Assembly: GCF_011067135.1 (NCBI RefSeq)
Contig: NZ_JAAMOW010000001.1
Location: 124,001-188,000 of the forward strand
Direction of reading: 5' to 3'
From: Solimonas terrae
GTDB lineage: Bacteria > Pseudomonadota > Gammaproteobacteria > Nevskiales > Nevskiaceae
DNA length: 64,000 bases
Shown here: positions 1 through 64,000 of the stretch, in pieces
Position numbering within the stretch: the stretch's first letter is position 1
Layout: every line of letters begins with the position of its first letter
Position numbers and translations under genes: made by a program
The notes under the pieces: generated by a model
What the model was told of the DNA's origin: nothing
The model's database searches: none
Seen by the model: only the letters and a program-made list of their open reading frames with translations

Positions 1-530
1 AGGCGAACGTCAAGACCTATCTGCGCCGCCTGAAGCGCGCGACGCGCAACCCCGGGTTCGGCAAGACCTTCAACGATCTGGTGTGGACGGACGGATTCCG
101 TCGCGCGGCGGCCGACTATGCCGAGACGACGACGCGCGCCGGCAGCCGCGGCTACCTGTACGTCATGGATGTGCCCATGCGTTTCGCCGGCAAATCGCTG
201 CCGTCGAGCCACGGCATCGATCTGGCGCTGACGTTCAATGTCGGCGACGACCCCGGGCACACCGTGCCGGCCTTCGCCGATCACCCCCGCGCCGACGCCC
301 TGGCGCGGCGCTGGGTGGCGATGCTCGGGCATTTCGCGCGGCACGGAGAACCCGGTCCGTCGCTCGGCGAATGGCCGGTCTACGCGCCGGGCCGACGCGC
401 ATCCAAGCGCGTCGACTGCGACGACTGCCGCGTGCAGGACGACGCCGAGGCGCTGTTCCGCGAGGCGGTCTGGGTGCACGCGCCGGAGGCATCGGGCATG
501 CCCGAGCTGCCGGTCTCCGCCACATCCTGA
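1..530 (+). CDS. Type B carboxylesterase, C-terminal fragment (5' end outside window)
   Basis: The reading frame is open from the window edge and ends at TGA 528-530, so only about the last 175 residues are present. The segment SHGIDLALTFN resembles the catalytic-histidine region of type B carboxylesterases (usually H-x-x-D-x-x-x-x-F); the nucleophile and acid regions would lie upstream. The frame following it is a sugar symporter (gap 19 bases), then beta-mannosidase, isomerase and an SGNH esterase on the same strand, so it probably removes acyl groups from the sugar that these genes use. The assignment rests on one motif plus general resemblance and context. Signal peptide and full length cannot be judged. 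Confidence 0.72.
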   Translation, partial: ANVKTYLRRLKRATRNPGFGKTFNDLVWTDGFRRAAADYAETTTRAGSRGYLYVMDVPMRFAGKSLPSSHGIDLALTFNVGDDPGHTVPAFADHPRADALARRWVAMLGHFARHGEPGPSLGEWPVYAPGRRASKRVDCDDCRVQDDAEALFREAVWVHAPEASGMPELPVSATS

Positions 531-549
531 ATCGACGGGTCACGTCATC

Positions 550-1968
550 ATGCAGATCAGTCACGACAAGCTGTCGTTTCGCACGAAGTTTTCGTACGGG
601 CTCGGCACGCTCGCTTTCGGCATCAAGGACCACGGCTTCAACGTGCTCCTGATGCTCTACTACAACCAGGTCATCGGCCTGCCGGCCGCGTCGGTCGGGC
701 TGATGATCATGCTGGCGATGATCGTCGATGCCGTGGCCGATCCGCTGATCGGGCATCTGTCGGACCGCACCCGCACGCGCTGGGGGCGACGTCACCCGTT
801 CATGTACGGCTCGGCGATTCCGGTGGCCGTGGCCTACTTCCTGCTGTGGCTGCCTCCGCACGGCAGCCAGGCGCTGCAGCTCACGTATCTGCTGATCCTC
901 TCGGTTGCCGTACGGGTCGCGATCAGCTGTTACGAGATTCCCTCGTCGGCGCTGATGTCCGAGTTCTCGTCCGATTACGAGGAGCGCACCAGCCTCTCGA
1001 CGTACCGCACCGTGTTCTTCGCCCTCGGTACCGTCATCATGTCGCTGCTGGTGTTCAAGGTGTTGCTGCTGCCGACTGCCGAGCAGCCGGTCGGTCAGCT
1101 CAATGCCGCCGGGTATGCGCGCTACGCCACGGTCTCGGCGGTGCTGATGGCGTTCGCCATCCTGATTTCGGCACTCGGTACGCACAAGCGGATTCCGACC
1201 CTGAGCAAGCCCTTGCCCGTGAGTGAGCACAGCGGCCTGTTCGGTGGCCTGCGCGCCTTGCTGACCGACCGCCCCTACGTCAGCGTGCTGCTTTGCGGCT
1301 TCATGTTCGCCGTGGCTGCGGGTCTGGCGGCGACGCTGGGGGTCTACATCTCGACCTACTTCTGGCGCCTCGGCGCAGCCGATCTGGGGACCATCGGTGC
1401 CAGCGCCGGCGGCGGCCTGATCCTGGCGCTCGCGATCCTGCAGTTCACGCGCCGGTACAGCAAGAAGCACATCGCCGTGAGTCTGTTTTCCGTTGCCCTG
1501 GTGGCCATCGTCCTGCCGGTCGCTCTGGGCTTGCCGGGATGGATGCCGCGGGACCCGGGCCGGCTGGTGCCGATTCTGATCGCCAGCACGCTCGTCACCA
1601 CTGCCGCCGTGCTCGCCGCCGCGGTGGTCAGCCTGTCGATGGTCGCCGACGTGGCCGATCACCTCGATCTCAAGACCGGCCGGCGCATGGAAGGTCTCAT
1701 GTTCGCGGCATCGGTGATGGTCAACAAGGCCGTGTCCGGGGTCGGCGTGTTCCTGTCCGGCGTGGTGCTGTCGGCGATCCACTTTCCCGAAAAGGCCGAT
1801 CCCGCGACCGTCGACCCGGCGATCGTCAATGAAATGACCCTGGTCGCCGCGGTCTGCATGGGCGTGTTCGCGACCCTCGCGATTCTCATCCTGCAGTTCT
1901 ATCCGATCACGCGCGAGAGCCACCAACGCACGATCGAGGCACTGAAGTTGCGGCGCGCGCCGGCCTGA
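550..1968 (+). CDS. GPH-family (MelB-like) sugar:cation symporter, MFS fold
   Basis: A 472-residue polytopic membrane protein. Residues about 60-83 hold the loop D-x-V-A-D-P-L-I-G-H-L-S-D-R-T-R-T-R-W-G, which is diagnostic for glycoside-pentoside-hexuronide:cation symporters; the first Asp and the RTRWGRR loop are the usual hallmarks. About 12 hydrophobic helices can be followed along the sequence. ATG 550 was chosen because MQISHDKLSFRTKFSYGLG is a typical GPH N-terminus; an open frame extends upstream but has no transporter-like sequence. It lies between an esterase fragment and beta-mannosidase (gap 79 bases), so its cargo is probably the mannoside or its deacylated product, carried across the inner membrane. 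The substrate is inferred from neighbours only. Confidence 0.85.
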   Translation: MQISHDKLSFRTKFSYGLGTLAFGIKDHGFNVLLMLYYNQVIGLPAASVGLMIMLAMIVDAVADPLIGHLSDRTRTRWGRRHPFMYGSAIPVAVAYFLLWLPPHGSQALQLTYLLILSVAVRVAISCYEIPSSALMSEFSSDYEERTSLSTYRTVFFALGTVIMSLLVFKVLLLPTAEQPVGQLNAAGYARYATVSAVLMAFAILISALGTHKRIPTLSKPLPVSEHSGLFGGLRALLTDRPYVSVLLCGFMFAVAAGLAATLGVYISTYFWRLGAADLGTIGASAGGGLILALAILQFTRRYSKKHIAVSLFSVALVAIVLPVALGLPGWMPRDPGRLVPILIASTLVTTAAVLAAAVVSLSMVADVADHLDLKTGRRMEGLMFAASVMVNKAVSGVGVFLSGVVLSAIHFPEKADPATVDPAIVNEMTLVAAVCMGVFATLAILILQFYPITRESHQRTIEALKLRRAPA

Positions 1969-2047
1969 TCCGGCGCCGCCGGAGCGGGCCGAAAAATCCA
2001 CTGACTGAATCCGGCGTCGCGAGTCCGCGCGCCGATGGCGAGACGAC

Positions 2048-4591
2048 ATGCACGACGTACCATCCGACCATTCGCTCACTCACTGGGAGATCCTCGACTG
2101 CGATCCCGGCAAGGGACAACCGCAGGCTCTGCAGCGCGGCGGCGCCGGGTGGATCGCCGCGACCGCGCCGGGCGACACCTATCTCGCGCTGCATCAGGCC
2201 GGGCGCCTGCCGCATCCGTACGCCGACGGTGGCGAGGCGCAGTGCGCCTGGGTGCGCGATCGCGAATGGTGGTGGCGGACTTCGTTCGAGACTGCCGCAG
2301 TCGGCGCGGGTGAGCGCCTGCAACTGTGTTTCGAAGGGCTCGACACCTACGCGACGATCTGGCTCGACGGCGTCGAGATCGCGCGCTCCGACAACATGTT
2401 CGTGCCCGTGACGATCGACATGAAAGCGCACGCCAGGGCAGACGGCGTGCACGTGTTGCTGCTGCGATTCGATCCGCCGGCCTTGCGGGTTGCCGACCGC
2501 GAGCCGCCGAGCTGGCCGATCGCATCGGAAGCGACGCGGGCCTCGAAGCGGGCGCTGCATCGCAAGGCGCAGTACGGCTGGGGCTGGGACTGGGGCCCCG
2601 ATCTGCCGACCGTCGGCATCTGGCGGCCGGTGACGCTGCGGCGACGCACGCAGGCCGCGCTCGAAGACCTGCGCTTCTCGACGCTGGCGATCGCGCCGTC
2701 GGCGATGGTCGAGATCGAAACATCGATCGCGGTATTCGATGCGTCGCAGCCCGGCGAGCTGACGCTGCGCCTGCTTGCCCCGTCCGGTGCCTGCGTGGCG
2801 TCCGAGCGCAAGCCGGTCGCGGCGGACGGGCGAGGCGTGATCACCACGCGCTTCGGGATTGCCGATCCGCAACTCTGGTGGACGCCGGAGCTCGGCGAGG
2901 CGCCGCTGTACCGGGTCGACGCCAGCCTGCGCGTCGGCGCGAACGTCGTCGATCGCAAGACGCTCGACGTCGGCCTGCGCACGATCGAACTCGACACGTC
3001 GGCCGATCCCGACGAGCCCGGTTGCGACTACTTCCGTTTCATCCTCAACGGCGTGCCGATCTTCTGTCGCGGCATGAACTGGATTCCGGCAAGCGCCTTC
3101 ATCGGTGCGGTCGAACCCGCAGACTACGAACGATCGCTGCGCGCCGCCGCCGACGCCAACATGAACATGGTGCGCGTCTGGGGCGGGGGCGTATACGAGC
3201 CGGATGCGTTCTACCGGATCTGCGATCGCCTCGGTCTGCTGGTCTGGCAGGACTTCATGTTCGCGTGCTCGCCGTATCCGGACGACGATCCGCATTTCAC
3301 CGCGAGTGTGCAGCATGAAGTCGAGGAACAGGTGCGGCGGCTGCGCAACCATCCGTCGCTGGCGCTGTGGTGTGGCAACAACGAAGGGCAGGTCCTGCAC
3401 CAGTTCGTCAATCTGCGCACCGGTGGCGACGCGCCGTATCCGGGCGACCGCCTGTTCGAGTCGCTGATTCCGGCCGTGCTGCAGCGTCTCGATCCGGAAA
3501 CTCCATATCGGCCGGGCAGTCCGTACGGCAAGCCGGTCCACAACAGCATGCGCGCCGGCGACGTCCACAACTGGACGGTCTGGCACGGTGCACCGCCGAT
3601 TCCGGATGACAAGCCGGTCGGCGCCTTCGGTGTCACCCCGGAGGGCGTGGCCTACATGCGCTACAGCGAAGACCGCGCGCGCTTCGTCAGTGAATTCGGC
3701 ATCCAGGCTTCGCCGGATCGCGCGACGCTTGAAGCCTGGTCCGGTGAAGGACTGACGCTGGATTCGGATCGCTTTCTCGATCGCATCAAGGATCACCCCA
3801 AGGACAAGGTCAACGCGATGCTGGTGACGACCACCGGCCTGCCGACGACGCTGGATCAGTACATCGGCTATACGCAGCTCGTGCAGGCCGAAGGCCTGAA
3901 GTTCGGCATCGAGCATTACCGGCGCCGCAAGCCGCATTGCGCCGGCACCCTGATCTGGCAGCACAACGACAGCTGGCCCGGCATCAGCTGGAGCCTCGTC
4001 GACTACGAAGGGCGGCCCAAGCCGGCCTGGCACTACGTGAGGCGCGCGTACGCGCCGCTGCTGGCGTCGTTCCGCCAGCGCGACGACGGCAGCGTCGAGC
4101 TGTGGCTGAGCAATGACTTCAATCGTCCGGTGACGGTCAAGGCCAGGCTGCGGCTGATGTCGCTGCAGGGCCAGAGCCTGTGGCATGAGGACCTTGCCGG
4201 CACGGCGGCGGCCAACAGCTCGGCGATCGTCTGGTCGGCACCGGCGGCACGGCTCGGAACCGGCAATGACCGCGTGCTGCTCGTGCGTTCCGATGATTTC
4301 CACGGCAACGAGCTGCTGTTCGCGCCATTCAGGGAACTGGCGCTGCCGGCGCGCGCGCCGGCTTTCGAGGTCAGGTGCCTGGACGACGGCGCGCTCGACA
4401 TCACGCTGTCGGCGTCCTGCTACCAGCATTTCGTGCAGCTGCGCCTTGCCGCAGCCAAGGCCAGTCTGTCCGACAACTGCTTTGCGATGCATGCCGGCGA
4501 ACAGCGACGCGTGATCGCCCGCGCCGATCGCCCATTGAGCGCGGACGAGCTGGCGGTCGACTGTTTCAATCTTCGGGAGCAATCGCAATGA
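2048..4591 (+). CDS. Beta-mannosidase, glycoside hydrolase family 2
   Basis: 847 residues, the usual length for GH2 beta-mannosidases. It hydrolyses terminal non-reducing beta-D-mannose residues. The N-terminal jelly-roll domain shows the WWWR...F and GLDTYATIWLDG segments, followed by YGWGWDWGPDLPT, typical of the mannosidase branch. The TIM barrel holds the acid/base in W-C-G-N-N-E (Glu446) and the nucleophile in F-V-S-E-F-G (Glu549). No signal peptide is visible, so the enzyme is probably cytoplasmic and works on imported substrate. Its stop codon overlaps the start of the isomerase gene (ATGA), so the two are translationally coupled. Together they would turn a beta-mannoside into mannose and then fructose. 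Confidence 0.93.
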   Translation: MHDVPSDHSLTHWEILDCDPGKGQPQALQRGGAGWIAATAPGDTYLALHQAGRLPHPYADGGEAQCAWVRDREWWWRTSFETAAVGAGERLQLCFEGLDTYATIWLDGVEIARSDNMFVPVTIDMKAHARADGVHVLLLRFDPPALRVADREPPSWPIASEATRASKRALHRKAQYGWGWDWGPDLPTVGIWRPVTLRRRTQAALEDLRFSTLAIAPSAMVEIETSIAVFDASQPGELTLRLLAPSGACVASERKPVAADGRGVITTRFGIADPQLWWTPELGEAPLYRVDASLRVGANVVDRKTLDVGLRTIELDTSADPDEPGCDYFRFILNGVPIFCRGMNWIPASAFIGAVEPADYERSLRAAADANMNMVRVWGGGVYEPDAFYRICDRLGLLVWQDFMFACSPYPDDDPHFTASVQHEVEEQVRRLRNHPSLALWCGNNEGQVLHQFVNLRTGGDAPYPGDRLFESLIPAVLQRLDPETPYRPGSPYGKPVHNSMRAGDVHNWTVWHGAPPIPDDKPVGAFGVTPEGVAYMRYSEDRARFVSEFGIQASPDRATLEAWSGEGLTLDSDRFLDRIKDHPKDKVNAMLVTTTGLPTTLDQYIGYTQLVQAEGLKFGIEHYRRRKPHCAGTLIWQHNDSWPGISWSLVDYEGRPKPAWHYVRRAYAPLLASFRQRDDGSVELWLSNDFNRPVTVKARLRLMSLQGQSLWHEDLAGTAAANSSAIVWSAPAARLGTGNDRVLLVRSDDFHGNELLFAPFRELALPARAPAFEVRCLDDGALDITLSASCYQHFVQLRLAAAKASLSDNCFAMHAGEQRRVIARADRPLSADELAVDCFNLREQSQ

Positions 4592-5817
4592 CGCGCGCCG
4601 AACTGCCACCGCAGCCCATGACGTGTCTGAAGGGCGAGATCGAGCGGATCATGTCGTTCTATCACCCGCGCTGCATCGACCCGGCGGGTGGATATTTCCA
4701 GTTCTTCAACCCGGACGGCTCGGTGCACGATGCCGGTACCCGGCATCTGGTCAGCAGCGCGCGCATGAGCTTCAACCATGCCGTCGCGTTCGAACATCTG
4801 CAGCAGGCGCAGCATGCCGATGCGGTGCGCCACGGCCTGACATTCCTGCGGCGTGCGCATCGCCGGCCGCGGCCCGGCGGTTATGCCTGGATCCTGCGCG
4901 ATGGCCGCATCCACGATGCAAGCAACCACTGCTACGGCCTGGCGTTCGTGATGCTGGCCTATGCGAAGGCGATGGCGGTCGGCATCGAAGACACGCGCGC
5001 CGACCTCGCCGACACCTGGAACCTGCTGGAGGCGCATTTCTGGGAACCGCGGCACGGCCTCTACGCCGACGAAGCGACGGCCGACTGGGTCGTCTCGCCG
5101 TATCGTGGCCAGAACGCCAACATGCATCTGTGCGAAGCGTTCATCGCAGCCTGGCGCGCGAGTGGCGAATCGCGTTTTCTGGACCGCGCCGCGCTGCTGG
5201 CGCACAACATGGTGCTGCGGCAGGCCGAGCAGTGCCGCGGTCAGATCTGGGAACACTATCGCCGCGACTGGCACATCGACTGGGACTACAACCGCAACGA
5301 TCGCTCCAACATCTTCCGTCCATGGGGGCTGCAGCCCGGTCATCAGATCGAATGGGCGAAACTGCTGCTGCAGCTGGATCGGCATGCACCCGAGGCCTGG
5401 CGTCTCGAACGCGCATGCAGGCTTTTCACGACCGCGGTCGAACTGGCCTGGGACCCGCTGCACGGCGGACTCATCTACGGCTACGACCCGGACGGCAAAC
5501 CGTACGACTGCGACAAGTACAGCTGGGTGCAGGCCGAAGCGATGACCACGGCCGCGCTGTTGCACGTCCGCACCGGCGAATCGGCGTTCGGCGACTGGCA
5601 CGAGCGCATCGCCGCGTACTGCCGGCAGAACTTCGTCGATCCGGCGACCGGTTGCTGGTATCGCATCCGCCATCCAGACAACAGCGAAAAACCGGAGCCC
5701 GGCGCGTTCTCCGGGCTGACCGACTATCACACGCTGAGCGCCTATTCGGATCTGATCCAGAGCGGATGCGAACCGGCCGGCACCGACATCCCGATCAAGA
5801 CTGGAGCAAAGCCGTGA
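4588..5817 (+). CDS. AGE-family sugar isomerase/epimerase, probably D-mannose isomerase
   Basis: 409 residues with the (alpha/alpha)6-barrel pattern of the N-acylglucosamine 2-epimerase family. Recognisable segments are FFNPDG near residue 34, ASNHCYGLAFVMLAYA near 112, and RPWGLQPGHQIEWAKLLL near 245-262, where the His of QPGHQ is one of the conserved catalytic histidines of mannose/aldose-ketose isomerases. The absence of any amino-sugar gene and the ATGA overlap with beta-mannosidase favour D-mannose to D-fructose isomerisation over GlcNAc epimerisation. The start at 4588 is fixed by the overlap; the open frame upstream runs inside the mannosidase gene. Cytoplasmic. Exact substrate is inference. 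Confidence 0.85.
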   Translation: MTRAELPPQPMTCLKGEIERIMSFYHPRCIDPAGGYFQFFNPDGSVHDAGTRHLVSSARMSFNHAVAFEHLQQAQHADAVRHGLTFLRRAHRRPRPGGYAWILRDGRIHDASNHCYGLAFVMLAYAKAMAVGIEDTRADLADTWNLLEAHFWEPRHGLYADEATADWVVSPYRGQNANMHLCEAFIAAWRASGESRFLDRAALLAHNMVLRQAEQCRGQIWEHYRRDWHIDWDYNRNDRSNIFRPWGLQPGHQIEWAKLLLQLDRHAPEAWRLERACRLFTTAVELAWDPLHGGLIYGYDPDGKPYDCDKYSWVQAEAMTTAALLHVRTGESAFGDWHERIAAYCRQNFVDPATGCWYRIRHPDNSEKPEPGAFSGLTDYHTLSAYSDLIQSGCEPAGTDIPIKTGAKP

Positions 5818-6419
5818 AGAGATTGCTGCGCGCGCTGACTGAACGCCTGGGCCGGAAATTCCTCGCGGCGTGCCGAAGCGGCATCGACGTGATCGCGCAA
5901 GCGAACGGCGGCGGCGTCGTGTTTCTCGGCGACAGCCTCACGCATCTGGGGCGCTTCGATCTGATGTTCCCACGCACCATGACCCGCAACCTCGGCATCG
6001 GCGGCGAATGCAGCCATCACATCCTCGCGCGCCTCGATCCGGTCGTCCGTATCAATCCGGAAAAGCTGTTTCTCCTGATCGGAACCAATGATCTCGGCTC
6101 GGACGTGCCGGCGTCCGCAATCGCCGCCAATGTCGGCGCGATTCTCGACCGCCTGAAGCGGGAGCTGCCCGGCTGTACCCTGCATCTGCAAGGCCTCATG
6201 CCGCGCCAGAGGAAGTTCGCGCCGCGCATCCAGGCGCTCAACGCGGCATACGAGCGGCTCGCGGCCGAGCGGGGCATTGCCTACATCGACCTCTATCCGT
6301 CCTTCGACGACGGCAGCGGCGAGCTGGTGGCCGATTACAGCTACGACAGGCTGCATCTCAGCGGCGCCGGCTACGCGATCTGGCGCGATCTCCTGCGCCC
6401 TTTCGTGGAAGCGCCGTAG
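5814..6419 (+). CDS. SGNH/GDSL-family esterase
   Basis: 201 residues with the blocks of SGNH hydrolases: block I G-D-S-L-T (nucleophile Ser), the block II Gly in N-L-G-I-G-G, block III G-T-N-D (oxyanion Asn), and block V D-R-L-H-L-S-x-x-G-Y with the catalytic Asp and His. The start is GTG 5814, overlapping the previous stop as GTGA with GGAG seven bases upstream. Small cytoplasmic SGNH enzymes of this kind often remove acetyl or other short acyl groups from sugars. Being the third gene of a coupled trio with beta-mannosidase and a mannose isomerase, it is a good candidate for deacylating an acyl-mannoside. No signal peptide is seen. Confidence 0.87.
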   Translation: MKRLLRALTERLGRKFLAACRSGIDVIAQANGGGVVFLGDSLTHLGRFDLMFPRTMTRNLGIGGECSHHILARLDPVVRINPEKLFLLIGTNDLGSDVPASAIAANVGAILDRLKRELPGCTLHLQGLMPRQRKFAPRIQALNAAYERLAAERGIAYIDLYPSFDDGSGELVADYSYDRLHLSGAGYAIWRDLLRPFVEAP

Positions 6420-6427
6420 CGGCGCGT

Positions 6428-6483
6428 GCAGACGCCGGCGCCGGGCCGGCTGGCCGGCCGGCCGACGCCACCCATGCGTCTGC
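6428..6483. terminator. GC-rich stem-loop between convergent genes (possible bidirectional terminator)
   Basis: An 8-base perfect inverted repeat (GCAGACGC at 6428-6435, GCGTCTGC at 6476-6483) encloses a further self-complementary run of GGCC/CCGG blocks. It lies exactly between the convergent SGNH esterase and riboflavin synthase genes. No T-run follows on either strand, so termination is inferred from position and structure. Confidence 0.4.
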
Positions 6484-6487
6484 CCGA

Positions 6488-7204
6488 TCAGGGAAGCCGG
6501 GAGATGCGGCCTTCCGGCAATTCGATCAGCTCATCCAGCGTCAGGCCTTTTTCCTGCAGCAGGGCCTCGAGCAGCGGCTGCAGCTTGCCCAGCGATTCAC
6601 GCACCGTGTCGCGCACGGTGTCGACCACGACCTGCGTGCCTCGTTCGATTTCGATGTTCAGGCTGTCGCCGACCTGCTTGCCGTCCAGCGTCGTGACCCG
6701 GCGCGTTTCGGGAATCAGCCAGACCTCGAACCAGCCTTGCCGCTTGTCGCATTCGGATACCGTCAGGCTCGCGCCGTTGACGGCGATATAGCCCTTCGCG
6801 AACACGTAGCGACGGAAGGTTTCCGGGATCGCGATTCTCAGCGACTTGTTGCCGCCGGCCTCATTGATGGTTTCGATGACGGCCGAGAAGTCGACATGCC
6901 CGGACAGCGGATGACCGCCGATCTCGGCGCCGTCACGCGCCGCGCGTTCGACATTGACGAGGTCGCCCACCGCGTAGCGGCCGAGTGTGGTCACGACCAG
7001 GCTTTGCAGCACCACGTCGAAGGCCGCGCGTGTCGGCGAGTGGATGTGCGTGACGGTCAGACAGGTGCCGTCGACCGACACGCTGGCGCCGATCGCCAGG
7101 CCCTCGCAGAAGCCGTCGGGAAAATCGAGCACGAAAGAGCGGATGCCGTCGCGATCCTGCACGGACGTGATGCGGGCGACGCCGCCGACGATGCCGGTGA
7201 ACAT
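6488..7204 (-). CDS. ribE: Riboflavin synthase, alpha-type
   Basis: 238 residues. It catalyses dismutation of two 6,7-dimethyl-8-ribityllumazine molecules to riboflavin. The N-terminus MFTGIVGGVARI is diagnostic, and the protein shows the family's internal duplication: V-S-V-D-G-T-C-L-T-V-T in the first lumazine-binding half and I-A-V-N-G-A-S-L-T-V-S in the second, the second half opening with G-H-V-D. It is about 20-35 residues longer than many homologues, with a charged C-terminal helix (about 195-238). AGGAAC lies about seven bases before the start. No other riboflavin gene (ribD, ribBA, ribH) is nearby, so this is an orphan or second copy placed beside an esterase and the inositol genes. 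I see no FMN riboswitch in the 113 bases upstream. Confidence 0.93.
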   Translation of the reverse strand: MFTGIVGGVARITSVQDRDGIRSFVLDFPDGFCEGLAIGASVSVDGTCLTVTHIHSPTRAAFDVVLQSLVVTTLGRYAVGDLVNVERAARDGAEIGGHPLSGHVDFSAVIETINEAGGNKSLRIAIPETFRRYVFAKGYIAVNGASLTVSECDKRQGWFEVWLIPETRRVTTLDGKQVGDSLNIEIERGTQVVVDTVRDTVRESLGKLQPLLEALLQEKGLTLDELIELPEGRISRLP

Positions 7205-7317
7205 GCTGGAGTTCCTGATCGAAAAAATGTGTGGCGCGGCGCCTTGTCTGCCGTGACCGCCGCGTTCACTTTCGCACGAAAATACCGGCGCCGCGATTCG
7301 CGCCGGATACGTCGGCC

Positions 7318-8286
7318 CTAGCGATCGCGGCCGGCGAGAAAAGCCTTGAGCGCGCTCAGGCTGGCCTGCCGCGCCGCCACGGCGATCCTGGCGCTCGGAT
7401 GATAGTCAAAGCCATGCACGGCGCCGGCAAACACATGCAGCTCGGTCGGCACGCCGTCGCGCATCAGGCGTTTCGCGAATTCCAGATTTTCGTCGACGAA
7501 AAGATCCAGCGATCCGGTGCAGATGAATGTCGGTGGCAGACCGCGCAGATGCGCGGCGCGTGCTGCGGCCGCGTACGGCGAGACGGCGTCGCTGCCGGGC
7601 GGCACACCGAGCAGGGATGACCAGCCGAAGTGGTTGCTCTCTCGGTTCCAGATGTAGTCGCCACTGTGGGGATGCGGCTCGCTGGCGCTGCAAGTGCGAT
7701 CGTCGAGCATCGGATACATCATGTGCAGGAACGCCGGCTTGAGTTTTCCGCGATCGCGTGCCGCGAGGCAGAGGCAGGCCGCGAGGCCACCTCCGGCGCT
7801 TTCGCCGACCACGCCGATACGCGCCGGATCGACGGACAGCGATGCAGCGTGCTCGACGATCCACGACAGGGCGCTCATGCAGTCGTCAAGATTGCCGGGA
7901 AACCGGGTTTCCGGTGCCAGACGATAGTCGACCGACACCACGACGCAGCCCAGCATCGCCGCGAGCTGGCGATGCTGGTTCTGGTGGGCGGCAGCGCCGC
8001 CACGAACAAAACCGCCACCGTGGATGTGCAGCAGGCAGCCCATGGCCGCCGTCACCGAGGCGGGCCGATAAACCCGCAAGCCCACCGCGGGAGCGTTGCC
8101 GTCGGCCGACGCGTGCTCGATCGTGCAGCGGACATTGTCCGCTGCGGCGGCCGTCTCGATCGGATACTCCGGCATCGGCGCTTCGCGAAGCGCGCCGAGA
8201 ATGTCCGCGCTGAACGTCGTCGTCGGCAGGGCATCCAGAAGGTCCAGAAGTTCCGGGTCGACCAGGTGCCGGCTGTTGCTGCTCAT
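7318..8286 (-). CDS. HSL-family (family IV) alpha/beta-hydrolase esterase
   Basis: 322 residues. The oxyanion-hole motif H-G-G-G-F is near residue 89 and the nucleophile elbow G-E-S-A-G-G near 162. The acid region is S-L-D-L-F-V-D-E and the catalytic His is in G-A-V-H-G-F-D, so the triad is complete. There is no signal peptide; cytoplasmic. GGAG stands about eight bases before the ATG. The gene diverges from the TonB receptor at 8505, and the region between them carries the two operator-like palindromes that recur before the MFS gene. I therefore infer that it belongs to the inositol regulon and hydrolyses an ester imported by that system. Substrate unknown. Confidence 0.9.
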   Translation of the reverse strand: MSSNSRHLVDPELLDLLDALPTTTFSADILGALREAPMPEYPIETAAAADNVRCTIEHASADGNAPAVGLRVYRPASVTAAMGCLLHIHGGGFVRGGAAAHQNQHRQLAAMLGCVVVSVDYRLAPETRFPGNLDDCMSALSWIVEHAASLSVDPARIGVVGESAGGGLAACLCLAARDRGKLKPAFLHMMYPMLDDRTCSASEPHPHSGDYIWNRESNHFGWSSLLGVPPGSDAVSPYAAAARAAHLRGLPPTFICTGSLDLFVDENLEFAKRLMRDGVPTELHVFAGAVHGFDYHPSARIAVAARQASLSALKAFLAGRDR

Positions 8287-8372
8287 GATTCAGTCTCCGT
8301 CCATATCGGGGTGGCATTCGACACGAGGGTGGCCGTGCCGTGCCTGCCCACCGATCGCGATTGTAATTCGCG

Positions 8373-8378
8373 ATCATA
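8373..8378 (-). promoter_or_regulatory. -10 box for the divergent HSL esterase promoter (tentative)
   Basis: TATGAT on the minus strand, one mismatch from the consensus, would start transcription near 8366 and leave an 80-base leader before the esterase ATG. No good -35 is visible; activation or repression from the adjacent palindromes is possible. Confidence 0.35.
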
Positions 8379-8379
8379 T

Positions 8380-8407
8380 TTGTCAGTATGTCCTAACATA
8401 ATAATAT
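8380..8407 (+). promoter_or_regulatory. Sigma-70-like promoter of the inositol-locus TonB receptor
   Basis: TTGTCA (8380-8385), 16-base spacer, TAATAT (8402-8407); predicted start near 8414. This AT-rich island stands out in a very GC-rich window. Both operator palindromes overlap it, one in the spacer and one across the start site, a layout that suggests repression. Confidence 0.55.
8387..8400. promoter_or_regulatory. Operator-like palindrome, copy 1 (TATGTCCTAACATA)
   Basis: TATGT-N4-ACATA is a perfect dyad. Its centre is 18 bases from that of copy 2, so a dimer at each site would sit on nearly the same helix face. The flanking string TTGTCAGTATGTC is almost repeated (TTGTAAGTATGTC) before the MFS gene. 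The GntR-family protein at 13178 is the likely binder. Confidence 0.6.
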
Positions 8408-8416
8408 GTCCTGACA
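8407..8416. promoter_or_regulatory. Operator-like palindrome, copy 2 (TGTCCTGACA)
   Basis: TGTC-N2-GACA, a perfect dyad apart from the central two bases. It begins on the last base of the -10 box and covers the predicted start site of the TonB receptor gene. Confidence 0.6.
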
Positions 8417-8504
8417 AGACAAGTCGCGGTGAGCGCCGCTGCGGGGCGTGCTTGTCATGCAATGAGACGCTCGCAATTGCCGGACGTCGAGGAGAGATTT
8501 GTCG

Positions 8505-10910
8505 ATGAAAACAGAAATGTCCGCAGCACTGCTGCTGCTGCTGGCCGCGACCGCACCGATTGCCGCGCAGGCACAGGGGGCTGGCACCGATCAGGCTCGG
8601 CAGGGCGCACCGGCATTGCAGTCGTCGGCAGACCCGAGCGCAAACGCGGCGCCAGACACCGGCACATCGGCGACGATCACGGACGTCGATGCCGGCGAAA
8701 TCCTGCCGACGCTTCCGGTCCCGCAGACGCCGGACTCCGTGCCGGTCTCGGCCGACGCGCAGCCTGGTGCGAAGATCGAGGAGATCATAGTCACGGCGAC
8801 CAAGCGCGAGCAGTCGCTCAGGGAGATTCCGGCAAGTATCGCGGTGCTCAAAGGCGACGAGCTGGAGCGCAGCGGTGCCGCGGGCATCGACGACATCGCG
8901 CGGCGTGTGCCGGGCCTGAACGTCGCCACCGAGAACGGCGTGCAGCGCGTGACCATTCGTGGCATCTCCGCCGCAAACAACACCAATGCGACGACCGGCA
9001 CGCTGTTCGGCAACGTCTCGTTTACCGATGCCTATCTGCCGGTGGTCTCGCTGGACCCGCAGCCTTTCGATCTCAAGACGGTGGAGGTCCTGAAGGGGCC
9101 ACAGGGCACGCTGTTCGGCGCCGGTGCCTTGAACGGCGCGGTCCGCTATGTCCCGGAGCCGGCGATGCTCGGCATGTTCTCGGCGAAGTACTTCGCGCAA
9201 TACGAGAACGTCGAACACGGTGCCGACGGCGTGACGTACGGCGCGGCGGTCAACCTGCCGATCGGCGACACACTGGCGGTACGCATCGTCGGTTTCGACC
9301 GCGCGTCGCCCGGCTGGATCGACAACCTCAGCGCGGGCATCGACGATGCAAATCGCACCAGGCAGAAAGGCCTGCGCACGATGGTCGAGTGGCAGCCTGA
9401 CGAACTGTGGAACGTCTCGTTGATCTACGGACTGCAGGACACCTCGATCCGGGACGAGCCGCTGACCGACAACCTCGACGGCGAGCTGACGACCCGGGAC
9501 CGTCCGCGCACCAGCCCGACGGACAAGTCCTATCGACTGGCCGGCGTCAACATCGAGCGCACGTTCGATTGGGCACGACTGGTTTCGGAAACCGACTGGG
9601 TCGGCAAGGATTCGCATACCTTCCTCGGCAACACACGCACCTTGCTGCCGTCGTCGCCGGTCGGGTTGCTCGGCGTCCAGGGTGGCGGCAACTCGGATAC
9701 CTGGAGTCAGGAACTGCGTCTGGTGTCGCCCGACGACACGGACTCGCGCTGGCGCTGGATCGGCGGCGTGTTCGGGTCGCGGCAAAAGATCGACAATGTC
9801 GTCGATCTGTTCGCGGGGAATGCCGACATCATCCCGCCGGGGCTGTTCGAGCTGCTCGACGCGGTGCTGCCGCCGCTGGATTCGCTGGTCGACGGCGACG
9901 GCGTCCATCTGATCAACCTCAATCCGAAGGTCAAGGTCGAGGAGCTCGCGCTGTTCGGCAGCGTCACGCGCGAACTGGGCGATTCCTGGGAGCTGACCCT
10001 GGGCGGACGCCTGTACAAGACCCGCTCGTTCGGCACGAATCTGCAGCGCGGCCTTGTTTTCGCGGCACTCAACGGCAGCCTCGAATACACCGACAAGGGC
10101 GGTATCAAGGACACCGGCTTCAATCCGCAGGCATCGCTGAGCTGGCACATTACCGACGACATCCTGAGCTACGTGGCCGTGTCGAAGGGCTTCCGCGTCG
10201 GCGGTCTGCAGCCGGGCATCACGCTGCCCACTTCCAGCACGCAGGCGCCGCACACCTTCAAGTCGGACACGATCTGGAATTACGAAGGCGGCGTGCGCAC
10301 GCAGTGGTTCGATCGCACCCTGAGCGTCGACCTCACCGGCTTCTACATCGACTGGAAGAATCCGCAGCTGCAGCAGCACGACAGCACCTTGAACATCGTC
10401 TACCTCGACAACGTCGGCGGTGTCGAAAGCAAGGGGGCCGATTTCGCACTGCAATGGATCACCCCGTTCCGCCTGCAGTTGAGTGCGAACGCCAGCTATG
10501 CGAAGACCGTGACGACGAAGGCCTTCCAGAGCGGATCGGGCGAAGTGTCGATGCCGGGTGACGACTGGCCATACGCACCGCGCTGGCAGACCTCGACGAC
10601 GCTGAGCCTGCCGCTGGAAATCGGCAACTGGCTGCTGTCGAGTTCGGTCACGCACTCCTATATCGGCAAGACGGTCAACGACATCGCCGAACAGATGCCG
10701 ATCTTCAACTACCAGCAGCTCGACGCGCAGCTCGACCTGCTGAGCAGGAGCTGGACGTGGTTCCCGGAAATCACGCTGACCGTGAACAACATCATGGACA
10801 AGCGTGCCGTCGTGACGAGCGTCTCGCAGGGGCTGATCACCCCGGTCTCGCGCGATGTCGCTTATATCCAGCCACGCACTTTCATCCTGCGTTTCGGTGG
10901 CTCGTTCTGA
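8505..10910 (+). CDS. TonB-dependent outer-membrane receptor (inositol locus)
   Basis: 801 residues. A signal peptide runs from residue 1 to about 23 (cleavage after AQA). Next comes a Pro/Ala/Thr-rich linker with L-P-T-L-P-V-P at 67-73, then the TonB box I-E-E-I-I-V-T-A-T-K (91-100). The plug domain contains R-E-I-P-A-S-I-A-V-L, V-T-I-R-G-I-S and G-P-Q-G-T-L-F-G; a 22-strand barrel pattern follows, ending in Phe. ATG 8505 was chosen over an in-frame TTG six bases upstream because GGAGAG lies eight bases before it. It is the first plus-strand gene of the inositol locus and probably imports an inositol-containing compound too large for porins. The ligand cannot be read from sequence. Confidence 0.93.
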   Translation: MKTEMSAALLLLLAATAPIAAQAQGAGTDQARQGAPALQSSADPSANAAPDTGTSATITDVDAGEILPTLPVPQTPDSVPVSADAQPGAKIEEIIVTATKREQSLREIPASIAVLKGDELERSGAAGIDDIARRVPGLNVATENGVQRVTIRGISAANNTNATTGTLFGNVSFTDAYLPVVSLDPQPFDLKTVEVLKGPQGTLFGAGALNGAVRYVPEPAMLGMFSAKYFAQYENVEHGADGVTYGAAVNLPIGDTLAVRIVGFDRASPGWIDNLSAGIDDANRTRQKGLRTMVEWQPDELWNVSLIYGLQDTSIRDEPLTDNLDGELTTRDRPRTSPTDKSYRLAGVNIERTFDWARLVSETDWVGKDSHTFLGNTRTLLPSSPVGLLGVQGGGNSDTWSQELRLVSPDDTDSRWRWIGGVFGSRQKIDNVVDLFAGNADIIPPGLFELLDAVLPPLDSLVDGDGVHLINLNPKVKVEELALFGSVTRELGDSWELTLGGRLYKTRSFGTNLQRGLVFAALNGSLEYTDKGGIKDTGFNPQASLSWHITDDILSYVAVSKGFRVGGLQPGITLPTSSTQAPHTFKSDTIWNYEGGVRTQWFDRTLSVDLTGFYIDWKNPQLQQHDSTLNIVYLDNVGGVESKGADFALQWITPFRLQLSANASYAKTVTTKAFQSGSGEVSMPGDDWPYAPRWQTSTTLSLPLEIGNWLLSSSVTHSYIGKTVNDIAEQMPIFNYQQLDAQLDLLSRSWTWFPEITLTVNNIMDKRAVVTSVSQGLITPVSRDVAYIQPRTFILRFGGSF

Positions 10911-10919
10911 GCGACATGA

Positions 10920-10960
10920 GCGGGAGCGCAGGCAGCTTGCAGCACGCGCTCTTGCCCGCT
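10920..10960. terminator. Imperfect stem-loop after the TonB receptor gene (possible attenuator)
   Basis: GAGCGC (10924-10929) pairs with GCGCTC (10946-10951), and outer GCGGG can pair with CCCGC across a short bulge. It sits between the receptor stop and the promoter-like region of the MFS gene. There is no T-run, so this is a weak call. Confidence 0.3.
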
Positions 10961-10961
10961 G

Positions 10962-10999
10962 TTGAAATCGTCATGCGTATTTGTAAGTATGTCAGGACA
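10962..10999 (+). promoter_or_regulatory. Putative promoter and third operator before the MFS/iol genes
   Basis: TTGAAA (10962-10967), 17-base spacer, weak -10 AAGTAT (10985-10990). The palindrome TGTC-AG-GACA (10990-10999) starts on the last base of that -10, exactly as copy 2 does at the receptor promoter. TTGTAAGTATGTC here matches TTGTCAGTATGTC at 8380 in all but one base. The repeated sequence and geometry argue for one shared regulator. Confidence 0.5.
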
Positions 11000-11039
11000 A
11001 AGTGTCGCCACGGCAATTCCGGGCGGCGTGGGAGGAACA

Positions 11040-12338
11040 TTGAATCCGTCGATCGACACCGACGCATCGGTCGCTGATCTGTCTGCCAGACCCCGGCAGG
11101 CAAGGCTTGCGCGCGGTGCGCAGGGTCTGGTCCGGCTGATGATCGGCATGTTGTGCGCGGCTGCCGCCATGACCGCCGGCTTCAACGGCATCCAGCAGGT
11201 TCTGGTGCCCGGGCGGATCGAGGCACTGGACCCGGCGGGGAAGGTCGCCACACTCGCGGTACTGACCACACTGGCCGCGCTCGCGTCGATGATCGGTATT
11301 CCGCTCGGTGGCGCCCTGTCCGACCGTACGCGTACGCGCTTCGGCAAACGCACGCCGTGGATTGTCGCCCTGTCGGGTCTGTCCGCCGTGCTGATGATGC
11401 TGATGAGCGACGGAAACGATCTGATCACGCTGGGTCTCGCGTACGCGTCGCTGTGGCTGATCCTGAACATGTACCAGGGTGCGCTCGTCGCGATCCTGCC
11501 GGACCGCGTTCCCGAGGACCGGCGTGGCCTCGCGTCCGCGGTCATCGGTCTGGGCACACCGCTGGGCGCGCTCATTGGCGTCAACACCGCGAGTCATGTC
11601 GGCGCCGGCACCAGCTACATCGCACTTGCAGTGTTGCTGGTTGCCGCCAGCCTGGCGCTGGTGCTGCTGGCGCCGGAGGCGTCGTCGCGAACGGCTGCAG
11701 TCGGCGTGCCGGAAACGGCGAGGCCGGATCGCCACCTGCTCGGATTCTTCGACGCGTTTCGTTCGCGCGATTTCGCGCTGGCCTTCGCCAGCCGCTTTCT
11801 GCTGTGCCTGTCGTACTTCACCGTCAGCGGCTATCTGTACTACACGCTCAGCGATCACATCGGCATCGATCAGATACCGGATCGCAACGTGCCGGTCGCG
11901 GTCAGCACCCTGCTGTCGATCAGCGTGCTGGCCTGGGTCGGCATTGCCGCGTTCTGCGGCTGGCTCGCCGACCGCATCGACCGGCGCAAGCTGTTCGTCG
12001 GCATTTCCGCCGTCGGGCTCGGCGCGACGATGTTCGTGCCCATCCTCAGTCCGGACTGGAACGGGATGATCATCTACTCGGCATTGGCGGGCGCCTTCAT
12101 CGGCATCTATTTCGCGGTCGATCTCGCCGTGATGTCGCTGGTGCTGCCGGACCCGAAGCGGGTCGGGCGCGACTTCGGCATCCTCGCCGTCGCGACCGGT
12201 CTGCCGCAGATCATGTCCGCAGCGCTGGCCGGCGCGTTGATCGATCATGCCGGCGGCTACAACGCCCTGTACCTGTTCGGTGCATGCTGCGCAGCCGTGG
12301 CCGGCGTCACCGCACTCTTCATTCGCAAGGTTCGCTAG
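11040..12338 (+). CDS. MFS transporter of the inositol locus
   Basis: 432 residues with about 12 membrane segments. The loop S-D-R-T-R-T-R-F-G-K-R-T-P-W (about 97-110) marks the major facilitator fold and resembles GPH-type or nucleoside/sugar symporters. I chose TTG 11040 because GGAGG stands four bases upstream. The earlier in-frame ATG (10989) lies inside the operator, has no ribosome site and would add 17 residues of no clear role. The next gene begins three bases after the stop, and the iol genes follow on the same strand. It therefore probably carries inositol or a close derivative across the inner membrane. Substrate inferred from position. Confidence 0.83.
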   Translation: MNPSIDTDASVADLSARPRQARLARGAQGLVRLMIGMLCAAAAMTAGFNGIQQVLVPGRIEALDPAGKVATLAVLTTLAALASMIGIPLGGALSDRTRTRFGKRTPWIVALSGLSAVLMMLMSDGNDLITLGLAYASLWLILNMYQGALVAILPDRVPEDRRGLASAVIGLGTPLGALIGVNTASHVGAGTSYIALAVLLVAASLALVLLAPEASSRTAAVGVPETARPDRHLLGFFDAFRSRDFALAFASRFLLCLSYFTVSGYLYYTLSDHIGIDQIPDRNVPVAVSTLLSISVLAWVGIAAFCGWLADRIDRRKLFVGISAVGLGATMFVPILSPDWNGMIIYSALAGAFIGIYFAVDLAVMSLVLPDPKRVGRDFGILAVATGLPQIMSAALAGALIDHAGGYNALYLFGACCAAVAGVTALFIRKVR

Positions 12339-12341
12339 AAC

Positions 12342-13175
12342 ATGAGTATTGCAAGCACGGCGTCTGGGGCTCGCATCGCCTGGGACGCGTTCGGCGATCC
12401 GCGACTGCCGCCCATGGTCCTGATCCAGGGGCTGGGCGCGCAGATGATCGGCTGGCGTCCGGGCTTCTGCGAACGGCTCGCGCGGGAAGGGCTGTACGTG
12501 ATCCGCTTCGACAATCGCGACGTCGGACAGTCGCAGCGTTATCCGCAGGGCGGCTACACGCTGGCGGCGCTCGCCGATGACACGGCCGCGCTGCTTGATG
12601 CCCTGGCGATGGAATCGGCGCACATCGTCGGCCAGTCGATGGGCGGCATCGTCGCCCAGCTGCTCTGGCAGCGACACCCGCAGCGACTGCGCTCGCTCGG
12701 TCTGATCTACACCGCGACGTCCAAGCGCCATGCGCGTGGCATCGATGCAATTGCCGCGCGCGAGGCGCGCAAGCCGCCCACCACGCGCGAGGCGTACGCC
12801 GCCTACTATCTTGAAGGCGAAGCCATCTGCGCGTCGCCGGGATATCCGCAGGACCTGGCGTGGCTCACCGAACTCGGCGGCCGGATCTGGGATCGTGGCT
12901 GGGATGCGAGCGGCGGCGAGCGGCAGATGCAGGCGGTGTTGGCACAGGACGACCTCGACGACAACGCGCGCAGCATCCGCCTGGCCTGCACGATCATCGC
13001 CGGCGATGGCGACCAGTTGGTCGATCCCGCCGCATCGACCGAACTGCATCGCTTGATTCCCGGCTCGACGCTCCGGATATTCCCGGGCATGGGACATGAA
13101 TTGCCGCAGCCCCTGTGGGGCGACATCGCCGGCCTGCTCGCTGCCAGCGCGCGCGCCGCATCAGCAGGAGCCTGA
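12342..13175 (+). CDS. Alpha/beta hydrolase, probable esterase
   Basis: 277 residues of a soluble alpha/beta hydrolase. The N-terminal strand P-M-V-L-I-Q-G-L-G-A carries the oxyanion region, F-D-N-R-D-V-G-Q-S follows, and the nucleophile elbow is G-Q-S-M-G-G near residue 98. The acid is in I-I-A-G-D-G-D-Q-L-V-D and the His in G-M-G-H-E-L-P. The domain order matches the esterase/3-oxoadipate enol-lactonase-like branch. It sits three bases after the MFS gene and two bases before the regulator, so it is cotranscribed with the inositol genes. In this setting it would cleave an ester or lactone of the imported compound. Specific substrate unknown. Confidence 0.85.
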   Translation: MSIASTASGARIAWDAFGDPRLPPMVLIQGLGAQMIGWRPGFCERLAREGLYVIRFDNRDVGQSQRYPQGGYTLAALADDTAALLDALAMESAHIVGQSMGGIVAQLLWQRHPQRLRSLGLIYTATSKRHARGIDAIAAREARKPPTTREAYAAYYLEGEAICASPGYPQDLAWLTELGGRIWDRGWDASGGERQMQAVLAQDDLDDNARSIRLACTIIAGDGDQLVDPAASTELHRLIPGSTLRIFPGMGHELPQPLWGDIAGLLAASARAASAGA

Positions 13176-13177
13176 GT

Positions 13178-13972
13178 TTGCCGACATCAGCCAAAACCGC
13201 AGCGGTGGCCGAAGCAGTGGCCGAGTATGCCTTGCCGACCGCGTTGTTTCTGAGCGTCGATAGAGCCGGGCCGGTACCGCTCTATCACCAGGTCGCGAAC
13301 TGCATCGAAGCAGCGATCGTCGATGGACGCGTACCGCGCGGCGCGCGCATCGACAACGAGATCGCGCTTGCCGGACGCCTGCGACTTTCGCGGCCGACGA
13401 TCCGTCAGGCGATACAGGCGCTGGTCGACAAGGGATTGCTGGTCCGGCGTCGCGGCATCGGCACCCAGGTCGTGCGCGGCGGCGTGACGCGCAAGCTGGA
13501 ACTGACCTCGCTGCATGAGGATCTGCGCTCGGCGGCGCGCGCACCAAGTACGCGCGTGCTCGATCATCGCCACGGCCGCGCCGACGAGGCGATCGCCGGC
13601 CATCTCGGCGTACCGGTCGGCGCGCCGGTCCTGCATATCCGTCGTCTGCGACTGGCCGACGAGGTGCCGCTCGCAATCCTCGAGAACGTCCTGCCGTCGG
13701 CGTTCGCGGACATCAGCCGCAGCGATCTCGAACGCTTCGGTCTGTATCAGCTGCTCGGTGCGCGCGGCGTCGACATGCGTGTCGCCAGACAGCGCATCGG
13801 GGCACGAATCGCGACCGCGGAGGAATCGCGGATACTCGACGTCGAGCGTCGTTCCGCGGTGCTGACGATGGAGCGCGTTGCCTTCGACAGCGATGGCCAC
13901 GCCGTCGAGTTCGGTCATCACGCCTATCGTCCGGACCTGTATTCGTTCGAAGTCACGCTGGTCGGCAAGTAG
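13178..13972 (+). CDS. GntR-family (HutC/UTRA type) transcriptional regulator of the iol genes
   Basis: 264 residues. A winged helix-turn-helix occupies residues about 35-100 (V-P-L-Y-H-Q-V, then L-R-L-S-R-P-T-I-R-Q-A-I-Q-A-L and L-V-R-R-R-G-I-G-T-Q-V). A UTRA effector domain covers about 115-264, with P-V-L-H-I-R-R-L-R-L and the final E-F-G-H-H-A-Y-R-P-D. TTG 13178 is preferred because AGGAG (13166-13170) is seven bases upstream and the previous gene ends at 13175. UTRA domains of this branch sense small metabolites; an inositol pathway intermediate is a reasonable guess. It is the most likely ligand of the TGTC-N2-GACA sites before the receptor and MFS genes. Confidence 0.88.
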   Translation: MPTSAKTAAVAEAVAEYALPTALFLSVDRAGPVPLYHQVANCIEAAIVDGRVPRGARIDNEIALAGRLRLSRPTIRQAIQALVDKGLLVRRRGIGTQVVRGGVTRKLELTSLHEDLRSAARAPSTRVLDHRHGRADEAIAGHLGVPVGAPVLHIRRLRLADEVPLAILENVLPSAFADISRSDLERFGLYQLLGARGVDMRVARQRIGARIATAEESRILDVERRSAVLTMERVAFDSDGHAVEFGHHAYRPDLYSFEVTLVGK

Positions 13973-13985
13973 GAACGAGTCGGCA

Positions 13986-15932
13986 ATGACGGATTCCGTT
14001 TCTCCTGCAACCGACGCGCGTGCGCTGGATCTCATCTGCCTCGGTCGGCTGGCGGTCGATCTCTATGCGCAGCAGCTCGGTGCGCGGCTGGAAGACGTCG
14101 ACAGCTTCGCCAAGTATCTCGGTGGTTCGTCGGCGAACGTCGCGTTCGGCAGTGCGCGTCTGGGCCTTCGGTCCGCGATGCTCAGCCGGGTCGGTGACGA
14201 CCACATGGGGCGATTCCTGGTCGAAACCCTGCGCAAGGAGGGTTGCGATACCCGCGGCATCGCGGTGGACGCCGAGCGGCTGACCGCGCTGGTACTGCTC
14301 GGCATCAAGGATCGCAGCACGTTTCCACTGCTGTTCTATCGCGAGAATTGCGCCGACATGGCGCTGACGGCCGACGACATCGACGAGGCCTATGTCGCGT
14401 CGAGCCACGCGCTGCTGATCACCGGCACGCACTTTTCGGCGGCAGGTGTCTACGCCGCCAGCATGCGGGCACTGGAATACGCTGCGCGACACGGCGTGCA
14501 GCGCATTCTCGATATCGATTACCGGCCGGTGCTCTGGGGTCTCACCGGCAAGGCCGACGGCGAGACGCGTTTCATCGCCAGTGCGGAAGTCAGCCGTCAT
14601 CTGCAGAGCATCCTGCCGCACTTCGATCTGATCGTCGGTACCGAGGAAGAGTTCGCGATCGCCGGCGGCAATGCGGACCTCGCGCAGTCTCTGGCGAACG
14701 TCCGTCGGCACACCGACGCGGTGCTGGTCGTGAAGCTGGGGGCACAAGGCTGCATGGTGTTGCGCGGCGAGATTCCGGCGAGCCTGTCGAGCGTGCCGAA
14801 GCACAGCGGCCGGCGCGTCGAGGTCCTGAATGTGCTCGGTGCCGGCGACGCGTTCATGGCCGGCTTCCTGAGCGGCTGGTTGCGCGGCGAATCCGAGACG
14901 CGCTGCTGCGAACTCGGCAATGCCTGTGGCGCGCTCGTCGTGTCGCGCCATGGCTGCGCACCGGCGATGCCGACACCGGCGGAACTCGATTATTTTCTCG
15001 GCAGCAAGCAGGCCATTGTCCGTCCCGATCAGGACCCGCATCTCAATCGCCTGCACCGTGCCGGCGTCGGTCGCAAAGCATGGGGACCGCTGTTCATTTT
15101 CGCGTTCGATCATCGCCAGCAGTTCTTCGAGCTTGCGCAGCAGGCCGGCTGCGATATCGAGCGCGTTCCGCAACTCAAGCGCCTGTTCGTCGACGCCGTG
15201 CGCCAGACGCAGGCGTCGCTGAGAGAGCAGGGACAGGCCGGCGATGTCGGCATCCTCGCCGACGACAGCCACGGTCTGGACGTGCTCAACGCCGTCACCG
15301 GGCGCGGCTGGTGGATCGGACGCCCGGTGGAAATGCAGTTTTCGCGGCCACTGCTGTTCGAAACCGGCCGCTCGATCGGCAGTGCGCTGCTGCAATGGCC
15401 GCGCGAGCACATCGTCAAGTGCCTGGTGCAATACCACCCGGACGATCCGCCGCTGCTGAGACTGGAGCAGGAAGCGCAGATCAAGGCACTGTACGAGGCG
15501 ACGCAGGGCAGCGGCCATGAACTGCTGATCGAGCTGATTCCGCCGAAGATCGAAGCCTCGACCGACGAGAACGTGCTGCTGCGCGCGATCAAGCGGTTCT
15601 ACAACCTCGGCATCCATCCGGACTGGTGGAAGCTGGAGTCGCAGACGCGCGAAGTCTGGCAGCAGATCGATGCCCTGATTCAGGCGCGGGACCCTTGCTG
15701 CCGGGGCGTCGTGTTGCTGGGACGCAACGCGCCGCTCGACGAACTCGGGCAGGGCTTCGCCGACGCAAGCGGAATTCCCGTGTGCAAGGGCTTCGCGGTC
15801 GGCCGCAGCATCTTCCAGGAGCCGAGCCGCGCGTGGCTGGCAGGGCAGATCGACGACGCGACACTGACGGCCCGCATTCGCAATGCGTTCGAGTCGCTGA
15901 TCCACGCCTGGCTGCAGGCCGCGCGGAGCTGA
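13986..15932 (+). CDS. iolC: 5-dehydro-2-deoxygluconokinase fused to DUF2090 aldolase-like domain
   Basis: 648 residues in two parts. Residues 1-335 are a PfkB-family sugar kinase with G-G-S-S-A-N-V-A at 46-53 and L-G-A-G-D-A-F near 286-292, where the Asp is the catalytic base. It phosphorylates 2-deoxy-5-keto-D-gluconate. Residues about 350-648 form the DUF2090 domain, a TIM-barrel relative of class I aldolases that in proteobacterial IolC fusions is thought to split the product into malonate semialdehyde and dihydroxyacetone phosphate. Separate iolC and iolJ genes are about 330 and 290 residues, so the fusion accounts for the length. It starts 13 bases after the regulator and four bases before iolE. 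Confidence 0.93.
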   Translation: MTDSVSPATDARALDLICLGRLAVDLYAQQLGARLEDVDSFAKYLGGSSANVAFGSARLGLRSAMLSRVGDDHMGRFLVETLRKEGCDTRGIAVDAERLTALVLLGIKDRSTFPLLFYRENCADMALTADDIDEAYVASSHALLITGTHFSAAGVYAASMRALEYAARHGVQRILDIDYRPVLWGLTGKADGETRFIASAEVSRHLQSILPHFDLIVGTEEEFAIAGGNADLAQSLANVRRHTDAVLVVKLGAQGCMVLRGEIPASLSSVPKHSGRRVEVLNVLGAGDAFMAGFLSGWLRGESETRCCELGNACGALVVSRHGCAPAMPTPAELDYFLGSKQAIVRPDQDPHLNRLHRAGVGRKAWGPLFIFAFDHRQQFFELAQQAGCDIERVPQLKRLFVDAVRQTQASLREQGQAGDVGILADDSHGLDVLNAVTGRGWWIGRPVEMQFSRPLLFETGRSIGSALLQWPREHIVKCLVQYHPDDPPLLRLEQEAQIKALYEATQGSGHELLIELIPPKIEASTDENVLLRAIKRFYNLGIHPDWWKLESQTREVWQQIDALIQARDPCCRGVVLLGRNAPLDELGQGFADASGIPVCKGFAVGRSIFQEPSRAWLAGQIDDATLTARIRNAFESLIHAWLQAARS

Positions 15933-15936
15933 GCCG

Positions 15937-16860
15937 ATGCCGACCATCACGCACGACGACGCGATCAGGATCGGCATCAATCCGATTTCCTGGAGCAACG
16001 ACGATCTGCCGGCACTCGGCGGCGAGACGCCGTTGGCGACGGCCTTGAGCGAGGGTGCGCGCATCGGCTATCGCGGCTTCGAACTCAACGGCAAATTTCC
16101 GCCGGATTCGGCCGGCGTCGGTCGCGTGCTCGCCGAACACGGCCTGCAACTCGTCTCCGGCTGGTACTCCGGCGAGCTGGCCACGCGCAGCGCAGAAGAC
16201 GAGATCGCGGCGATTGCATCCCACGTCCGCAAGATGGCGGACAACGGCGCCGACCGGCTCGTCTACGGTGAAGTGGCGAATGCCATCCAGGGCAAGCGCG
16301 TTCCGCTTCTGCAACGACCGCGGTTTCACACCGACGCGGCGTGGCGAACCTATGCAGGAAAGCTCGACCGCCTGGCCGCCTACACGGCCTCGCAGGGCGT
16401 CAAGCTCTGCTATCACCACCACATGGGCGCTTACATCGAATCACCGGCTGATATCGATCGCCTGATGGCGCTGACGACTGATGACGTCGGCCTGCTGTTT
16501 GATTCGGGGCATTGCTGTCTGGGCGGCGGCGACCCGCTCACGGTGCTCAGCCGGCACATCGATCGGGTCGCGCACGTGCATTTCAAGGACGTGCGGCGCG
16601 ACGTGGCGGCAATGGCGAGAAACGCGCAGTGGAGCTTTCCGGATTGCATCGTCAACGGCGCCTTCACCGTGCCCGGCGACGGCGACCTCGATTTCGCGGC
16701 AATGCTGGAGGTTCTGATCCGTCACGACTACCGCGGCTGGCTGGTGGTCGAAGCGGAGCAGGATCCCGCGGTCGCGCCGAGCTACCTTTACGCCAGGAAG
16801 GGCTTCGACACCGTGCAGCGCCTGCTGCATGCGGCGCGGGCCCGGATTGCCTCGAGCTGA
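15937..16860 (+). CDS. iolE: Inosose (2-keto-myo-inositol) dehydratase
   Basis: 307 residues with a xylose-isomerase-like TIM barrel. The N-terminus [12 protein letters not shown] and [12 protein letters not shown] are typical of IolE. Likely metal ligands lie in [19 protein letters not shown] and the C-terminal V-V-E-A-E-Q-D. It dehydrates scyllo-inosose to 3D-3,5/4-trihydroxycyclohexane-1,2-dione, the substrate of the next gene's product. ATG 15937 is four bases after the iolC stop; iolD follows after ten bases. Cytoplasmic. Confidence 0.94.
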
Positions 16861-16870
16861 GGGACGCGAC

Positions 16871-18811
16871 ATGACGAGCACGATCCGCCTGACGATGGCG
16901 CAAGCGCTGGTGAAGTTCATGGATGCGCAGTATCTGTCCGTGGACGGTGTCGAGAGCCGCCTGATCAAGGGCGTGTTCACGATCTTCGGGCACGGCAATG
17001 TGCTGGGCATCGGCCAGGCCCTGCAGCAGGACCCGGGCGGCCTGATCGTGCATCAGGGTCGCAACGAGCAGGGCATGGCGCACGCCGCCATCGGCTACGC
17101 CAAGCAGATGCGGCGGCGCCAGATCTATGCCTGCACATCGTCGGTCGGCCCCGGCGCGGCGAACATGGTGACGGCGGCGGCCACCGCGACTGCCAATCGC
17201 ATTCCCGTTCTGTTGCTGCCGGGCGATGTCTACGCCTCGCGGCAACCCGATCCGGTGCTGCAGCAGATCGAGCAGCCACACAATCTGTCGATCAGCACCA
17301 ACGACGCGTTTCGCCCGGTCAGCCGATACTGGGATCGCATCACCCGGCCCGAGCAGATCATGAGCGCCGTGATCAACGCGATGCGCGTGCTGACCGATCC
17401 TGCCGGAACCGGTGCGGTCACGTTGTGCCTGCCGCAGGACGTGCAGGCCGAGAGCTGGGACTATCCGGACTATTTCTTCGCCAGACGCGTGCATCGTCTC
17501 GATCGGCGCATCCCGGTGCCCGCGGCGATCGACGAAGCGGTCGCGCTGCTGCGTTCGAAGAACAGACCGCTGCTGATCTGCGGCGGCGGTGTGCGCTACT
17601 CGGACGCCGCCGAGGCGCTGCAGGAATTCGCCGAGCGTTTCGCCATTCCGTTCGCGGAGACCCAGGCCGGCAAGAGTGCGCTGGTGTCGGCCCACCCGCT
17701 GAATCTCGGCGGCATCGGCGAAACCGGCGGGCCCGCCGCCAACGAGATTGCGAAGCAGGCCGATGTCGTGATCGGCGTCGGTACGCGCTACAGCGATTTC
17801 ACGACCAGTTCGAAGTGGCTGTTCCAGAACCCGGACGTGCGCTTCATCAACCTCAATGTCAGCAGCTTCGATGCCGGCAAGCTCGACGGCGTGCCGCTGG
17901 TCGCCGACGCGAAGCTCGCGCTCGAAGCGCTGCATGCTGCGCTGGCAGCCACCGGATACCGCAACGAATGGGGTGATGTTCCAGCGCAGGCGCAGACCCG
18001 CATGGCCGCCGAGATCGATCGTGTCCACGCGATCGAGTACGGCGGCGCGGATTTCGTGCCGGAAGTCGACGACGGACTCGATCGTGCCGCACTCGAGGAC
18101 TACAGCCGGCTGACCGGTTCGCGGCTCGCGCAAAGCCAGGTACTGGGCGTGCTCAATCGGCTCCTGCCGGCTGATGCGGTCATCGTCGCGGCGGCCGGCA
18201 GTCTGCCGGGCGATCTGCAGCGAATCTGGCGCAGCAGGTGCAGCGAGACTTATCACGTCGAATACGGATATTCCTGCATGGGTTACGAGATCAACGCAGC
18301 GCTCGGCGTGAAGCTCGCGCAGCCGGCGCGCGAGGTCTTCGCGCTGGTCGGCGACGGCTCCTACCAGATGCTGCATTCCGAGCTGGTCACGTCGATTCAG
18401 GAACGCAGGAAGATCAACGTGCTGCTGTTCGACAACATGGGCTTCGGCTGCATCAACAATCTGCAGATCGGCAACGGCATGGACAGTTTCGGCACCGAGT
18501 TCCGCTTTCGCGACGAACGCGGAGGACAGCTCGATGGTGCCTACATGCCGATCGATTACGCCGCCGGTGCCGCGGCCTACGGCTGCAAGACCTATCGCGT
18601 CACGAGTGTCGACGAACTGCGCGACGCGCTCGCCGATGCGGCGATGCAGACGGTGTCGACGCTGATCGACATCAAGGTGCTGCCCAAGACCATGGTGCAC
18701 GGGTACGCGTCGTGGTGGCGTTGCGGCGTCGCCGAGACCTCCGGCAGTCAGCGGACCGCCGAAGCGCATGCGCGCATGCAGACGCAGCTGCGCCGCGCCC
18801 GGCCTTATTGA
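16871..18811 (+). CDS. iolD: 3D-(3,5/4)-trihydroxycyclohexane-1,2-dione acylhydrolase
   Basis: 646 residues, the full length of this thiamine-diphosphate enzyme, which opens the cyclohexanedione ring to 5-deoxyglucuronate. The N-terminal ThDP-binding half has [11 protein letters not shown] and [11 protein letters not shown], whose Glu activates the cofactor. The central domain holds L-L-I-C-G-G-G-V. The C-terminal half has the G-D-G-S-Y start of the metal/ThDP motif with M-G-F-G-C-I-N-N-L downstream. ATG 16871 was chosen since the frame upstream of it lies within iolE. Co-transcribed with iolE upstream and iolG 32 bases downstream. Confidence 0.95.
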
Positions 18812-18843
18812 GCCATCCATCAGTCCATGAGCATCGACATTCC

Positions 18844-19854
18844 ATGACACTCAAGCTCGGCGTCATCGGTGCCGGCGCGATCGGCCAGGACCACATCCGG
18901 CGTTGCATGCAGACGCTGTCCGGCAGCCGCATCACGGCCGTCAACGACATCAACCCCGACAATGCCGGTAGCGCGGTAGCGCGGTACGCCGCCGATGCGA
19001 GGATCTTCGATGACCCGCATGCGCTGATCCGGTCGGATGATGTCGATGCCGTGATCGTGACGTCCTGGGGTGCCACGCACGAGGCGTTCGTGCTCGCGAC
19101 GATCGCCGCGGGAAAACCGGTGTTCTGCGAAAAGCCGCTCGCCACTACCGCCGAGGCCTGCCGACGCATCGTCGAGGCCGAGATGAAACACGGCAGGCGT
19201 CTCGTCCAGGTCGGCTTCATGCGCCCGTACGACGCCGGTTATCGGGCGCTCAAGGCGACGCTGGACAGCGGCCGGATCGGCGAGCCCCTGATGCTGCATT
19301 GCGCACACCGCAATCCGCGCGTCGGCAAGAACTACACGACCGACATGGCCATTACCGACACGCTGATCCACGAGCTGCATGTGCTGCGCTGGATGCTGGA
19401 CGACGACTATGTCTCGGCGCAGGTGCTCTATCCGCGCAAGTCTGGCAAGGCGCTCGAGCACCTGCGCGATCCGCAGATCGTGCTGCTGGAGACGGCGAGG
19501 GGAACGCGCATCGACGTGGAAATCTTCGTCAACTGCCAGTACGGCTACGACGTTCAGTGCGAAGTGATCGGCGAGCTCGGCATCGCCAGACTGCCGGAGC
19601 CGTCCGCCGTGCCGCTGCGCAGCGAGGCAGCACGCTCGGAGGCCATCCTCATGGACTGGAAGGAACGTTTCATCGGCGCCTACGACGTCGAGCTGCAGGA
19701 CTTCATCGATGGCGTCCGTGCGGGTGTCCTGCGTGGTCCGGATGCCTGGTCCGGCTATTGCGCGGCGGTGGCGGCCGATGCCTGCGTTGCCGCGCAGACA
19801 AGCGGCGCGGTGACGCCGATCTCGCTGCCCGCCGCGCCGGCGTTCTACCGCTGA
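18844..19854 (+). CDS. iolG: myo-Inositol 2-dehydrogenase (Gfo/Idh/MocA family)
   Basis: 336 residues. The Rossmann motif G-V-I-G-A-G-A-I-G is at 6-14. The Gfo/Idh motif E-K-P-L-A places a Lys at residue 97, and D-T-L-I-H-E-L-H gives Asp172 and His176. These three numbers coincide with the catalytic Lys97, Asp172 and His176 reported for Bacillus subtilis IolG. It oxidises myo-inositol to scyllo-inosose with NAD+, the first pathway step. ATG 18844 is 32 bases after iolD; an ATG at 18827 is in another frame. The match, plus iolD and iolB on either side, makes inositol the clear substrate, although related inositol stereoisomers may also be accepted. Confidence 0.93.
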
Positions 19855-19867
19855 GCGGAGCATCGTC

Positions 19868-20665
19868 ATGAGCCTTCTCGTCAAGGCCGCGCGCAGCGGC
19901 CGGAAGATCGTCGAAGTCACGCCGGCGTCGGCGAAGTGGCAGCACGTCGGTTTCGCGGCGTTCCGTTTCGAGCCCGGCGAGCGCATGACGTTCGCGGCCA
20001 GCGACCGCGAGCGGTGTCTGGTCGTGCTGCAGGGCAGGCTGGACATCGCGGCCGGCGCCGCAGCCTGGTCTGAAGTCGGCCGGCGCGACAGCGTGTTCGA
20101 CGACGTGCCGCCGCATGCCGTGTATGTACCGCCCGGCCTGTCGGTGACAGTCGGCGCGCATGGCCATGCCGAGCTGGCGATTGCCAGTGCGCCCGGCCGG
20201 GGCAGCGCACGCGGGCCGCGCCTGATCGGCCCCGACGACATGACACGTTCGGTACGCGGCAAGGGCAGCAATACCCGCTACATCTGCGACATCCTGCCGC
20301 AGACCGCGGCGGCCGACAGCCTGCTGGTGGTCGAGGTGCGCACGCCGGCCGGCCATTCGTCGAGCTATCCGCCGCACAAGCACGATCGGGACCTGATTCC
20401 CGAAGAGAGCGTGCTCGAGGAAACCTACTACCACCGGATCAATCCGCCGCAGGGTTTCGCATTCCAGCGCGTCTATACCGACGATCGCGAGCTGGACGAG
20501 ACCATGAGCGTGGAGGATCACGACGTGGTGATGGTGCCACGCGGATACCACCCGGTCGTGATGCCGCACGGCTACGACGGCTACTACCTCAATGTCATGG
20601 CCGGCCCGCGGCGGCAATGGCATTTCCGGAACGATCCGGCGCACGAGTGGATGCTCGAGGATTGA
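19868..20665 (+). CDS. iolB: 5-Deoxy-glucuronate isomerase
   Basis: 265 residues, a bicupin. The C-terminal cupin carries the family signatures S-S-Y-P-P-H-K-H-D (metal-binding histidines) and E-E-T-Y-Y-H-R-I-N-P-P-Q-G-F-A-F-Q-R, followed by Y-T-D-D-R and D-E-T-M. It converts 5-deoxy-D-glucuronate to 2-deoxy-5-keto-D-gluconate, feeding IolC. GGAG lies about eight bases before the ATG. It is the last clear pathway gene here: iolA (methylmalonate-semialdehyde dehydrogenase) is absent from the window and must lie elsewhere or be replaced. Confidence 0.95.
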   Translation: MSLLVKAARSGRKIVEVTPASAKWQHVGFAAFRFEPGERMTFAASDRERCLVVLQGRLDIAAGAAAWSEVGRRDSVFDDVPPHAVYVPPGLSVTVGAHGHAELAIASAPGRGSARGPRLIGPDDMTRSVRGKGSNTRYICDILPQTAAADSLLVVEVRTPAGHSSSYPPHKHDRDLIPEESVLEETYYHRINPPQGFAFQRVYTDDRELDETMSVEDHDVVMVPRGYHPVVMPHGYDGYYLNVMAGPRRQWHFRNDPAHEWMLED

Positions 20666-20775
20666 AGCTGTACGTCGTGCGATGGCCGGCATGACGACGG
20701 GACCGGTCCGGACGGTCCGGATGCCTGCGGTCCGTCATGGAAATCCGGGAACACAAAATTTAAGGAGAAATGGCG

Positions 20776-21585
20776 ATGACGATCATGCAGGACCCCGAAT
20801 GGTATGAAGCGGGCAGTGGTACACCGTTGGTGCTGGTGCATGGCTTCACCGTGTCGTGGCGCATCTGGAAACCGGTCCTGCCGCTGCTGGAAAAGCATCA
20901 TCGCGTCATCGCGCCGACGCTGCCGGGCCACGTCGGCGGACTGCCGCTGAAGGAACGCGCCAGCCCGCTGAGCATCGCCCGCGCGCTTGCCGAACAACTG
21001 CGCGAACGCGGTATCGGCGATGCCCACTTCGCCGGTCAGTCGCTGGGTGGCTGGATGGTGTTTGAAATGGCCCGCTTCGGCCTCGCGCGCTCCGCGCTGG
21101 GACTGTGCTCGGCCGGCGCCTGGCGCGATCCGGCGGTGATCGAGAAATTCGTGCGCGACGGCAGGTCGGCGCTCAGGTTGCTGCCGTATCTCGCGCCCGT
21201 CATGAAGCTCGCGGTGAATTTCACGCCCCTGCGCAGACTGGCGCTGGCCAGGGAAATGCAGCACGGCGATCGCATGGAGGTCGAGGACGCCCGAGAGCAT
21301 TTCGCCCGATTTTCGAAAATGACGATCCTCGAAGAGTTCCTCGACGAGAAGCTCGAACCGCTGCAGCCCCTGCCGGCCGACAACAAGGTGCCGCTCCGCG
21401 TCGTCTGGGGCGCCAGGGATCGCATCCTGCCGTTCGACGACTTCGGTCAACCGCTGCTCGACGTGCTCGGTCTGGACGCCTGCACGGTGCTCGAAGACTG
21501 CGGCCACAATCCCATGTTCGACGACCCGCAGCGCGTCGCGAACGAGATCCTCGACTTCACGCGTGAGGTTGAAAGCGGCCGGTAG
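20776..21585 (+). CDS. Alpha/beta hydrolase, probable esterase
   Basis: 269 residues. P-L-V-L-V-H-G-F-T carries the oxyanion region, the nucleophile elbow G-Q-S-L-G-G is near residue 90, the acid is in W-G-A-R-D-R-I-L-P, and the His is in C-G-H-N-P-M. Two ATGs are in frame; 20776 is preferred because AAGGAG ends eight bases upstream, whereas it ends only two bases before ATG 20770. The gap to iolB is 110 bases, and AAAATTTAAGGAG is unusually AT-rich here, so it may have its own promoter or be the operon tail. It resembles lipases or C-C bond hydrolases of the 2-hydroxymuconate type; esterase is the more likely role given the neighbours. Confidence 0.82.
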   Translation: MTIMQDPEWYEAGSGTPLVLVHGFTVSWRIWKPVLPLLEKHHRVIAPTLPGHVGGLPLKERASPLSIARALAEQLRERGIGDAHFAGQSLGGWMVFEMARFGLARSALGLCSAGAWRDPAVIEKFVRDGRSALRLLPYLAPVMKLAVNFTPLRRLALAREMQHGDRMEVEDAREHFARFSKMTILEEFLDEKLEPLQPLPADNKVPLRVVWGARDRILPFDDFGQPLLDVLGLDACTVLEDCGHNPMFDDPQRVANEILDFTREVESGR

Positions 21586-21679
21586 AATCCAAGGCCGACC
21601 CGAATCCGCCGCAGACGGTTGGCCCGGCACCTCGACACTCGATCCGGCCGGCCGAACAGCCCGCCTTGGGGATTTCCGG

Positions 21680-23140
21680 ATGAAAACTGCGTACCGGTCA
21701 TCAGCAGCTCTGCTCGCGTCCGTCCTGCTGACCAGCTGCGTCGTCAGCTTCGCATCGACCACCCAGCTTGTGCGCGAAGCGGCACCCGAGCCTGCCGCGC
21801 TGACCGGCGCCGACGCCTACTGGCAGCTGCTCCGCTACAGCGCGATCGGCCTGCATCGCAGCGGCACCGACGGCGGCGAGCGCGTGGTGAATTTTCTCGA
21901 TCAAAGCCTGCGCGGCTTCGGTCTGGAGCCGCAGATCGAGCCGTTCGACTTCCCGCAGTTCGTGCCGCGCACGGTCGCGCTGCAGCTCGATGACGGCAGT
22001 GACGTGAAAGTATTTCCGTACTGGTATTCGGGACGTACCGGCAGCGACGGTGTCCGCGCGCCCCTGGTCGATGTCGGCAGCGGCACGCAGGCGGAATTCG
22101 ATGCGGCGAAGGTGTCCGGCAGGATCGTGCTCGCCGGCACGCCGCTGCAGCTGCGCGCATTCATGCCGACCCTGCCCGCTGTCATGAAGCGCGCGCAGGC
22201 GGCCGGCGCACTGGGTGTCGTCGCGGCGACGACGAATGCACCGGGCAATCTGATCGTCGCGGCGAACGCCGATTCGGCAGCCGGGCTGTGCGGCCTTCCG
22301 GTCCTGTTCGTCGGCGCCGAGGACGGCGCGCGACTGCGCGCGATGTCCGGCAGGATCGTGCGCTTCACGCTCGACGCCGAGCTGCGCGGCGGGCAGTCCG
22401 CGAATGTGGTCGCGACGATTCCGGGCAAGAGCACCGACACGCTGGTGATCGGCACGCCGACCAACGGCTGGTTCACGAGCGCATCCGAACGCGGTGCCGG
22501 TGTCGGCGTGCTGCTGACACTGGCGCGCCACTACGCGGCGCGCCGTGCGGAGGCCGGTGCCGCACCGGACAAGACCCTGGTGTTTGTGTTCAGCGGCGGT
22601 CACGAGGTCGGCTATCTCGGTCTCGAACGCTACATCGAGGCGCACCCCGAGGTCATCGCGAAGACCTACACGTACGTTCACCTCGGTGCCGGCGTCGCCG
22701 GACGCTATTACTTCCAGCAGCCCGACGGCGCGATCACGGCAGCGCCGATCGCAGACCCGTCGCGCTTTCTGTTCGTGTCGGAAAATCCCTTGCTGCAGCA
22801 AATGGTCTCGAAGCATCAGCTGAGCAGCGGCCTGATGCCCGCGCAAAGCATCTTGCCGTCGGTCCTGAATCCGGGCGAACAGCAGCGCATGTACGCGCGC
22901 GGTGTGCCGATCATCTCGATCTCCGGCACGACGCTGTTCTTCCATACCGAGGCCGACACGGCCGACACCAGCTCGGCCGAACTGCTCGATCCCGCCGTGC
23001 GCTTCTACGCGTCGGTGATCGACGACCTGCTGGCGGCCGACCCGGCCGAGGTCCTGCGCAACAACAAGCTCGCGGTCGGTTACGCGAAGCCGGTACCGGC
23101 ACCGGCCTGTGTCGTTCCGGGCGTGCAGGGGGCCCGATGA
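21680..23140 (+). CDS. M28-like PA-domain lipoprotein with altered metal-site motifs
   Basis: 486 residues. A lipoprotein signal ends in the lipobox L-T-S-C, giving Cys20. Residues about 110-225 look like a PA domain inserted before an M28 aminopeptidase-like domain. In active M28 enzymes the first metal ligands fall in a segment like G-A-H-Y-D-S and a following G-x-x-D-N-x-x-G. Here the aligned stretch (about 255-272) reads G-T-P-T-N-G-W-F-T-S-A-S-E-R-G-A-G-V-G, with no His or Asp in those places. The later F-S-G-G-H-E-V-G-Y-L-G (about 305) keeps the general Glu-bearing shape. It may be a binding protein or an enzyme with a rearranged centre. Periplasmic or outer-membrane anchored, at the end of the inositol locus. 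Confidence 0.68.
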   Translation: MKTAYRSSAALLASVLLTSCVVSFASTTQLVREAAPEPAALTGADAYWQLLRYSAIGLHRSGTDGGERVVNFLDQSLRGFGLEPQIEPFDFPQFVPRTVALQLDDGSDVKVFPYWYSGRTGSDGVRAPLVDVGSGTQAEFDAAKVSGRIVLAGTPLQLRAFMPTLPAVMKRAQAAGALGVVAATTNAPGNLIVAANADSAAGLCGLPVLFVGAEDGARLRAMSGRIVRFTLDAELRGGQSANVVATIPGKSTDTLVIGTPTNGWFTSASERGAGVGVLLTLARHYAARRAEAGAAPDKTLVFVFSGGHEVGYLGLERYIEAHPEVIAKTYTYVHLGAGVAGRYYFQQPDGAITAAPIADPSRFLFVSENPLLQQMVSKHQLSSGLMPAQSILPSVLNPGEQQRMYARGVPIISISGTTLFFHTEADTADTSSAELLDPAVRFYASVIDDLLAADPAEVLRNNKLAVGYAKPVPAPACVVPGVQGAR

Positions 23141-23211
23141 GCTTGCGTTGAAGTGGGCACTGACGGTACGCCCGCCGCGGACCGATGCAACGCATGCCTG
23201 CGCGAGCGCGC

Positions 23212-24447
23212 TTACAGGCAGGCGTAGAGCGCGGCGAGTGCAGCTTGCTGGAGGGCGGCGTCGACGCCGGGAGTGAAGTCGGTCATCAGGCTTGCCAGCG
23301 ACAGCTGCGCATCCGGATCGCCCATCGCCAGCTGGCCGCCGAAACCCATGGACGCAAAGGACGCCGGGTTCGGGCCGAGTTGCAGCCTGCCTCTGAGCTT
23401 GCGATTGGGGAACAGACCGTAGGTCATCGTCGTTTTCGGCAGCAGCGGCCTGAGGAGTGCCGGTACCGGTTCGCTCATCACGGAATCGACAGCCCGTCCG
23501 CGCGCCTCGCGCATGATGTCGATGGTCGCCGGCTCGAGGATGCGCACGCCGTCGAGCTTGCCGCCGCCGGCCAGCATGGCAAACAGGCGCGCCAGCGAGC
23601 GGGCGCTCGCGGTGCCGTTGCTCGCCGGCACCTCGGCTTCCAGCCACGCCGGCGTCTTGATGTAGGCCGGTGCGCGATCAAGGATCGTCGTGCTGCCGTC
23701 GCCCAGCAACGCCCGGCCGATCAGCGTGTGCGGATCGGAACCCTTGCGCCGCGCGTAGGACAAGAGTCGCCGCTGCAGCCACGGCCCTTTGCCGGGATCG
23801 GCCGACATCGGGAAGGCGACACGCTGCTGGTCGGCAATCGAGGTTCCGAGATGCAGGTCGAGATCGAGCGGCCGGCTCACGTCGCGATCGAACAGCTCGC
23901 CGATGGTCCGGCCCGACACGCGGCGAACCAGCTCGTTGAGCAGCCAGCCGTACGAGATCGCGTGGTAGCCGTTGCGCGTTCCCGGTGTCCACGAGGGCGC
24001 TGACGCGGCGAGGTGGGCGGCGATGCCATCGAGGTCCTGCCAGCCCTTGCAGCCGTCGGCATCGAGAAATTCGCGCGCGCCAGTGAAGCCGAGCACGCCC
24101 GACGAGTGGGTGAACAGCTGGTGGAGCGTGACCTGGTCCTTGCCGTTGGCGGCGAACTCGGGCCACCAGGTGCTGACCGGGCTCGTGTGGTCGAGCAGGC
24201 CTTGTTCGACGAGCCGCTCGATGATGATGGCGGCCCAGGATTTGGTGACCGACGCGACGCAGGCAAGCGTGTGCTCCTGCCAGCCCAGGCCGGGCCGCGC
24301 CTGACCGCCCCACAGGTCGACGACCAGCCGGCCGCCGACGCAGGCGGCAAGGCTGCCGCCGCCGCGTGCCCAGGGCGCCGGCATCGCCTCGATCGTCCTG
24401 CGTACACGTTCGAAGCCCGGTGCAACCCACCCCTGGACTTGGCCCAT
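23212..24447 (-). CDS. Beta-lactamase-fold serine hydrolase (family VIII esterase type)
   Basis: 411 residues. The class C beta-lactamase/EstB fold is shown by A-S-V-T-K-S, with the nucleophile Ser66 and general base Lys69. The second motif is Y161-H-A in place of the usual Y-x-N, and a Gly-rich strand F-G-G-Q-L lies near the C-terminus. L-F-T-H-S-S-G-V-L-G near 111-120 is typical of the group. There is no signal peptide, which favours an esterase over a true beta-lactamase. It lies 84 bases downstream of a TonB receptor gene on the same strand and is probably co-transcribed with it. Likely an ester hydrolase for the compound that receptor imports. Confidence 0.84.
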   Translation of the reverse strand: MGQVQGWVAPGFERVRRTIEAMPAPWARGGGSLAACVGGRLVVDLWGGQARPGLGWQEHTLACVASVTKSWAAIIIERLVEQGLLDHTSPVSTWWPEFAANGKDQVTLHQLFTHSSGVLGFTGAREFLDADGCKGWQDLDGIAAHLAASAPSWTPGTRNGYHAISYGWLLNELVRRVSGRTIGELFDRDVSRPLDLDLHLGTSIADQQRVAFPMSADPGKGPWLQRRLLSYARRKGSDPHTLIGRALLGDGSTTILDRAPAYIKTPAWLEAEVPASNGTASARSLARLFAMLAGGGKLDGVRILEPATIDIMREARGRAVDSVMSEPVPALLRPLLPKTTMTYGLFPNRKLRGRLQLGPNPASFASMGFGGQLAMGDPDAQLSLASLMTDFTPGVDAALQQAALAALYACL

Positions 24448-24531
24448 TCCCTGGTCTCCTTGTGATTTGCGTGCCGCGGTTCGCGATGGTGCCGATTCGG
24501 GGCCGGGTGCGAAAGCATCGACCGCCCGGAT

Positions 24532-26979
24532 TCAGAACTCCAGGCTGAGCCGCATCGTCAGGGTGCGCGGCGGAATCAGGTTGTAGGTCCTGAAATCGCC
24601 GACCGGAACGACAGGTCCGACCACCGCTCCCGAGTTCGGGCGGGCCACGTCCAGGATGTTGCTGAGATTGATCGCCAGCTTCGGGCTGAGGAACAGGGCC
24701 TCGCTGCCCAGGATCAGGCCGGCATCCCAGGTTCCGTAGCCGTTGATGTCGATGTCGTGCTGGATGTTGCTGTAGCCCTTGCTGACATAGTTGTAGCCGG
24801 TGTTGATCTCGACTTCGAAGTTGCCGATCGGCCGCAGATATTGCATCGATGCGTTGTACTGCTGCGGCGCGGTGCCCGGCATTTCCTGCCCCGATTCGAT
24901 CTGCACGTTGCCGGAAGCCGTGAACGGCGCAGTGATGTAGGCGTCGGTCAGTGCGCCGGTCAGCGACACGCTGAAGCCGCGCAGGGGCGTGTTCCAGACC
25001 ACGGCCGATTCCAGACCGCGGCTGATGGCGCCGGACACATTGTCGTTGTAGCCGAGCGGAATGCCTTGCGTGCTCTGCGAAATGATCGGGTTCTTGTAGC
25101 GGATGTAGAACGCGGTGAGATCGGCGGTAAGCGTGCGATGCAGCCAGCTCGTCCGCAAACCGATCTCGTGGTTCCAGAGCGTGTCCGACTTGAAGGTCGG
25201 CGGCACACCGTTGGTCGGTGTCGACGGCGTGACCTGGATGCCGCCGAAGCGGAAGCCCTTGGCCACCTGCAGATAGACCGAAATGTCGTCGCTGAATTCG
25301 TAGGTTGCGGTGAACTTCGGATTGATTCCGTGCTCGGTGAGCCGGGCCCGGCTGTCGGCATCCATGCCGTTGTTCTCGGCCCGGACCAGCAGGCCGGTGC
25401 CGATGAAGCCGCCGGCCACGGCGGTCTGGTAGAGGCGCGCGCCGGCGCTCAGCTTGAGGTGATCCCAGAGCGTGTAGCTGAGGTCGGCGAACAAGGCCTT
25501 CTCGGTCGACTTCACATGCGAGGTGCCGTCGAGCAGGCCGGTGTCGTCGTAGAGCGTTCCGATCGGCAGGCCGAGATTCGCGGCAAGCTGATAGAGCGGA
25601 CTGTCCGGCCCGATCAGACCCTCGGTCAGCGGATCGATCAGATGGATCCGGTAGTCCATCGTGTAGCGGTAGTAGTAGCCGCCGACCAGCCATTCGAACG
25701 GCGTGCCGTCGGCCGACTGCAGACGCAGCTCCTGTGCGTAGGCGTCCGAGGTCTCGGTGACGACCAGCGGAAATCCGAGCGCGGACGGATAGCCGGCCGG
25801 CGGCGGACCGATGATCGCGTTCGTGCCATCGGCGCTCGCCAGTCCGTCCTTGAACACGCGCGAGGTCAGCGAGACGACCTTGAACGCGTCGAAATCGTGG
25901 TCGACTTCCAGCGAATCCAGTCCGAATTTGTTGTGTGCCGGCACGGGGATGACATTGATGTCCGTCTCGCGCGGTCCGGTCGGACTGTCGACCGAAAAAA
26001 CCGCGTTCGGCGCCGCATAGTCCTGCGACAGGTGCGTGAGTCTGAGTCTCCAGTCGTCCGGCTCCCACGCCAGGATTGCGCGATATTGATTGCCGCCGCC
26101 GTGATCGATGTCCTTCTCGCCGCTGCGGGTATCGTCGATCACGCCGGGATAGTTGTGGCGCACGTAGGCGAGGCGCAGTGCGAGATTGTCATCGGGCAGA
26201 ACCGGAATGTTCACCGCGGCGCCGCCGGTGACCGCGAGCGAGCCGTCGCGCGGCTGTATCGTCTGCGCAAAACCGCGCACCTGCCATTCGCCCTGCACGG
26301 GCTGCTGCAACTCGTAACGGATGGCGCCCGACAGCGCCGCACCGCCGAACAACGTGCCCTGCGGTCCCTTGAGTACCTGCACGCCGGCCAGATCGAAAGC
26401 GCTGAGATCGGGAACGATGCCGCCGAGGTAGGGATCGGAAAACGCGGTATCGCCGATGAAGAAGCCGACGGGCGAGGGCGGTGACGATGACGGCGAGGTG
26501 TCCGTGCTGATGCCGCGGATGCTGAAGTGCGTGAGTCCGGGGCTCGCCTGCGTGACGGTGACGCCCGGCGTGTCCTGAACGAAATCGACCAGATTCAGAT
26601 GGCCGTGATCTTCGAGCGACTGGCCGCTGATCGCGGTGATCGATTCCGGGATGTTGCGAATCGACTCCTTGCGCTTGGTTGCGGTGACGACGATTTCCGG
26701 GATCTGATCCACCGCGACCGGCGCCGGCGTCGACGGAATCGGGGCGGCTTTCTCCGCAAGCGGAATCGTGGCCAGCGGTGCATCGCCCGACGGCGTCGCG
26801 TCCGCCGGCTGATCGACATCCTGCTGGCCGTCGGCCGCCGGCGGCGTGACGGCGGAGGACGCCGCGTTTTCGTCGGGCGTCGCCGGCTGAGCATGCAGCA
26901 CCGTGCTGTCGAAGGCGGCAAGGGAACCGGCCACCGCCAACGCGGAAAGACGGACGACCGTTCTTGTGTCCAGTTGCAT
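24532..26979 (-). CDS. TonB-dependent outer-membrane receptor (TetR-flanked locus)
   Basis: 815 residues. The signal peptide ends near residue 30 (LHAQP). The acidic/Pro-rich linker includes P-L-A-T-I-P-L-A (68-75), and the TonB box P-E-I-V-V-T-A-T-K begins near 94. The plug has R-N-I-P-E-S-I-T-A-I, F-S-I-R-G-I-S and G-P-Q-G-T-L-F-G-G-A-A-L-S-G-A-I-R-Y. The barrel ends L-S-L-E-F with the terminal Phe required for assembly. AGGAGGAGT precedes the start, one of the strongest ribosome sites in the window. It is divergent from a TetR gene with a palindromic operator between, and followed by a serine esterase. Same subfamily as the other four receptors here. Confidence 0.92.
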   Translation of the reverse strand: MQLDTRTVVRLSALAVAGSLAAFDSTVLHAQPATPDENAASSAVTPPAADGQQDVDQPADATPSGDAPLATIPLAEKAAPIPSTPAPVAVDQIPEIVVTATKRKESIRNIPESITAISGQSLEDHGHLNLVDFVQDTPGVTVTQASPGLTHFSIRGISTDTSPSSSPPSPVGFFIGDTAFSDPYLGGIVPDLSAFDLAGVQVLKGPQGTLFGGAALSGAIRYELQQPVQGEWQVRGFAQTIQPRDGSLAVTGGAAVNIPVLPDDNLALRLAYVRHNYPGVIDDTRSGEKDIDHGGGNQYRAILAWEPDDWRLRLTHLSQDYAAPNAVFSVDSPTGPRETDINVIPVPAHNKFGLDSLEVDHDFDAFKVVSLTSRVFKDGLASADGTNAIIGPPPAGYPSALGFPLVVTETSDAYAQELRLQSADGTPFEWLVGGYYYRYTMDYRIHLIDPLTEGLIGPDSPLYQLAANLGLPIGTLYDDTGLLDGTSHVKSTEKALFADLSYTLWDHLKLSAGARLYQTAVAGGFIGTGLLVRAENNGMDADSRARLTEHGINPKFTATYEFSDDISVYLQVAKGFRFGGIQVTPSTPTNGVPPTFKSDTLWNHEIGLRTSWLHRTLTADLTAFYIRYKNPIISQSTQGIPLGYNDNVSGAISRGLESAVVWNTPLRGFSVSLTGALTDAYITAPFTASGNVQIESGQEMPGTAPQQYNASMQYLRPIGNFEVEINTGYNYVSKGYSNIQHDIDINGYGTWDAGLILGSEALFLSPKLAINLSNILDVARPNSGAVVGPVVPVGDFRTYNLIPPRTLTMRLSLEF

Positions 26980-27335
26980 CTGACTCCTCCTCTTGCGTCG
27001 GTACCTTGCAGTTGCACCGCGCTGGTTCGAATATTTTCTGGTTCAGCTGCCGCGCCGCCCGAATGCCATCGGCGCCGCGCTTGAAAACGGTGTGATGCCC
27101 GGCTCCGGATCGCGATCGACCTGTGGCGAAGTCGTCGTGTCCTGCATCGCCCACGCGCACCGCGTCGGCGATGCCGTCTGCGCTCCCCGGCGGTTGTCGA
27201 CGCTGCTTCGTCTCCTCGCGTCGGCTCGCTGGCCGGCGTCATGTTATTCACTCTTTGTTGAATCAACATTATTGGAAGCTCATAATTCCTGTCAACAGCA
27301 GCGGCACTCCGTCGCGCTTCACTTAAGATTCGTCC
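26980..27335. other. Divergent regulatory region between TonB receptor and TetR genes
   Basis: 356 bases without a gene. The part nearest TetR (27241-27300) is sharply AT-rich against the background and carries the palindrome described at 27256. The rest (26990-27230) is ordinary GC-rich sequence in which I see no RNA gene or short coding frame I would defend. Confidence 0.6.
27256..27268. promoter_or_regulatory. TetR-type operator palindrome TGTTGA-A-TCAACA
   Basis: A perfect 13-base dyad with 6-base arms in the AT-rich island between the divergent receptor and TetR genes, 68 bases before the TetR start. Arm length and position fit autoregulation and control of both transcripts by the adjacent TetR protein. 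Confidence 0.6.
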
Positions 27336-28103
27336 ATGACCTTCTACAAAGATAAGCCGATGATTCGGCGCGACATTGCGAAGACGGCGCGCCGTCTGCC
27401 GCGCCCGGCCAAGACCAAGTCCGAACGCCGCGAGGAAGCGATGACGCGCATCCTGGATTCCGCCGAGAAGCTGTTTGCGCAGGACGGTCGCAACGGCGTC
27501 ACCGTGCGGGCGCTGGCCAAGGAGGCGGCGGTCGATCCCGGCCTCGTGCATTACTACTTCGAAAACATGGATGGTGTGTTCCGCGCCGTGTTCCGGCGCA
27601 AGTCGGTGATCGTCAACGCCATCCGCAACGAGGCGATGGATGCTTATCTCGCGGAACATGGCGATGCGCCGACCGTGGACGGCGCCTTCGAGGTCTTCCT
27701 GCGGCCGATGTTCGAGACGATCTGGAAGGACCCGACGTACTGGACCAATTACGTGGCGATCGTCAGCCATGCCAATTCGTCGCCGTTCGGCGGAGCCGAA
27801 GCGATGCGCGAGGCTTTCGATTTCACGGTCGGCCGTTTCATCGACCTGCTGAAGCGGGTGGCGCCACATGTGCCGCCGCAGGAGATCTACTGGTTCTATC
27901 ACCTGATGTCGGGCAGCGTGACACTCACGCTTGCGCAGACCGGACGCATCGACGTCCTGTCCGGCGGCCTTTGCAAATCGACGGACATGAAATCGGCGTT
28001 CGACTCCATGAAGCAGGTCTTCAGCGGCGGATTCGAGACGGTGATGGCGCGGCACGCGAAGACCGCGAAGGTCCGCGCGCCGCGCTCGGTGCGGAAGAAG
28101 TGA
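27336..28103 (+). CDS. TetR-family transcriptional regulator
   Basis: 255 residues. The helix-turn-helix is at about 38-85: A-M-T-R-I-L-D-S-A-E-K-L-F, then V-T-V-R-A-L-A-K-E-A and L-V-H-Y-Y-F-E-N, which is the classic TetR DNA-binding segment. The rest is an all-helical ligand domain. The N-terminus carries about 30 extra basic residues; a later in-frame ATG exists at 27360. It is divergent from a TonB receptor and directly upstream of a type B carboxylesterase. It most likely represses both until the substrate or its acid product is present. Ligand unknown. Confidence 0.9.
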   Translation: MTFYKDKPMIRRDIAKTARRLPRPAKTKSERREEAMTRILDSAEKLFAQDGRNGVTVRALAKEAAVDPGLVHYYFENMDGVFRAVFRRKSVIVNAIRNEAMDAYLAEHGDAPTVDGAFEVFLRPMFETIWKDPTYWTNYVAIVSHANSSPFGGAEAMREAFDFTVGRFIDLLKRVAPHVPPQEIYWFYHLMSGSVTLTLAQTGRIDVLSGGLCKSTDMKSAFDSMKQVFSGGFETVMARHAKTAKVRAPRSVRKK

Positions 28104-28278
28104 CGCGGCCATGGTGACCGTAAACCTGTCTGCCATGCCGGACTGCAGCGCCGATGCGGCTGCGCCCGCGATGCATGCAGTGGCGGGCGGGAGCCTGAAA
28201 CCCGGGAACGCGGCGCGCCGATCGTGGCCATGCGACGCGGCGCAGCGTGCCGGCTGGCGCAAGCTTCTCGACCCGTTC

Positions 28279-29844
28279 GTGGCGCGGCGTTCGCGCAGGC
28301 AGCTGCAGGCACTGATGCTTGCCGCATGTCTGCTGCCGTCCGAAGCATGGGCATCCGCGCCGCTCGCGGGTGCGGCAGGCGACGAGGTTGTCAACAAGGT
28401 GGAGCAGGGCACCATTCGCGGTCAGCGGCTCGACGGGGTCGATCGCTACCTCGGGCTGCCGTTCGCAAAGCCGCCGGTCGGAGCGCTGCGCTGGCAGCCG
28501 CCGCAGGCACCCGATCATTGGGACGGCACTCGCGATGCGAGGCACTTCGGGCCGGCCTGCGCCCAGATCGGCAACTTCTACACCAGCAATCAGGCGGATA
28601 CGTTCGACCGTCCCTACGGCCGGGAAGACTGCCTCTATCTCAACGTCTGGGCGCCGCAGAAGCGCGGTCCTGCGAAGCCGGTCATCGTCTTCATTCATGG
28701 CGGCGGTTCGATCAGCGGCGCCGCGTCGCTGCCCCTGTACGACGGTCGACGACTGGCCACCGAGCTGGACGTCGTGTTCGTCAGCATCAATTACCGGCTC
28801 GGGTTCTTCGGCATCGTCGATCTGCCGGCGCTGAAGACCGGCGATCCGCGCACGGATTCCGGAAGCTTTGCCTTGCTCGATCAGATCAGGGCGCTCGAGT
28901 GGGTGCAGCAGAACATCGCCAGCTTTGGCGGCGACGCAAGCAAGGTCGTCGTCATGGGCCACTCCGCGGGCTGCACCAGCATCTGGAACCTGATGAGTTC
29001 GCCGCTGGCAAGCGGCAAGTTCGGGAAGGTGGTCTGTCTGTCCGGCATGCCGCGGCAAAGCAGCGACGAGGAGCGGTCTGCTTCCAGCAAGAAGCTGCTC
29101 GCGCATCTGCTGTTGTCCGACGGGCGCATCGCATCCGAAGACCAGGCCGATGCCTATCTGCGGACGACCAGCCCCGCCGCGTTGCGAACGTATCTCTACG
29201 CGAAGCCCGCTTCGGACATCGTGATCGCGGCCAGGGGCGTTCGGCCGGTGCGCGAACGTGTCGACGGCCATGTCCTGACCGCCGGCAAGGACGGGCCGCT
29301 GGTCAATCCGGTGCCCGCCATCCTCGGCACGACCCGCGATGAAGCGCAGTTGCTGCTGATCAGCCACTTCGGCCCCCGCGACTTCGGCGCGATGTGGAAG
29401 CTGATGCAGTCGCCGAAAGCCCTCACCGAGAGCGACTTCTTCGCAAGCCGCATCGACAGGATCGAATTCAAGCTGACGTCCTGGGTCGTCAATCGCGTCC
29501 TTCACCGGTATCTCGACCGCGCGACCCGGCTGCTGGCCGCCACGTCGGTGCCGGTCTATCGCTACGAATTCGAGTGGGACCACAGTCCCGAGCCCTGGCG
29601 GTCGCTGCTGGGCGCGTACCACGGAATCGATGTCTCGTTCCTGTTCGGCAACTTCAGCACCGACGCGCCCGACTTCGCGAGCTTTGCCTGGCGCGGCCGC
29701 GATCCCGGCGAACTGGAGCGCGTTCACCGCGAGATGGTTGCAGCGCTCCGTGGATTCATCGACGCCGACGACCCGGATCGGTATGAGCCCGATCTGCGCT
29801 GGCAGCGCTGGTCCGGGCCGGACAACGACAAGATTTTCCGCTGA
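28279..29844 (+). CDS. Type B carboxylesterase, exported
   Basis: About 521 residues from GTG 28279. This start gives a clean signal peptide (RRSRRQLQALMLAACLLPSEAWA, written here as its basic start and hydrophobic core followed by A-W-A). The open frame extends to ATG 28111, but that would leave the signal sequence buried 56 residues inside, so the upstream start is less likely. Neither start has a good ribosome site. Family marks: D-R-Y-L-G-L-P-F-A-K-P-P, E-D-C-L-Y-L-N-V-W, oxyanion H-G-G-G-S, nucleophile G-H-S-A-G, and His in Y-H-G-I-D-V-S-F-L-F-G. Periplasmic ester hydrolysis, probably controlled by the TetR gene just upstream. Confidence 0.87.
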   Translation: MARRSRRQLQALMLAACLLPSEAWASAPLAGAAGDEVVNKVEQGTIRGQRLDGVDRYLGLPFAKPPVGALRWQPPQAPDHWDGTRDARHFGPACAQIGNFYTSNQADTFDRPYGREDCLYLNVWAPQKRGPAKPVIVFIHGGGSISGAASLPLYDGRRLATELDVVFVSINYRLGFFGIVDLPALKTGDPRTDSGSFALLDQIRALEWVQQNIASFGGDASKVVVMGHSAGCTSIWNLMSSPLASGKFGKVVCLSGMPRQSSDEERSASSKKLLAHLLLSDGRIASEDQADAYLRTTSPAALRTYLYAKPASDIVIAARGVRPVRERVDGHVLTAGKDGPLVNPVPAILGTTRDEAQLLLISHFGPRDFGAMWKLMQSPKALTESDFFASRIDRIEFKLTSWVVNRVLHRYLDRATRLLAATSVPVYRYEFEWDHSPEPWRSLLGAYHGIDVSFLFGNFSTDAPDFASFAWRGRDPGELERVHREMVAALRGFIDADDPDRYEPDLRWQRWSGPDNDKIFR

Positions 29845-29904
29845 CGGCGCGAACCGGAAGGGCGCGGTGCCTTGCGGCACGCCGCCCGCTTCGCCCGCAG
29901 CTGC

Positions 29905-31551
29905 TCAGGTTCGTGAAGGCTCGCCGGCGGCAGGATCGCGGGCCAGCGAGCTGTAGCGCTCGCGCAGCAGTTTCTTGTCGATCTTGCCGGTCGCGGTCAA
30001 TGGCACATCGGCAAAGACAACGTCGTCCGGCAGCCACCATCTGGCGACGCGCGGTGCCATGAACGCCAGTACCGCATCGCGCGTCAGCGCGGCGTCCGGC
30101 AGGGCTTCGATGACCAGCACCGGGCGTTCGTCCCATTTCGGATGGGGTACGCCGATCACGCCGGCGAACTTCACGCCGGGGCAGCCGGCAGCAACATTCT
30201 CCAGGTCGATGGAACTGATCCACTCGCCGCCGGACTTGATCACGTCCTTCTTGCGATCCGTGATGCGCAGGAATCCGTCCTCGTCGAGCGTGGCGACATC
30301 GCCGGTATCGAACCAGCCGTCGCGATCGGTCGCGTCTTCGTCCCGAAGGTAGTAGCGCTGCACGACCCAGGGACCGCGTACCTGGAGCGCACCTGAGGAG
30401 ACGCCGTCCTGCGGCACTTCGTTTCCGGATTCGTCGACGCAGCGAATCTCGATGCCGAATTGCAGACGTCCCTGACGAGTCCAGATGATGTCCCGCATTT
30501 GCTCGTCGCCGCGGGCCGCCAGAGAAGGCGTCGGTGTGGCGACGACGCCGAGCGGACAAGTCTCGGTCATGCCCCAGATCTGCAGGACCTCGACGCCGTA
30601 TCGCGCGTGAAAGGTTTCCGCCATCACGCGTGGCACCGCCGAGCCGCCGATCGTGAGCCGCTTCAGCGCGCCCGGCGTCGCGCCGTGTTTCTCCAGCCAG
30701 TTCAGGTACGCGGTCCAGATCGTCGGCACGCCCCCGGTGAAGGTGACGCCCTCGCTGACGATGAGCTCGTGCAGGCTGGCGGCATCCATCCTGTCGCCGG
30801 GCAGCACGAACTTCGCGCCGCAGATCAGCGTCGCGAACGGCAGGCCCCAGGCCGTGGCGTGATACAGCGACGAGCACGGCATGATCACGTCGAAGGCGGT
30901 GAAGCCGAACGCGGACGCCAGACTTTCCGCCATCGCGTGCAGGACGATCGCGCGATGGCTGTAGAGCACGCCTTTGGGATGGCCGGTGGTGCCGGAGGTG
31001 TAGCAGAGGATCGCGCCTGCGTTCTCGTCGAATGACGGCCAGGCATGCACGCCGGACTCGGCCGCGATCAGGGCTTCGTAGCAGAGCGCATCCAGGCCGC
31101 CGCCGTCGTGACGCTCGATGTCGGTGAGCATCACGAAGGTCTTGATGCGACGCAGCTGTGGCGCGATGCGCTGCACCAGCGGCAGCAGATTGCGATCGAA
31201 CAGCAGGATCGTGCTGTCGGCGTGCTCGAGCGTGTAGACGATCTGCTCGTCGTGCAAGCGCGGATTGGCGGTATGCAGGACCGCGCCCAGGCCCGGCACC
31301 GCATAGAACAGTTCAAGGTGGCGATGGGTGTTCCAGGCCAGCGAACTGACCGTGTCACCGGCGTTCACGCCGAGCCGCTGCAGTGCCTGTGCGGCCTTGC
31401 GCGCGCGCAGGCCGAGGCCGGCGAAGTCGTAACGCCAAAGCGGCTCGTCGACCAGACGCGAAACGATTTCGCGACGCCCGTGGGCGCGCTCCGCGAAGCT
31501 CAGTATCGACGGGATCGACAACGGGGTGGCTTGCATCTGGCCGGCTTTCAT
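29905..31551 (-). CDS. Fatty-acyl-CoA synthetase (AMP-forming)
   Basis: 548 residues of the ANL superfamily. The P-loop-like A3 motif Y-T-S-G-T-T-G-H-P-K-G is near residue 190, A5 is W-G-M-T-E-T, A8 includes D-R-K-K-D-V-I-K-S-G-G-E-W-I-S, and the catalytic Lys is in T-G-K-I-D-K-K near the C-terminus. The N-terminus M-Q-A-T-P-L resembles medium/long-chain fatty-acid ligases. ATG 31551 was chosen over 31536; neither has a perfect ribosome site. It is the last gene of the trehalose operon and would activate the acid freed by the three esterases for beta-oxidation. Chain length not readable. Confidence 0.9.
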   Translation of the reverse strand: MKAGQMQATPLSIPSILSFAERAHGRREIVSRLVDEPLWRYDFAGLGLRARKAAQALQRLGVNAGDTVSSLAWNTHRHLELFYAVPGLGAVLHTANPRLHDEQIVYTLEHADSTILLFDRNLLPLVQRIAPQLRRIKTFVMLTDIERHDGGGLDALCYEALIAAESGVHAWPSFDENAGAILCYTSGTTGHPKGVLYSHRAIVLHAMAESLASAFGFTAFDVIMPCSSLYHATAWGLPFATLICGAKFVLPGDRMDAASLHELIVSEGVTFTGGVPTIWTAYLNWLEKHGATPGALKRLTIGGSAVPRVMAETFHARYGVEVLQIWGMTETCPLGVVATPTPSLAARGDEQMRDIIWTRQGRLQFGIEIRCVDESGNEVPQDGVSSGALQVRGPWVVQRYYLRDEDATDRDGWFDTGDVATLDEDGFLRITDRKKDVIKSGGEWISSIDLENVAAGCPGVKFAGVIGVPHPKWDERPVLVIEALPDAALTRDAVLAFMAPRVARWWLPDDVVFADVPLTATGKIDKKLLRERYSSLARDPAAGEPSRT

Positions 31552-31607
31552 CAGTCGTGTCTCTCGGTTGGCTGGGGGCGCTGCCGTCGCGGCGTTGCGG
31601 TGCCGGC

Positions 31608-32564
31608 TCAGCGCGCCAGACCGGCGATCGCGCGGGCGATCTCGGCGATGCCATCGGCGGCCGACGCGCAGATGCGCGGCATGAAGAAGAAGCCGTGCGG
31701 CATGCCCTCGTAGTTGACGTACTTCGCGTGCACGCCGGCTTCGGCCAGCTTGCGCGCATAGCGCGCACCGTCGTCGCGCAGCGGATCGATGTCGGCGGTC
31801 AGGATCAGCGCCGGCGGCAGGGCCGACAGGTTTTCCGCGAACATCGGCGACAGCAAGGGATCGGTCAGTTCGGCCGCGCCGCGATACAGATCCATGAGGC
31901 GATGCGCGTTGTCCTTTTCCAGACCGGGCTGGTCGATGTTCCAGGATTCCGACGCCAGCGTGGCATCCAGCGCCGGATAGATCAGGGTCTGGTGCCTGAT
32001 CACGGTGTCGCCGCGCCGCGCACGCAGCACGCACAGTGCCGCAGCGAGGTTGCCGCCGGCGCTTTCACCCATGACGGCGATGCCGGCGGCCGGCATGGCG
32101 CCCAGGGACTCGGCGCCGGCCAGCCAGCCGAGCGCGTCATCGCAATCCTCGAGCCCGCCGGGAAACGGCGTTTCGGGCGCCAGCCGATATTCGACCGACA
32201 CGATCAGGCACCGTGCCTGCTGGCTGACGGCCGCGCAGAGGTAGTCGAGCGTTTCGAGCCCGCCATGGATCCAGCCGCCGCCGTGCAGGAACAGCACGCG
32301 CGGGCAGCGCGGATTCAGATTCGCAGGAACGTATTGCTTGATGGCGATCGGCCCGGCGCGGCCGGGAATCGTCTCGTACGTGGTGCGGACATCCGCTGGC
32401 GCTGCCAGCGTGGTCCATCCCGGCGCGCGCATGGCCTTGCGCACGGCAAGCGGTTGCGAGACCGCCTTTTCCGGCGTGATGCCGAGGCCCAGGCTGCGCA
32501 CCAGCCGGTGTATCCCGTACATCAAGCGCAGGCGCCGGCCCTTGAGCTTCGTGTTCCGTTTCAT
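31608..32564 (-). CDS. HSL-family esterase (trehalose operon, third copy)
   Basis: 318 residues. Oxyanion H-G-G-G-W, nucleophile G-E-S-A-G-G, acid in A-D-I-D-P-L-R-D-D-G, and His in G-M-P-H-G-F form a complete family IV triad. The basic N-terminal segment (KRNTKLKGRRLRL) followed by a short hydrophobic stretch resembles that of the esterase at 36996, so the two are probably paralogues. AGGGGGAA lies about seven bases before ATG 32564. It lies 71 bases after the TonB receptor stop and 56 bases before the acyl-CoA ligase. Probably deacylates the imported glycolipid or a partly deacylated intermediate. Confidence 0.9.
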   Translation of the reverse strand: MKRNTKLKGRRLRLMYGIHRLVRSLGLGITPEKAVSQPLAVRKAMRAPGWTTLAAPADVRTTYETIPGRAGPIAIKQYVPANLNPRCPRVLFLHGGGWIHGGLETLDYLCAAVSQQARCLIVSVEYRLAPETPFPGGLEDCDDALGWLAGAESLGAMPAAGIAVMGESAGGNLAAALCVLRARRGDTVIRHQTLIYPALDATLASESWNIDQPGLEKDNAHRLMDLYRGAAELTDPLLSPMFAENLSALPPALILTADIDPLRDDGARYARKLAEAGVHAKYVNYEGMPHGFFFMPRICASAADGIAEIARAIAGLAR

Positions 32565-32635
32565 GCCGGTTTCCCCCTGCTGGCTGCGGTGCGAGCGGCA
32601 GCTTTCATCGAAATGTTCATCGCGTTCACCACGCC

Positions 32636-35164
32636 TCAGTCGCCGAAGCGACCCATGAGGCGAATGCCGATCGCCCGCGGCGTGATGTAGTAATACTCCT
32701 CGGCGGCGAGCGCCGGCGACGGAACGCCGGACGTGAAGGCGTTGGTGATGCCCCGCTCGTCGGTGAGATTGTTGACGATCAGCGCGATCTCCGGCAGCCA
32801 CTCGATGCGCGCGTTGGCGACGCTGAACTGAAGATCGAGCTGGTGGTAGCCGAAGATCTTGTGGGCACCGAACGTCGGCACGGTCTTGCCGATCGTGGTG
32901 TATGTGGCATAACCGCCCAGAAGCCAGTCGCCCGCCGGCTGCAGGAACGACAAGGTCGACGCGGTCTGCCACTTCGGTGCCAGTGGCCAGTTCGTGCCGC
33001 TCGGGTAGATGTCGCCGGCTGCGGTCGTGAACGGCTTCGTCGTCACGGTGTCGGCGTACGACACGGAGTTGGTCAATCTCAGGCCGGCCCAGGGAAACAG
33101 GTACTGCAGCGACAAGTCGGCGCCCTTGCTGCGTACACCGCCGACGTTGTCGATGTAGACCGAAAGGCCCGACGCGTCCGGCTGCAGGCTTTGCGGGTTC
33201 TTCCAGTCGACGAGAAAGCCGGTCAGATCCAGGCGCAGGGTGTTGTGGAGGAACTGGGTGCGAATGCCCGCTTCATAGTTCCACAGCGTGTCCGACTTGA
33301 AGGTTTCCGGTGCGGCGCTGCGGCCGAACGACGAGGTCAGGCCGGTCTGGATGCCGCCGACGCGAAAACCTTTCGACACCAGGCCGTAGGTGAGAATGTC
33401 GTCGTTGAGGTGCCAGACGATCGATGCCTTCGGGTTGAAGCCCTGCTGTTTCACTTCACCGTCGATCACGTAAGGCGAGCTGCCCTGCTGGGCCAGCACA
33501 TAGACGCCGGACTGCGCGTTCTGACCGCCGGATTGCGTACGGTACAGGCGTCCGCCCAGCGAAAGCTCGACGCTGTCACCGAGGCGGCGGGTCAGTTCGC
33601 CGAAGGCCGCCAACTCGCGAATGCGTACGTCGCCGACGGTCTGCAGGACCACGGGTGAGCCGCTGCCGTTGAACAGCGAGCTGAGCGGGCCGAGGTTCAG
33701 GGCGTCGATGATGGTCGCCAACGGCGTCACGTCGACCGCCAGTGGCACGGACAGGGTGTTCTTGACGTCCTGCTGCCAGCCGAAGATGCCGGTGACCCAC
33801 TTCCAGCGCTTCTGCGGATCGTCGACCGACACCAGGCGGAATTCCTGGCCGACGGTGCTGGAGTCGCCGGCGTAGTACTGCGCGGTCAGCGACAATGCGC
33901 CGTTGCCGGTGATGCGCGAACTGGCGTCGAAGAAGTTGTGGCCACCCTTGTCGATGTACGAGGTATCGGAAACGAACTGTGCCCAGTCGCCGTTCCAGGT
34001 CACCGCCAGATCGGCCATCGAGTACTGCGTGTGGTTCGGACTGGCACGCGGACGATCGTTGGTTTCGAGGCGGCCCTGGTCGTTGTCGGCAATGCCGACA
34101 TCGCGCAAATCCGTCTCCTGCCAGGCGGTCGTCAGCAGGATGTCCCAGGCATCGCCCGGTCGCCAGCCGAGCAGCGCACGTGCGCCCTTCTGGTCGGTGC
34201 GGTTGACGTCCTTCTTGCCGGTGCGCAGGTTGTCGATATAGCCCGGGCTGTCACGATCGAACGCCATCACGCGCAGTGCCAGCGTGTCACCGAACGGCAG
34301 GTTCACCGCCGCACCATAGCTGGGGCCGGCGTCGCCTTCGTGGATCGAGGTGTACTGGCCGAACCATTTCAGTTCGTACTCGCCGAATTTCGGCGGGGTT
34401 GGTACGTAACGCACCGCGCCGTTCAGTGCGGAGGCGCCGAACAGCGTGCCCTGCGGACCCTTGAGGACCTCCACCGAGCCCATGTCGAACGGATTCGGAT
34501 CGAGCGAGACGACCGGCGCCCAGGCCTCGGTGAACGAGACGTTGCCGAACAGGATGCCGGTCGTCGAGCTGGTCCCGATGTCCGACGAAATGCCTCGCAG
34601 CGTCACCCGTTGCGGGCTGTCGCCGGTCGAGGTGACGTTGGCGCCGGGCACGAGCTTGACGATGTCGGCCGTGTCTTGTGCGCCGCGCCGTTCCAGGTCT
34701 TCGCCGGACAGCACCGCGATGCTGGCCGGAATGTCGCGCACGTTCTCGGAACGCTTGGTGGCCGTGACGATGACCTCGGCGATCTGCGGCGACGATGCCG
34801 TCTGCTCGGTGGCCGGCACCGGCGCAGGCTGCTGCGGCACGGCAATGGTGGGGACAACTTGTGCATCGTCCGCGCTCGGGGCGGTCGACTGTACGGCCTC
34901 GGCGGTTTGCGGTCCGGCGGCAGATGGCGCTTCGGCAGGGTTCATCGTGCCGGCATCACCCGCATCGGCATCGGCATCCGGGGCTGCGGTGCTGTCCTGC
35001 GTGGCCGACGGCTGGGGCGCCCCCTGGGCGGCCGCCAATGGCGGCAGGCTCGCACACAGGAAACTGCCCAGGCCCAGCGCCATCAGGCGTGCAAATCCAC
35101 CCGCGCGGCGAGCATCCTCGCCGGCTGGGGTCAATGGCCGGGTGACGGTAGATTTCTTTGACAC
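32636..35164 (-). CDS. TonB-dependent outer-membrane receptor (trehalose operon)
   Basis: 842 residues from GTG 35164, with GGAGA five bases upstream. A long basic n-region precedes the hydrophobic core of the signal peptide (about 24-46). The longest linker of the five receptors follows (about 48-126), containing V-P-T-I-A-V-P at 104-110. The TonB box is A-E-V-I-V-T-A-T-K (129-137). The plug has R-D-I-P-A-S-I-A-V-L and G-P-Q-G-T-L-F-G-A-S-A-L-N-G-A-V-R-Y. The barrel ends R-F-G-D, so two residues follow the usual C-terminal Phe. It starts 17 bases after the trehalase stop, clearly the same operon; the natural ligand is probably an acylated trehalose. Confidence 0.92.
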   Translation of the reverse strand: MSKKSTVTRPLTPAGEDARRAGGFARLMALGLGSFLCASLPPLAAAQGAPQPSATQDSTAAPDADADAGDAGTMNPAEAPSAAGPQTAEAVQSTAPSADDAQVVPTIAVPQQPAPVPATEQTASSPQIAEVIVTATKRSENVRDIPASIAVLSGEDLERRGAQDTADIVKLVPGANVTSTGDSPQRVTLRGISSDIGTSSTTGILFGNVSFTEAWAPVVSLDPNPFDMGSVEVLKGPQGTLFGASALNGAVRYVPTPPKFGEYELKWFGQYTSIHEGDAGPSYGAAVNLPFGDTLALRVMAFDRDSPGYIDNLRTGKKDVNRTDQKGARALLGWRPGDAWDILLTTAWQETDLRDVGIADNDQGRLETNDRPRASPNHTQYSMADLAVTWNGDWAQFVSDTSYIDKGGHNFFDASSRITGNGALSLTAQYYAGDSSTVGQEFRLVSVDDPQKRWKWVTGIFGWQQDVKNTLSVPLAVDVTPLATIIDALNLGPLSSLFNGSGSPVVLQTVGDVRIRELAAFGELTRRLGDSVELSLGGRLYRTQSGGQNAQSGVYVLAQQGSSPYVIDGEVKQQGFNPKASIVWHLNDDILTYGLVSKGFRVGGIQTGLTSSFGRSAAPETFKSDTLWNYEAGIRTQFLHNTLRLDLTGFLVDWKNPQSLQPDASGLSVYIDNVGGVRSKGADLSLQYLFPWAGLRLTNSVSYADTVTTKPFTTAAGDIYPSGTNWPLAPKWQTASTLSFLQPAGDWLLGGYATYTTIGKTVPTFGAHKIFGYHQLDLQFSVANARIEWLPEIALIVNNLTDERGITNAFTSGVPSPALAAEEYYYITPRAIGIRLMGRFGD

Positions 35165-35181
35165 GATTCTCTCCTCATGAA

Positions 35182-36999
35182 TCAAGATGCGGCCGCTGAC
35201 GCATGGCCGGTATGCGGAGTACTTGGCTCCACGATCGGTTTCAGTGGATGACCGAGGACCTCGGTGGCCATCCACGCAAAGCTGGAATTGGTCCAGAGAA
35301 AGCCTTCCTGGACCGGATACTGGTGACCCTTGCGGACTGGCAGATCGAGGGTCGCGACATTGATGCGCTCGAAAAAACTGCCGTGCTTTGCGAACACCGC
35401 CGTCAGCGCCGCGATCCAGCGTTGCGCGATATCGCGTGCGGCCGCTTCGAAGCCATGGCGCCGCAGGCCGCTGACCGCCATCAGCTGTGCCGGCGCCCAG
35501 CCGTTGTCGCCATCCCACTGCTGAAGTGATTCGAAGCGATTGGAGCCGGCGATGCCGCCGCGCCGCAGCAGCGGCCGGGCGGCCTGCAGGACGCGTTGTG
35601 CCTGGCCGGGCGAGGCGATGCCGGCGAACAGCGGTGCGAAGACAGTGAAGCCGATACCCTGGCTGGGCTGGCGGGTTTCGAGATGAAGGCTGCGGTAGTA
35701 GCCGCCGGCGTCGTCCCAGAGATGACGATCGATCGCCGTGCGACGTTCGGCAGCGAGCCGGGCGTAGCGATGTTGCGGCTCGGCGAGGCCGCCGAATTCG
35801 GCCAGCCACGCGACATCGGCGGCGAACTGCGCGAGCAGCGCATTGAGCATCACCGGCGCGAAGGCCGACATCTCGTTCCGGCCGGAAGCGCCGCTGTACA
35901 GCACCGTGAAATCGAGACCGGATTCCGCCATCGCGCGGACATCGCGCAAGCTCTTGCCGAGCGCGGTTTCGTCGTCTTCGGAATAGCGTTCGGGGCGCTT
36001 CACGTCGAGGGCGTCCCAATGATGATGCAGGCCCGTCGCCGCGTCGTAGCGCGTCTGCGGATCGGACCAGAAATCGAGGAATTCGCTGGCAAGCAGCGGC
36101 ACCGCGCGCTCGCGTACCCAGCGCAGCAGGTTCGCGGAACGTTCGGCATCGCCGTGCCGGCGATACTCGGCGGCGCTGGCAGCGACAACGGTCCGGATCA
36201 GGCGGCTCGACAACGGCGGTTGCGAGCGGCTCAGGTAGTAGTCGCGGTTGCCGTTGGGCACGAAGCCGAAGCGGCGGATCAACTCGAGGAAGTTGTCGGC
36301 CTGCATCTGCGCCAGTTCCAGGCGGCCGGTCGCGATCAGGCCGTCGATGCCGAAAGCCGTGTCCCAGTAATACGCTTCGCGGAAGCGGCCGGCGGGAATC
36401 AGGAACGGGTAGGGCGTGTGCAGCAGCGAACTGCCGCGGGCACCGACACTGGTTTTCACCAGCTTGCCCCATTGGGTTTCGATATGTGCGAAGGCCGCGC
36501 GCATGCCGGCGTCCGGATGCTCGAGCACCCACAACGGCCGCACCCGTTCCGGTTCGATGCCGGCCAGATCGTCCTCCGCCTGATAGGCCGAGGCGAGATA
36601 ACGCTGCAGCAGTTCGCGTCGCGCCGCGAGCCGCTGTTGCGGCGCGATCGTGTTGAGACCGGCGAACGCCGATTGCCAGTGCGCGATCCAGTCGCTGTCG
36701 TGATCACGCCGGTGCAGGTCGGACAATGACTTGAAGTCATCGTGCAGGCGCAGGATGCGCGCTTCCTCGATCAGCGGGCTCGCGAGTCCGGGCGACGGAT
36801 CGGACCGCCCGTTCACCGGGGTCGGCGCGGATCGCGGCAGGTGCAGCTGCGTGGCGGCCGGGACCGACGGATGGCGGACGCGATTGAGCAGGCCCCGGGC
36901 CCAGTCCGCGCGTGCCTGGATCTCGGCGCGATCGGCGGCGCCGAGCACGCCGTCGTCGGCGACGCTCCACTCGAACGCGTGCGCGACATCGACGCTCAC
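35182..36999 (-). CDS. GH37 trehalase (cytoplasmic type), lid loop altered
   Basis: 605 residues. Trehalase signature 1 is P-A-G-R-F-R-E-A-Y-Y-W-D-T (202-214) and signature 2 is Q-W-D-G-D-N-G-W-A-P (494-503). F-V-P-N-G-N-R-D-Y-Y-L-S-R-S-Q-P-P at 246-262 matches E. coli TreA closely. By alignment with TreA from memory, the catalytic acid is Asp363 (S-G-L-D-F) and the base Glu544 (F-F-E-R-I-N-V). The Gly-rich lid (G-G-G-G-G-E-Y in TreA) is replaced here by R-K-G-H-Q-Y (557-561). There is no signal peptide. GTG 36999 overlaps the upstream esterase stop (GTGA). It should cleave trehalose or a close derivative to glucose. Confidence 0.88.
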   Translation of the reverse strand: MSVDVAHAFEWSVADDGVLGAADRAEIQARADWARGLLNRVRHPSVPAATQLHLPRSAPTPVNGRSDPSPGLASPLIEEARILRLHDDFKSLSDLHRRDHDSDWIAHWQSAFAGLNTIAPQQRLAARRELLQRYLASAYQAEDDLAGIEPERVRPLWVLEHPDAGMRAAFAHIETQWGKLVKTSVGARGSSLLHTPYPFLIPAGRFREAYYWDTAFGIDGLIATGRLELAQMQADNFLELIRRFGFVPNGNRDYYLSRSQPPLSSRLIRTVVAASAAEYRRHGDAERSANLLRWVRERAVPLLASEFLDFWSDPQTRYDAATGLHHHWDALDVKRPERYSEDDETALGKSLRDVRAMAESGLDFTVLYSGASGRNEMSAFAPVMLNALLAQFAADVAWLAEFGGLAEPQHRYARLAAERRTAIDRHLWDDAGGYYRSLHLETRQPSQGIGFTVFAPLFAGIASPGQAQRVLQAARPLLRRGGIAGSNRFESLQQWDGDNGWAPAQLMAVSGLRRHGFEAAARDIAQRWIAALTAVFAKHGSFFERINVATLDLPVRKGHQYPVQEGFLWTNSSFAWMATEVLGHPLKPIVEPSTPHTGHASAAAS

Positions 37000-37913
37000 G
37001 CCTGCAGTTCCCCGACCAGCATGTCGATGCACAGCGGCGCGGCCGAGCACAGGCTCGCCAGTGAAAGAAAGGCGTGCGGCATGCCGCGATAATTTTCCAG
37101 GCGTACCGGAATGCCGGCTTCGCGCAGACGATCGGCGTAGCGGAAACCGTCGTCCCGCAGCGGATCGGCGTCGGCCGTGACGATGATGGCAGGCGGAAGT
37201 CCGTCGAGATCCGGGGCAAGCAGCGGCGACACGAATGGATCGTCGATGGCGGCCGCACCGCGGTATTTCTCGATGATCACGGTCGCGTCGCGCCGCGACA
37301 TGCCTTGCCGCGGCGGATCGATCGACGGCGACGCCATGGTCAGATCGAGGAAGGCGTAGATCAGCACTTGGCGGCGGATCACGCCGAGCCCGCGACGACG
37401 CAGGCTCAGGGCCGCCGTCAGGTTGCCGCCGGCACTGTCGCCGACCACATCGACGCAGGGCGATCGGGCCAGCAGGGCGTCGAGCGCATCCTCGCAGTCT
37501 TCCAGTCCCGCCGGAAACGGATGCTCCGGGGCGAGCCGATAGCCGACCGCGGTCACTTCCGTGCCGAGCCGGTCGCAGAGATGAGTGCACAGGTAGTCCA
37601 GCGAATCGACGCCGCCGGCAATCCAGCCACCGCCATGAATGAACAGGATCGGCACCGCGGACGGCTTGCGCGCACGTGGCAGGAATCGCTTGAGGGGAAT
37701 CGCGCCGCCGCGCGCCGGCAGCGTCGAACGCTCGATGCCGACCTCCGGCATCGGCAGCAACATCCAGCTTGCCGGCACGACGGCCGCGCGCCGCTCGATC
37801 GGCATCTTCATCGCCTTCGCCGATGCGCCGCCGAGACCGAGCTTCGACAGCAGATGCGTGAGGTTCATCAGCCAGCGCAGCTTCCAGCCATCGAGTCTTG
37901 CAATCGTTTTCAT
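36996..37913 (-). CDS. HSL-family esterase (trehalose operon, second gene)
   Basis: 305 residues. H-G-G-G-W (oxyanion), G-D-S-A-G-G (nucleophile), A-D-A-D-P-L-R-D-D-G (acid) and G-M-P-H-A-F (His) make a complete triad. The N-terminus (M-K-T-I-A-R-L-D-G-W) continues into M-N-L-T-H-L-L-S-K-L-G, like that of the esterase at 31608, and is not a clear signal peptide. Its stop overlaps the trehalase start by four bases, a strong sign that deacylation and trehalose cleavage are coupled. The ribosome site is weak; reinitiation after the upstream esterase (gap 32 bases) may matter. Confidence 0.9.
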   Translation of the reverse strand: MKTIARLDGWKLRWLMNLTHLLSKLGLGGASAKAMKMPIERRAAVVPASWMLLPMPEVGIERSTLPARGGAIPLKRFLPRARKPSAVPILFIHGGGWIAGGVDSLDYLCTHLCDRLGTEVTAVGYRLAPEHPFPAGLEDCEDALDALLARSPCVDVVGDSAGGNLTAALSLRRRGLGVIRRQVLIYAFLDLTMASPSIDPPRQGMSRRDATVIIEKYRGAAAIDDPFVSPLLAPDLDGLPPAIIVTADADPLRDDGFRYADRLREAGIPVRLENYRGMPHAFLSLASLCSAAPLCIDMLVGELQA

Positions 37914-37945
37914 ATGAGGTCGTGCCTGCAGGTGTACGGGCGGTC

Positions 37946-38941
37946 TCAGCAGACGCCGAGCCGTTGCAGCAGGAATTTTCCGGTCGAGCGGCGGGCAGCG
38001 ACCGCCTCCGGCGATTCGACCGGCTTGAACTGGAACACATGCCAGAGGCCGTCGTGGATCTCCAGTCGTGCGTCGACGCCGGCGTCCAGCATGCGCCGCT
38101 GCAGGCGCACCGCGTCGCTGAGCAGCAGTTCGCGCGTGCCGCACTGGATCAAGGTCGGCAGATAGCCCGCGTGATAGTCCGCGAACAACACCGAAACCAG
38201 TGGATCGGTGAGCGCACTGCTGCCGGCGTAGCAACGCGCGGTGGCGCCGAGGAAGTCGTCCGAGGTGTAGAACGGTTCCGCATCGTGCAGCGTGCGATAG
38301 CTGTCGCCGCTGCACGAGAGATCGGCCCACGGCGACCACAGCACCAGCCCGGCCGGCAGTGGCATGGCCCTGGCGCGTGCACGCAGCATCGCCGAGGCGG
38401 CGATCGCGGCGCCGGCCGAGTCCCCGTAGATGCCGATGTCGCCCGGTGCAAAGCCGTCCGCGTAGAGCGCAGCCAGTACCGCCAGAACCTGCTCGCCGAT
38501 GCGTGCATGATCGGCCTCCGGCGCCAGCGTGTAGTCGACCGACAGGATGCGCAGGCCGGTTTCCTCGGCCAGCGGCAAGGTGCTGTCGAGGGCGTCGTGC
38601 GCGGCGCCGCCGACAAAGCCGCCGCCGTGCGTGTACAGCAGCAGTTTGCCGGCAACGGCACCGCGTGCGGGGCGGATGTCGGTGACCGCGACGCCGCCGA
38701 GGTGCATCTGCCGGATGTCCGGGCGGTAGCGTTCGAGCAGGGCCATGTTCATGGCTTCGCGTTTGCGCAGTTCCTGCCGATTGCGACGCCGCCAGGCGTC
38801 GGTGTCGCTCGCTGCCGGTGCGCGCAGGGCATCGCGTTCCATTCGCGAGAATGTCTCGTGAAAGTAGCGCCGAGCCTCCTCCGACAGATGAGGAGCCGGC
38901 TCTGGAAATCCGGGGACGGCGACAGGGGCGGGATTCAGCAT
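37946..38941 (-). CDS. HSL-family esterase (trehalose operon, first gene)
   Basis: 331 residues. H-G-G-G-F oxyanion, G-D-S-A-G-A-A nucleophile elbow, acid probably in G-T-R-E-L-L-L-S-D, and His in G-L-W-H-V-F. It is more distant from the other two operon esterases and resembles the acetyl-hydrolase branch. The ATG at 38941 has no ribosome site, and the predicted promoter would place the transcript start on the A of this ATG, so the message may be leaderless. An internal ATG (residue 34) is the alternative start. As the promoter-proximal gene it falls directly under the LacI-type operator. Confidence 0.88.
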   Translation of the reverse strand: MLNPAPVAVPGFPEPAPHLSEEARRYFHETFSRMERDALRAPAASDTDAWRRRNRQELRKREAMNMALLERYRPDIRQMHLGGVAVTDIRPARGAVAGKLLLYTHGGGFVGGAAHDALDSTLPLAEETGLRILSVDYTLAPEADHARIGEQVLAVLAALYADGFAPGDIGIYGDSAGAAIAASAMLRARARAMPLPAGLVLWSPWADLSCSGDSYRTLHDAEPFYTSDDFLGATARCYAGSSALTDPLVSVLFADYHAGYLPTLIQCGTRELLLSDAVRLQRRMLDAGVDARLEIHDGLWHVFQFKPVESPEAVAARRSTGKFLLQRLGVC

Positions 38942-38947
38942 GCGGCG

Positions 38948-38976
38948 AATGTAGTCAATTTTGAAATCGATTGCAA
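38948..38976 (-). promoter_or_regulatory. Promoter of the trehalose/esterase operon
   Basis: On the minus strand: -35 TTGCAA (38976-38971), 17-base spacer, -10 TACATT (38953-38948). The predicted start falls at 38941, the A of the first ATG. The operator overlaps the -35 and spacer. Confidence 0.5.
38962..38975. promoter_or_regulatory. LacI-family operator TGAAATCGATTGCA
   Basis: Matches the general LacI/GalR consensus TGNAANCGNTTNCA at every fixed position, with the central CG. It lies between the divergent LacI gene and the esterase/trehalase operon and covers the operon's -35 region, so binding should block transcription. Confidence 0.78.
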
Positions 38977-39154
38977 AGACTGGTAGATTGCATGCCGTTG
39001 ATCCGGCAGGGCAGCGATCGATGACGACAAGTGTGTTGAAATCGGACACCGTCGCGAACCGACTGCGGCGCCGTCCCGGTGCCGCAGCGGGCCTGCGGCC
39101 CGTTGCCGTCATCCCTGAAAGTCCCGGAAGCATCCGCGAATCGGACCCGAGCCC

Positions 39155-40153
39155 TTGAAGAAGAACACTGGCCCCAAGCGGATGGACGACATTGCACGCC
39201 TCGCCGGCGTGTCCAAGCCGACCGTGTCCCGGGCCCTGCAGGACAGTCCGCTGGTATCCGACGAGACCAAGAAGCGGATTCTCGAGATTGCCAGACGACA
39301 CGGCTATGTCGTCAATCGCAACGCGCAGAACCTGCGCCGCCGTCGCACCGACACGATTGCGGTGGTCATCGACTTTCCGCATCTGCCGGACAACCGGCTC
39401 ACCGATCCCTTTCACTTCGAACTGCTCGGCAACATCACGAATGCCCTGGCGGTGCGCCAGCAGGATGTGCTGCTCTGCTCGTCGCAGTCCGCCCATTCCG
39501 GCGGCTTCGAACACCTGCTGTCCAACAAGGGCGTGGACGGCATCATCTTCCTCGGACAAAGCGGGCATCACGAGGAGTTCCGGGCGCTGGCCAGAACCGC
39601 GGTGCCGTTCGTGGTCTGGGGCGCCCATCGTGATGATGCGACGTACTGCGTGCTCGGCAGCGACAATCCGCTGGGCGGACGGCTGGTCGCGGAGCGATTC
39701 CGCAGCCTGAAACGCAAGCGGGCGATGTTCCTCGGGCCGCGCGGCCACATCGAAATCGAACAGCGACACCGGAGCTTTGCCGAGTCCTGGGGCAGGGCGT
39801 TCGAGGAACTCGAAGTGCCGGACCTTTCCTTCGTTGCCAGCCGCGACGCGATGCTCGAACGACTGGACTCGGGAAAGCCCGCGCCGGACGCCGTGTTTGC
39901 CGGCAGCGACACGATGGCCATGGGCGCGCTGGCAGCCCTGCGCGAACGCGGCATCGAGGTGCCGGCGGACTGCAGCGTCTGCGGCTATGACGACAGTCCG
40001 TCCGCCGTCCATCACTCGCCGCCGCTGACCACGATCAGGCAGGACACCCGCATGGCCGGCGCGATTCTCGTCGAGCGTCTGATGCAGGCCATTCAGGGAA
40101 CGCCGGCCGCATCGGTGCTCCTGCCGACCGACCTGATCGTCAGGGCAACCTGA
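39155..40153 (+). CDS. LacI-family transcriptional regulator
   Basis: 332 residues. An N-terminal helix-turn-helix carries M-D-D-I-A-R-L-A-G-V-S-K-P-T-V-S-R-A-L, the signature of the family, with hinge residues near 45-60. A periplasmic-binding-protein-like domain covers about 65-332 (F-A-G-S-D-T-M-A-M-G-A, then V-C-G-Y-D-D). TTG 39155 gives the normal Lys-rich lead before the HTH; ATG 39182 would begin right at the HTH and is the alternative. Neither has a strong ribosome site. It diverges from the trehalose operon and most likely represses it until a sugar inducer (trehalose, its phosphate or an acylated form) binds. Confidence 0.92.
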   Translation: MKKNTGPKRMDDIARLAGVSKPTVSRALQDSPLVSDETKKRILEIARRHGYVVNRNAQNLRRRRTDTIAVVIDFPHLPDNRLTDPFHFELLGNITNALAVRQQDVLLCSSQSAHSGGFEHLLSNKGVDGIIFLGQSGHHEEFRALARTAVPFVVWGAHRDDATYCVLGSDNPLGGRLVAERFRSLKRKRAMFLGPRGHIEIEQRHRSFAESWGRAFEELEVPDLSFVASRDAMLERLDSGKPAPDAVFAGSDTMAMGALAALRERGIEVPADCSVCGYDDSPSAVHHSPPLTTIRQDTRMAGAILVERLMQAIQGTPAASVLLPTDLIVRAT

Positions 40154-40181
40154 GCTGCGGGGCGACGCGCTCCGCCAGCTC
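40152..40181. terminator. 13-bp stem with triloop at the end of the LacI gene
   Basis: GAGCTGCGGGGCG (40152-40164) pairs with CGCTCCG-c-CAGCTC (40168-40181) with one G-T pair and one bulged C; the loop is ACG. It overlaps the LacI stop and faces the convergent DUF885 gene. There is no T-run, so a terminator role is inferred from stability and position. Confidence 0.45.
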
Positions 40182-40291
40182 GGCCGCTGCCGTCGCATGC
40201 GCGCCGTCGGCAGCCGCTACCGCGATCGATCATCGGACTGGTGCACGACAGGCGCGCCGGCGTCAGGCCCTGGCGCGACGTGGTTCGGCAC

Positions 40292-42031
40292 TCACGCCGG
40301 AACGGGATCGCCGAAGACCTTGTCGAGGTGCCACTCCAGCGCCGGCAGCGGCAGTGCGCCGGCATCGAGAATCGCGCTGTGGAAGTCGCGATGGTCGAAT
40401 TGGTCGCCCAGTCGTGCACGCACCTTGTCGCGCATGCGCAGGATATCCTCGTCGCCGAGTTTGTAGGCCAGTGACTGCGCCGGAATGCCGCAGGAATAGC
40501 GCAGGGTTTCGGACTCGATCTCCGCGTCGGCGCACAGGGTATGTTCGCGCAGATAGTCCTTTGCCCGTGCCCAGCTCCAGCCCATTGCGTTCATGCCGGT
40601 ATCGACCACCAGGCGGCTGGTGAGAAACGCGTCCATGCACAGGCGGCCATAGCGATCGTAGGGGTTGTCGTAGAGGCCCATCTCGCCGGTCAGCGTCGCG
40701 GCGTACTCTGCCCAGGCTTCGTTGAACGCGTTGACCGATGCGTTGCGCCGCAGCGGCGACTGGGCTTCGTTGTTGCCCTGCAGGGTCAGGTGCAGATGAT
40801 GTCCCGGCACCAGCTCATGAAACACCAGCGACGCGGCCGCGATCACGGCGAGGCTGTCCAGCTTGCCGCCGTTGTAGTGGTAGAGGCCGCGTTGCTCGGC
40901 ACCGCTTGGCGGTTCGTAGTAGCCCCAGGTCATGCTGCCTTCGAGCGCGGGCGCGAGCCGGACCAGATCGTATTCGGCCGGTGAGCGCTGATGAAAGAAT
41001 TCGTCGAAGCGCTGTTCGATGCGATCCTTGTGCTGGCGCATGCGGGCACCGATGTCGTCCGCCGAGGTGGCTTTCGCGCCGGGTTGCTCGCGTGCGTGCA
41101 CGGCGAACTCGGCGGCGGAACCGCTGAAGCCGAGTTGCCTGCGCAGCTCGGCCATTTCCGATTCGATGCGCGTCATGCGTGCATGACCGGCGCCGTGTAC
41201 CTGCTCGATCGTCAGTTCGCGCGTGACGTGCAGCTTGAGCAGCCATGCGTACGCGTCCCGGCCGCCGGGCAGCTTGTCGAGACCGACGCCATCGGGCGCC
41301 TGCCGCTCGTAGTCATCGTCCAGCTGGTCGATCAACGCCGTGAACGCAGGCATCACGCGATGCGTGACGCGACGCTGGATTTCCGCGCGCAGTGCCTCCG
41401 CGTCGCTCAGGCCTTGCAGTCGCGATGCGGAAACCGGGTAGACAGTTTCGGCCGTCGCCCGCAATCGCTCCAGCAGGCTGCGCACGGCGGGCAGCTGCGG
41501 CTTGTGAACGCGAATGCCGCGCTGCGCCTGACCCGCGGTGCGCTCGTGGATCTGCTGCAGCATGCGCGTGATGTCCGACAGCAGCAGCAGATAGCGATCG
41601 CCGTCGCTGTCGTTCGTGAACGCATGGCCGGCCAGCAGCGCGTTGATCGAGCCCAGCAGGTAGCCGCCGGTGTAGGCGGTCTGTGCGAACGGGCCATAGA
41701 ACAGACTGCCGGTCGGATCGATCGCCAGCCAGTATTGCTCGGCTTCGCGGCTCCAGCCGCTCGCGTAGTGACGCAGCAGCTTGCTGGTCAGCGCCGCATC
41801 GTGCGGCAGTTGCTCGTCGTCGACGCCGTCCAGCAACCTGAGAATCTGCGCGCCCATTTCCGCGCGGCGTGTCGCGCCTTCGAAGCTCAGGTCGGGAATC
41901 AGGCCCTCCGGTATGACACCGGCCTCGCGCTTCGCGAATACGGTCCTGCCGAGGTGGTTCATCGCCAGGTCCGCGGCGCGGTTCACGGCGCACAGGGCCT
42001 GCTCGATACGGCTCATTTCATGGCGTGACAT
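40292..42031 (-). CDS. DUF885 family putative metallopeptidase (copy 1)
   Basis: 579 residues. The hallmark H-E-L-V-P-G-H-H-L-H lies in the C-terminal half (about residue 415) with the downstream Glu-bearing helix A-F-N-E-A-W-A-E-Y-A, as expected for a zinc site of the DUF885 type. No signal peptide, so cytoplasmic. GGAG stands six bases before the ATG. It is closely related over its full length to the DUF885 gene at 61091. It is downstream of a TetR gene and a small SCP2-like gene (gap 18 bases), and opposite an S9 peptidase/TonB receptor pair. A peptidase of unknown specificity acting on imported peptides is the best inference. Confidence 0.85.
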   Translation of the reverse strand: MSRHEMSRIEQALCAVNRAADLAMNHLGRTVFAKREAGVIPEGLIPDLSFEGATRRAEMGAQILRLLDGVDDEQLPHDAALTSKLLRHYASGWSREAEQYWLAIDPTGSLFYGPFAQTAYTGGYLLGSINALLAGHAFTNDSDGDRYLLLLSDITRMLQQIHERTAGQAQRGIRVHKPQLPAVRSLLERLRATAETVYPVSASRLQGLSDAEALRAEIQRRVTHRVMPAFTALIDQLDDDYERQAPDGVGLDKLPGGRDAYAWLLKLHVTRELTIEQVHGAGHARMTRIESEMAELRRQLGFSGSAAEFAVHAREQPGAKATSADDIGARMRQHKDRIEQRFDEFFHQRSPAEYDLVRLAPALEGSMTWGYYEPPSGAEQRGLYHYNGGKLDSLAVIAAASLVFHELVPGHHLHLTLQGNNEAQSPLRRNASVNAFNEAWAEYAATLTGEMGLYDNPYDRYGRLCMDAFLTSRLVVDTGMNAMGWSWARAKDYLREHTLCADAEIESETLRYSCGIPAQSLAYKLGDEDILRMRDKVRARLGDQFDHRDFHSAILDAGALPLPALEWHLDKVFGDPVPA

Positions 42032-42049
42032 AAGTGCTCCGCTGAGATT

Positions 42050-42451
42050 TCAGAATTCCGGAAATTCGCTGGCGATCGTCGCCGCGCGGCCGGCCGCAGC
42101 GAAGGCCGGCCCGATGACGGCCATCACGCCGGGGTCGCCGTGCGTGGTGACAGGCTCCTCACCGTCGCCGCCCTGCTTGGCGCGTTGCGTGGCCTTGACG
42201 ACCGCGCGGTAGTCGCCGCGATACAGCAGATCGGGCGCATCGGTGTCCGGCTCCTGCAGACTGAAGCGGACGCCGCGGTTCGGATTGAATTCGACCGACC
42301 ACCAGACGGTCCGCCCGCCATCGTTCAGTTCGTAAACCATCCAGTAGCTGCGCGCGAGCTGCGCGCACTCGGCCTTGCTGTCGGCGTCCGCCGCGAGGAT
42401 GCGGTTCATGATGTCGACGTGCTGCTGCGACATGAACAGAGGCGCGGTCAT
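42050..42451 (-). CDS. Small protein, possibly SCP2-like lipid-binding fold
   Basis: 133 residues, not confidently recognised. The alternation W-M-V-Y-E-L-N-D-G-G-R-T-V-W-W-S-V-E-F, then R-F-S-L, P-D-L-L-Y-R-G-D-Y and a final helical stretch recalls the sterol-carrier SCP2 layout (beta sheet, D-x-x-x-x-G-D, helices), but no single motif proves it. Its ATG overlaps the TetR stop (ATGA), so its synthesis is tied to the regulator. The DUF885 gene follows after 18 bases. It could bind the hydrophobic substrate or act as a regulatory partner. Confidence 0.6.
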   Translation of the reverse strand: MTAPLFMSQQHVDIMNRILAADADSKAECAQLARSYWMVYELNDGGRTVWWSVEFNPNRGVRFSLQEPDTDAPDLLYRGDYRAVVKATQRAKQGGDGEEPVTTHGDPGVMAVIGPAFAAAGRAATIASEFPEF

Positions 42452-43209
42452 GCCGTGGCACCGGGCACGCGGCGTGTCCGTCTGGCCCGTTGTCCGTCGC
42501 GTCGGCCGTTGGTGGCGCCAGCCGGGCGTCGGGCAGGTTCCGGCAGGATGGACACCAGCCAGCGCAGGGAATGCACGAGAAGTTCGTGCGAGTCGCTAGT
42601 GCCTCTGGCCCGGGTGAACGCCAGCAGACGCGCCCGCTCGCCGGTCGCATCCTCGCGCTGCGCGGCAATCGCGGCACGCGGGGCCACGGCGTCCTTTTGC
42701 GCCGGGGCATCGTGCAGCAGCCGCGCACCGAGATAGGCATGTCCGGATACCACGCCCCAGGTCTCGATGGCGGCGACCGTATCGAAGCCTGCGTTTTCGA
42801 GCGTGCTGTAGGCGGCATCCAGCAATCGGTTGCCCATGCTTTCCACGTAAGACCAGTCCGGCACGGCAAGAATCACCGGGTTGTCCACCAGGAAGCGGAA
42901 CAGGGCGATGTTGGTTTCAAGCAGCCATTCGCGCCAGTGCGCCGGGTCCGCTGCGCGCACCTCGAAGGTTTCCGCAAGCCGGGCGCCGAGCGCCGCAAGC
43001 AGCGCGTCGCGCGAGTCGAAGTGCCGATACAGCGCCGCGGCGCTGACGTCGAGGCGTCGCGCGACGATCGGCATGGTCAGTTCGCGCGCCGGAATCTGCC
43101 GCGCCACATCGAGGATGCGTTCACGCGAGAGAACGGCGGGGCGTCCGCCGCGGCGCGTTGCGTCGACCTGCTCTGTCCGTGTGATTCGGGTGCCGGCATT
43201 CCGGGGCAT
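42448..43209 (-). CDS. TetR-family transcriptional regulator
   Basis: 253 residues from ATG 43209, chosen because GAGGA lies about eight bases upstream; an in-frame ATG at 43227 would add six residues. HTH at about 30-75: S-R-E-R-I-L-D-V-A-R-Q-I, then L-T-M-P-I-V-A-R-R-L-D-V-S-A-A-A-L-Y-R-H-F. The C-terminal tail is unusually rich in Arg. It is divergent from an S9 peptidase gene with a 23-base palindrome between, and translationally coupled to the next small gene. It probably represses its own operon and the peptidase/receptor/dipeptidase operon. Confidence 0.9.
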   Translation of the reverse strand: MPRNAGTRITRTEQVDATRRGGRPAVLSRERILDVARQIPARELTMPIVARRLDVSAAALYRHFDSRDALLAALGARLAETFEVRAADPAHWREWLLETNIALFRFLVDNPVILAVPDWSYVESMGNRLLDAAYSTLENAGFDTVAAIETWGVVSGHAYLGARLLHDAPAQKDAVAPRAAIAAQREDATGERARLLAFTRARGTSDSHELLVHSLRWLVSILPEPARRPAGATNGRRDGQRARRTRRVPGATA

Positions 43210-43227
43210 TCGTTCGTCCTCGTGCAT

Positions 43228-43277
43228 TTGACAACATCGTTTGTTACGTGCTTAACATACAGACATGCATTGTATGT
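43228..43277 (+). promoter_or_regulatory. Promoter and TetR-type operator before the S9 peptidase gene
   Basis: TTGACA (43228-43233, perfect -35), 19-base spacer, TAACAT (43253-43258). The palindrome ACATACA-N9-TGTATGT (43255-43277) overlaps the -10 and has the self-complementary ATGCAT at its centre. It lies between the divergent TetR and peptidase genes, which fits repression by that TetR protein. Confidence 0.6.
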
Positions 43278-43298
43278 GACAAGCCTCCGGAGAATTTG

Positions 43299-45506
43299 AT
43301 GAGCGCAGCGGTTCTTGAAGCCTACCGTGATTTGCCGAAGCTGGTTCGCGACGCAAACCTGATCCCGGCATGGAGTAGCGACGGCAAGACGCTGGGCTTC
43401 GTTGCCGGTGCGCCCGACGCGCGTCAGGCGTGGCGAGTGGATCTGACCAGCGGTGACAAGACGCCGTTGCTCGATGTGCAGCGCGTTCGCGACGCGCTCA
43501 AGGCGGCGACCGGCGTGACGCCGCCGGGAGCCGGACTGCCGTTCGAGGCTTTCGGTTTTGTCGGGCCGGACATGATTGCCTTTGCCATCGGCGCCGATCG
43601 ATTCATGCTGGATCTCAACCGCTTTCTCGTGATTCGTCCGCCGGCGCCGAACATGATCGACACCATGTTCGGTCAGTCGGCCGAGGCGCGCATGACGCCG
43701 CGCACGTTCAAGCGATCGCTGCCGATGGTCGGACAGGTCGATGCCTACGAGGTGATGTCGCCGGACGGCCGGAACCTGCTCTCGATCCAGGACTACAACG
43801 TGTCGCTGCGTTCCGCCTACGACGGTCGCACGCAGGCGCTCACGACCGACGGCACGCGCGAAGTCGAGTGGACGATCGACTGGGCGTTCCCGGGCATGCC
43901 GCCGGTGACGAACTGGTCGCCGCAGGGCACGCACGTCGCGGCCTACATGGTTGACAACCGCGGCGTGCCGGAGGTTTTGTCCATGCACAACCTCGGCAAC
44001 TTCGAGCACAGCAGCCGCTACTACTTTCCGAAGGCAGGCGGCGTCCTCGAAAGTCACCGCCTGTTCGTGCTCGACGTGATGGGCAATCCACCCGTGGAAA
44101 TCCAGCTCGGCGATACGCGCGACCACTATCCGGTATTCGTCGGCTGGCTGCCGGATGGCTCGGAACTGGTCGTGCTGCAGATGAGCCGCGATTGTCGGCG
44201 GATCGACGTGTTCGCCGCCAGTGCGATCACCGGCGCGGTACGCAAGCTGTTCAGCGAAGAAGGCAAAACCTTCGTGCGCATTCACCACGACATCTATTTC
44301 AACCGCAAGCTCGGCTGCAGCTTGACGCCGGACGGTCGCCATCTCCTCTGGCAGTCGGAGCGCGACGGCTGGAATCACCTCTATCAGTACGATCTCGATG
44401 GCCGCCTCGAAGCGCAGCTGACGTCCGGCGACTGGCCGGTGACCGCGGTCGAACGCGTCATCGGCGGTCACGTCTACTTCAGCGCGCACTGCGATCGGAA
44501 GCGTCCTTACGATCTGCATCTCTGTCGCGTTGCGCTCGGCGGTGGAACGGTCGAGCAGCTGACCGAAGGCGAGGGCGTGCATCGCGTCAGCTTCGCGCCG
44601 AATGGCGAAACCTTTCTCGACACGTACTCGTCGGTCAGTGCGCCGCCGGTGACGGCGCTGCGTCGCGTCGACGGCAGCGTGCTGAACGCCGAACTGCTGC
44701 GTGCCGACATCACGCCGCTCGTCGATGTGGGCTACACCGCGTCGGAAGAGTTCTGCGTCAAGGCGGCGGACGGCGAGACCGAGCTCTGGGGCGTGATGTA
44801 CAAGCCGCATGATTTCGATGCCGGCAAGCGCTATCCGGTGATCGAATGGATCTACGGCGGTCCGCAGATCACGATCGCCGAGCACGGCTTCCCGGCGCTG
44901 CCCGGGCGCGCCAACATCGGCATGCGTCTGGCGCAGCTGGGCTGCATCGCGATCATGCTGGACGCGCGCGGCACGCCGGAGCGCAACAAGGCTTTCCACG
45001 ATACCGCTGCCGAGGATTTCCAGGGCACGGTGACTGCCGATCACGCCGCGGCGCTGCGTCAGCTCGCGGAGCGGCATGCCTACATCGACCTCGATCGCGT
45101 CGGTGTGACCGGCGGCAGCTGGGGCGCTTACTTCGGGTTTCGCTGCCTCATCGATCAGCCGGAGGTCTACAAGGCCGCGACGGTCTTTGCGCCCGGCTTC
45201 GATCCGCTGTCCTGCGTGCTCTACGAGTGCTATCTCGGCTTTCCGCAGACCAATCCGGACGGATACCGCAAGGCCGACATCTTCGCGATGGCGCCGCGGC
45301 TCGATCGGCCGCTGATGATCGCCGGCGGCACCGCCGACCACGCGACCTGGCCCGACGCCATCAAGATGACCGAAGCGCTGATCCGCGCCGGCAAGGACCA
45401 CGAATTCGTCGTGTTGCCGGATCAGGTTCATGGCTTCGGCTCCGTGCACCAGGACTATCTGGACAACAAGCAGGCAGCGTTCTTCCGACGCCATCTCGGC
45501 TTCTGA
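43299..45506 (+). CDS. S9-family prolyl oligopeptidase/DPP IV-like peptidase (copy 1)
   Basis: 735 residues. The N-terminal beta-propeller (about 1-480) has repeated W-S-P-Q-G and L-T-P-D-G-R-H-L-L-W-Q-S-type blades. The C-terminal alpha/beta-hydrolase domain has the nucleophile G-G-S607-W-G, the acid in G-G-T-A-D-H, and the His in D-Q-V-H-G-F. No signal peptide is seen, so probably cytoplasmic. ATG 43299 is preceded by CGGAGA at about six bases; a frame extension upstream runs through the operator and is not used. It is the first gene of an operon with a TonB receptor and an M19 dipeptidase. Likely cleaves short imported peptides, often after Pro or Ala. Confidence 0.9.
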   Translation: MSAAVLEAYRDLPKLVRDANLIPAWSSDGKTLGFVAGAPDARQAWRVDLTSGDKTPLLDVQRVRDALKAATGVTPPGAGLPFEAFGFVGPDMIAFAIGADRFMLDLNRFLVIRPPAPNMIDTMFGQSAEARMTPRTFKRSLPMVGQVDAYEVMSPDGRNLLSIQDYNVSLRSAYDGRTQALTTDGTREVEWTIDWAFPGMPPVTNWSPQGTHVAAYMVDNRGVPEVLSMHNLGNFEHSSRYYFPKAGGVLESHRLFVLDVMGNPPVEIQLGDTRDHYPVFVGWLPDGSELVVLQMSRDCRRIDVFAASAITGAVRKLFSEEGKTFVRIHHDIYFNRKLGCSLTPDGRHLLWQSERDGWNHLYQYDLDGRLEAQLTSGDWPVTAVERVIGGHVYFSAHCDRKRPYDLHLCRVALGGGTVEQLTEGEGVHRVSFAPNGETFLDTYSSVSAPPVTALRRVDGSVLNAELLRADITPLVDVGYTASEEFCVKAADGETELWGVMYKPHDFDAGKRYPVIEWIYGGPQITIAEHGFPALPGRANIGMRLAQLGCIAIMLDARGTPERNKAFHDTAAEDFQGTVTADHAAALRQLAERHAYIDLDRVGVTGGSWGAYFGFRCLIDQPEVYKAATVFAPGFDPLSCVLYECYLGFPQTNPDGYRKADIFAMAPRLDRPLMIAGGTADHATWPDAIKMTEALIRAGKDHEFVVLPDQVHGFGSVHQDYLDNKQAAFFRRHLGF

Positions 45507-45541
45507 GCACGACACGACCACGGCATTCCAGGCTACGGAAC

Positions 45542-47974
45542 ATGAAGATCATCAGTCGCGCAGCATCCATGCTCGCCGTTCTCGTTCTCTCCTTTTTCTG
45601 CGTCCTGGACCCGGTCCTTGCGCAGGAGCCGGCACCCACCGGCGACGCACCGAACCGCGATGCCGCCATGGCAGTGCCAGCGTCGGCGAATGCGGCGCAG
45701 GAATCGCAAGGCGACACGGCGGCGTCCCCTGCGCCGCTGCCGACGATTCCGGTGCCGTCTTCCGCGCCGGAGACGCCGCCTGAAACGGCCGATTCCGGTG
45801 ATGCGTCGGCCGGACCGATCACGGAGATCATCGTGACCGCGACCAAGCGAGCCAGATCGGTACGCGACGTTCCCGTGTCGATCAATGCGATCGCCGGCGA
45901 CACGCTGGAAAAGACCGGCGCACGCGACATCCAGGATTACATCGCGACGGTTCCCGGCATCACCATGCAGGACGGCAGCAATGGCGATGCCGGCGGGCGC
46001 AAGATCACCGTGCGCGGTGTCGGCCCGAGCGAGGTCAACGGGGTGTCCGGCAACCAGACCGTCGGGCAATTCATCGGCGACATTCCGATGACCGACCCTT
46101 ACTCCAATTTCGTGACGCCGGATCTCGATCCTTTCGATCTGCAGACCGTGGAAATCCTGAAGGGCCCGCAGGGAACCTACTTCGGTGCGTCGGCGCTGAA
46201 TGGCGCCATCCGCTACGTGCCGAACAAGCCGCAGCTTGACCAGTGGGAGCTGCACGGCTTCAGCGAAGCCCTGAGCATCACCGACGGCGGCATGAACGGC
46301 ACCTATGCTGCGGCCGCCAACCTGCCGATCGGCGACAGCCTCGCCGTTCGCGCGACCGGCGTGCTGCAGAACACGCCCGGCTACATCGACAATCTTCAAC
46401 GCGACCAGAAGGACGCCGACAGTCGCCGCAAGTGGAGCGGCCGTGGCGCCCTGCGCTGGCAGCCGACTGACCGGCTCGACGTGAACCTGATGTACCTCAA
46501 GCAGCACAGCAAAAAGGACGACGTGCTCGATGTCGACAACTCGAACGGCGAGCTGACCAACAACGAGCATCCGGGCCCGAGCAGCATCGAGACCGGTTTC
46601 GATCTGGCGAGCATCGATGCCCGCTACGACACCGGCGCTGCCGGTACCGTCGTCCTGCAGAGTTCCCTGCAGCACAAGGACGCACTTTCCGATCTGGACA
46701 GCACGCTCTTCACCGGTTCCGCGGGTTTGCAGAATTTGCGGGCCTACTCGAAAACCAAGGTCAAGGGAACCACTCACGAGCTGCGTCTGGTTTCGCCGGA
46801 CGATGGCAACTGGAGCTGGATCGTGGGCGCCTTCTATCAGAACTACCACGCCGATGTTTCGACGGACGCGTATTTTCTGGGGACTGCGCTGCCGCTGCCG
46901 CCGCTGCCCATACTCGATCAGATCCTGGGGCCGCGGGGCCTGTCGTACGGTACCGTCCAGATCGCGCCCGAAGCCCGGGAAACGTCGCTGTACGGCGAGT
47001 TGACGCGCACCCTGTTCGACGACTGGGAGCTGACTGCCGGCGCGCGTTTCTACAAGACCCGGATTTCCGGCACCGCCGTGGCGGGTGGCCTGGTCGGCAC
47101 CATCGTCCCGGATGCCGAAATCGATCAACACGACAAAGGCATCAGCCCCAAAATATCGCTGTCCTACAAGCCGTCCAGGTCATTCATGGTCTATGCGACA
47201 CTTGCGCGCGGCTTCCAGTTCGGCGGCATCAACACCAACGTCTCGGGTCTGCCGTTCGACAATCCGCTGACCGGCCCGCCAGTGCCGCCGTCGTTCAAGT
47301 CCAGCAGCCTGTGGAACCGGGAAATCGGCATCCGCACCGACTGGCTGCATCGCAGCCTGCAGGCCGATGTGGTCTTCTATGACCTGGACTGGAACAACGC
47401 GCAGTTCGTGGAAAAGAACGACAATCTGGTCATCGACACCACCTACGTCTCGAATGTCGGCAAGGTCCGCAGCCGCGGTGTGGAAAGCTCGCTGATCTAT
47501 GCGACACCGCTGGACGGCCTGATTCTGAATCTCGCCGCCGGCTACTCGAGCGCCCTGACCGCGACGCCGTACACGGCAGAGGACGGTTCGGAAGTGCCGT
47601 CCGGCACCGTGATGCCGAACAGCCCGCACTGGCAGCTCGCCGGCACCGTGTCGTACGAGCACCCGTTCGGTTCCTGGCTGGTCGGCGGTTCGATCGCCGA
47701 CACCTATACCAGCCGCGCCTACGACACGATTCTTCACGACCACACGATATTCGACTACAGCGCACTCAATCTCGGGCTCAGTCTCGCGCGCCCCGACCTC
47801 GCCGGATCGCCGGCACTCAGCTTCGACGTGACCAATGTGCTCGACAGGCGCGGCGTCGTCGGCCGCGGCACGTTCACGGGCGTTTCCGGCCTGACCGGCG
47901 GCCCGGAAACACCGTCGTACATTTTCATCCGTCCACGCACGTTCGCCCTGCGCCTGTCCTTCGACTTCCAGTGA
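45542..47974 (+). CDS. TonB-dependent outer-membrane receptor (peptide locus 1)
   Basis: 810 residues. Signal peptide 1 to about 27 (V-L-A-Q-E). The linker contains L-P-T-I-P-V-P near 66-72, and the TonB box T-E-I-I-V-T-A-T-K is near 94-102. The plug has R-D-V-P-V-S-I-N-A-I, I-T-V-R-G-V-G and G-P-Q-G-T-Y-F-G-A-S-A-L-N-G-A-I-R-Y. The C-terminus reads S-F-D-F-Q, one residue beyond the usual Phe. It starts 35 bases after the S9 peptidase and overlaps the dipeptidase start by four bases, so receptor and enzymes are made together. Ligand probably a peptide or peptide-like compound. Confidence 0.92.
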   Translation: MKIISRAASMLAVLVLSFFCVLDPVLAQEPAPTGDAPNRDAAMAVPASANAAQESQGDTAASPAPLPTIPVPSSAPETPPETADSGDASAGPITEIIVTATKRARSVRDVPVSINAIAGDTLEKTGARDIQDYIATVPGITMQDGSNGDAGGRKITVRGVGPSEVNGVSGNQTVGQFIGDIPMTDPYSNFVTPDLDPFDLQTVEILKGPQGTYFGASALNGAIRYVPNKPQLDQWELHGFSEALSITDGGMNGTYAAAANLPIGDSLAVRATGVLQNTPGYIDNLQRDQKDADSRRKWSGRGALRWQPTDRLDVNLMYLKQHSKKDDVLDVDNSNGELTNNEHPGPSSIETGFDLASIDARYDTGAAGTVVLQSSLQHKDALSDLDSTLFTGSAGLQNLRAYSKTKVKGTTHELRLVSPDDGNWSWIVGAFYQNYHADVSTDAYFLGTALPLPPLPILDQILGPRGLSYGTVQIAPEARETSLYGELTRTLFDDWELTAGARFYKTRISGTAVAGGLVGTIVPDAEIDQHDKGISPKISLSYKPSRSFMVYATLARGFQFGGINTNVSGLPFDNPLTGPPVPPSFKSSSLWNREIGIRTDWLHRSLQADVVFYDLDWNNAQFVEKNDNLVIDTTYVSNVGKVRSRGVESSLIYATPLDGLILNLAAGYSSALTATPYTAEDGSEVPSGTVMPNSPHWQLAGTVSYEHPFGSWLVGGSIADTYTSRAYDTILHDHTIFDYSALNLGLSLARPDLAGSPALSFDVTNVLDRRGVVGRGTFTGVSGLTGGPETPSYIFIRPRTFALRLSFDFQ

Positions 47975-48957
47975 GCACGCCGGTGACCGATGTACTCCGC
48001 CGCAGCATCGTCTGGGACAACCATGCCTGCATGCCGCTGCGTCCGGACGATCATGATTTTCTGCCGCAGCTCGAGCGGCACAGGGCAGGGGGTGCCACCG
48101 TCGTCGTGCTCAACGTGAGCTGCGATTGCGACGCCATCCTGCGACCTTTCGAGATGCTGGCGGCGTTCCGCAGCTGGCTGGCGTGCCGACCGGACGCGTA
48201 TCTGATCGGCAGCAGCGTCGCCGACATCCTGCAGGCAAAACGCGAAGGCAAGCTGGCCGTGTTCTTCGACATGGAAGGCGGCATTCCGGTACAGGACGAT
48301 CCGGAAGCCGTGGCACGGCTCTACGCACTCGGCGTGCGCTGGATGTTGCTGGCCTACAACGTCGGCAATCGCCTGGGTGGCGGCTGCCAGGAGGAGGACA
48401 CCGGGCTTACCGCACAGGGGCGCCGCGTGCTCGATGTGATGAAGCGCGTCGGCATGGTGCTCTGCTGCACCCATACCGGCGCCCGCACCGTACGCGAGGC
48501 CATGGCGTACATGGAACAACCGGTGATCTTTTCACACTCCAATCCGCGCGCCCTGCATGATCACCCCCGCAATATCCCGGATGAACTGATCCGCGCCTGC
48601 GCCGCCACCGGCGGCGTGATCAACATCAATGGCATCGGCCTGTTCCTCGGTGGCAACGACAACTCCACCGACACCTACGTGCGTCATGTGCGCTACGTCG
48701 CCGACCTCGTCGGTGCGGAGCACGTCGGCATCGGGCTCGACTACGTTTTCGATCGCAGGGAACTGGACGACTTCGTGACCGGCAATCCGCAGATCTTCCC
48801 GCCGGCACTGGGATACGCGGCCGGCATCAGGATGATCGAGCCCGATCGCATCCCGGCGATTGCCGAGGCCCTGCTGGCCGGCGGCTGGAGCGATGCCGAG
48901 CTGGAAGGCTTTCTCGGCGGCAACAACCTGCGGGTTGCGCGCGCGGTCTGGAAATGA
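47971..48957 (+). CDS. M19 (membrane) dipeptidase-like protein, incomplete metal motif
   Basis: 328 residues, GTG start overlapping the receptor stop (GTGA). M19 marks: V-F-F-D-M-E-G-G with the metal-bridging Glu, C-C-T-H-T-G, and P-V-I-F-S-H-S-N-P-R-A-L with the second-site His. The N-terminal metal motif, usually D-G-H-N-D, reads D-N-H-A-C, so the second Asp of H-x-D is missing. The protein may use one metal, bind metals differently, or hydrolyse another bond. No signal peptide, unlike many M19 lipoproteins. In context it would finish breakdown of peptides released by the S9 enzyme. Confidence 0.85.
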   Translation: MSTPVTDVLRRSIVWDNHACMPLRPDDHDFLPQLERHRAGGATVVVLNVSCDCDAILRPFEMLAAFRSWLACRPDAYLIGSSVADILQAKREGKLAVFFDMEGGIPVQDDPEAVARLYALGVRWMLLAYNVGNRLGGGCQEEDTGLTAQGRRVLDVMKRVGMVLCCTHTGARTVREAMAYMEQPVIFSHSNPRALHDHPRNIPDELIRACAATGGVININGIGLFLGGNDNSTDTYVRHVRYVADLVGAEHVGIGLDYVFDRRELDDFVTGNPQIFPPALGYAAGIRMIEPDRIPAIAEALLAGGWSDAELEGFLGGNNLRVARAVWK

Positions 48958-48961
48958 AAAG

Positions 48962-48998
48962 CCCCAGCGAAGCCGCGCTTCGGCGCCGGTTCGCGGGG
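48962..48998 (-). terminator. Intrinsic terminator for the P450/ferredoxin operon
   Basis: CCCC-a-GCGAA (48962-48971) pairs with TTCGC-GGGG (48990-48998), with an inner GCCG/CGGC stem. Read on the minus strand, the hairpin is followed by CTTTTC, so it terminates transcripts from the ferredoxin gene. It may also stop the converging dipeptidase transcript. Confidence 0.6.
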
Positions 48999-49036
48999 GT
49001 GTGTTTCGCCGTCGTGCAGCCGGTTTTTCCGGCAGC

Positions 49037-49231
49037 TCAGTCTTCGCTCACGCTGATCGCGCCCGACGGACATTGCGCGGCTGCCTGACGCACCGCCTCT
49101 TCGAGTTCCTTCGGCACGTCGCCGACCCGCGCCACGGCATAACCTTCGTCGTGCAACTCGAACACCTCTGGGCAGACGCCCAGACAGGCGCTGAAGCCGG
49201 CACAGACCCCGGCGTCGACACGGACTTTCAC
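49037..49231 (-). CDS. Small P450-type ferredoxin
   Basis: 64 residues, GTG start overlapping the P450 stop (GTGA). The Cys pattern is C10-x5-C16-x3-C20-P-E-V-F and, near the C-terminus, Q-C-P-S-G-A-I. The usual [3Fe-4S] ferredoxins serving bacterial P450s have Cys at the equivalents of 10, 16 and the final C-P; Cys20 is extra, so a 4Fe cluster is possible. It should pass electrons to the P450 encoded just upstream. No ferredoxin reductase is in the window. Confidence 0.9.
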   Translation of the reverse strand: MKVRVDAGVCAGFSACLGVCPEVFELHDEGYAVARVGDVPKELEEAVRQAAAQCPSGAISVSED

Positions 49232-50541
49232 TTCGCGCCTCCCGATACCGGATCGAATTCCAGTGCGAGGTGCGTCAAGCCGCGCAGGATGAAGGTCGGC
49301 AGATAACCGTAGCGGCGCGCGCCGGCCGGTCCGTGGACTTTCTCGTTGATGCGGATGTCGCGGGTGCGGTCGAACATGCGGTTCAGCGCGACGACCGCTT
49401 CGGCGCGGGCCAGCGGTGCGCCCGGGCAGGTGTGGCGGCCGCGGCCGAAGGCGACGTTCAGGCGCGCGTCGGCACGATTGAGCTGGAACTCGCCCGGGTT
49501 TTCGAACTTGCGCGCATCGCGGTTGGCGGCGCTGTTGGCGATGTACAGGAAGCTGCCGGCCGGAATGTCGACGCCGCCGACCTGCGTCGGTTTCTTCGCC
49601 AGACGGAAGTCGCCCTTGACCGGGCCTTCGAAGCGCAGGCATTCCTCGACGAAATTTGGAATGAGACTGCGATCTTCGCGCAGGCGCTTCTGCAGGTCGG
49701 GGCGATCACCGACAACCTGGAAGGCGTAGCTGAGCAGTCGCACCGTGGTTTCCTGCCCGGCGGCGAACAGGTTGGCGGCGATGCGCGCGACATCGAGCGG
49801 CGTCGGCACCGACTTGTCGGGGAAGGTGGCCTTCGCCAGACCCGTCAGCACATCGCTGGTCGGGTGGACGCGACGGTCTTCGATGTACGCCGAGAAGGTG
49901 CTGTACAGCCACTCCAGCGGCGAGTGGTGAGCGTCGCGATCCTCGGTGCCGCCGATGGTGGCCTGTTCGCGTTCGTTGCGGATCAGCTGCTGGCGGAACT
50001 TGATGCGATCCTCGGCCGGCACGCCGAGCAGGTCGGAGACCACGAGTACGGCGAAAGGCTGGGCGAAGGCGTCCATGATTTCGCACTCGCCCTTGTCGAT
50101 GAAGGTGTCGATCTGCTGATCGGCCAGCTTCCACATGAACTCCTCGTTTTCCTTGAGGCGCTTGGGCGTGATCAGCGCCATCAGCAGGGCGCGATGATTC
50201 GTGTGCGTCGGCGGGTCCATCGTCGGCAGCTGATCGTAGAACGGCGTCTTGTCGCGCCAGGCCTCGATCAGCCCGGAAATGTCCTCGTTTTCCTTGCCCT
50301 TCAGCGGAATCGGGCAGCCGGCGAACGGACCGGTGGTCGACATGCACGAGGAGAAGCGATCGGGATCGTTGTAGATCTCGAGGGCTTCGTCGTAGCCGGT
50401 GACCATGAAGATGCCCTGATGCGGCTCGCGCAGCACCGGCGACTGCGCCCGGAGGTAATCGAAATAGGGGTAAGGATCGTTCACGAAGCGATCGCTGCGG
50501 AAGAAATCGTGCTTTTCAAACTCGTGCTGCTTATCGTTCAT
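49228..50541 (-). CDS. Bacterial cytochrome P450
   Basis: 437 residues. I-helix A-A-G-Q-E-T-T with the acid-alcohol type Glu-Thr pair, K-helix E-C-L-R (E-x-x-R), and the heme-binding F-G-R-G-R-H-T-C-P-G with Cys372 as axial ligand. ATG 50541 is preceded by GGAG at six bases; the frame extends upstream without P450-like sequence. It forms a two-gene unit with its ferredoxin and is soluble. A substrate cannot be read from sequence. It lies 365 bases downstream of a permease/flavoprotein/amidohydrolase set on the same strand, so it may oxidise the compound those genes handle. Confidence 0.94.
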   Translation of the reverse strand: MNDKQHEFEKHDFFRSDRFVNDPYPYFDYLRAQSPVLREPHQGIFMVTGYDEALEIYNDPDRFSSCMSTTGPFAGCPIPLKGKENEDISGLIEAWRDKTPFYDQLPTMDPPTHTNHRALLMALITPKRLKENEEFMWKLADQQIDTFIDKGECEIMDAFAQPFAVLVVSDLLGVPAEDRIKFRQQLIRNEREQATIGGTEDRDAHHSPLEWLYSTFSAYIEDRRVHPTSDVLTGLAKATFPDKSVPTPLDVARIAANLFAAGQETTVRLLSYAFQVVGDRPDLQKRLREDRSLIPNFVEECLRFEGPVKGDFRLAKKPTQVGGVDIPAGSFLYIANSAANRDARKFENPGEFQLNRADARLNVAFGRGRHTCPGAPLARAEAVVALNRMFDRTRDIRINEKVHGPAGARRYGYLPTFILRGLTHLALEFDPVSGGAK

Positions 50542-50906
50542 GTCGACTCCGTATTCGCGCTTCTGTTTGCGGCGTGAGCGTTCTTCGCCAATGGCCGGGC
50601 TTGCCCGAGGTGGCCGCGGCGTGTGCAGCATGAGCACCATGAGGGTGCCCGCTGTTCACCAATCACCGGTGGCCAGGCAGGCCGCCGCGAAGTATAAATG
50701 AACAGCGGTGTCGTCCAACAGCGACCGGCGCAGCAGCGCGAAAGCCGGCCGGTGTCCTGACCGATGCGGCCGCGATGTCGTCCTGATTTCCGGCGGAACT
50801 GCCATGTGACCGTGCTGGTCGGTGGACCGTGTACTCGATCGGATGCGCCGAAGCTGCCGGGCCCGCGCGGAGTCGTGATCGATCCGCTGGCGTGCGCAGG
50901 CGCCGA
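50542..50906. other. Intergenic region upstream of the P450 gene
   Basis: 365 bases with no defensible coding frame. It contains the widely spaced inverted repeat listed at 50649, an 8-base CACCGGTG palindrome at 50664-50671 within it, and a small AT-rich patch (agtataaatg, 50691-50700). It probably holds the P450 promoter and the end of the EamA transcript. Confidence 0.5.
50649..50708. repeat. 10-bp perfect inverted repeat with 40-bp spacer
   Basis: CCGCTGTTCA (50649-50658) and TGAACAGCGG (50699-50708) are exact reverse complements. The spacing is too long for one dimer site but suits two half-operators, looping, or a long RNA stem. It stands 108 bases upstream of the P450 start. Confidence 0.55.
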
Positions 50907-51806
50907 TCAATTGGCCGCGGCCTGCTCCAGAGTCCGCGCGGCGAGCCGTGACCTCATGGCGACGGCGCCCCCCGAAACCGCCACGATCATCATTCCCAGA
51001 ACGCCGGGGCCATCGGGGATGTGACCGAACACCAGCCATCCGAGAAAGCTGGCCCACACCAGCTGGGCGTACTGCAAGGGAGCCAGCGCCGAGGCTGCGG
51101 TATGGCGATGCGCCGCGGTGAACAGGAAATGGCCGACGCCCCCGAGGACACCGGTGCTGCAGAACAGCGCCAGATGCGTGAGCGGCGGCAGCGGGCCCGT
51201 CCAGAACCACGGCAACAAGGCGCCGTAGCCGACGGCACCGACCAGAGCCGTATAGAACAGCAAGGCGATCGTGCGCTCGGTCGTGGCCAGCACACGCGAC
51301 AGCAACTGGTAGACCGCGTTGGCGGTCGCAGCGCAAATGGCCAGCAGCACGCCCACCGCATCGAGGCCGGCGCCCGGGCGTGCGATCAGCAACACGCCGA
51401 CAAAGCCGGCGACCGCGGCCATCAGGCCGAACCGGGTCACGTATTCCCGCAATACCGGGCCGGCCATGAGCACGACCAGCATCGGCGACAGAAACACGAT
51501 GGCCGTGCTCTCGGCCACCGGCATTCGTTGCAGTGCCAAAGTCAGGCACATCGAGGCGACGGCGAGACAGCCGGCCCGGATCAGGACGAGGTCGGTGCGT
51601 TGCGTCTGGAACAGCCTGCGCCCCTGCGAGGGATACAGGAGCACAAGCATCAGCAGGCATTGCACGATATAGCGAAGCGCCACGACCATCGGTGCCGGAT
51701 AGCGCGCCGCAAGGTACTTGGTGGTCGTGTCCATGCAGGCGAACAGCAGGACACCGAAGCAGAACAGTGCGATGCCGCCGAGCGTGTTTTTCGACGTGGA
51801 CCTCAA
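50907..51806 (-). CDS. EamA-family (DMT) permease
   Basis: 299 residues with about ten hydrophobic helices in two EamA repeats, the pattern of drug/metabolite or amino-acid exporters. I take TTG 51806 as the start because it overlaps the SoxB-like gene's stop as TTGA and leaves a short basic lead before the first helix; no ATG lies in a better place. Coupled to the flavoprotein gene and downstream of the amidohydrolase, it may export a product or import an amine or amino-acid derivative. Direction and cargo unknown. Confidence 0.85.
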   Translation of the reverse strand: MRSTSKNTLGGIALFCFGVLLFACMDTTTKYLAARYPAPMVVALRYIVQCLLMLVLLYPSQGRRLFQTQRTDLVLIRAGCLAVASMCLTLALQRMPVAESTAIVFLSPMLVVLMAGPVLREYVTRFGLMAAVAGFVGVLLIARPGAGLDAVGVLLAICAATANAVYQLLSRVLATTERTIALLFYTALVGAVGYGALLPWFWTGPLPPLTHLALFCSTGVLGGVGHFLFTAAHRHTAASALAPLQYAQLVWASFLGWLVFGHIPDGPGVLGMMIVAVSGGAVAMRSRLAARTLEQAAAN

Positions 51807-53044
51807 TGCGCGATTCCCGATGCGCCGGCCTCGTCGATCAGGGCGCCGGAACTGAAACGTTCGAGTCCGAACGGCTCGATCAGCGGGTGGCACTTGCCGG
51901 TCGCCAGGGTGTGGGCCATCGTGTACCCGCCGGCCGGCGTCGCCTTGAAGCCGCCGGTGCCGAACCCGCAGTTGAGATAGAGACCATCGATCGGCGAGGG
52001 GCCCAGGATCGGCGAGGAGTCCTTCACCACGTCGCAAATCCCGGCCCACTGACGCATGAAGCGCAGGCGGGAGAATGCCGGGAACAGTGCCAGCATGCCG
52101 GCCGTGACGGTTTCGATCGTATGAAAGTTGCCTCGCTGCGCATACGACGGATACAGGTCGAGCGCGCCCCCGATCAGCACTTCGCCCTTGTCGGTCTGGC
52201 TGATGTAGATGCCGGTGGACGGCGACAGCACCAGCGTGTTGAGCGAAGGTTTGATCGGTTCCGAAACGAAGGCCTGAAGCGCATAGCTGGTGATCGGCAG
52301 GCGCAGCCCGGCCATCGCCGCCAACCGGCTCGTGTGTCCGGCAACCGAAAGGCAGACGCGGGCCGCAGCGATGTCGCCGCGGCTGCTGCGCACGCCGCTG
52401 ACGCGGTTGCCGTTCATGATGAAGCCCGTCACGGCGCAGCCCTGGATGATGTCGACGCCGTGCCGGTCCGCGCCGCGTGCATATCCCCAGGCAACGGCAT
52501 CGTGACGTGCCGATCCGGCGCGGTTCTGCACCAGTCCGCCAAGAACCGGAAAGCGGCCATCCATTCGCAACAGGGGCTCGCGTCGACGCACCTCGTCGGG
52601 CGACAGCCACTCGCCGTCGATGCCGTTGAGCTTCATCGCGTTCAGCAGGCGACGCGACATCTCGACCTGATGGCGGTCGTGCGCGAGCGTCACTTGTCCG
52701 CGCTGCGACAGCATGACGTTGTAATTCAGCTCCCGGCTCAGACCTTCCCACAACTGCAGCGACTTCTCGTAGAACGCGGCAGACTCCGGGTAAAAGTAGT
52801 TGGAGCGCACGACAGTCGTGTTGCGACCGGTGTTGCCGCCGCCGATCCAGCCCTTTTCGAGCACTGCGACATTGGTGATCCCGTGATTCTTCGCGAGGTA
52901 GTACGCGGTGGCGAGGCCGTGGCCGCCACCGCCGACGATGACGACGTCGTAGGACGACTTCGGGCTGGGATTGCGCCACAGGGGCCGCCAATGGCGATGT
53001 CCGCTCAGGGCGTTGATCGCAAGTGAAAGTGCGGAGTAGCGCAA
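51803..53044 (-). CDS. soxB: SoxB-like flavoprotein (sarcosine oxidase beta-subunit family), without partners
   Basis: 413 residues, the length of the heterotetrameric sarcosine oxidase beta subunit. The N-terminus M-R-Y-S-A-L and A-L-S-G-H-R-H-W-R-P-L-W is characteristic of SoxB. A dinucleotide-binding V-V-I-V-G-G-G-G-H-G-L-A is at 34-45. The segment A-R-H-D-A-V-A-W-G-Y-A-R (179-190) contains the His that binds FMN covalently in SoxB. No soxD, soxA or soxG is beside it. It may work alone as an N-methyl-amino-acid or cyclic-imino-acid oxidase. It lies nine bases after the amidohydrolase and overlaps the permease. Confidence 0.85.
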   Translation of the reverse strand: MRYSALSLAINALSGHRHWRPLWRNPSPKSSYDVVIVGGGGHGLATAYYLAKNHGITNVAVLEKGWIGGGNTGRNTTVVRSNYFYPESAAFYEKSLQLWEGLSRELNYNVMLSQRGQVTLAHDRHQVEMSRRLLNAMKLNGIDGEWLSPDEVRRREPLLRMDGRFPVLGGLVQNRAGSARHDAVAWGYARGADRHGVDIIQGCAVTGFIMNGNRVSGVRSSRGDIAAARVCLSVAGHTSRLAAMAGLRLPITSYALQAFVSEPIKPSLNTLVLSPSTGIYISQTDKGEVLIGGALDLYPSYAQRGNFHTIETVTAGMLALFPAFSRLRFMRQWAGICDVVKDSSPILGPSPIDGLYLNCGFGTGGFKATPAGGYTMAHTLATGKCHPLIEPFGLERFSSGALIDEAGASGIAH

Positions 53045-53053
53045 GGCTCTATC

Positions 53054-54292
53054 TCAAATCCGGTTACGAACGAAGTCGCCGCCCTTCATGATCATCGAGA
53101 AGTGCTCGTCGGGCCTGGCCATGACGTGAATGTCGCGCAGCGGATTCCGGTCGACGGCGATGAGGTCGGCATAGGCGCCCGGCGCAATGCTGCCGACCAC
53201 GCCGCTTTTCTGCATGATCTCGGCGTTGATGCTGGTCGCCGAGCGCAGCAGTTCGATCGGCTTGAAGATTTCCGAGCGGAAACTGAATTCCAGACTCTGC
53301 ATTGGATGGAATCGCTCCTCGAACAGATCCGTGCCCATGCCGACGCGTGCGCCGGCGCGCTGCAGGTACTCCAGCGATCGATAGGCGCCGGCATGGGCGA
53401 TCCCGAGCTTCTCCAGGCTCTCGCCGAACAGGCCCAGCTCCGGGCCATGGCGCATGACCTGCTCCAGCACGGCGATCGTCGGCACCGCGTAGGTTCTGCC
53501 GTCCGCTGCCGCGATCAGCCTGGCGGTGTCCTCGGTGATGAGCGTGCAGTGATCGATGGAGCGGATGCCGTGCTGCAGGCATCGGCGCGCGCCGTCGTCG
53601 GTGTGGCAGTGCGCCATCACGTACTTGCGCCGGCTGCCGGCCTCGTGGACTGCTGCCTCGATTTCCGCGTCGGTGTACTGCGGCATCCAGATCGGATCGG
53701 TGGGCGAGGAGACGCCGCCGGAAATGAACAGCTTGATGTGGTCGGCACCCTTGCGCAGTTCATTGCGGCAGAACTTGCGCACATTGTCGACGCCATCGAC
53801 GACCTCGGAGAACGTGTTGTTCGCGGAGCAGCCGCAGGGGCTCTCGGCGTGGTCGGCCTGACGCATGTCGCCGTGGCCGCCGGTCTGCGACAGGGCCTTG
53901 CCGCCGTAGTAGAGGCGCGGGCCTTCGAACAAGCCCTGGCTGATGGCCAGATGCAGGCCGACCTCGCCGCCGCCCGGGTCGCGCACCGTTGTATAGCCGC
54001 GGTGCAGGGTGCCCCTGAGCAGACGCGCGGCGTGGGCAACCTTCAGCGGCATCGTCATGTTGTCGACGAGGGACATGTTCAGCGAGATGCTGTAGGCGTG
54101 GAAGTGCGCGTCGAGCAGCCCGGGCATGACGAAACGGCCGCCCATGTCGATCACCGCGGCGTCCGGAATCTTCGCTTCGCCGGCGGCGACCTCACGAATC
54201 CGGTCTCCTTCGATCACGACGCTGCCCCCTTCGATCAGCGCCTCGTTGCTGCCATCGAAGATGACGCAGTTTTTCAGGATCTTGATGCTCAT
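53054..54292 (-). CDS. Amidohydrolase superfamily enzyme, prolidase/imidazolonepropionase-like
   Basis: 412 residues. Metal-site residues are visible: D-A-H-F-H-A (H-x-H), the carboxylated-Lys candidate in H-I-K-L-F-I-S-G-G-V, His in V-M-A-H-C-H and S-I-D-H-C, and the catalytic Asp in G-M-G-T-D-L-F. This order resembles the cytoplasmic Xaa-Pro/Xaa-Arg dipeptidase group. ATG 54292 has GAGGGAG at about seven bases; the longer open frame upstream is not needed. It heads a minus-strand operon with SoxB-like and EamA genes and faces a TetR gene. Likely hydrolyses a dipeptide or N-acyl amino acid whose product the flavoprotein oxidises. Confidence 0.88.
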   Translation of the reverse strand: MSIKILKNCVIFDGSNEALIEGGSVVIEGDRIREVAAGEAKIPDAAVIDMGGRFVMPGLLDAHFHAYSISLNMSLVDNMTMPLKVAHAARLLRGTLHRGYTTVRDPGGGEVGLHLAISQGLFEGPRLYYGGKALSQTGGHGDMRQADHAESPCGCSANNTFSEVVDGVDNVRKFCRNELRKGADHIKLFISGGVSSPTDPIWMPQYTDAEIEAAVHEAGSRRKYVMAHCHTDDGARRCLQHGIRSIDHCTLITEDTARLIAAADGRTYAVPTIAVLEQVMRHGPELGLFGESLEKLGIAHAGAYRSLEYLQRAGARVGMGTDLFEERFHPMQSLEFSFRSEIFKPIELLRSATSINAEIMQKSGVVGSIAPGAYADLIAVDRNPLRDIHVMARPDEHFSMIMKGGDFVRNRI

Positions 54293-54636
54293 GCCGGCTC
54301 CCTCGAAAACCTGTGACGCCTTGATCAAGGCGACGTGATCACGCACGCACGACGGTGACAGCGATCCGCTCCGGACGCTGCGGCTCGGTGCCGCCGAAGC
54401 GAAGACGGGTCCCGAGCACGGCGCAGCCAATCCGGTGCCGGTTCACGCCTTGGTCCGACCTCGATTCGCCTACCTGCACGCCATCCGGGCTTTCACGTGT
54501 TGCCATCATACACATCTGTATGTACATTACATGAAATACAGACCACTTGGAAAGTAAATGTCTTCCAATGGACTGCCGGGATGATTTCGGACGGGAGAGC
54601 GGAGTGGGAACTCAGCGCGAGCGGGCAGACGTTTCG
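54293..54636. other. Divergent regulatory region between amidohydrolase and TetR genes
   Basis: 344 bases. The right third (54500-54570) is AT-rich and contains the palindrome at 54516. Several alternative TetR starts fall here (TTG 54547, ATG 54568, GTG 54604). The left part (54300-54480) is GC-rich with nothing I recognise. Confidence 0.5.
54516..54541. promoter_or_regulatory. TetR-type operator palindrome CTGTAT-N14-ATACAG
   Basis: 6-base arms CTGTAT (54516-54521) and ATACAG (54536-54541), enclosing ATGTACAT. It lies in the AT-rich part between the divergent amidohydrolase and TetR/receptor genes. It is similar in style to the ACATACA/TGTATGT site at 43255, with TGTAT as a shared half-site core. 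Confidence 0.5.
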
Positions 54637-55284
54637 ATGCAGCGAAATCCGCGGGGACGGCCGCGCAAGTACTCCGACGAGCTGCTCGTCGAAGCCGCGT
54701 TGCGCGTCATGGGACGCGACGGCTACAAGGCGCTGACGATCCGCGCGCTCGCCGACGAGCTGGGCATCACGCACTCGGCGCTGTACACCTATGTCGGCGC
54801 GGTCGAGGACATCGAGAAAATGGCGGTGCACCGTCTGACGAGCCAGTTGCCGCTGCCGCATTCCTCGTCGGTGCCGGCGCTGCGCCAGGAACTGCTGGCC
54901 TATCTGCACGCCGCGCAGCGCCTGTTGCGCCTGCACCCGGGCGTGGTGCTGTCCAGGCCGGGATCCGCGGCGTCCGGAATTTTTCGCGAGATTTCCGATG
55001 CGTGGAACCGGGCTTTGCTGCCGCACGTGCCGAACCAGCGGACGCTGCATCTCGCGCTCGGCGCCCTTGTCGGGACGGTACTTCTGATCGTCGAAGGCGA
55101 ACGGCTGCTCGAACCGGACTCCGCCGGCAAACGGCGCAAGTCGTCGACCGGCAAACCCTCGGCCAATGCCGCCATGCAGCCGATAGCCGATCGCTGGCTC
55201 GACGACCTCGTCGATCTGGTGTTGCCGGAGCTTTCGATCGCGAAAAAGGGCCGCAAGCCGGCCAGCAGCAGGAGCAGGAAGTGA
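54637..55284 (+). CDS. TetR-family transcriptional regulator
   Basis: 215 residues from ATG 54637. The HTH begins near residue 12: Y-S-D-E-L-L-V-E-A-A-L-R-V-M, then L-T-I-R-A-L-A-D-E-L-G-I-T-H-S-A-L-Y-T-Y. GTG 54604 with GGGAGAG a few bases upstream is a real alternative, adding 11 residues; the more distal TTG 54547 is unlikely. The stop overlaps the TonB receptor ATG by one base (TGATG), so regulator and receptor share a transcript. It probably controls this operon and perhaps the divergent amidohydrolase set. Confidence 0.87.
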   Translation: MQRNPRGRPRKYSDELLVEAALRVMGRDGYKALTIRALADELGITHSALYTYVGAVEDIEKMAVHRLTSQLPLPHSSSVPALRQELLAYLHAAQRLLRLHPGVVLSRPGSAASGIFREISDAWNRALLPHVPNQRTLHLALGALVGTVLLIVEGERLLEPDSAGKRRKSSTGKPSANAAMQPIADRWLDDLVDLVLPELSIAKKGRKPASSRSRK

Positions 55285-57710
55285 TGAAATCGCACCGCTT
55301 TGCAGGATCGAGCCTGTTGCTCGTCGCCGTGATGCTGTCGTCGGTGGCCTGGGCACAGGACGCCGCGCCTGCGCCAGTCGCCGAACAGGGGCCGCAGCCG
55401 GGGCCCGCGACCGCGGACGATGGCGGTGCAGCAGCGTCGACCGGCGCCGCTTCGACTGCGGCCGCACCGACGGCGCCCGATGCGAACCTGGACGTGATTG
55501 CCGTGCCGTCGGCGCAGACCGTCACCACGCCCGCAACGGAGGAGCCGGCGACAAACGATGCGCAGATTGCCGAGGTCGTGGTCACCGCCACCAAGCGCGC
55601 GCAGCCGGTGCGCGAGATCCCCGCGACGATCGCCGTGCTGTCCGGCGAAAAGCTGGAACGCGAAGGCGTGCAGAACATCGAGCAGATCGTCGCGATGGTG
55701 CCGGGCGTCAACCTCACCGACGAGGGCACCGGCGGCACGCCGAAACGCGTGACGATCCGCGGCATCTCGGCGGGGACGGGCACGAACCTCACCACCGGCA
55801 CGCTGATCGGCGACATTCCGTTCTCCGATCCGTTTGCGCCGAAGGTGCAGCTCGATCCGAATCCCTTCGACATCGCGACCGTCGAGGTGCTCAAGGGACC
55901 GCAGGGAACCTTGTTCGGCGGCACCGGCCTCAACGGCATGATCCGCTATGTGCCGGAAGCGCCGGAGCTGGATCGCTTCCACGTCAAGTACTACACCCAG
56001 TTCGCCTCTTATCCGGGCAATGGCGACAGCGGCTGGAACTACGGCGCGATGATCAATGTCCCGTTCGCCGACAACACCGCGGCGCTGCGCCTGGTCGGCT
56101 TTCACCGTGACCAGCCGGGCTATGTCGACGATACCTACAATGATCGGCGCGACGTGAATTCGGCCTTGCAGTACGGCTTGCGCGGCATCCTGGCATGGCA
56201 GCCGGACGAGCGCTGGAAAATCTCGCTGATGGGCGCCATGCAGCGCACCGACGACTACGACCTGAGCTACGCGGACAATCCGGACGGGCGGCTGGAACAC
56301 GGCAATTCGCCCAGGCCCAGCCCCGGCGAATCGCGCTACGTGCTCGGCAATCTGGCCATCGAGCGCGACTTCGACTGGGGCGACGTGATCTCCCAGACCT
56401 CGTATGTGCAGAAGAACTTCAACATCTTCCTCGAGGCGTCCAGGGCGGTTGGTGGTCAACTGCCGCTGCTGTCCGGTGCCGACGATAACCACAGCAAGAG
56501 CGTGATCCAGGAACTGCGTGCCGTCTCGGCGCCCGACGACGGTCCGTGGAAGTGGCTCGCCGGCGCGTTCTACTACGACATGAATCTCTACGACTGTGCC
56601 GAGGCCGGGGCTGCCCAGGATCTGCCGACGCTCCCGGTCCCGGAAATCCTCAATGGCCTGCTTGCGAATCCGTGCCCGGGCAACGCCGGCAAGTTGAGCG
56701 GCCAGCTCGATATCGCACAACTGCTCGGCGATCTCGAACTTCAGGAGCAGGCGCTGTTCGGCGAACTGACGCGCGAATTCGGCGAGCATTGGGAAGCGAC
56801 GCTGGGCGCGCGCGCCTATCGCATTCGTACCACCGGCACGGTGTCGTTCGCCGGCTTGATCTACGCCCTGCAGAACAACCTGATGGCCGGGGAGCATTCC
56901 GGCGACGCGTCCGAAAACGGCATCAGTCCGAAGGCATCGATCGTGTATCACCCGAGCAAGGACCTGCGCTTCTATTTCACGGCGTCGCGCGGTTTCCGCT
57001 TCGGCGGTCCGCAGCTGGCGTCGTCGACGCCGACCACGAAAATTCCCGAGACCTACAAGTCCGATTCGCTGTGGAACTACGAGTTGGGCGTGCGCAGCGA
57101 CTGGTTCCGGCATGCGCTGATCGCCGACGCGTCGATCTACCTGCTCGACTGGAAGAACGCACAGGTTTACCAGATGACATCGCCGCCGGTCTCGATCGGC
57201 TACCTGGACAACGTCGGCGGCGCGCGCGGCAAGGGCGCGGAAGTGTCGTTGAGCTATCTGCCGCCGTTCCTCGACGGCTTGTCGCTCGATGTCGCGGCCA
57301 GCTGGAACCGCACTCGGACGACCGCAGCGTTCACCGCCGGTGACGGCACTGTGGTGCCGGTCGGCTCGCCCTGGCCGCTCGCGCCACGCTGGCAGACCTC
57401 GACCACACTGGCTTATGTGCAGCCGGTGCTGTCCTGGCAGCTCGGTGCCTCGGTGCGCCACACCTATCTCGGTGATGCCTGCAACACCATCACCTGCACG
57501 GCGCGGGTGTTCGGCTACCAGACCTGGGACGTGAACCTGTTTGCCACGCCGGATGAGGGCAGTTACTGGCCGCAGCTGAGCGTCACGCTGGCGAACCTCA
57601 CGGACAAGCGCGGCTTCAGCAACATCACCACCAATCCGGCACCGGCCGGCGACACGTACGACTACATCGCGCCGCGGTCGCTGGTGCTGCGCCTGAGCGG
57701 CAATTTCTAG
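55284..57710 (+). CDS. TonB-dependent outer-membrane receptor (peptide locus 2)
   Basis: 808 residues. Signal peptide 1 to about 24 (V-A-W-A-Q-D). The Ala/Pro/Thr-rich linker holds L-D-V-I-A-V-P near 69-75, and the TonB box A-E-V-V-V-T-A-T-K begins near 96. The plug has R-E-I-P-A-T-I-A-V-L, V-T-I-R-G-I-S and G-P-Q-G-T-L-F-G-G-T-G-L-N-G-M-I-R-Y. The barrel ends L-R-L-S-G-N-F. Start fixed by the one-base overlap with the TetR stop and GGAG about nine bases upstream. First structural gene of the operon with S9 peptidase, alpha/beta hydrolase and DUF885 genes. Confidence 0.93.
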   Translation: MKSHRFAGSSLLLVAVMLSSVAWAQDAAPAPVAEQGPQPGPATADDGGAAASTGAASTAAAPTAPDANLDVIAVPSAQTVTTPATEEPATNDAQIAEVVVTATKRAQPVREIPATIAVLSGEKLEREGVQNIEQIVAMVPGVNLTDEGTGGTPKRVTIRGISAGTGTNLTTGTLIGDIPFSDPFAPKVQLDPNPFDIATVEVLKGPQGTLFGGTGLNGMIRYVPEAPELDRFHVKYYTQFASYPGNGDSGWNYGAMINVPFADNTAALRLVGFHRDQPGYVDDTYNDRRDVNSALQYGLRGILAWQPDERWKISLMGAMQRTDDYDLSYADNPDGRLEHGNSPRPSPGESRYVLGNLAIERDFDWGDVISQTSYVQKNFNIFLEASRAVGGQLPLLSGADDNHSKSVIQELRAVSAPDDGPWKWLAGAFYYDMNLYDCAEAGAAQDLPTLPVPEILNGLLANPCPGNAGKLSGQLDIAQLLGDLELQEQALFGELTREFGEHWEATLGARAYRIRTTGTVSFAGLIYALQNNLMAGEHSGDASENGISPKASIVYHPSKDLRFYFTASRGFRFGGPQLASSTPTTKIPETYKSDSLWNYELGVRSDWFRHALIADASIYLLDWKNAQVYQMTSPPVSIGYLDNVGGARGKGAEVSLSYLPPFLDGLSLDVAASWNRTRTTAAFTAGDGTVVPVGSPWPLAPRWQTSTTLAYVQPVLSWQLGASVRHTYLGDACNTITCTARVFGYQTWDVNLFATPDEGSYWPQLSVTLANLTDKRGFSNITTNPAPAGDTYDYIAPRSLVLRLSGNF

Positions 57711-57748
57711 CACGCATTTCATTCCATGCTTTCACAAAGGCCCATTCG

Positions 57749-60166
57749 ATGACGGATCCGATTGCCACGCCGCAACCCGACGCTGCCGATTACGCTGCCG
57801 CCGCCGGCCTGATTGAAGCGAACGCCGCCGGCCTGATCAGAAACGCCGACATCAATCCGCATTGGCTGGGCGACAGCGGCCGCTTCTGGTACCAGCAGCA
57901 GACCGTCGACGGTTCACGCTTTGTCGTGGTCGACACCAGCGACGGCAGCACCCGGCCGCTGTTCGATCATCCGGCCGTCGCCGACGCCCTGAATGCGGCG
58001 CTGCAGCCTGAGACGCCGCCGACGGCCGAAAGGCTCGGCCTGCAGAATGTTCGCATCGACGCCGACGAGCGGACCCTGACGGCGATCGCCAACGGCAAGC
58101 CGCTGCGCGTGGATCTGCGCCGGCATGCGGTCGAGATCACCAACCCGAAATCATCCGGGGCAGGCATGCTGATTTCGCCTGCGGGCACGCGCGGGGTGCG
58201 CCGCGACGGCGACAATCTCGTGCTCGTCGAAATCGCCACGGGGCGCGAATACCGGATGACCGACGACGGCGAACCGTATTTCAGCTACGGCAAGCTGCCG
58301 GACGCGTCGCTGCAGAACATTCCGCTGAAGAAGAGTCGCGCCGTGCTGCCGCCCTACGGCGCGGCGTTTTCGCCGGATGGCCGTTACTTCATCTGTCCGC
58401 GATTCGACGAGCGGCGGCTGGGTATCGAACCCTTCATCGAGCAGGTACCAACCGATGGCAGCCTGCGTCCTATCGTGCATGAAATCCGTCGCGCGTTCGC
58501 CGGCGACCCGGCGCAGATGGTCACCGACTGGTTTGCGTTCGATCTCGACAGCGGCGAACGCTGCCGACTGCAGCTGCCGCTCGGCAGCTCGCCGGCCTTT
58601 CTGCTCGGCAACGGCATCGTCGGCTGGTCGGTCGTGCGCAAGCAGGTGTTCATCCTCGTCGCGACCGAGGGCTGGACCAGCGGCATGCTGCTGCGGGTGG
58701 ATCTGACCAATGGCGCCGTGACGGTCGTGATCGAGGAGCAGGGCACGACCTGTCGCTACGAGCCGAACACGCTGATGTACAACCTGCCGAACGTGCAGGT
58801 CATCGGCGATGGCGCGGAAGCCATCTGGTATTCCGATCGTTCCGGCTGGGGGCATCTGTATCGCTACGATGCGCAGTCCGGCGAATTGCTCGGGCAGATC
58901 ACGGGCGGCGACTGGATGCTGTTCGATATCCACCATGTCGATGAAACGCGGCGCACGCTCTACTTCACCGCGGGCGGACGCGAGCCCGGTGTCGATCCGT
59001 ACTACCGTCATCTGTACCGCGTCGGCCTCGACGGCTCGGACCTGCGCCTGCTCACCGGCGGCGAGCTGCACGCGGATCACACGTTCGCCCCCGATGCCGC
59101 GCCGATGTTCAAGATGCTGTTCGGCGTGCCGGACGCGCCGGCGAAGATCAGACCGCAGGCCGGCGTGTTCATCGATACCTGCTCGACCGTATCCGCTTCG
59201 CCGGTGACGCTGCTGCGTTCGCTGACCGACGGTACGCTGATCGCCGAGCTGCAGCGCGCCGATGTGTCGTCCCTGCTCGAAGCCGGCTACGTTCCGCCAA
59301 CGCGGCGCCTGCTCAAGGCCGACGACGGCGAAACCGGCATTCCGGTCGTGTACTACCCGCCGGTCCACATCCGCGGCGATGGCGTGCATCCGATCGTCGA
59401 CGCCTGCTACGGCGGACCGCAGGTTTACGTGGCGCCGCGCAACTATGTCGATGCCGCAACCGCCTCGAATCCGACCAATCGCATGGCGATGGCGCGGCTC
59501 GGTTTCGGCGTCGTGATCGTTGACGGCCGTGGCACGCCGGGCCGCGGCAATGCTTTTCGCGATGCCGGCGTGCCGCGCTTTACCGAGATCGGCATTGCCG
59601 ATCACGTCGCGGCGATCCGCCAGCTCGCGGCGCAGAAGCCCGAACTCGACCTGCGCCGCGTCGGCATTCACGGCTGGTCGTGGGGCGGCACCTTCAGTGC
59701 GCAGGCCATTCTCACGCATGGCGAGTTCTACAAGGTCTGCGTCTCCGGCGCCGGCGTCTACGACTACGGCGCGCTGTATTCGGGCTTCGAATCGTCCATC
59801 GGCCTCGGAATCTATGCCGACGGCAGCGTCATTCGCTCCCGGCCCGGCGACAAGCCGGAGTCATGGGCGTCGCTCGATGTGACGCAGATGGCCAAGGGCC
59901 TGGGCGGCAAGCTGCTGATCGTCTGGGGCGATGCCGACGAGAACGTGCCGCCGGCGCAGGCGTATCGGCTGATCGAAGCGCTGATCCAGGCTGGCAAGCC
60001 CTACGACGCGCTGATGCTGCCGAACAAGACGCATCCGACCGCGAGCCAGTCGCTCAATCCGTACACCGCGGTACGCACCTGGGATTATTTCGTCGCGCAT
60101 TTGATGTCGGCGGCGGTACCTGTCGCCGCGCCATTTCCGATCACGCCGCGCCGGGTGATGCAGTAG
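57749..60166 (+). CDS. S9-family prolyl oligopeptidase/DPP IV-like peptidase (copy 2)
   Basis: 805 residues. The propeller part has W-Y-S-D-R-S-G-W-G-H-L-Y-R-Y and L-Y-R-V-G-L-D-G blades typical of DPP IV-like enzymes. The catalytic domain has G-W-S644-W-G-G, the acid in W-G-D-A-D-E-N-V-P and the His in N-K-T-H-P-T. No signal peptide, so cytoplasmic like copy 1. It is clearly diverged from copy 1 (735 residues). It starts 38 bases after the receptor and overlaps the next gene's GTG by one base. Confidence 0.9.
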   Translation: MTDPIATPQPDAADYAAAAGLIEANAAGLIRNADINPHWLGDSGRFWYQQQTVDGSRFVVVDTSDGSTRPLFDHPAVADALNAALQPETPPTAERLGLQNVRIDADERTLTAIANGKPLRVDLRRHAVEITNPKSSGAGMLISPAGTRGVRRDGDNLVLVEIATGREYRMTDDGEPYFSYGKLPDASLQNIPLKKSRAVLPPYGAAFSPDGRYFICPRFDERRLGIEPFIEQVPTDGSLRPIVHEIRRAFAGDPAQMVTDWFAFDLDSGERCRLQLPLGSSPAFLLGNGIVGWSVVRKQVFILVATEGWTSGMLLRVDLTNGAVTVVIEEQGTTCRYEPNTLMYNLPNVQVIGDGAEAIWYSDRSGWGHLYRYDAQSGELLGQITGGDWMLFDIHHVDETRRTLYFTAGGREPGVDPYYRHLYRVGLDGSDLRLLTGGELHADHTFAPDAAPMFKMLFGVPDAPAKIRPQAGVFIDTCSTVSASPVTLLRSLTDGTLIAELQRADVSSLLEAGYVPPTRRLLKADDGETGIPVVYYPPVHIRGDGVHPIVDACYGGPQVYVAPRNYVDAATASNPTNRMAMARLGFGVVIVDGRGTPGRGNAFRDAGVPRFTEIGIADHVAAIRQLAAQKPELDLRRVGIHGWSWGGTFSAQAILTHGEFYKVCVSGAGVYDYGALYSGFESSIGLGIYADGSVIRSRPGDKPESWASLDVTQMAKGLGGKLLIVWGDADENVPPAQAYRLIEALIQAGKPYDALMLPNKTHPTASQSLNPYTAVRTWDYFVAHLMSAAVPVAAPFPITPRRVMQ

Positions 60167-61056
60167 TGGAGTCCGTCGCCCTGATCGATCCACCGCGCCA
60201 GTCGATGCTGCTGGACGACGGCAGGACCTTGTCCTGGCAGGAATTCGGCGTGCCCGACGGCAGGCCGGTCCTGTACTTTCATGGCGGCGGCAGCTTCAGC
60301 CTCGAAGCCGGACTCTTTCATCGCGAGGCCGTCGCCAACGGCATCCGCTTGATCGCGACCGATCGCCCGGGCGCCGGTGCATCGACCTTGCGGCCGGGCC
60401 GCAAGGTCGCGGCCTACGCGGACGACTTGCGCGAACTGCTGGCGCACCTGCGGGTGGACCGGTTCGCGTGCCTCGGTGAATCCAACGGCGGCATGGTGAC
60501 GCTGGCCGTCGCCGCGGCAATGCCGGAACGGGTGCTCGGCGCGGTGCCGATCAACCCGACCGTGCCCTGGTTCGATCCGCTGGCCAGGAGCGTGAGTTCG
60601 CGCACCGTCGCCTGGGGCTATCGCGCCATGAGGTACGCTCCCTGGGCGCTGCCCGGGCTGGCGAAGAGGTCGATCGCCAGGATTCGCAGACTGAAGGCGC
60701 AGCACGTCGCGGACGCCGGCCGCTTCAGCCGCCTGGACCTGATGGGACCGCCGCCGGGCATCGAGGCCGACGTCGGTGATCTTCAATGGCAGGTGATGGA
60801 ACGCTCGCAGAAGCGCGCGCTCCTGGCCGAACTCGAGTGGGCCGTTTCCGACTGGGGCGTCGACTACTACGCGATCCCGGTGCCGCTGGACTTCTTCTGC
60901 GGCGTCTACGACGCCCAGGCGCCGTTTGCCCTGGTGCTGGCGGATCGCAATCCGGATGCGCGCTTCCACTACTTCTCGTACGGGCACTCGGCCTACTCGC
61001 ACCCCGACGCCCGGCGCCGCATCTTCGACACCATTTCGGCGTACTTCAGCCGCTGA
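60166..61056 (+). CDS. Alpha/beta hydrolase (esterase or proline iminopeptidase-like)
   Basis: 296 residues from GTG 60166, which shares a base with the peptidase stop (TAGTG). H-G-G-G is near residue 44 and the nucleophile elbow G-E-S-N-G-G near 107. The acid is probably in F-C-G-V-Y-D-A-Q-A and the His in Y-G-H-S-A-Y. The overall shape is that of soluble alpha/beta hydrolases. The motifs do not separate an esterase from an iminopeptidase; its place between two peptidase genes makes the latter worth considering. Confidence 0.8.
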   Translation: MESVALIDPPRQSMLLDDGRTLSWQEFGVPDGRPVLYFHGGGSFSLEAGLFHREAVANGIRLIATDRPGAGASTLRPGRKVAAYADDLRELLAHLRVDRFACLGESNGGMVTLAVAAAMPERVLGAVPINPTVPWFDPLARSVSSRTVAWGYRAMRYAPWALPGLAKRSIARIRRLKAQHVADAGRFSRLDLMGPPPGIEADVGDLQWQVMERSQKRALLAELEWAVSDWGVDYYAIPVPLDFFCGVYDAQAPFALVLADRNPDARFHYFSYGHSAYSHPDARRRIFDTISAYFSR

Positions 61057-61090
61057 TGCGGCGATTCCAATCCGCAGCAGGAGTGGTGTG

Positions 61091-62827
61091 ATGCCGCTGT
61101 ACGAACCCGGGATTCTGGAACAGTCGCTGGTCGCGGTCGACAAGGCTGCCGTGCTCGCTACCTCCGTCATCTCCAACTGCATTTTCTGGCGAAGCGCGCA
61201 TGGCAAGCCGATCGACGGATGCCTGCCGGATGTCAGCTTCGAAGGCGCGCAGCGGCGGGCCGCCATGGGCCGTGACATTCTCGATCTGCTTCGCGATGTC
61301 GATGACGGGCGACTGCCACACGAGTACGCGCTGACCGCAAAGCTCGCGCGGTTTTTCGCACAGGCCTGGAGCCAGGATGCCGACCGCTACTGGCTCGCGA
61401 TCGACGTGATGGAAAACACCTTCTACGGTCCCTTCGTGCAGACCGCCTACACCGGCGGCTTTGTCTTCAACGAGCTCAGGGCCGCCTTGAGCGAGTTCGC
61501 ATTTCGACGCGATGGCGACGGCGATCGCTATCTGCTGCTGCTGAGCGATGTGGCGCATTTCCTCGCACAGATTCATGCGCGCACGGCAGGTCAGGCCGCG
61601 CGCGGCATTCGCATCCACAAACCGCAGCTGCCCGGCGTGCGCACGCTGCTGGCGGGCTTGCGGGATACGGCGGCCGCGAGCTATCCGGTCAACGCGGCGC
61701 GACTGGCCGCGCTGTCGAACGCCGACGCGCTCGCCGCGGAAATCCGGCGCCGCATGGACCACCTGATCCTGCCGGCCTTCGATGCACTGATCGTCCAGCT
61801 CGACGAGCGCTACGAATCGCTGGCGCCGGACGGCGTCGGCATGGACAAGCTGCCGGGCGGGGCGGCGGTTTACGCCGATCTGTTGCGCATGCACACGACC
61901 CTGGATCTGACCGCGGAGCAGGTTCATGCGGCGGGGCACGCGCGCATGGCACGCATCCAGGCCGAGATGGGGGAGGTTCGAAAGCAGCTCGGGTTTACCG
62001 GCACCGAAGCCGCGTTCGCCGTGCACCTGCGCCGGCAGCCCGGCGCGATTGCGACTTCGGCCGACGACATCGGCGCGAAGATGCGAAGACACAAGGATCG
62101 CGTCGAGGCGCGCTTCGACGAATTTTTCGCCCGGCGTTCGGATTGGCAATGCGACCTCGAGCGGCTGCCGGCGGCGCTGGAGAGCGGCATGACCTGGGGT
62201 TACTACTCGCGTCCGGTCGGCAACGAAAAGCGCGGCTTGTACTACTACAACGGTTCCAAGCTCGACAGCCAGGCGGTCATCGCGGCGGCCTCGCTGGTGT
62301 TCCACGAACTGGTGCCGGGGCATCATCTGCATCTGACCTCGCAGATGAGCAATCCGCACCTGTCCGAGTTTCGACGCACCTGCGTGGTCAACGCGTTCAA
62401 CGAAGGCTGGGCGGAATACGCCGCGACACTGGCTGGCGAAATGGGCCTCTACGATGATCCGTACGATCGCTACGGGCGCCTGTCGCAAGACGCGTTTCTC
62501 ACCTGTCGCCTCGTCGTCGATACCGGCATGAACGTGCTGGGCTGGAGCTGGGAGCAAGCCCGGCAGTACATGCGCGAGCACACGATGTGCGCGGAGGGCG
62601 AGATCGAATCCGACACCTTGCGCTACGCCTGCGGAATTCCCGCGCAGTCGCTGGCGTACAAGCTCGGCGACGAGGAAATTCTGCGCATGCGACAGCAGGT
62701 GCAGACCCGACTCAAGGAACAGTTCAGCTTCCGCGATTTCCACAGCGCCGTCCTGGGCTGCGGCGCGCTGCCGCTGCCGACGCTCGAATGGCATCTGCAA
62801 AGGGTATTTCCGGAAGCGGCGGCCTGA
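61091..62827 (+). CDS. DUF885 family putative metallopeptidase (copy 2)
   Basis: 578 residues, one shorter than copy 1 and alike throughout, including Y-G-P-F-x-Q-T-A-Y-T-G-G, D-G-V-G-x-D-K-L-P-G-G, the zinc motif H-E-L-V-P-G-H-H-L-H and A-F-N-E-G-W-A-E-Y-A. AGGAG lies about eight bases before ATG 61091. No signal peptide. It ends the second TonB receptor/S9 peptidase operon. Conservation of the pair against two diverged S9 enzymes suggests the DUF885 protein performs a shared step. Confidence 0.87.
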   Translation: MPLYEPGILEQSLVAVDKAAVLATSVISNCIFWRSAHGKPIDGCLPDVSFEGAQRRAAMGRDILDLLRDVDDGRLPHEYALTAKLARFFAQAWSQDADRYWLAIDVMENTFYGPFVQTAYTGGFVFNELRAALSEFAFRRDGDGDRYLLLLSDVAHFLAQIHARTAGQAARGIRIHKPQLPGVRTLLAGLRDTAAASYPVNAARLAALSNADALAAEIRRRMDHLILPAFDALIVQLDERYESLAPDGVGMDKLPGGAAVYADLLRMHTTLDLTAEQVHAAGHARMARIQAEMGEVRKQLGFTGTEAAFAVHLRRQPGAIATSADDIGAKMRRHKDRVEARFDEFFARRSDWQCDLERLPAALESGMTWGYYSRPVGNEKRGLYYYNGSKLDSQAVIAAASLVFHELVPGHHLHLTSQMSNPHLSEFRRTCVVNAFNEGWAEYAATLAGEMGLYDDPYDRYGRLSQDAFLTCRLVVDTGMNVLGWSWEQARQYMREHTMCAEGEIESDTLRYACGIPAQSLAYKLGDEEILRMRQQVQTRLKEQFSFRDFHSAVLGCGALPLPTLEWHLQRVFPEAAA

Positions 62828-62889
62828 AATCGCAGACATTCGCCATCGGCCTGAACCAGCATCGCGATCGATCGGCGCCGCAGCGGCAT

Positions 62890-63996
62890 TCACATCCTGC
62901 GCATCATCGCCGGGCCGCCGCTGCGCGCGAAGACGATCGCCAGCGTCAGACCGGCGCCGCCGAGCAGCAGGTTGAGCACGGCGGTGTAGTCGAGCTCGAT
63001 CGCGGTCTGTGCGACCTTCACATGACCGGGCTCGGGAATCGCGCCGAGCAGGCTGAACAGACCCTCGACGATCAGCGCCGCCAGCACCATCGCCAGATAG
63101 AACACCACGAGCAGCCGCCAGGTCGTGCGGCCGCCGTAGTACTTGCGATAGATGTTCAGCAGCGGCGGGATGATGAGGTCGCCGAAGATGAAGGCGATGA
63201 CGCCGCCGAAACCGATGCCGCCGTTCCACAACACCGCCGCCAGCGGCACATTGCCGACCGAACAGGTGAACGCGACCAGTGCGATCAGCGGCCCGATCGC
63301 GGCGCCCCAGACGGCGGTCAGCCAGCCGTGATCCTGGAGAAACACGAGTTGCCAGGCATCCTTCGGCACCCAGCTGCCGAGCGCGCCGGCGACCAGCAGA
63401 CCGATCGCGATGTCCTTCCAGACCATGCTCCAGTTCATCACGTAATTGTGACTGACGGCGATCCAGCCTTGCCGCGAACCCAGCCGGTCGCGCCAGCTGC
63501 CTTGCTGCTTGCCCATCGCCATCGCCGCGTGGCCTTCCATCGCCCCGCGCGCGTCGCCCTTGGCGTGATGGACGGCGTCACGCCGCAAGCGCTCGGAGAC
63601 GAACAGGCGCAGGCCGCCGGCGACCAGCACGATCATGACGATGCCGCCGGCAAAGTCGGCGGCGGCGAACGGCCAACCGAGCATGACCCACATCAGCACG
63701 CCGAGCTCGATGACGAGATTGGTCGCCGCGAACTGGAAGCACATCGCCGCCGTGAAGTCGCCGCCCTTGCGCACCACCGCGCGCGCCATCGCGACCGCCG
63801 CGTACGAGCACGACGACGACACGGCGCCGAACAGGCTGGCGCGCGCGATGCTCGCCGCGCCGGCGTCGGGCATCAGGCGCGACATCTGGTCCTTGGAGAT
63901 CATCACTTCGATGACGGCCGACAGCGCGAAGCCGAGATTCAGGCCCCAGAACATCTGCCAGAACATGCGTCCGGACAGTGACAGTGCGTCGAGCAC
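62890..63996 (-). CDS. DUF318/SO_0444-type permease, possible metal efflux (start at window edge)
   Basis: 368 residues visible from a GTG at 63996; the true start may lie beyond the window. About nine hydrophobic helices. Conserved Cys-containing loops S-S-C-S-Y-A-A-V-A and F-T-C-S-V-G-N-V-P-L-A mark the SO_0444/ArsP-like permease family, whose members export Cu/Zn or organoarsenicals. A central charged loop has several His (A-V-H-H-A-K, E-G-H-A). Converges with the DUF885 gene (62-base gap) and appears unrelated to the peptide locus. Confidence 0.85.
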   Translation of the reverse strand: MLDALSLSGRMFWQMFWGLNLGFALSAVIEVMISKDQMSRLMPDAGAASIARASLFGAVSSSCSYAAVAMARAVVRKGGDFTAAMCFQFAATNLVIELGVLMWVMLGWPFAAADFAGGIVMIVLVAGGLRLFVSERLRRDAVHHAKGDARGAMEGHAAMAMGKQQGSWRDRLGSRQGWIAVSHNYVMNWSMVWKDIAIGLLVAGALGSWVPKDAWQLVFLQDHGWLTAVWGAAIGPLIALVAFTCSVGNVPLAAVLWNGGIGFGGVIAFIFGDLIIPPLLNIYRKYYGGRTTWRLLVVFYLAMVLAALIVEGLFSLLGAIPEPGHVKVAQTAIELDYTAVLNLLLGGAGLTLAIVFARSGGPAMMRRM

Positions 63997-64000
63997 CGCG

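Follow-up and report, generated by a model that had tools for sequence, protein, structure and literature searches.

A LacI-linked operon of three HSL-family esterases, a diverged GH37 protein, a TonB receptor and an acyl-CoA ligase in Solimonas terrae, with a proposed role in utilization of an acylated glucoside

Among described systems, the closest to the locus analyzed here are the Xanthomonas CUT loci, such as the sux sucrose locus (PMC1790865, available text), which likewise combine a TonB receptor, a LacI/GalR-type repressor, and an intracellular sugar-splitting enzyme. The inner-membrane sugar transporter of sux-type loci is matched at related loci but not in the copy described here, which adds three esterases and an acyl-CoA ligase and has a diverged member of glycoside hydrolase family GH37 in place of the amylosucrase. 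This protein, TRE, shares with the GH37 trehalases TreA and TreF (solved structures 2jf4, 2jg0, and 5z66) the fold, both catalytic acids, and most of the residues that we take to be trehalose contacts, but it is only 25 to 27% identical to them over the Foldseek alignment, carries an N-terminal extension, and has a replaced lid. A reaction like the one proposed below, splitting of acylated trehalose to a glucose ester, is described for the glycosidase TreE of treconorin biosynthesis (PMC10682982, available text); TreE is fungal and biosynthetic, and the comparison concerns the described reaction. Natural trehalose esters with C8 to C20 chains exist, according to the accessible part of PMC4365757. 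Among the top 2 to 25 papers of each literature search, judged by title and abstract and with subscription journals largely outside the coverage, none describes a gene system for the catabolism of such esters.

The window, a stretch of 64,000 nucleotides from the genome of Solimonas terrae, contains six minus-strand genes at positions 29905 to 38941. In order of reading, these encode the HSL-family esterases EST1 (37946..38941; PF07859, also recognized by synteny) and EST2 (36996..37913; PF07859), TRE (35182..36999, GTG start; PF01204, supported by fold and motif comparison), a TonB-dependent receptor (32636..35164, GTG start; PF07715 and PF00593), the EST2 paralogue EST3 (31608..32564; PF07859), and an AMP-forming acyl-CoA ligase of the fatty-acid type (29905..31551; PF00501 and PF13193). 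A LacI-family regulator (39155..40153, plus strand; PF00356 and PF13377) is divergent to them. The composition and order given in the preliminary description are borne out, with the Pfam matches of all six genes exceeding the curated cut-offs, and so are the four-base overlap of EST2 and TRE (GTGA, 36999-36996) and the missing inner-membrane transporter, no transporter gene being found within 29905-40153. The remaining intergenic gaps are 32, 17, 71, and 56 bases. As judged by eye, the receptor has a signal peptide and none is seen in TRE. At 24532-29844, CarbE, a TetR gene, and the receptor gene TBDT_A were considered as operon members and rejected; CarbE and TBDT_A lie outside the operon because CarbE is convergent and both are without a counterpart at that place in the two Solimonas loci described next.

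The conserved synteny that had been named as a check is found: LacI and all six genes occur in the same order at two Solimonas loci, L005 and L006 (likely to belong to genomes G050 and G049, respectively), with 68 to 87% amino-acid identity. The LacI proteins are 86 to 87% identical there and 78% identical on contig C17 of G056, a representative of a third genus. None of the neighboring window genes tested, a set that left out TBDT_C, recurs at L005 or L006, except that TBDT_A matches the operon receptor as a paralogue. This synteny, together with the conserved, genome-unique operator described below, establishes LacI and the six genes as a real unit. Orthologues of TRE are found in 5 of the 85 genomes of the order and those of EST1 in 4. 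In wider sampling, a search of 369 genomes of the class and 398 of the phylum (E values up to 1e-100, at most three candidates scored per genome, so that remote members would escape) matched TRE only in this genome. In the plasmid search, none of 79 records reached 80% query coverage and all were below 60% identity (at most 37% among the 15 matches listed). The unit also occurs in part. G056 has a LacI-EST1-EST2-receptor-EST3 operon that carries neither a GH37 gene nor a ligase and adjoins an inositol-type gene set; such a set also lies in the window, about 10 kb from the operon. G048 has a TRE gene with no esterases beside it, and EST1 was not found in that genome (E values up to 1e-80, 25 of 33 candidates scored). 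Given these two arrangements, the claim that the gene set makes sense only if trehalose arrives acylated was overstated.

A putative palindromic LacI-type operator, TTTGCAATCGATTTCAAAA (38959..38977, minus strand), recognized by sequence conservation, lies just upstream of EST1. Its letters are identical in L005, L006, and this genome, whereas L111 differs once and there forms a perfect palindrome; in a search allowing up to 3 mismatches, it is the sole such site in the genome, and no transporter stands under it. A promoter-like TTGCAA-17-TACATT, placed by eye at 38948..38976 on the minus strand, is followed six bases further by the ATG of EST1, whose transcript is possibly leaderless. The promoter scan, in which this element fell below the threshold and was not reported, performed at about chance level (1 promoter-like site, for LacI, versus 0.8 expected), as did the terminator scan, whose 4 terminator-like sites, versus 4.7 expected, were confined to the plus strand.

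As judged from gene content, the inner-membrane step appears to have no gene at this locus and to be supplied in relatives by a GPH-type symporter. In L005 and L006, a GPH sugar symporter gene adjoins LacI, beside which there are also sugar-catabolic genes, and at locus L043 of G056 (53% GC; genes taken from open reading frames, the gene caller being custom and crude) the order is LacI-TRE-GPH, with the symporter directly behind TRE. The GPH homologue of this genome (C13:368606; 50%), a possible transporter for the operon, has no operator within 3 mismatches.

TRE belongs to a remote clade of GH37. It scores 279.3 bits against the Pfam Trehalase model (PF01204; cut-off, 21), and its AlphaFold2 model (pLDDT 89.4, from a 32-row alignment that includes 27 other GH37 proteins; a five-row run with a pLDDT of 55.2 was discarded) has a predicted (alpha/alpha)6 fold like those of solved GH37 enzymes, the best 25 PDB matches all being GH37 trehalases, with 5z66 first (E value, 1.3e-28; TM scores, 0.68/0.79). 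The catalytic acids D363 and E544 are present in all five clade members and all 27 other GH37 proteins, and the presumed trehalose contacts are likewise kept in 5/5 apart from the lid Glu. At that position the clade has Q (4/5) or K (1/5), as against E in 25/27 others, and the glycine-rich lid is lost, TRE having VRKGHQYP where trehalases have GGGGEYP. Further departures of TRE are A at the G203 position and D at the P498 position (G and P in 27/27 others), L at the R367 position (R in 25/27), and K545 to R and Y546 to I (K and Y in 27/27). Compared with the five trehalase motifs as printed in the available part of PMC10969515, TRE agrees with motif 3 alone and is altered in motifs 1, 2, 4, and 5, although other GH37 rows of the alignment likewise deviate from the printed motifs at position 4 of motif 2 and at the final D of motif 5. 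It also misses all three NCBIfam TreA/TreF cut-offs (263.5/941, 244.9/512, and 200.8/560 bits). The tree, the alignment, and the survey exclude two GH37 fragments of G017. In the tree, the clade stem measures 4.6 changes per column, a long branch that, according to the program's warning, may attract another. Calling this protein simply a trehalase, as had been done, is thus too strong, and with the motif departures and loss of the glycine-rich lid, trehalose is only a candidate substrate.

Ester-processing genes also accompany ordinary members of the family. At two other loci of this genome, genes for esterases and acyl-CoA ligases stand with an ordinary GH37 trehalase gene, and one GH37 locus of G048 likewise has ester hydrolases and ligases, all of other subfamilies than those of the operon. 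The tannase family is present in sister GH37 loci. In a neighborhood survey that finds relatives of the reference proteins at an E value of 1e-15 (stretches L052, L085, and L086 being short), three other ligase-esterase-GH37 loci occur among the 16 canonical neighborhoods of the bacterial family. None of the 11 control trehalase loci from outside that family has a ligase, although one of them, L080, gives a weak HSL match (29%). Of the 19 Abhydrolase_3 genes of this genome, 7 lie within 8 kb of two of its four GH37 genes; with tandem esterases collapsed, this weakens to 2 of 14 clusters (P about 0.05).

The operon shows the CUT arrangement, in which a regulator and a degradative enzyme accompany a TonB receptor; uptake of the carbohydrate by that receptor and induction by it are predicted. 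From gene content and conservation, we propose, with a probability of about 0.5, that it is a carbohydrate-utilization locus under LacI repression whose substrate is an acylated glucoside, with trehalose esters the most probable choice. The scheme builds on what is observed (gene order and its conservation, the operator site, the families, and the GH37 divergence), while its substrates, localization, step order, and induction are all inferred. An amphiphile would cross the outer membrane via the TonB receptor and move inward by way of a GPH-type symporter, whose gene adjoins the locus in Solimonas and in g12 and is either unlinked or missing in this genome, or by another route. Three cytoplasmic HSL esterases would remove the acyl groups, and the GH37 enzyme with its rebuilt lid would split the glucoside to glucose, possibly while it is still partly acylated. 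Glucose would pass via glucokinase into the Entner-Doudoroff route, the freed acids would be converted by the ligase to acyl-CoA for beta-oxidation, and the sugar or a product would free LacI from its one operator. Of the acyl-trehalose operon first suggested, what remains likely is a catabolic unit that is linked to LacI and consumes an esterified sugar, with esterases and ligase at two sister trehalases; trehalose itself is a candidate for that sugar. Rhodococcal or mycobacterial trehalolipids, the substrates named at that time, are one candidate; fungal trehalose esters, described in the available part of PMC10682982, are another.

Instead of trehalose, the acylated compound used could be built on another glycoside or a polyol; in that case, TRE would be a GH37 enzyme that has acquired a new specificity and joined a LacI-esterase-receptor core older than itself. 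The clade-wide changes in motifs and lid, the long stem of the clade, and the inositol-type sets beside the TRE-less core of G056 and in the window speak for this substrate, but the retained presumptive contacts and the canonical trehalases of sister ester loci speak against it, and we consider it rather unlikely. An aromatic (feruloyl-type) ester may also be the substrate, as the tannases of sister loci would suggest, although the ligase model favors fatty acids (516.5 bits against NF004837; cut-off, 476). A ligase paralogue with 81% identity is found at L055, in an acyl-CoA dehydrogenase cluster that looks unrelated, which leaves room for an acid other than a plain fatty acid.

Ordinary scavenging of free trehalose, with esterases and ligase as passengers or acting on other esters, would agree with the TRE gene kept alone in G048 and with locus L045 of G046, where receptor, GH37, MFS porter, glucokinase-like, and LacI genes stand beside Entner-Doudoroff-type genes and the survey (E value, 1e-15) found no esterase or ligase. 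It is made improbable by the full esterase and ligase synteny in L005 and L006, the EST2-TRE overlap, and the three other ligase-esterase-GH37 loci. Slightly less probable still is detoxification of a trehalose-ester or other ester-bearing antimicrobial from fungi or actinobacteria: fungal clusters do make polyketide trehalose esters, from which glucose esters arise through an alpha-glucosidase (PMC10682982, available text), but LacI control, the sugar-catabolic neighbors in Solimonas, and the fatty-acid-type ligase point to catabolism, and EST3 (185.5 bits) and EST2 (147.8 bits) fall well short of the chloramphenicol-hydrolase cut-off of 500.

Returning to the acylated-glucoside reading, a broader and quite tentative extension, which we regard as doubtful, is that this genome holds dedicated glycolipid (biosurfactant) loci, one head group each, and that the operon's GH37 clade is an acyl-trehalose glycosidase with a lid admitting the acylated sugar. 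Each locus would combine a TonB receptor, ester hydrolases, often an acyl-CoA ligase, and a head-group enzyme; the head groups would be trehalose (three GH37 loci), beta-mannosides (GH2 plus an epimerase family, two loci), a mannitol-type polyol, inositol, and a GH1 substrate. Glycolipid surfactants are products of many soil and surface microbes, and a defined repressor-controlled operon would make trehalose-ester utilization testable and could be a source of enzymes for deacylating or cleaving acylated trehalose. The GH37 clade offers a natural experiment on the roles of the trehalase lid and motif residues, and such a locus would account for part of the large TonB-receptor repertoire in these bacteria.

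Gene calling and Pfam searches bore out the content, order, and strand claimed for the six-gene operon on the minus strand of the window (C11:124001-188000 in a 4.42-Mb source genome of 20 contigs): at 29905-38941 run two HSL-family esterases (EST1 and EST2), the GH37 protein (TRE), the TonB receptor, a third esterase (EST3), and the ligase, with the LacI gene divergent at 39155-40153. EST2 and TRE share four bases (GTGA), as had been described. The translations contain the nucleophile motif GDSAG in EST1 and EST2 and GESAG in EST3. The ligase scores above the curated cut-off of a long-chain-fatty-acid--CoA ligase subfamily (NF004837; 516.5 versus 476 bits); its top-scoring model is 3-(methylthio)propionyl-CoA ligase, yet it falls under the cut-off of that model (684.2 versus 822). 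The closest solved structures are 6ihk/6ijb and 1ult. By eye, only the receptor among the operon proteins has a signal peptide, so that deacylation and sugar cleavage would be cytoplasmic. Another ligase, 81% identical to that of the operon, is encoded at L055:2694-4322 (contig C11), clustered with two acyl-CoA dehydrogenase-like genes and enoyl-CoA hydratase-like, SDR, GPH-type symporter, and MalT-like genes.

The operon is real and conserved. The preliminary description had proposed a search for synteny, and LacI and all six genes are indeed syntenic, at 68-87% identity, in Solimonas sp. SE-A11 (locus L005) and a Solimonas MAG (L006), both labelled Nevskiaceae in the tree output, with TRE 78% identical in each. 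These two operons differ in having an extra small gene between the receptor and EST3, which in L005 is LuxR-type by Pfam. Among the 85 genomes surveyed across the order, five carry a TRE orthologue, each above 1100 bits: that of the window, three of the four in genus g10 (Solimonas), and one in genus g12. Two more matches in this survey, below 260 bits, are ordinary GH37 proteins. EST1 orthologues are found in 4 of the 85, and neither gene occurs in any of the 10 genomes congeneric with that of the window.

The operon is very probably repressor-controlled. The predicted LacI operator, TTTGCAATCGATTTCAAAA, lies upstream of EST1 and is the same in the window, L005, and L006; the copy in a further locus, L111, differs by one base and is a perfect palindrome, and the TRE locus of genome G056 (L043) has only weaker versions with 4 mismatches. 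Visual inspection places it over a -35-like TTGCAA and over most of the 17 bases that separate this from TACATT (TAGAGT in the other loci). The ATG comes six or seven bases after that, which suggests a leaderless EST1 transcript. With up to 3 mismatches, the 19-mer occurs at one place genome-wide, on both strands (reversed control, 0), so that LacI seems to act only at this site upstream of EST1.

TRE belongs to GH37 by Pfam and by predicted fold. TRE and its four orthologues group together as a clade (support, 100/100), separated from the 27 other GH37 proteins by a stem of 4.6 changes per column, for which the tree program warns of long-branch effects. Both catalytic acids are retained in all five members, as are R205, W212, D213, N249, R258, S259, Q260, R335, E337, and G361, which we take to be the counterparts of the trehalose contacts of Escherichia coli TreA. 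The Trp preceding the catalytic acid is Leu in this clade, and the glycine-rich lid is replaced, its Glu being Q or K. Of the five GH37 motifs printed in a review (PMC10969515), the window's TRE satisfies motif 3 alone. Motifs 2 and 5 as printed there also fail at one position each in other GH37 rows, and the motif argument was therefore rested on positions conserved in 25 to 27 of the 27 other rows. The same review notes that the lid may have a part in identifying the substrate, and we infer that the new lid could admit a substituted sugar. Given the motif departures and altered lid, we call TRE a diverged GH37 protein rather than the trehalase of the preliminary description.

In L005 and L006, a GPH-type (MFS_2) symporter gene lies directly beyond LacI (in L005, Pfam 1.4e-72, with the NCBIfam gph score under its cut-off). 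Reading of the sequences suggests that the five genes after it encode glucokinase, 6-phosphogluconolactonase, glucose-6-phosphate dehydrogenase, 6-phosphogluconate dehydratase, and KDPG aldolase. In G056, of genus g12, LacI (50%), TRE (55%), and a GPH symporter (47%) are consecutive; homologues of EST2 and EST3 lie upstream of them, and a receptor gene is divergent. GPH homologues occur elsewhere in the window's genome (best, 50%), and the operator was not found at any of them.

Esterases and a ligase had been held explicable only by acylated trehalose, a claim weakened by two relatives. Contig C17 of G056 carries a core closer than that genome's TRE locus (LacI, 78%; EST1, 72%; EST2, 82%; receptor, 70%; EST3, 69%), with a nearly identical operator and an adjoining inositol-type gene set, and without TRE or an orthologous ligase. 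Conversely, TRE in genome G048 is 77-78% identical, and the other operon genes are not around it: at L040:9402-9571, directly upstream of the intact gene, an EST1-like start runs into a stretch for the final 29 residues of an EST2-like protein, as an internal deletion of the operon would leave it. A search of that genome for EST1 at E up to 1e-80, with 25 of 33 candidates scored, gave no copy at another place. The ester enzymes can be separated from the sugar enzyme. It is likely that an esterified sugar is broken down; the sugar is probably trehalose, and of the trehalolipid substrate originally proposed we would say only that it is possible. Actinobacterial trehalose esters carry C8-C20 chains on C6/C6' or C2/C3 (PMC4365757), and fungi make trehalose esters of polyketides (PMC10682982). 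Among the papers listed by literature searches, none describes, by title or abstract, a catabolic operon for trehalose esters. The closest design is the CUT locus, a carbohydrate-utilization locus with a TonB receptor outlined in PMC1790865; a survey of LacI regulons names TreR and ThuR for trehalose (PMC4052901), and the words "esterase" and "TonB" are absent from its main text.

Ester hydrolases and a ligase also occur at two of the three other GH37 loci of the window's genome. L014 encodes a tannase-family protein, acyl-CoA dehydrogenase, enoyl-CoA hydratase, HSL, GH37, and ligase, with more HSL genes nearby; L015 encodes a tannase-family protein, MalT-like regulator, ligase, GH37, MFS sugar porter, receptor, S15-family hydrolase, and a second tannase-family protein, a set repeated in L050 of G048. 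In a survey of 27 canonical GH37 neighborhoods, ester hydrolases and a ligase were detected together in 3 of the 16 from the window's family and in 0 of the 11 from elsewhere in the class; one of these 11 (L080) has an HSL-like match at 29%. Seven of the genome's 19 Abhydrolase_3 genes lie within 8 kb of two of its four GH37 genes (binomial P, ~1e-8), five of them within 5 kb; with tandem copies collapsed, this becomes 2 of 14 clusters (P, ~0.05).

Other loci of this genome combine receptors and esterases with enzymes for putative head groups. L056, partly at window 550-6419 (upstream part, L056:1746-7531), has GPH, GH2 beta-mannosidase-like, N-acylglucosamine-2-epimerase family, and GDSL lipase genes behind receptor, ligase, and carboxylesterase genes, and is a candidate locus for acylated beta-mannosides, e.g., mannosylerythritol lipids. 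GH2 occurs again in L054, with epimerase, GPH, HSL, and receptor genes, and L114 combines GH1, MFS, receptor, and MalT-like genes. L112 (G000 C13:290000-309900) encodes a MalT-like regulator, receptor, alpha/beta hydrolase, tannase-family and mannitol-dehydrogenase-family proteins, ligase, and HSL-like protein; its relative L116 in G048 has the first five, and a ligase was not found within the stretch covered. Window 8505-21585 holds an inositol-type set (PfkB+DUF2090, TPP enzyme, and Gfo/Idh families) with a receptor, MFS, and two alpha/beta hydrolases, and a similar set is the one adjoining the esterase operon on C17 of G056. Going by the translations, window 43248-48957 and 55284-62827 hold further receptor clusters, whose other genes resemble S9-type peptidases, dipeptidases, and alpha/beta hydrolases. 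Mannosylerythritol lipids and liamocins have as head groups sugars of the kind that the head-group enzymes above would act on, and the loci pairing receptors and esterases with head-group enzymes would, tentatively, fit a glycolipid-feeding life.
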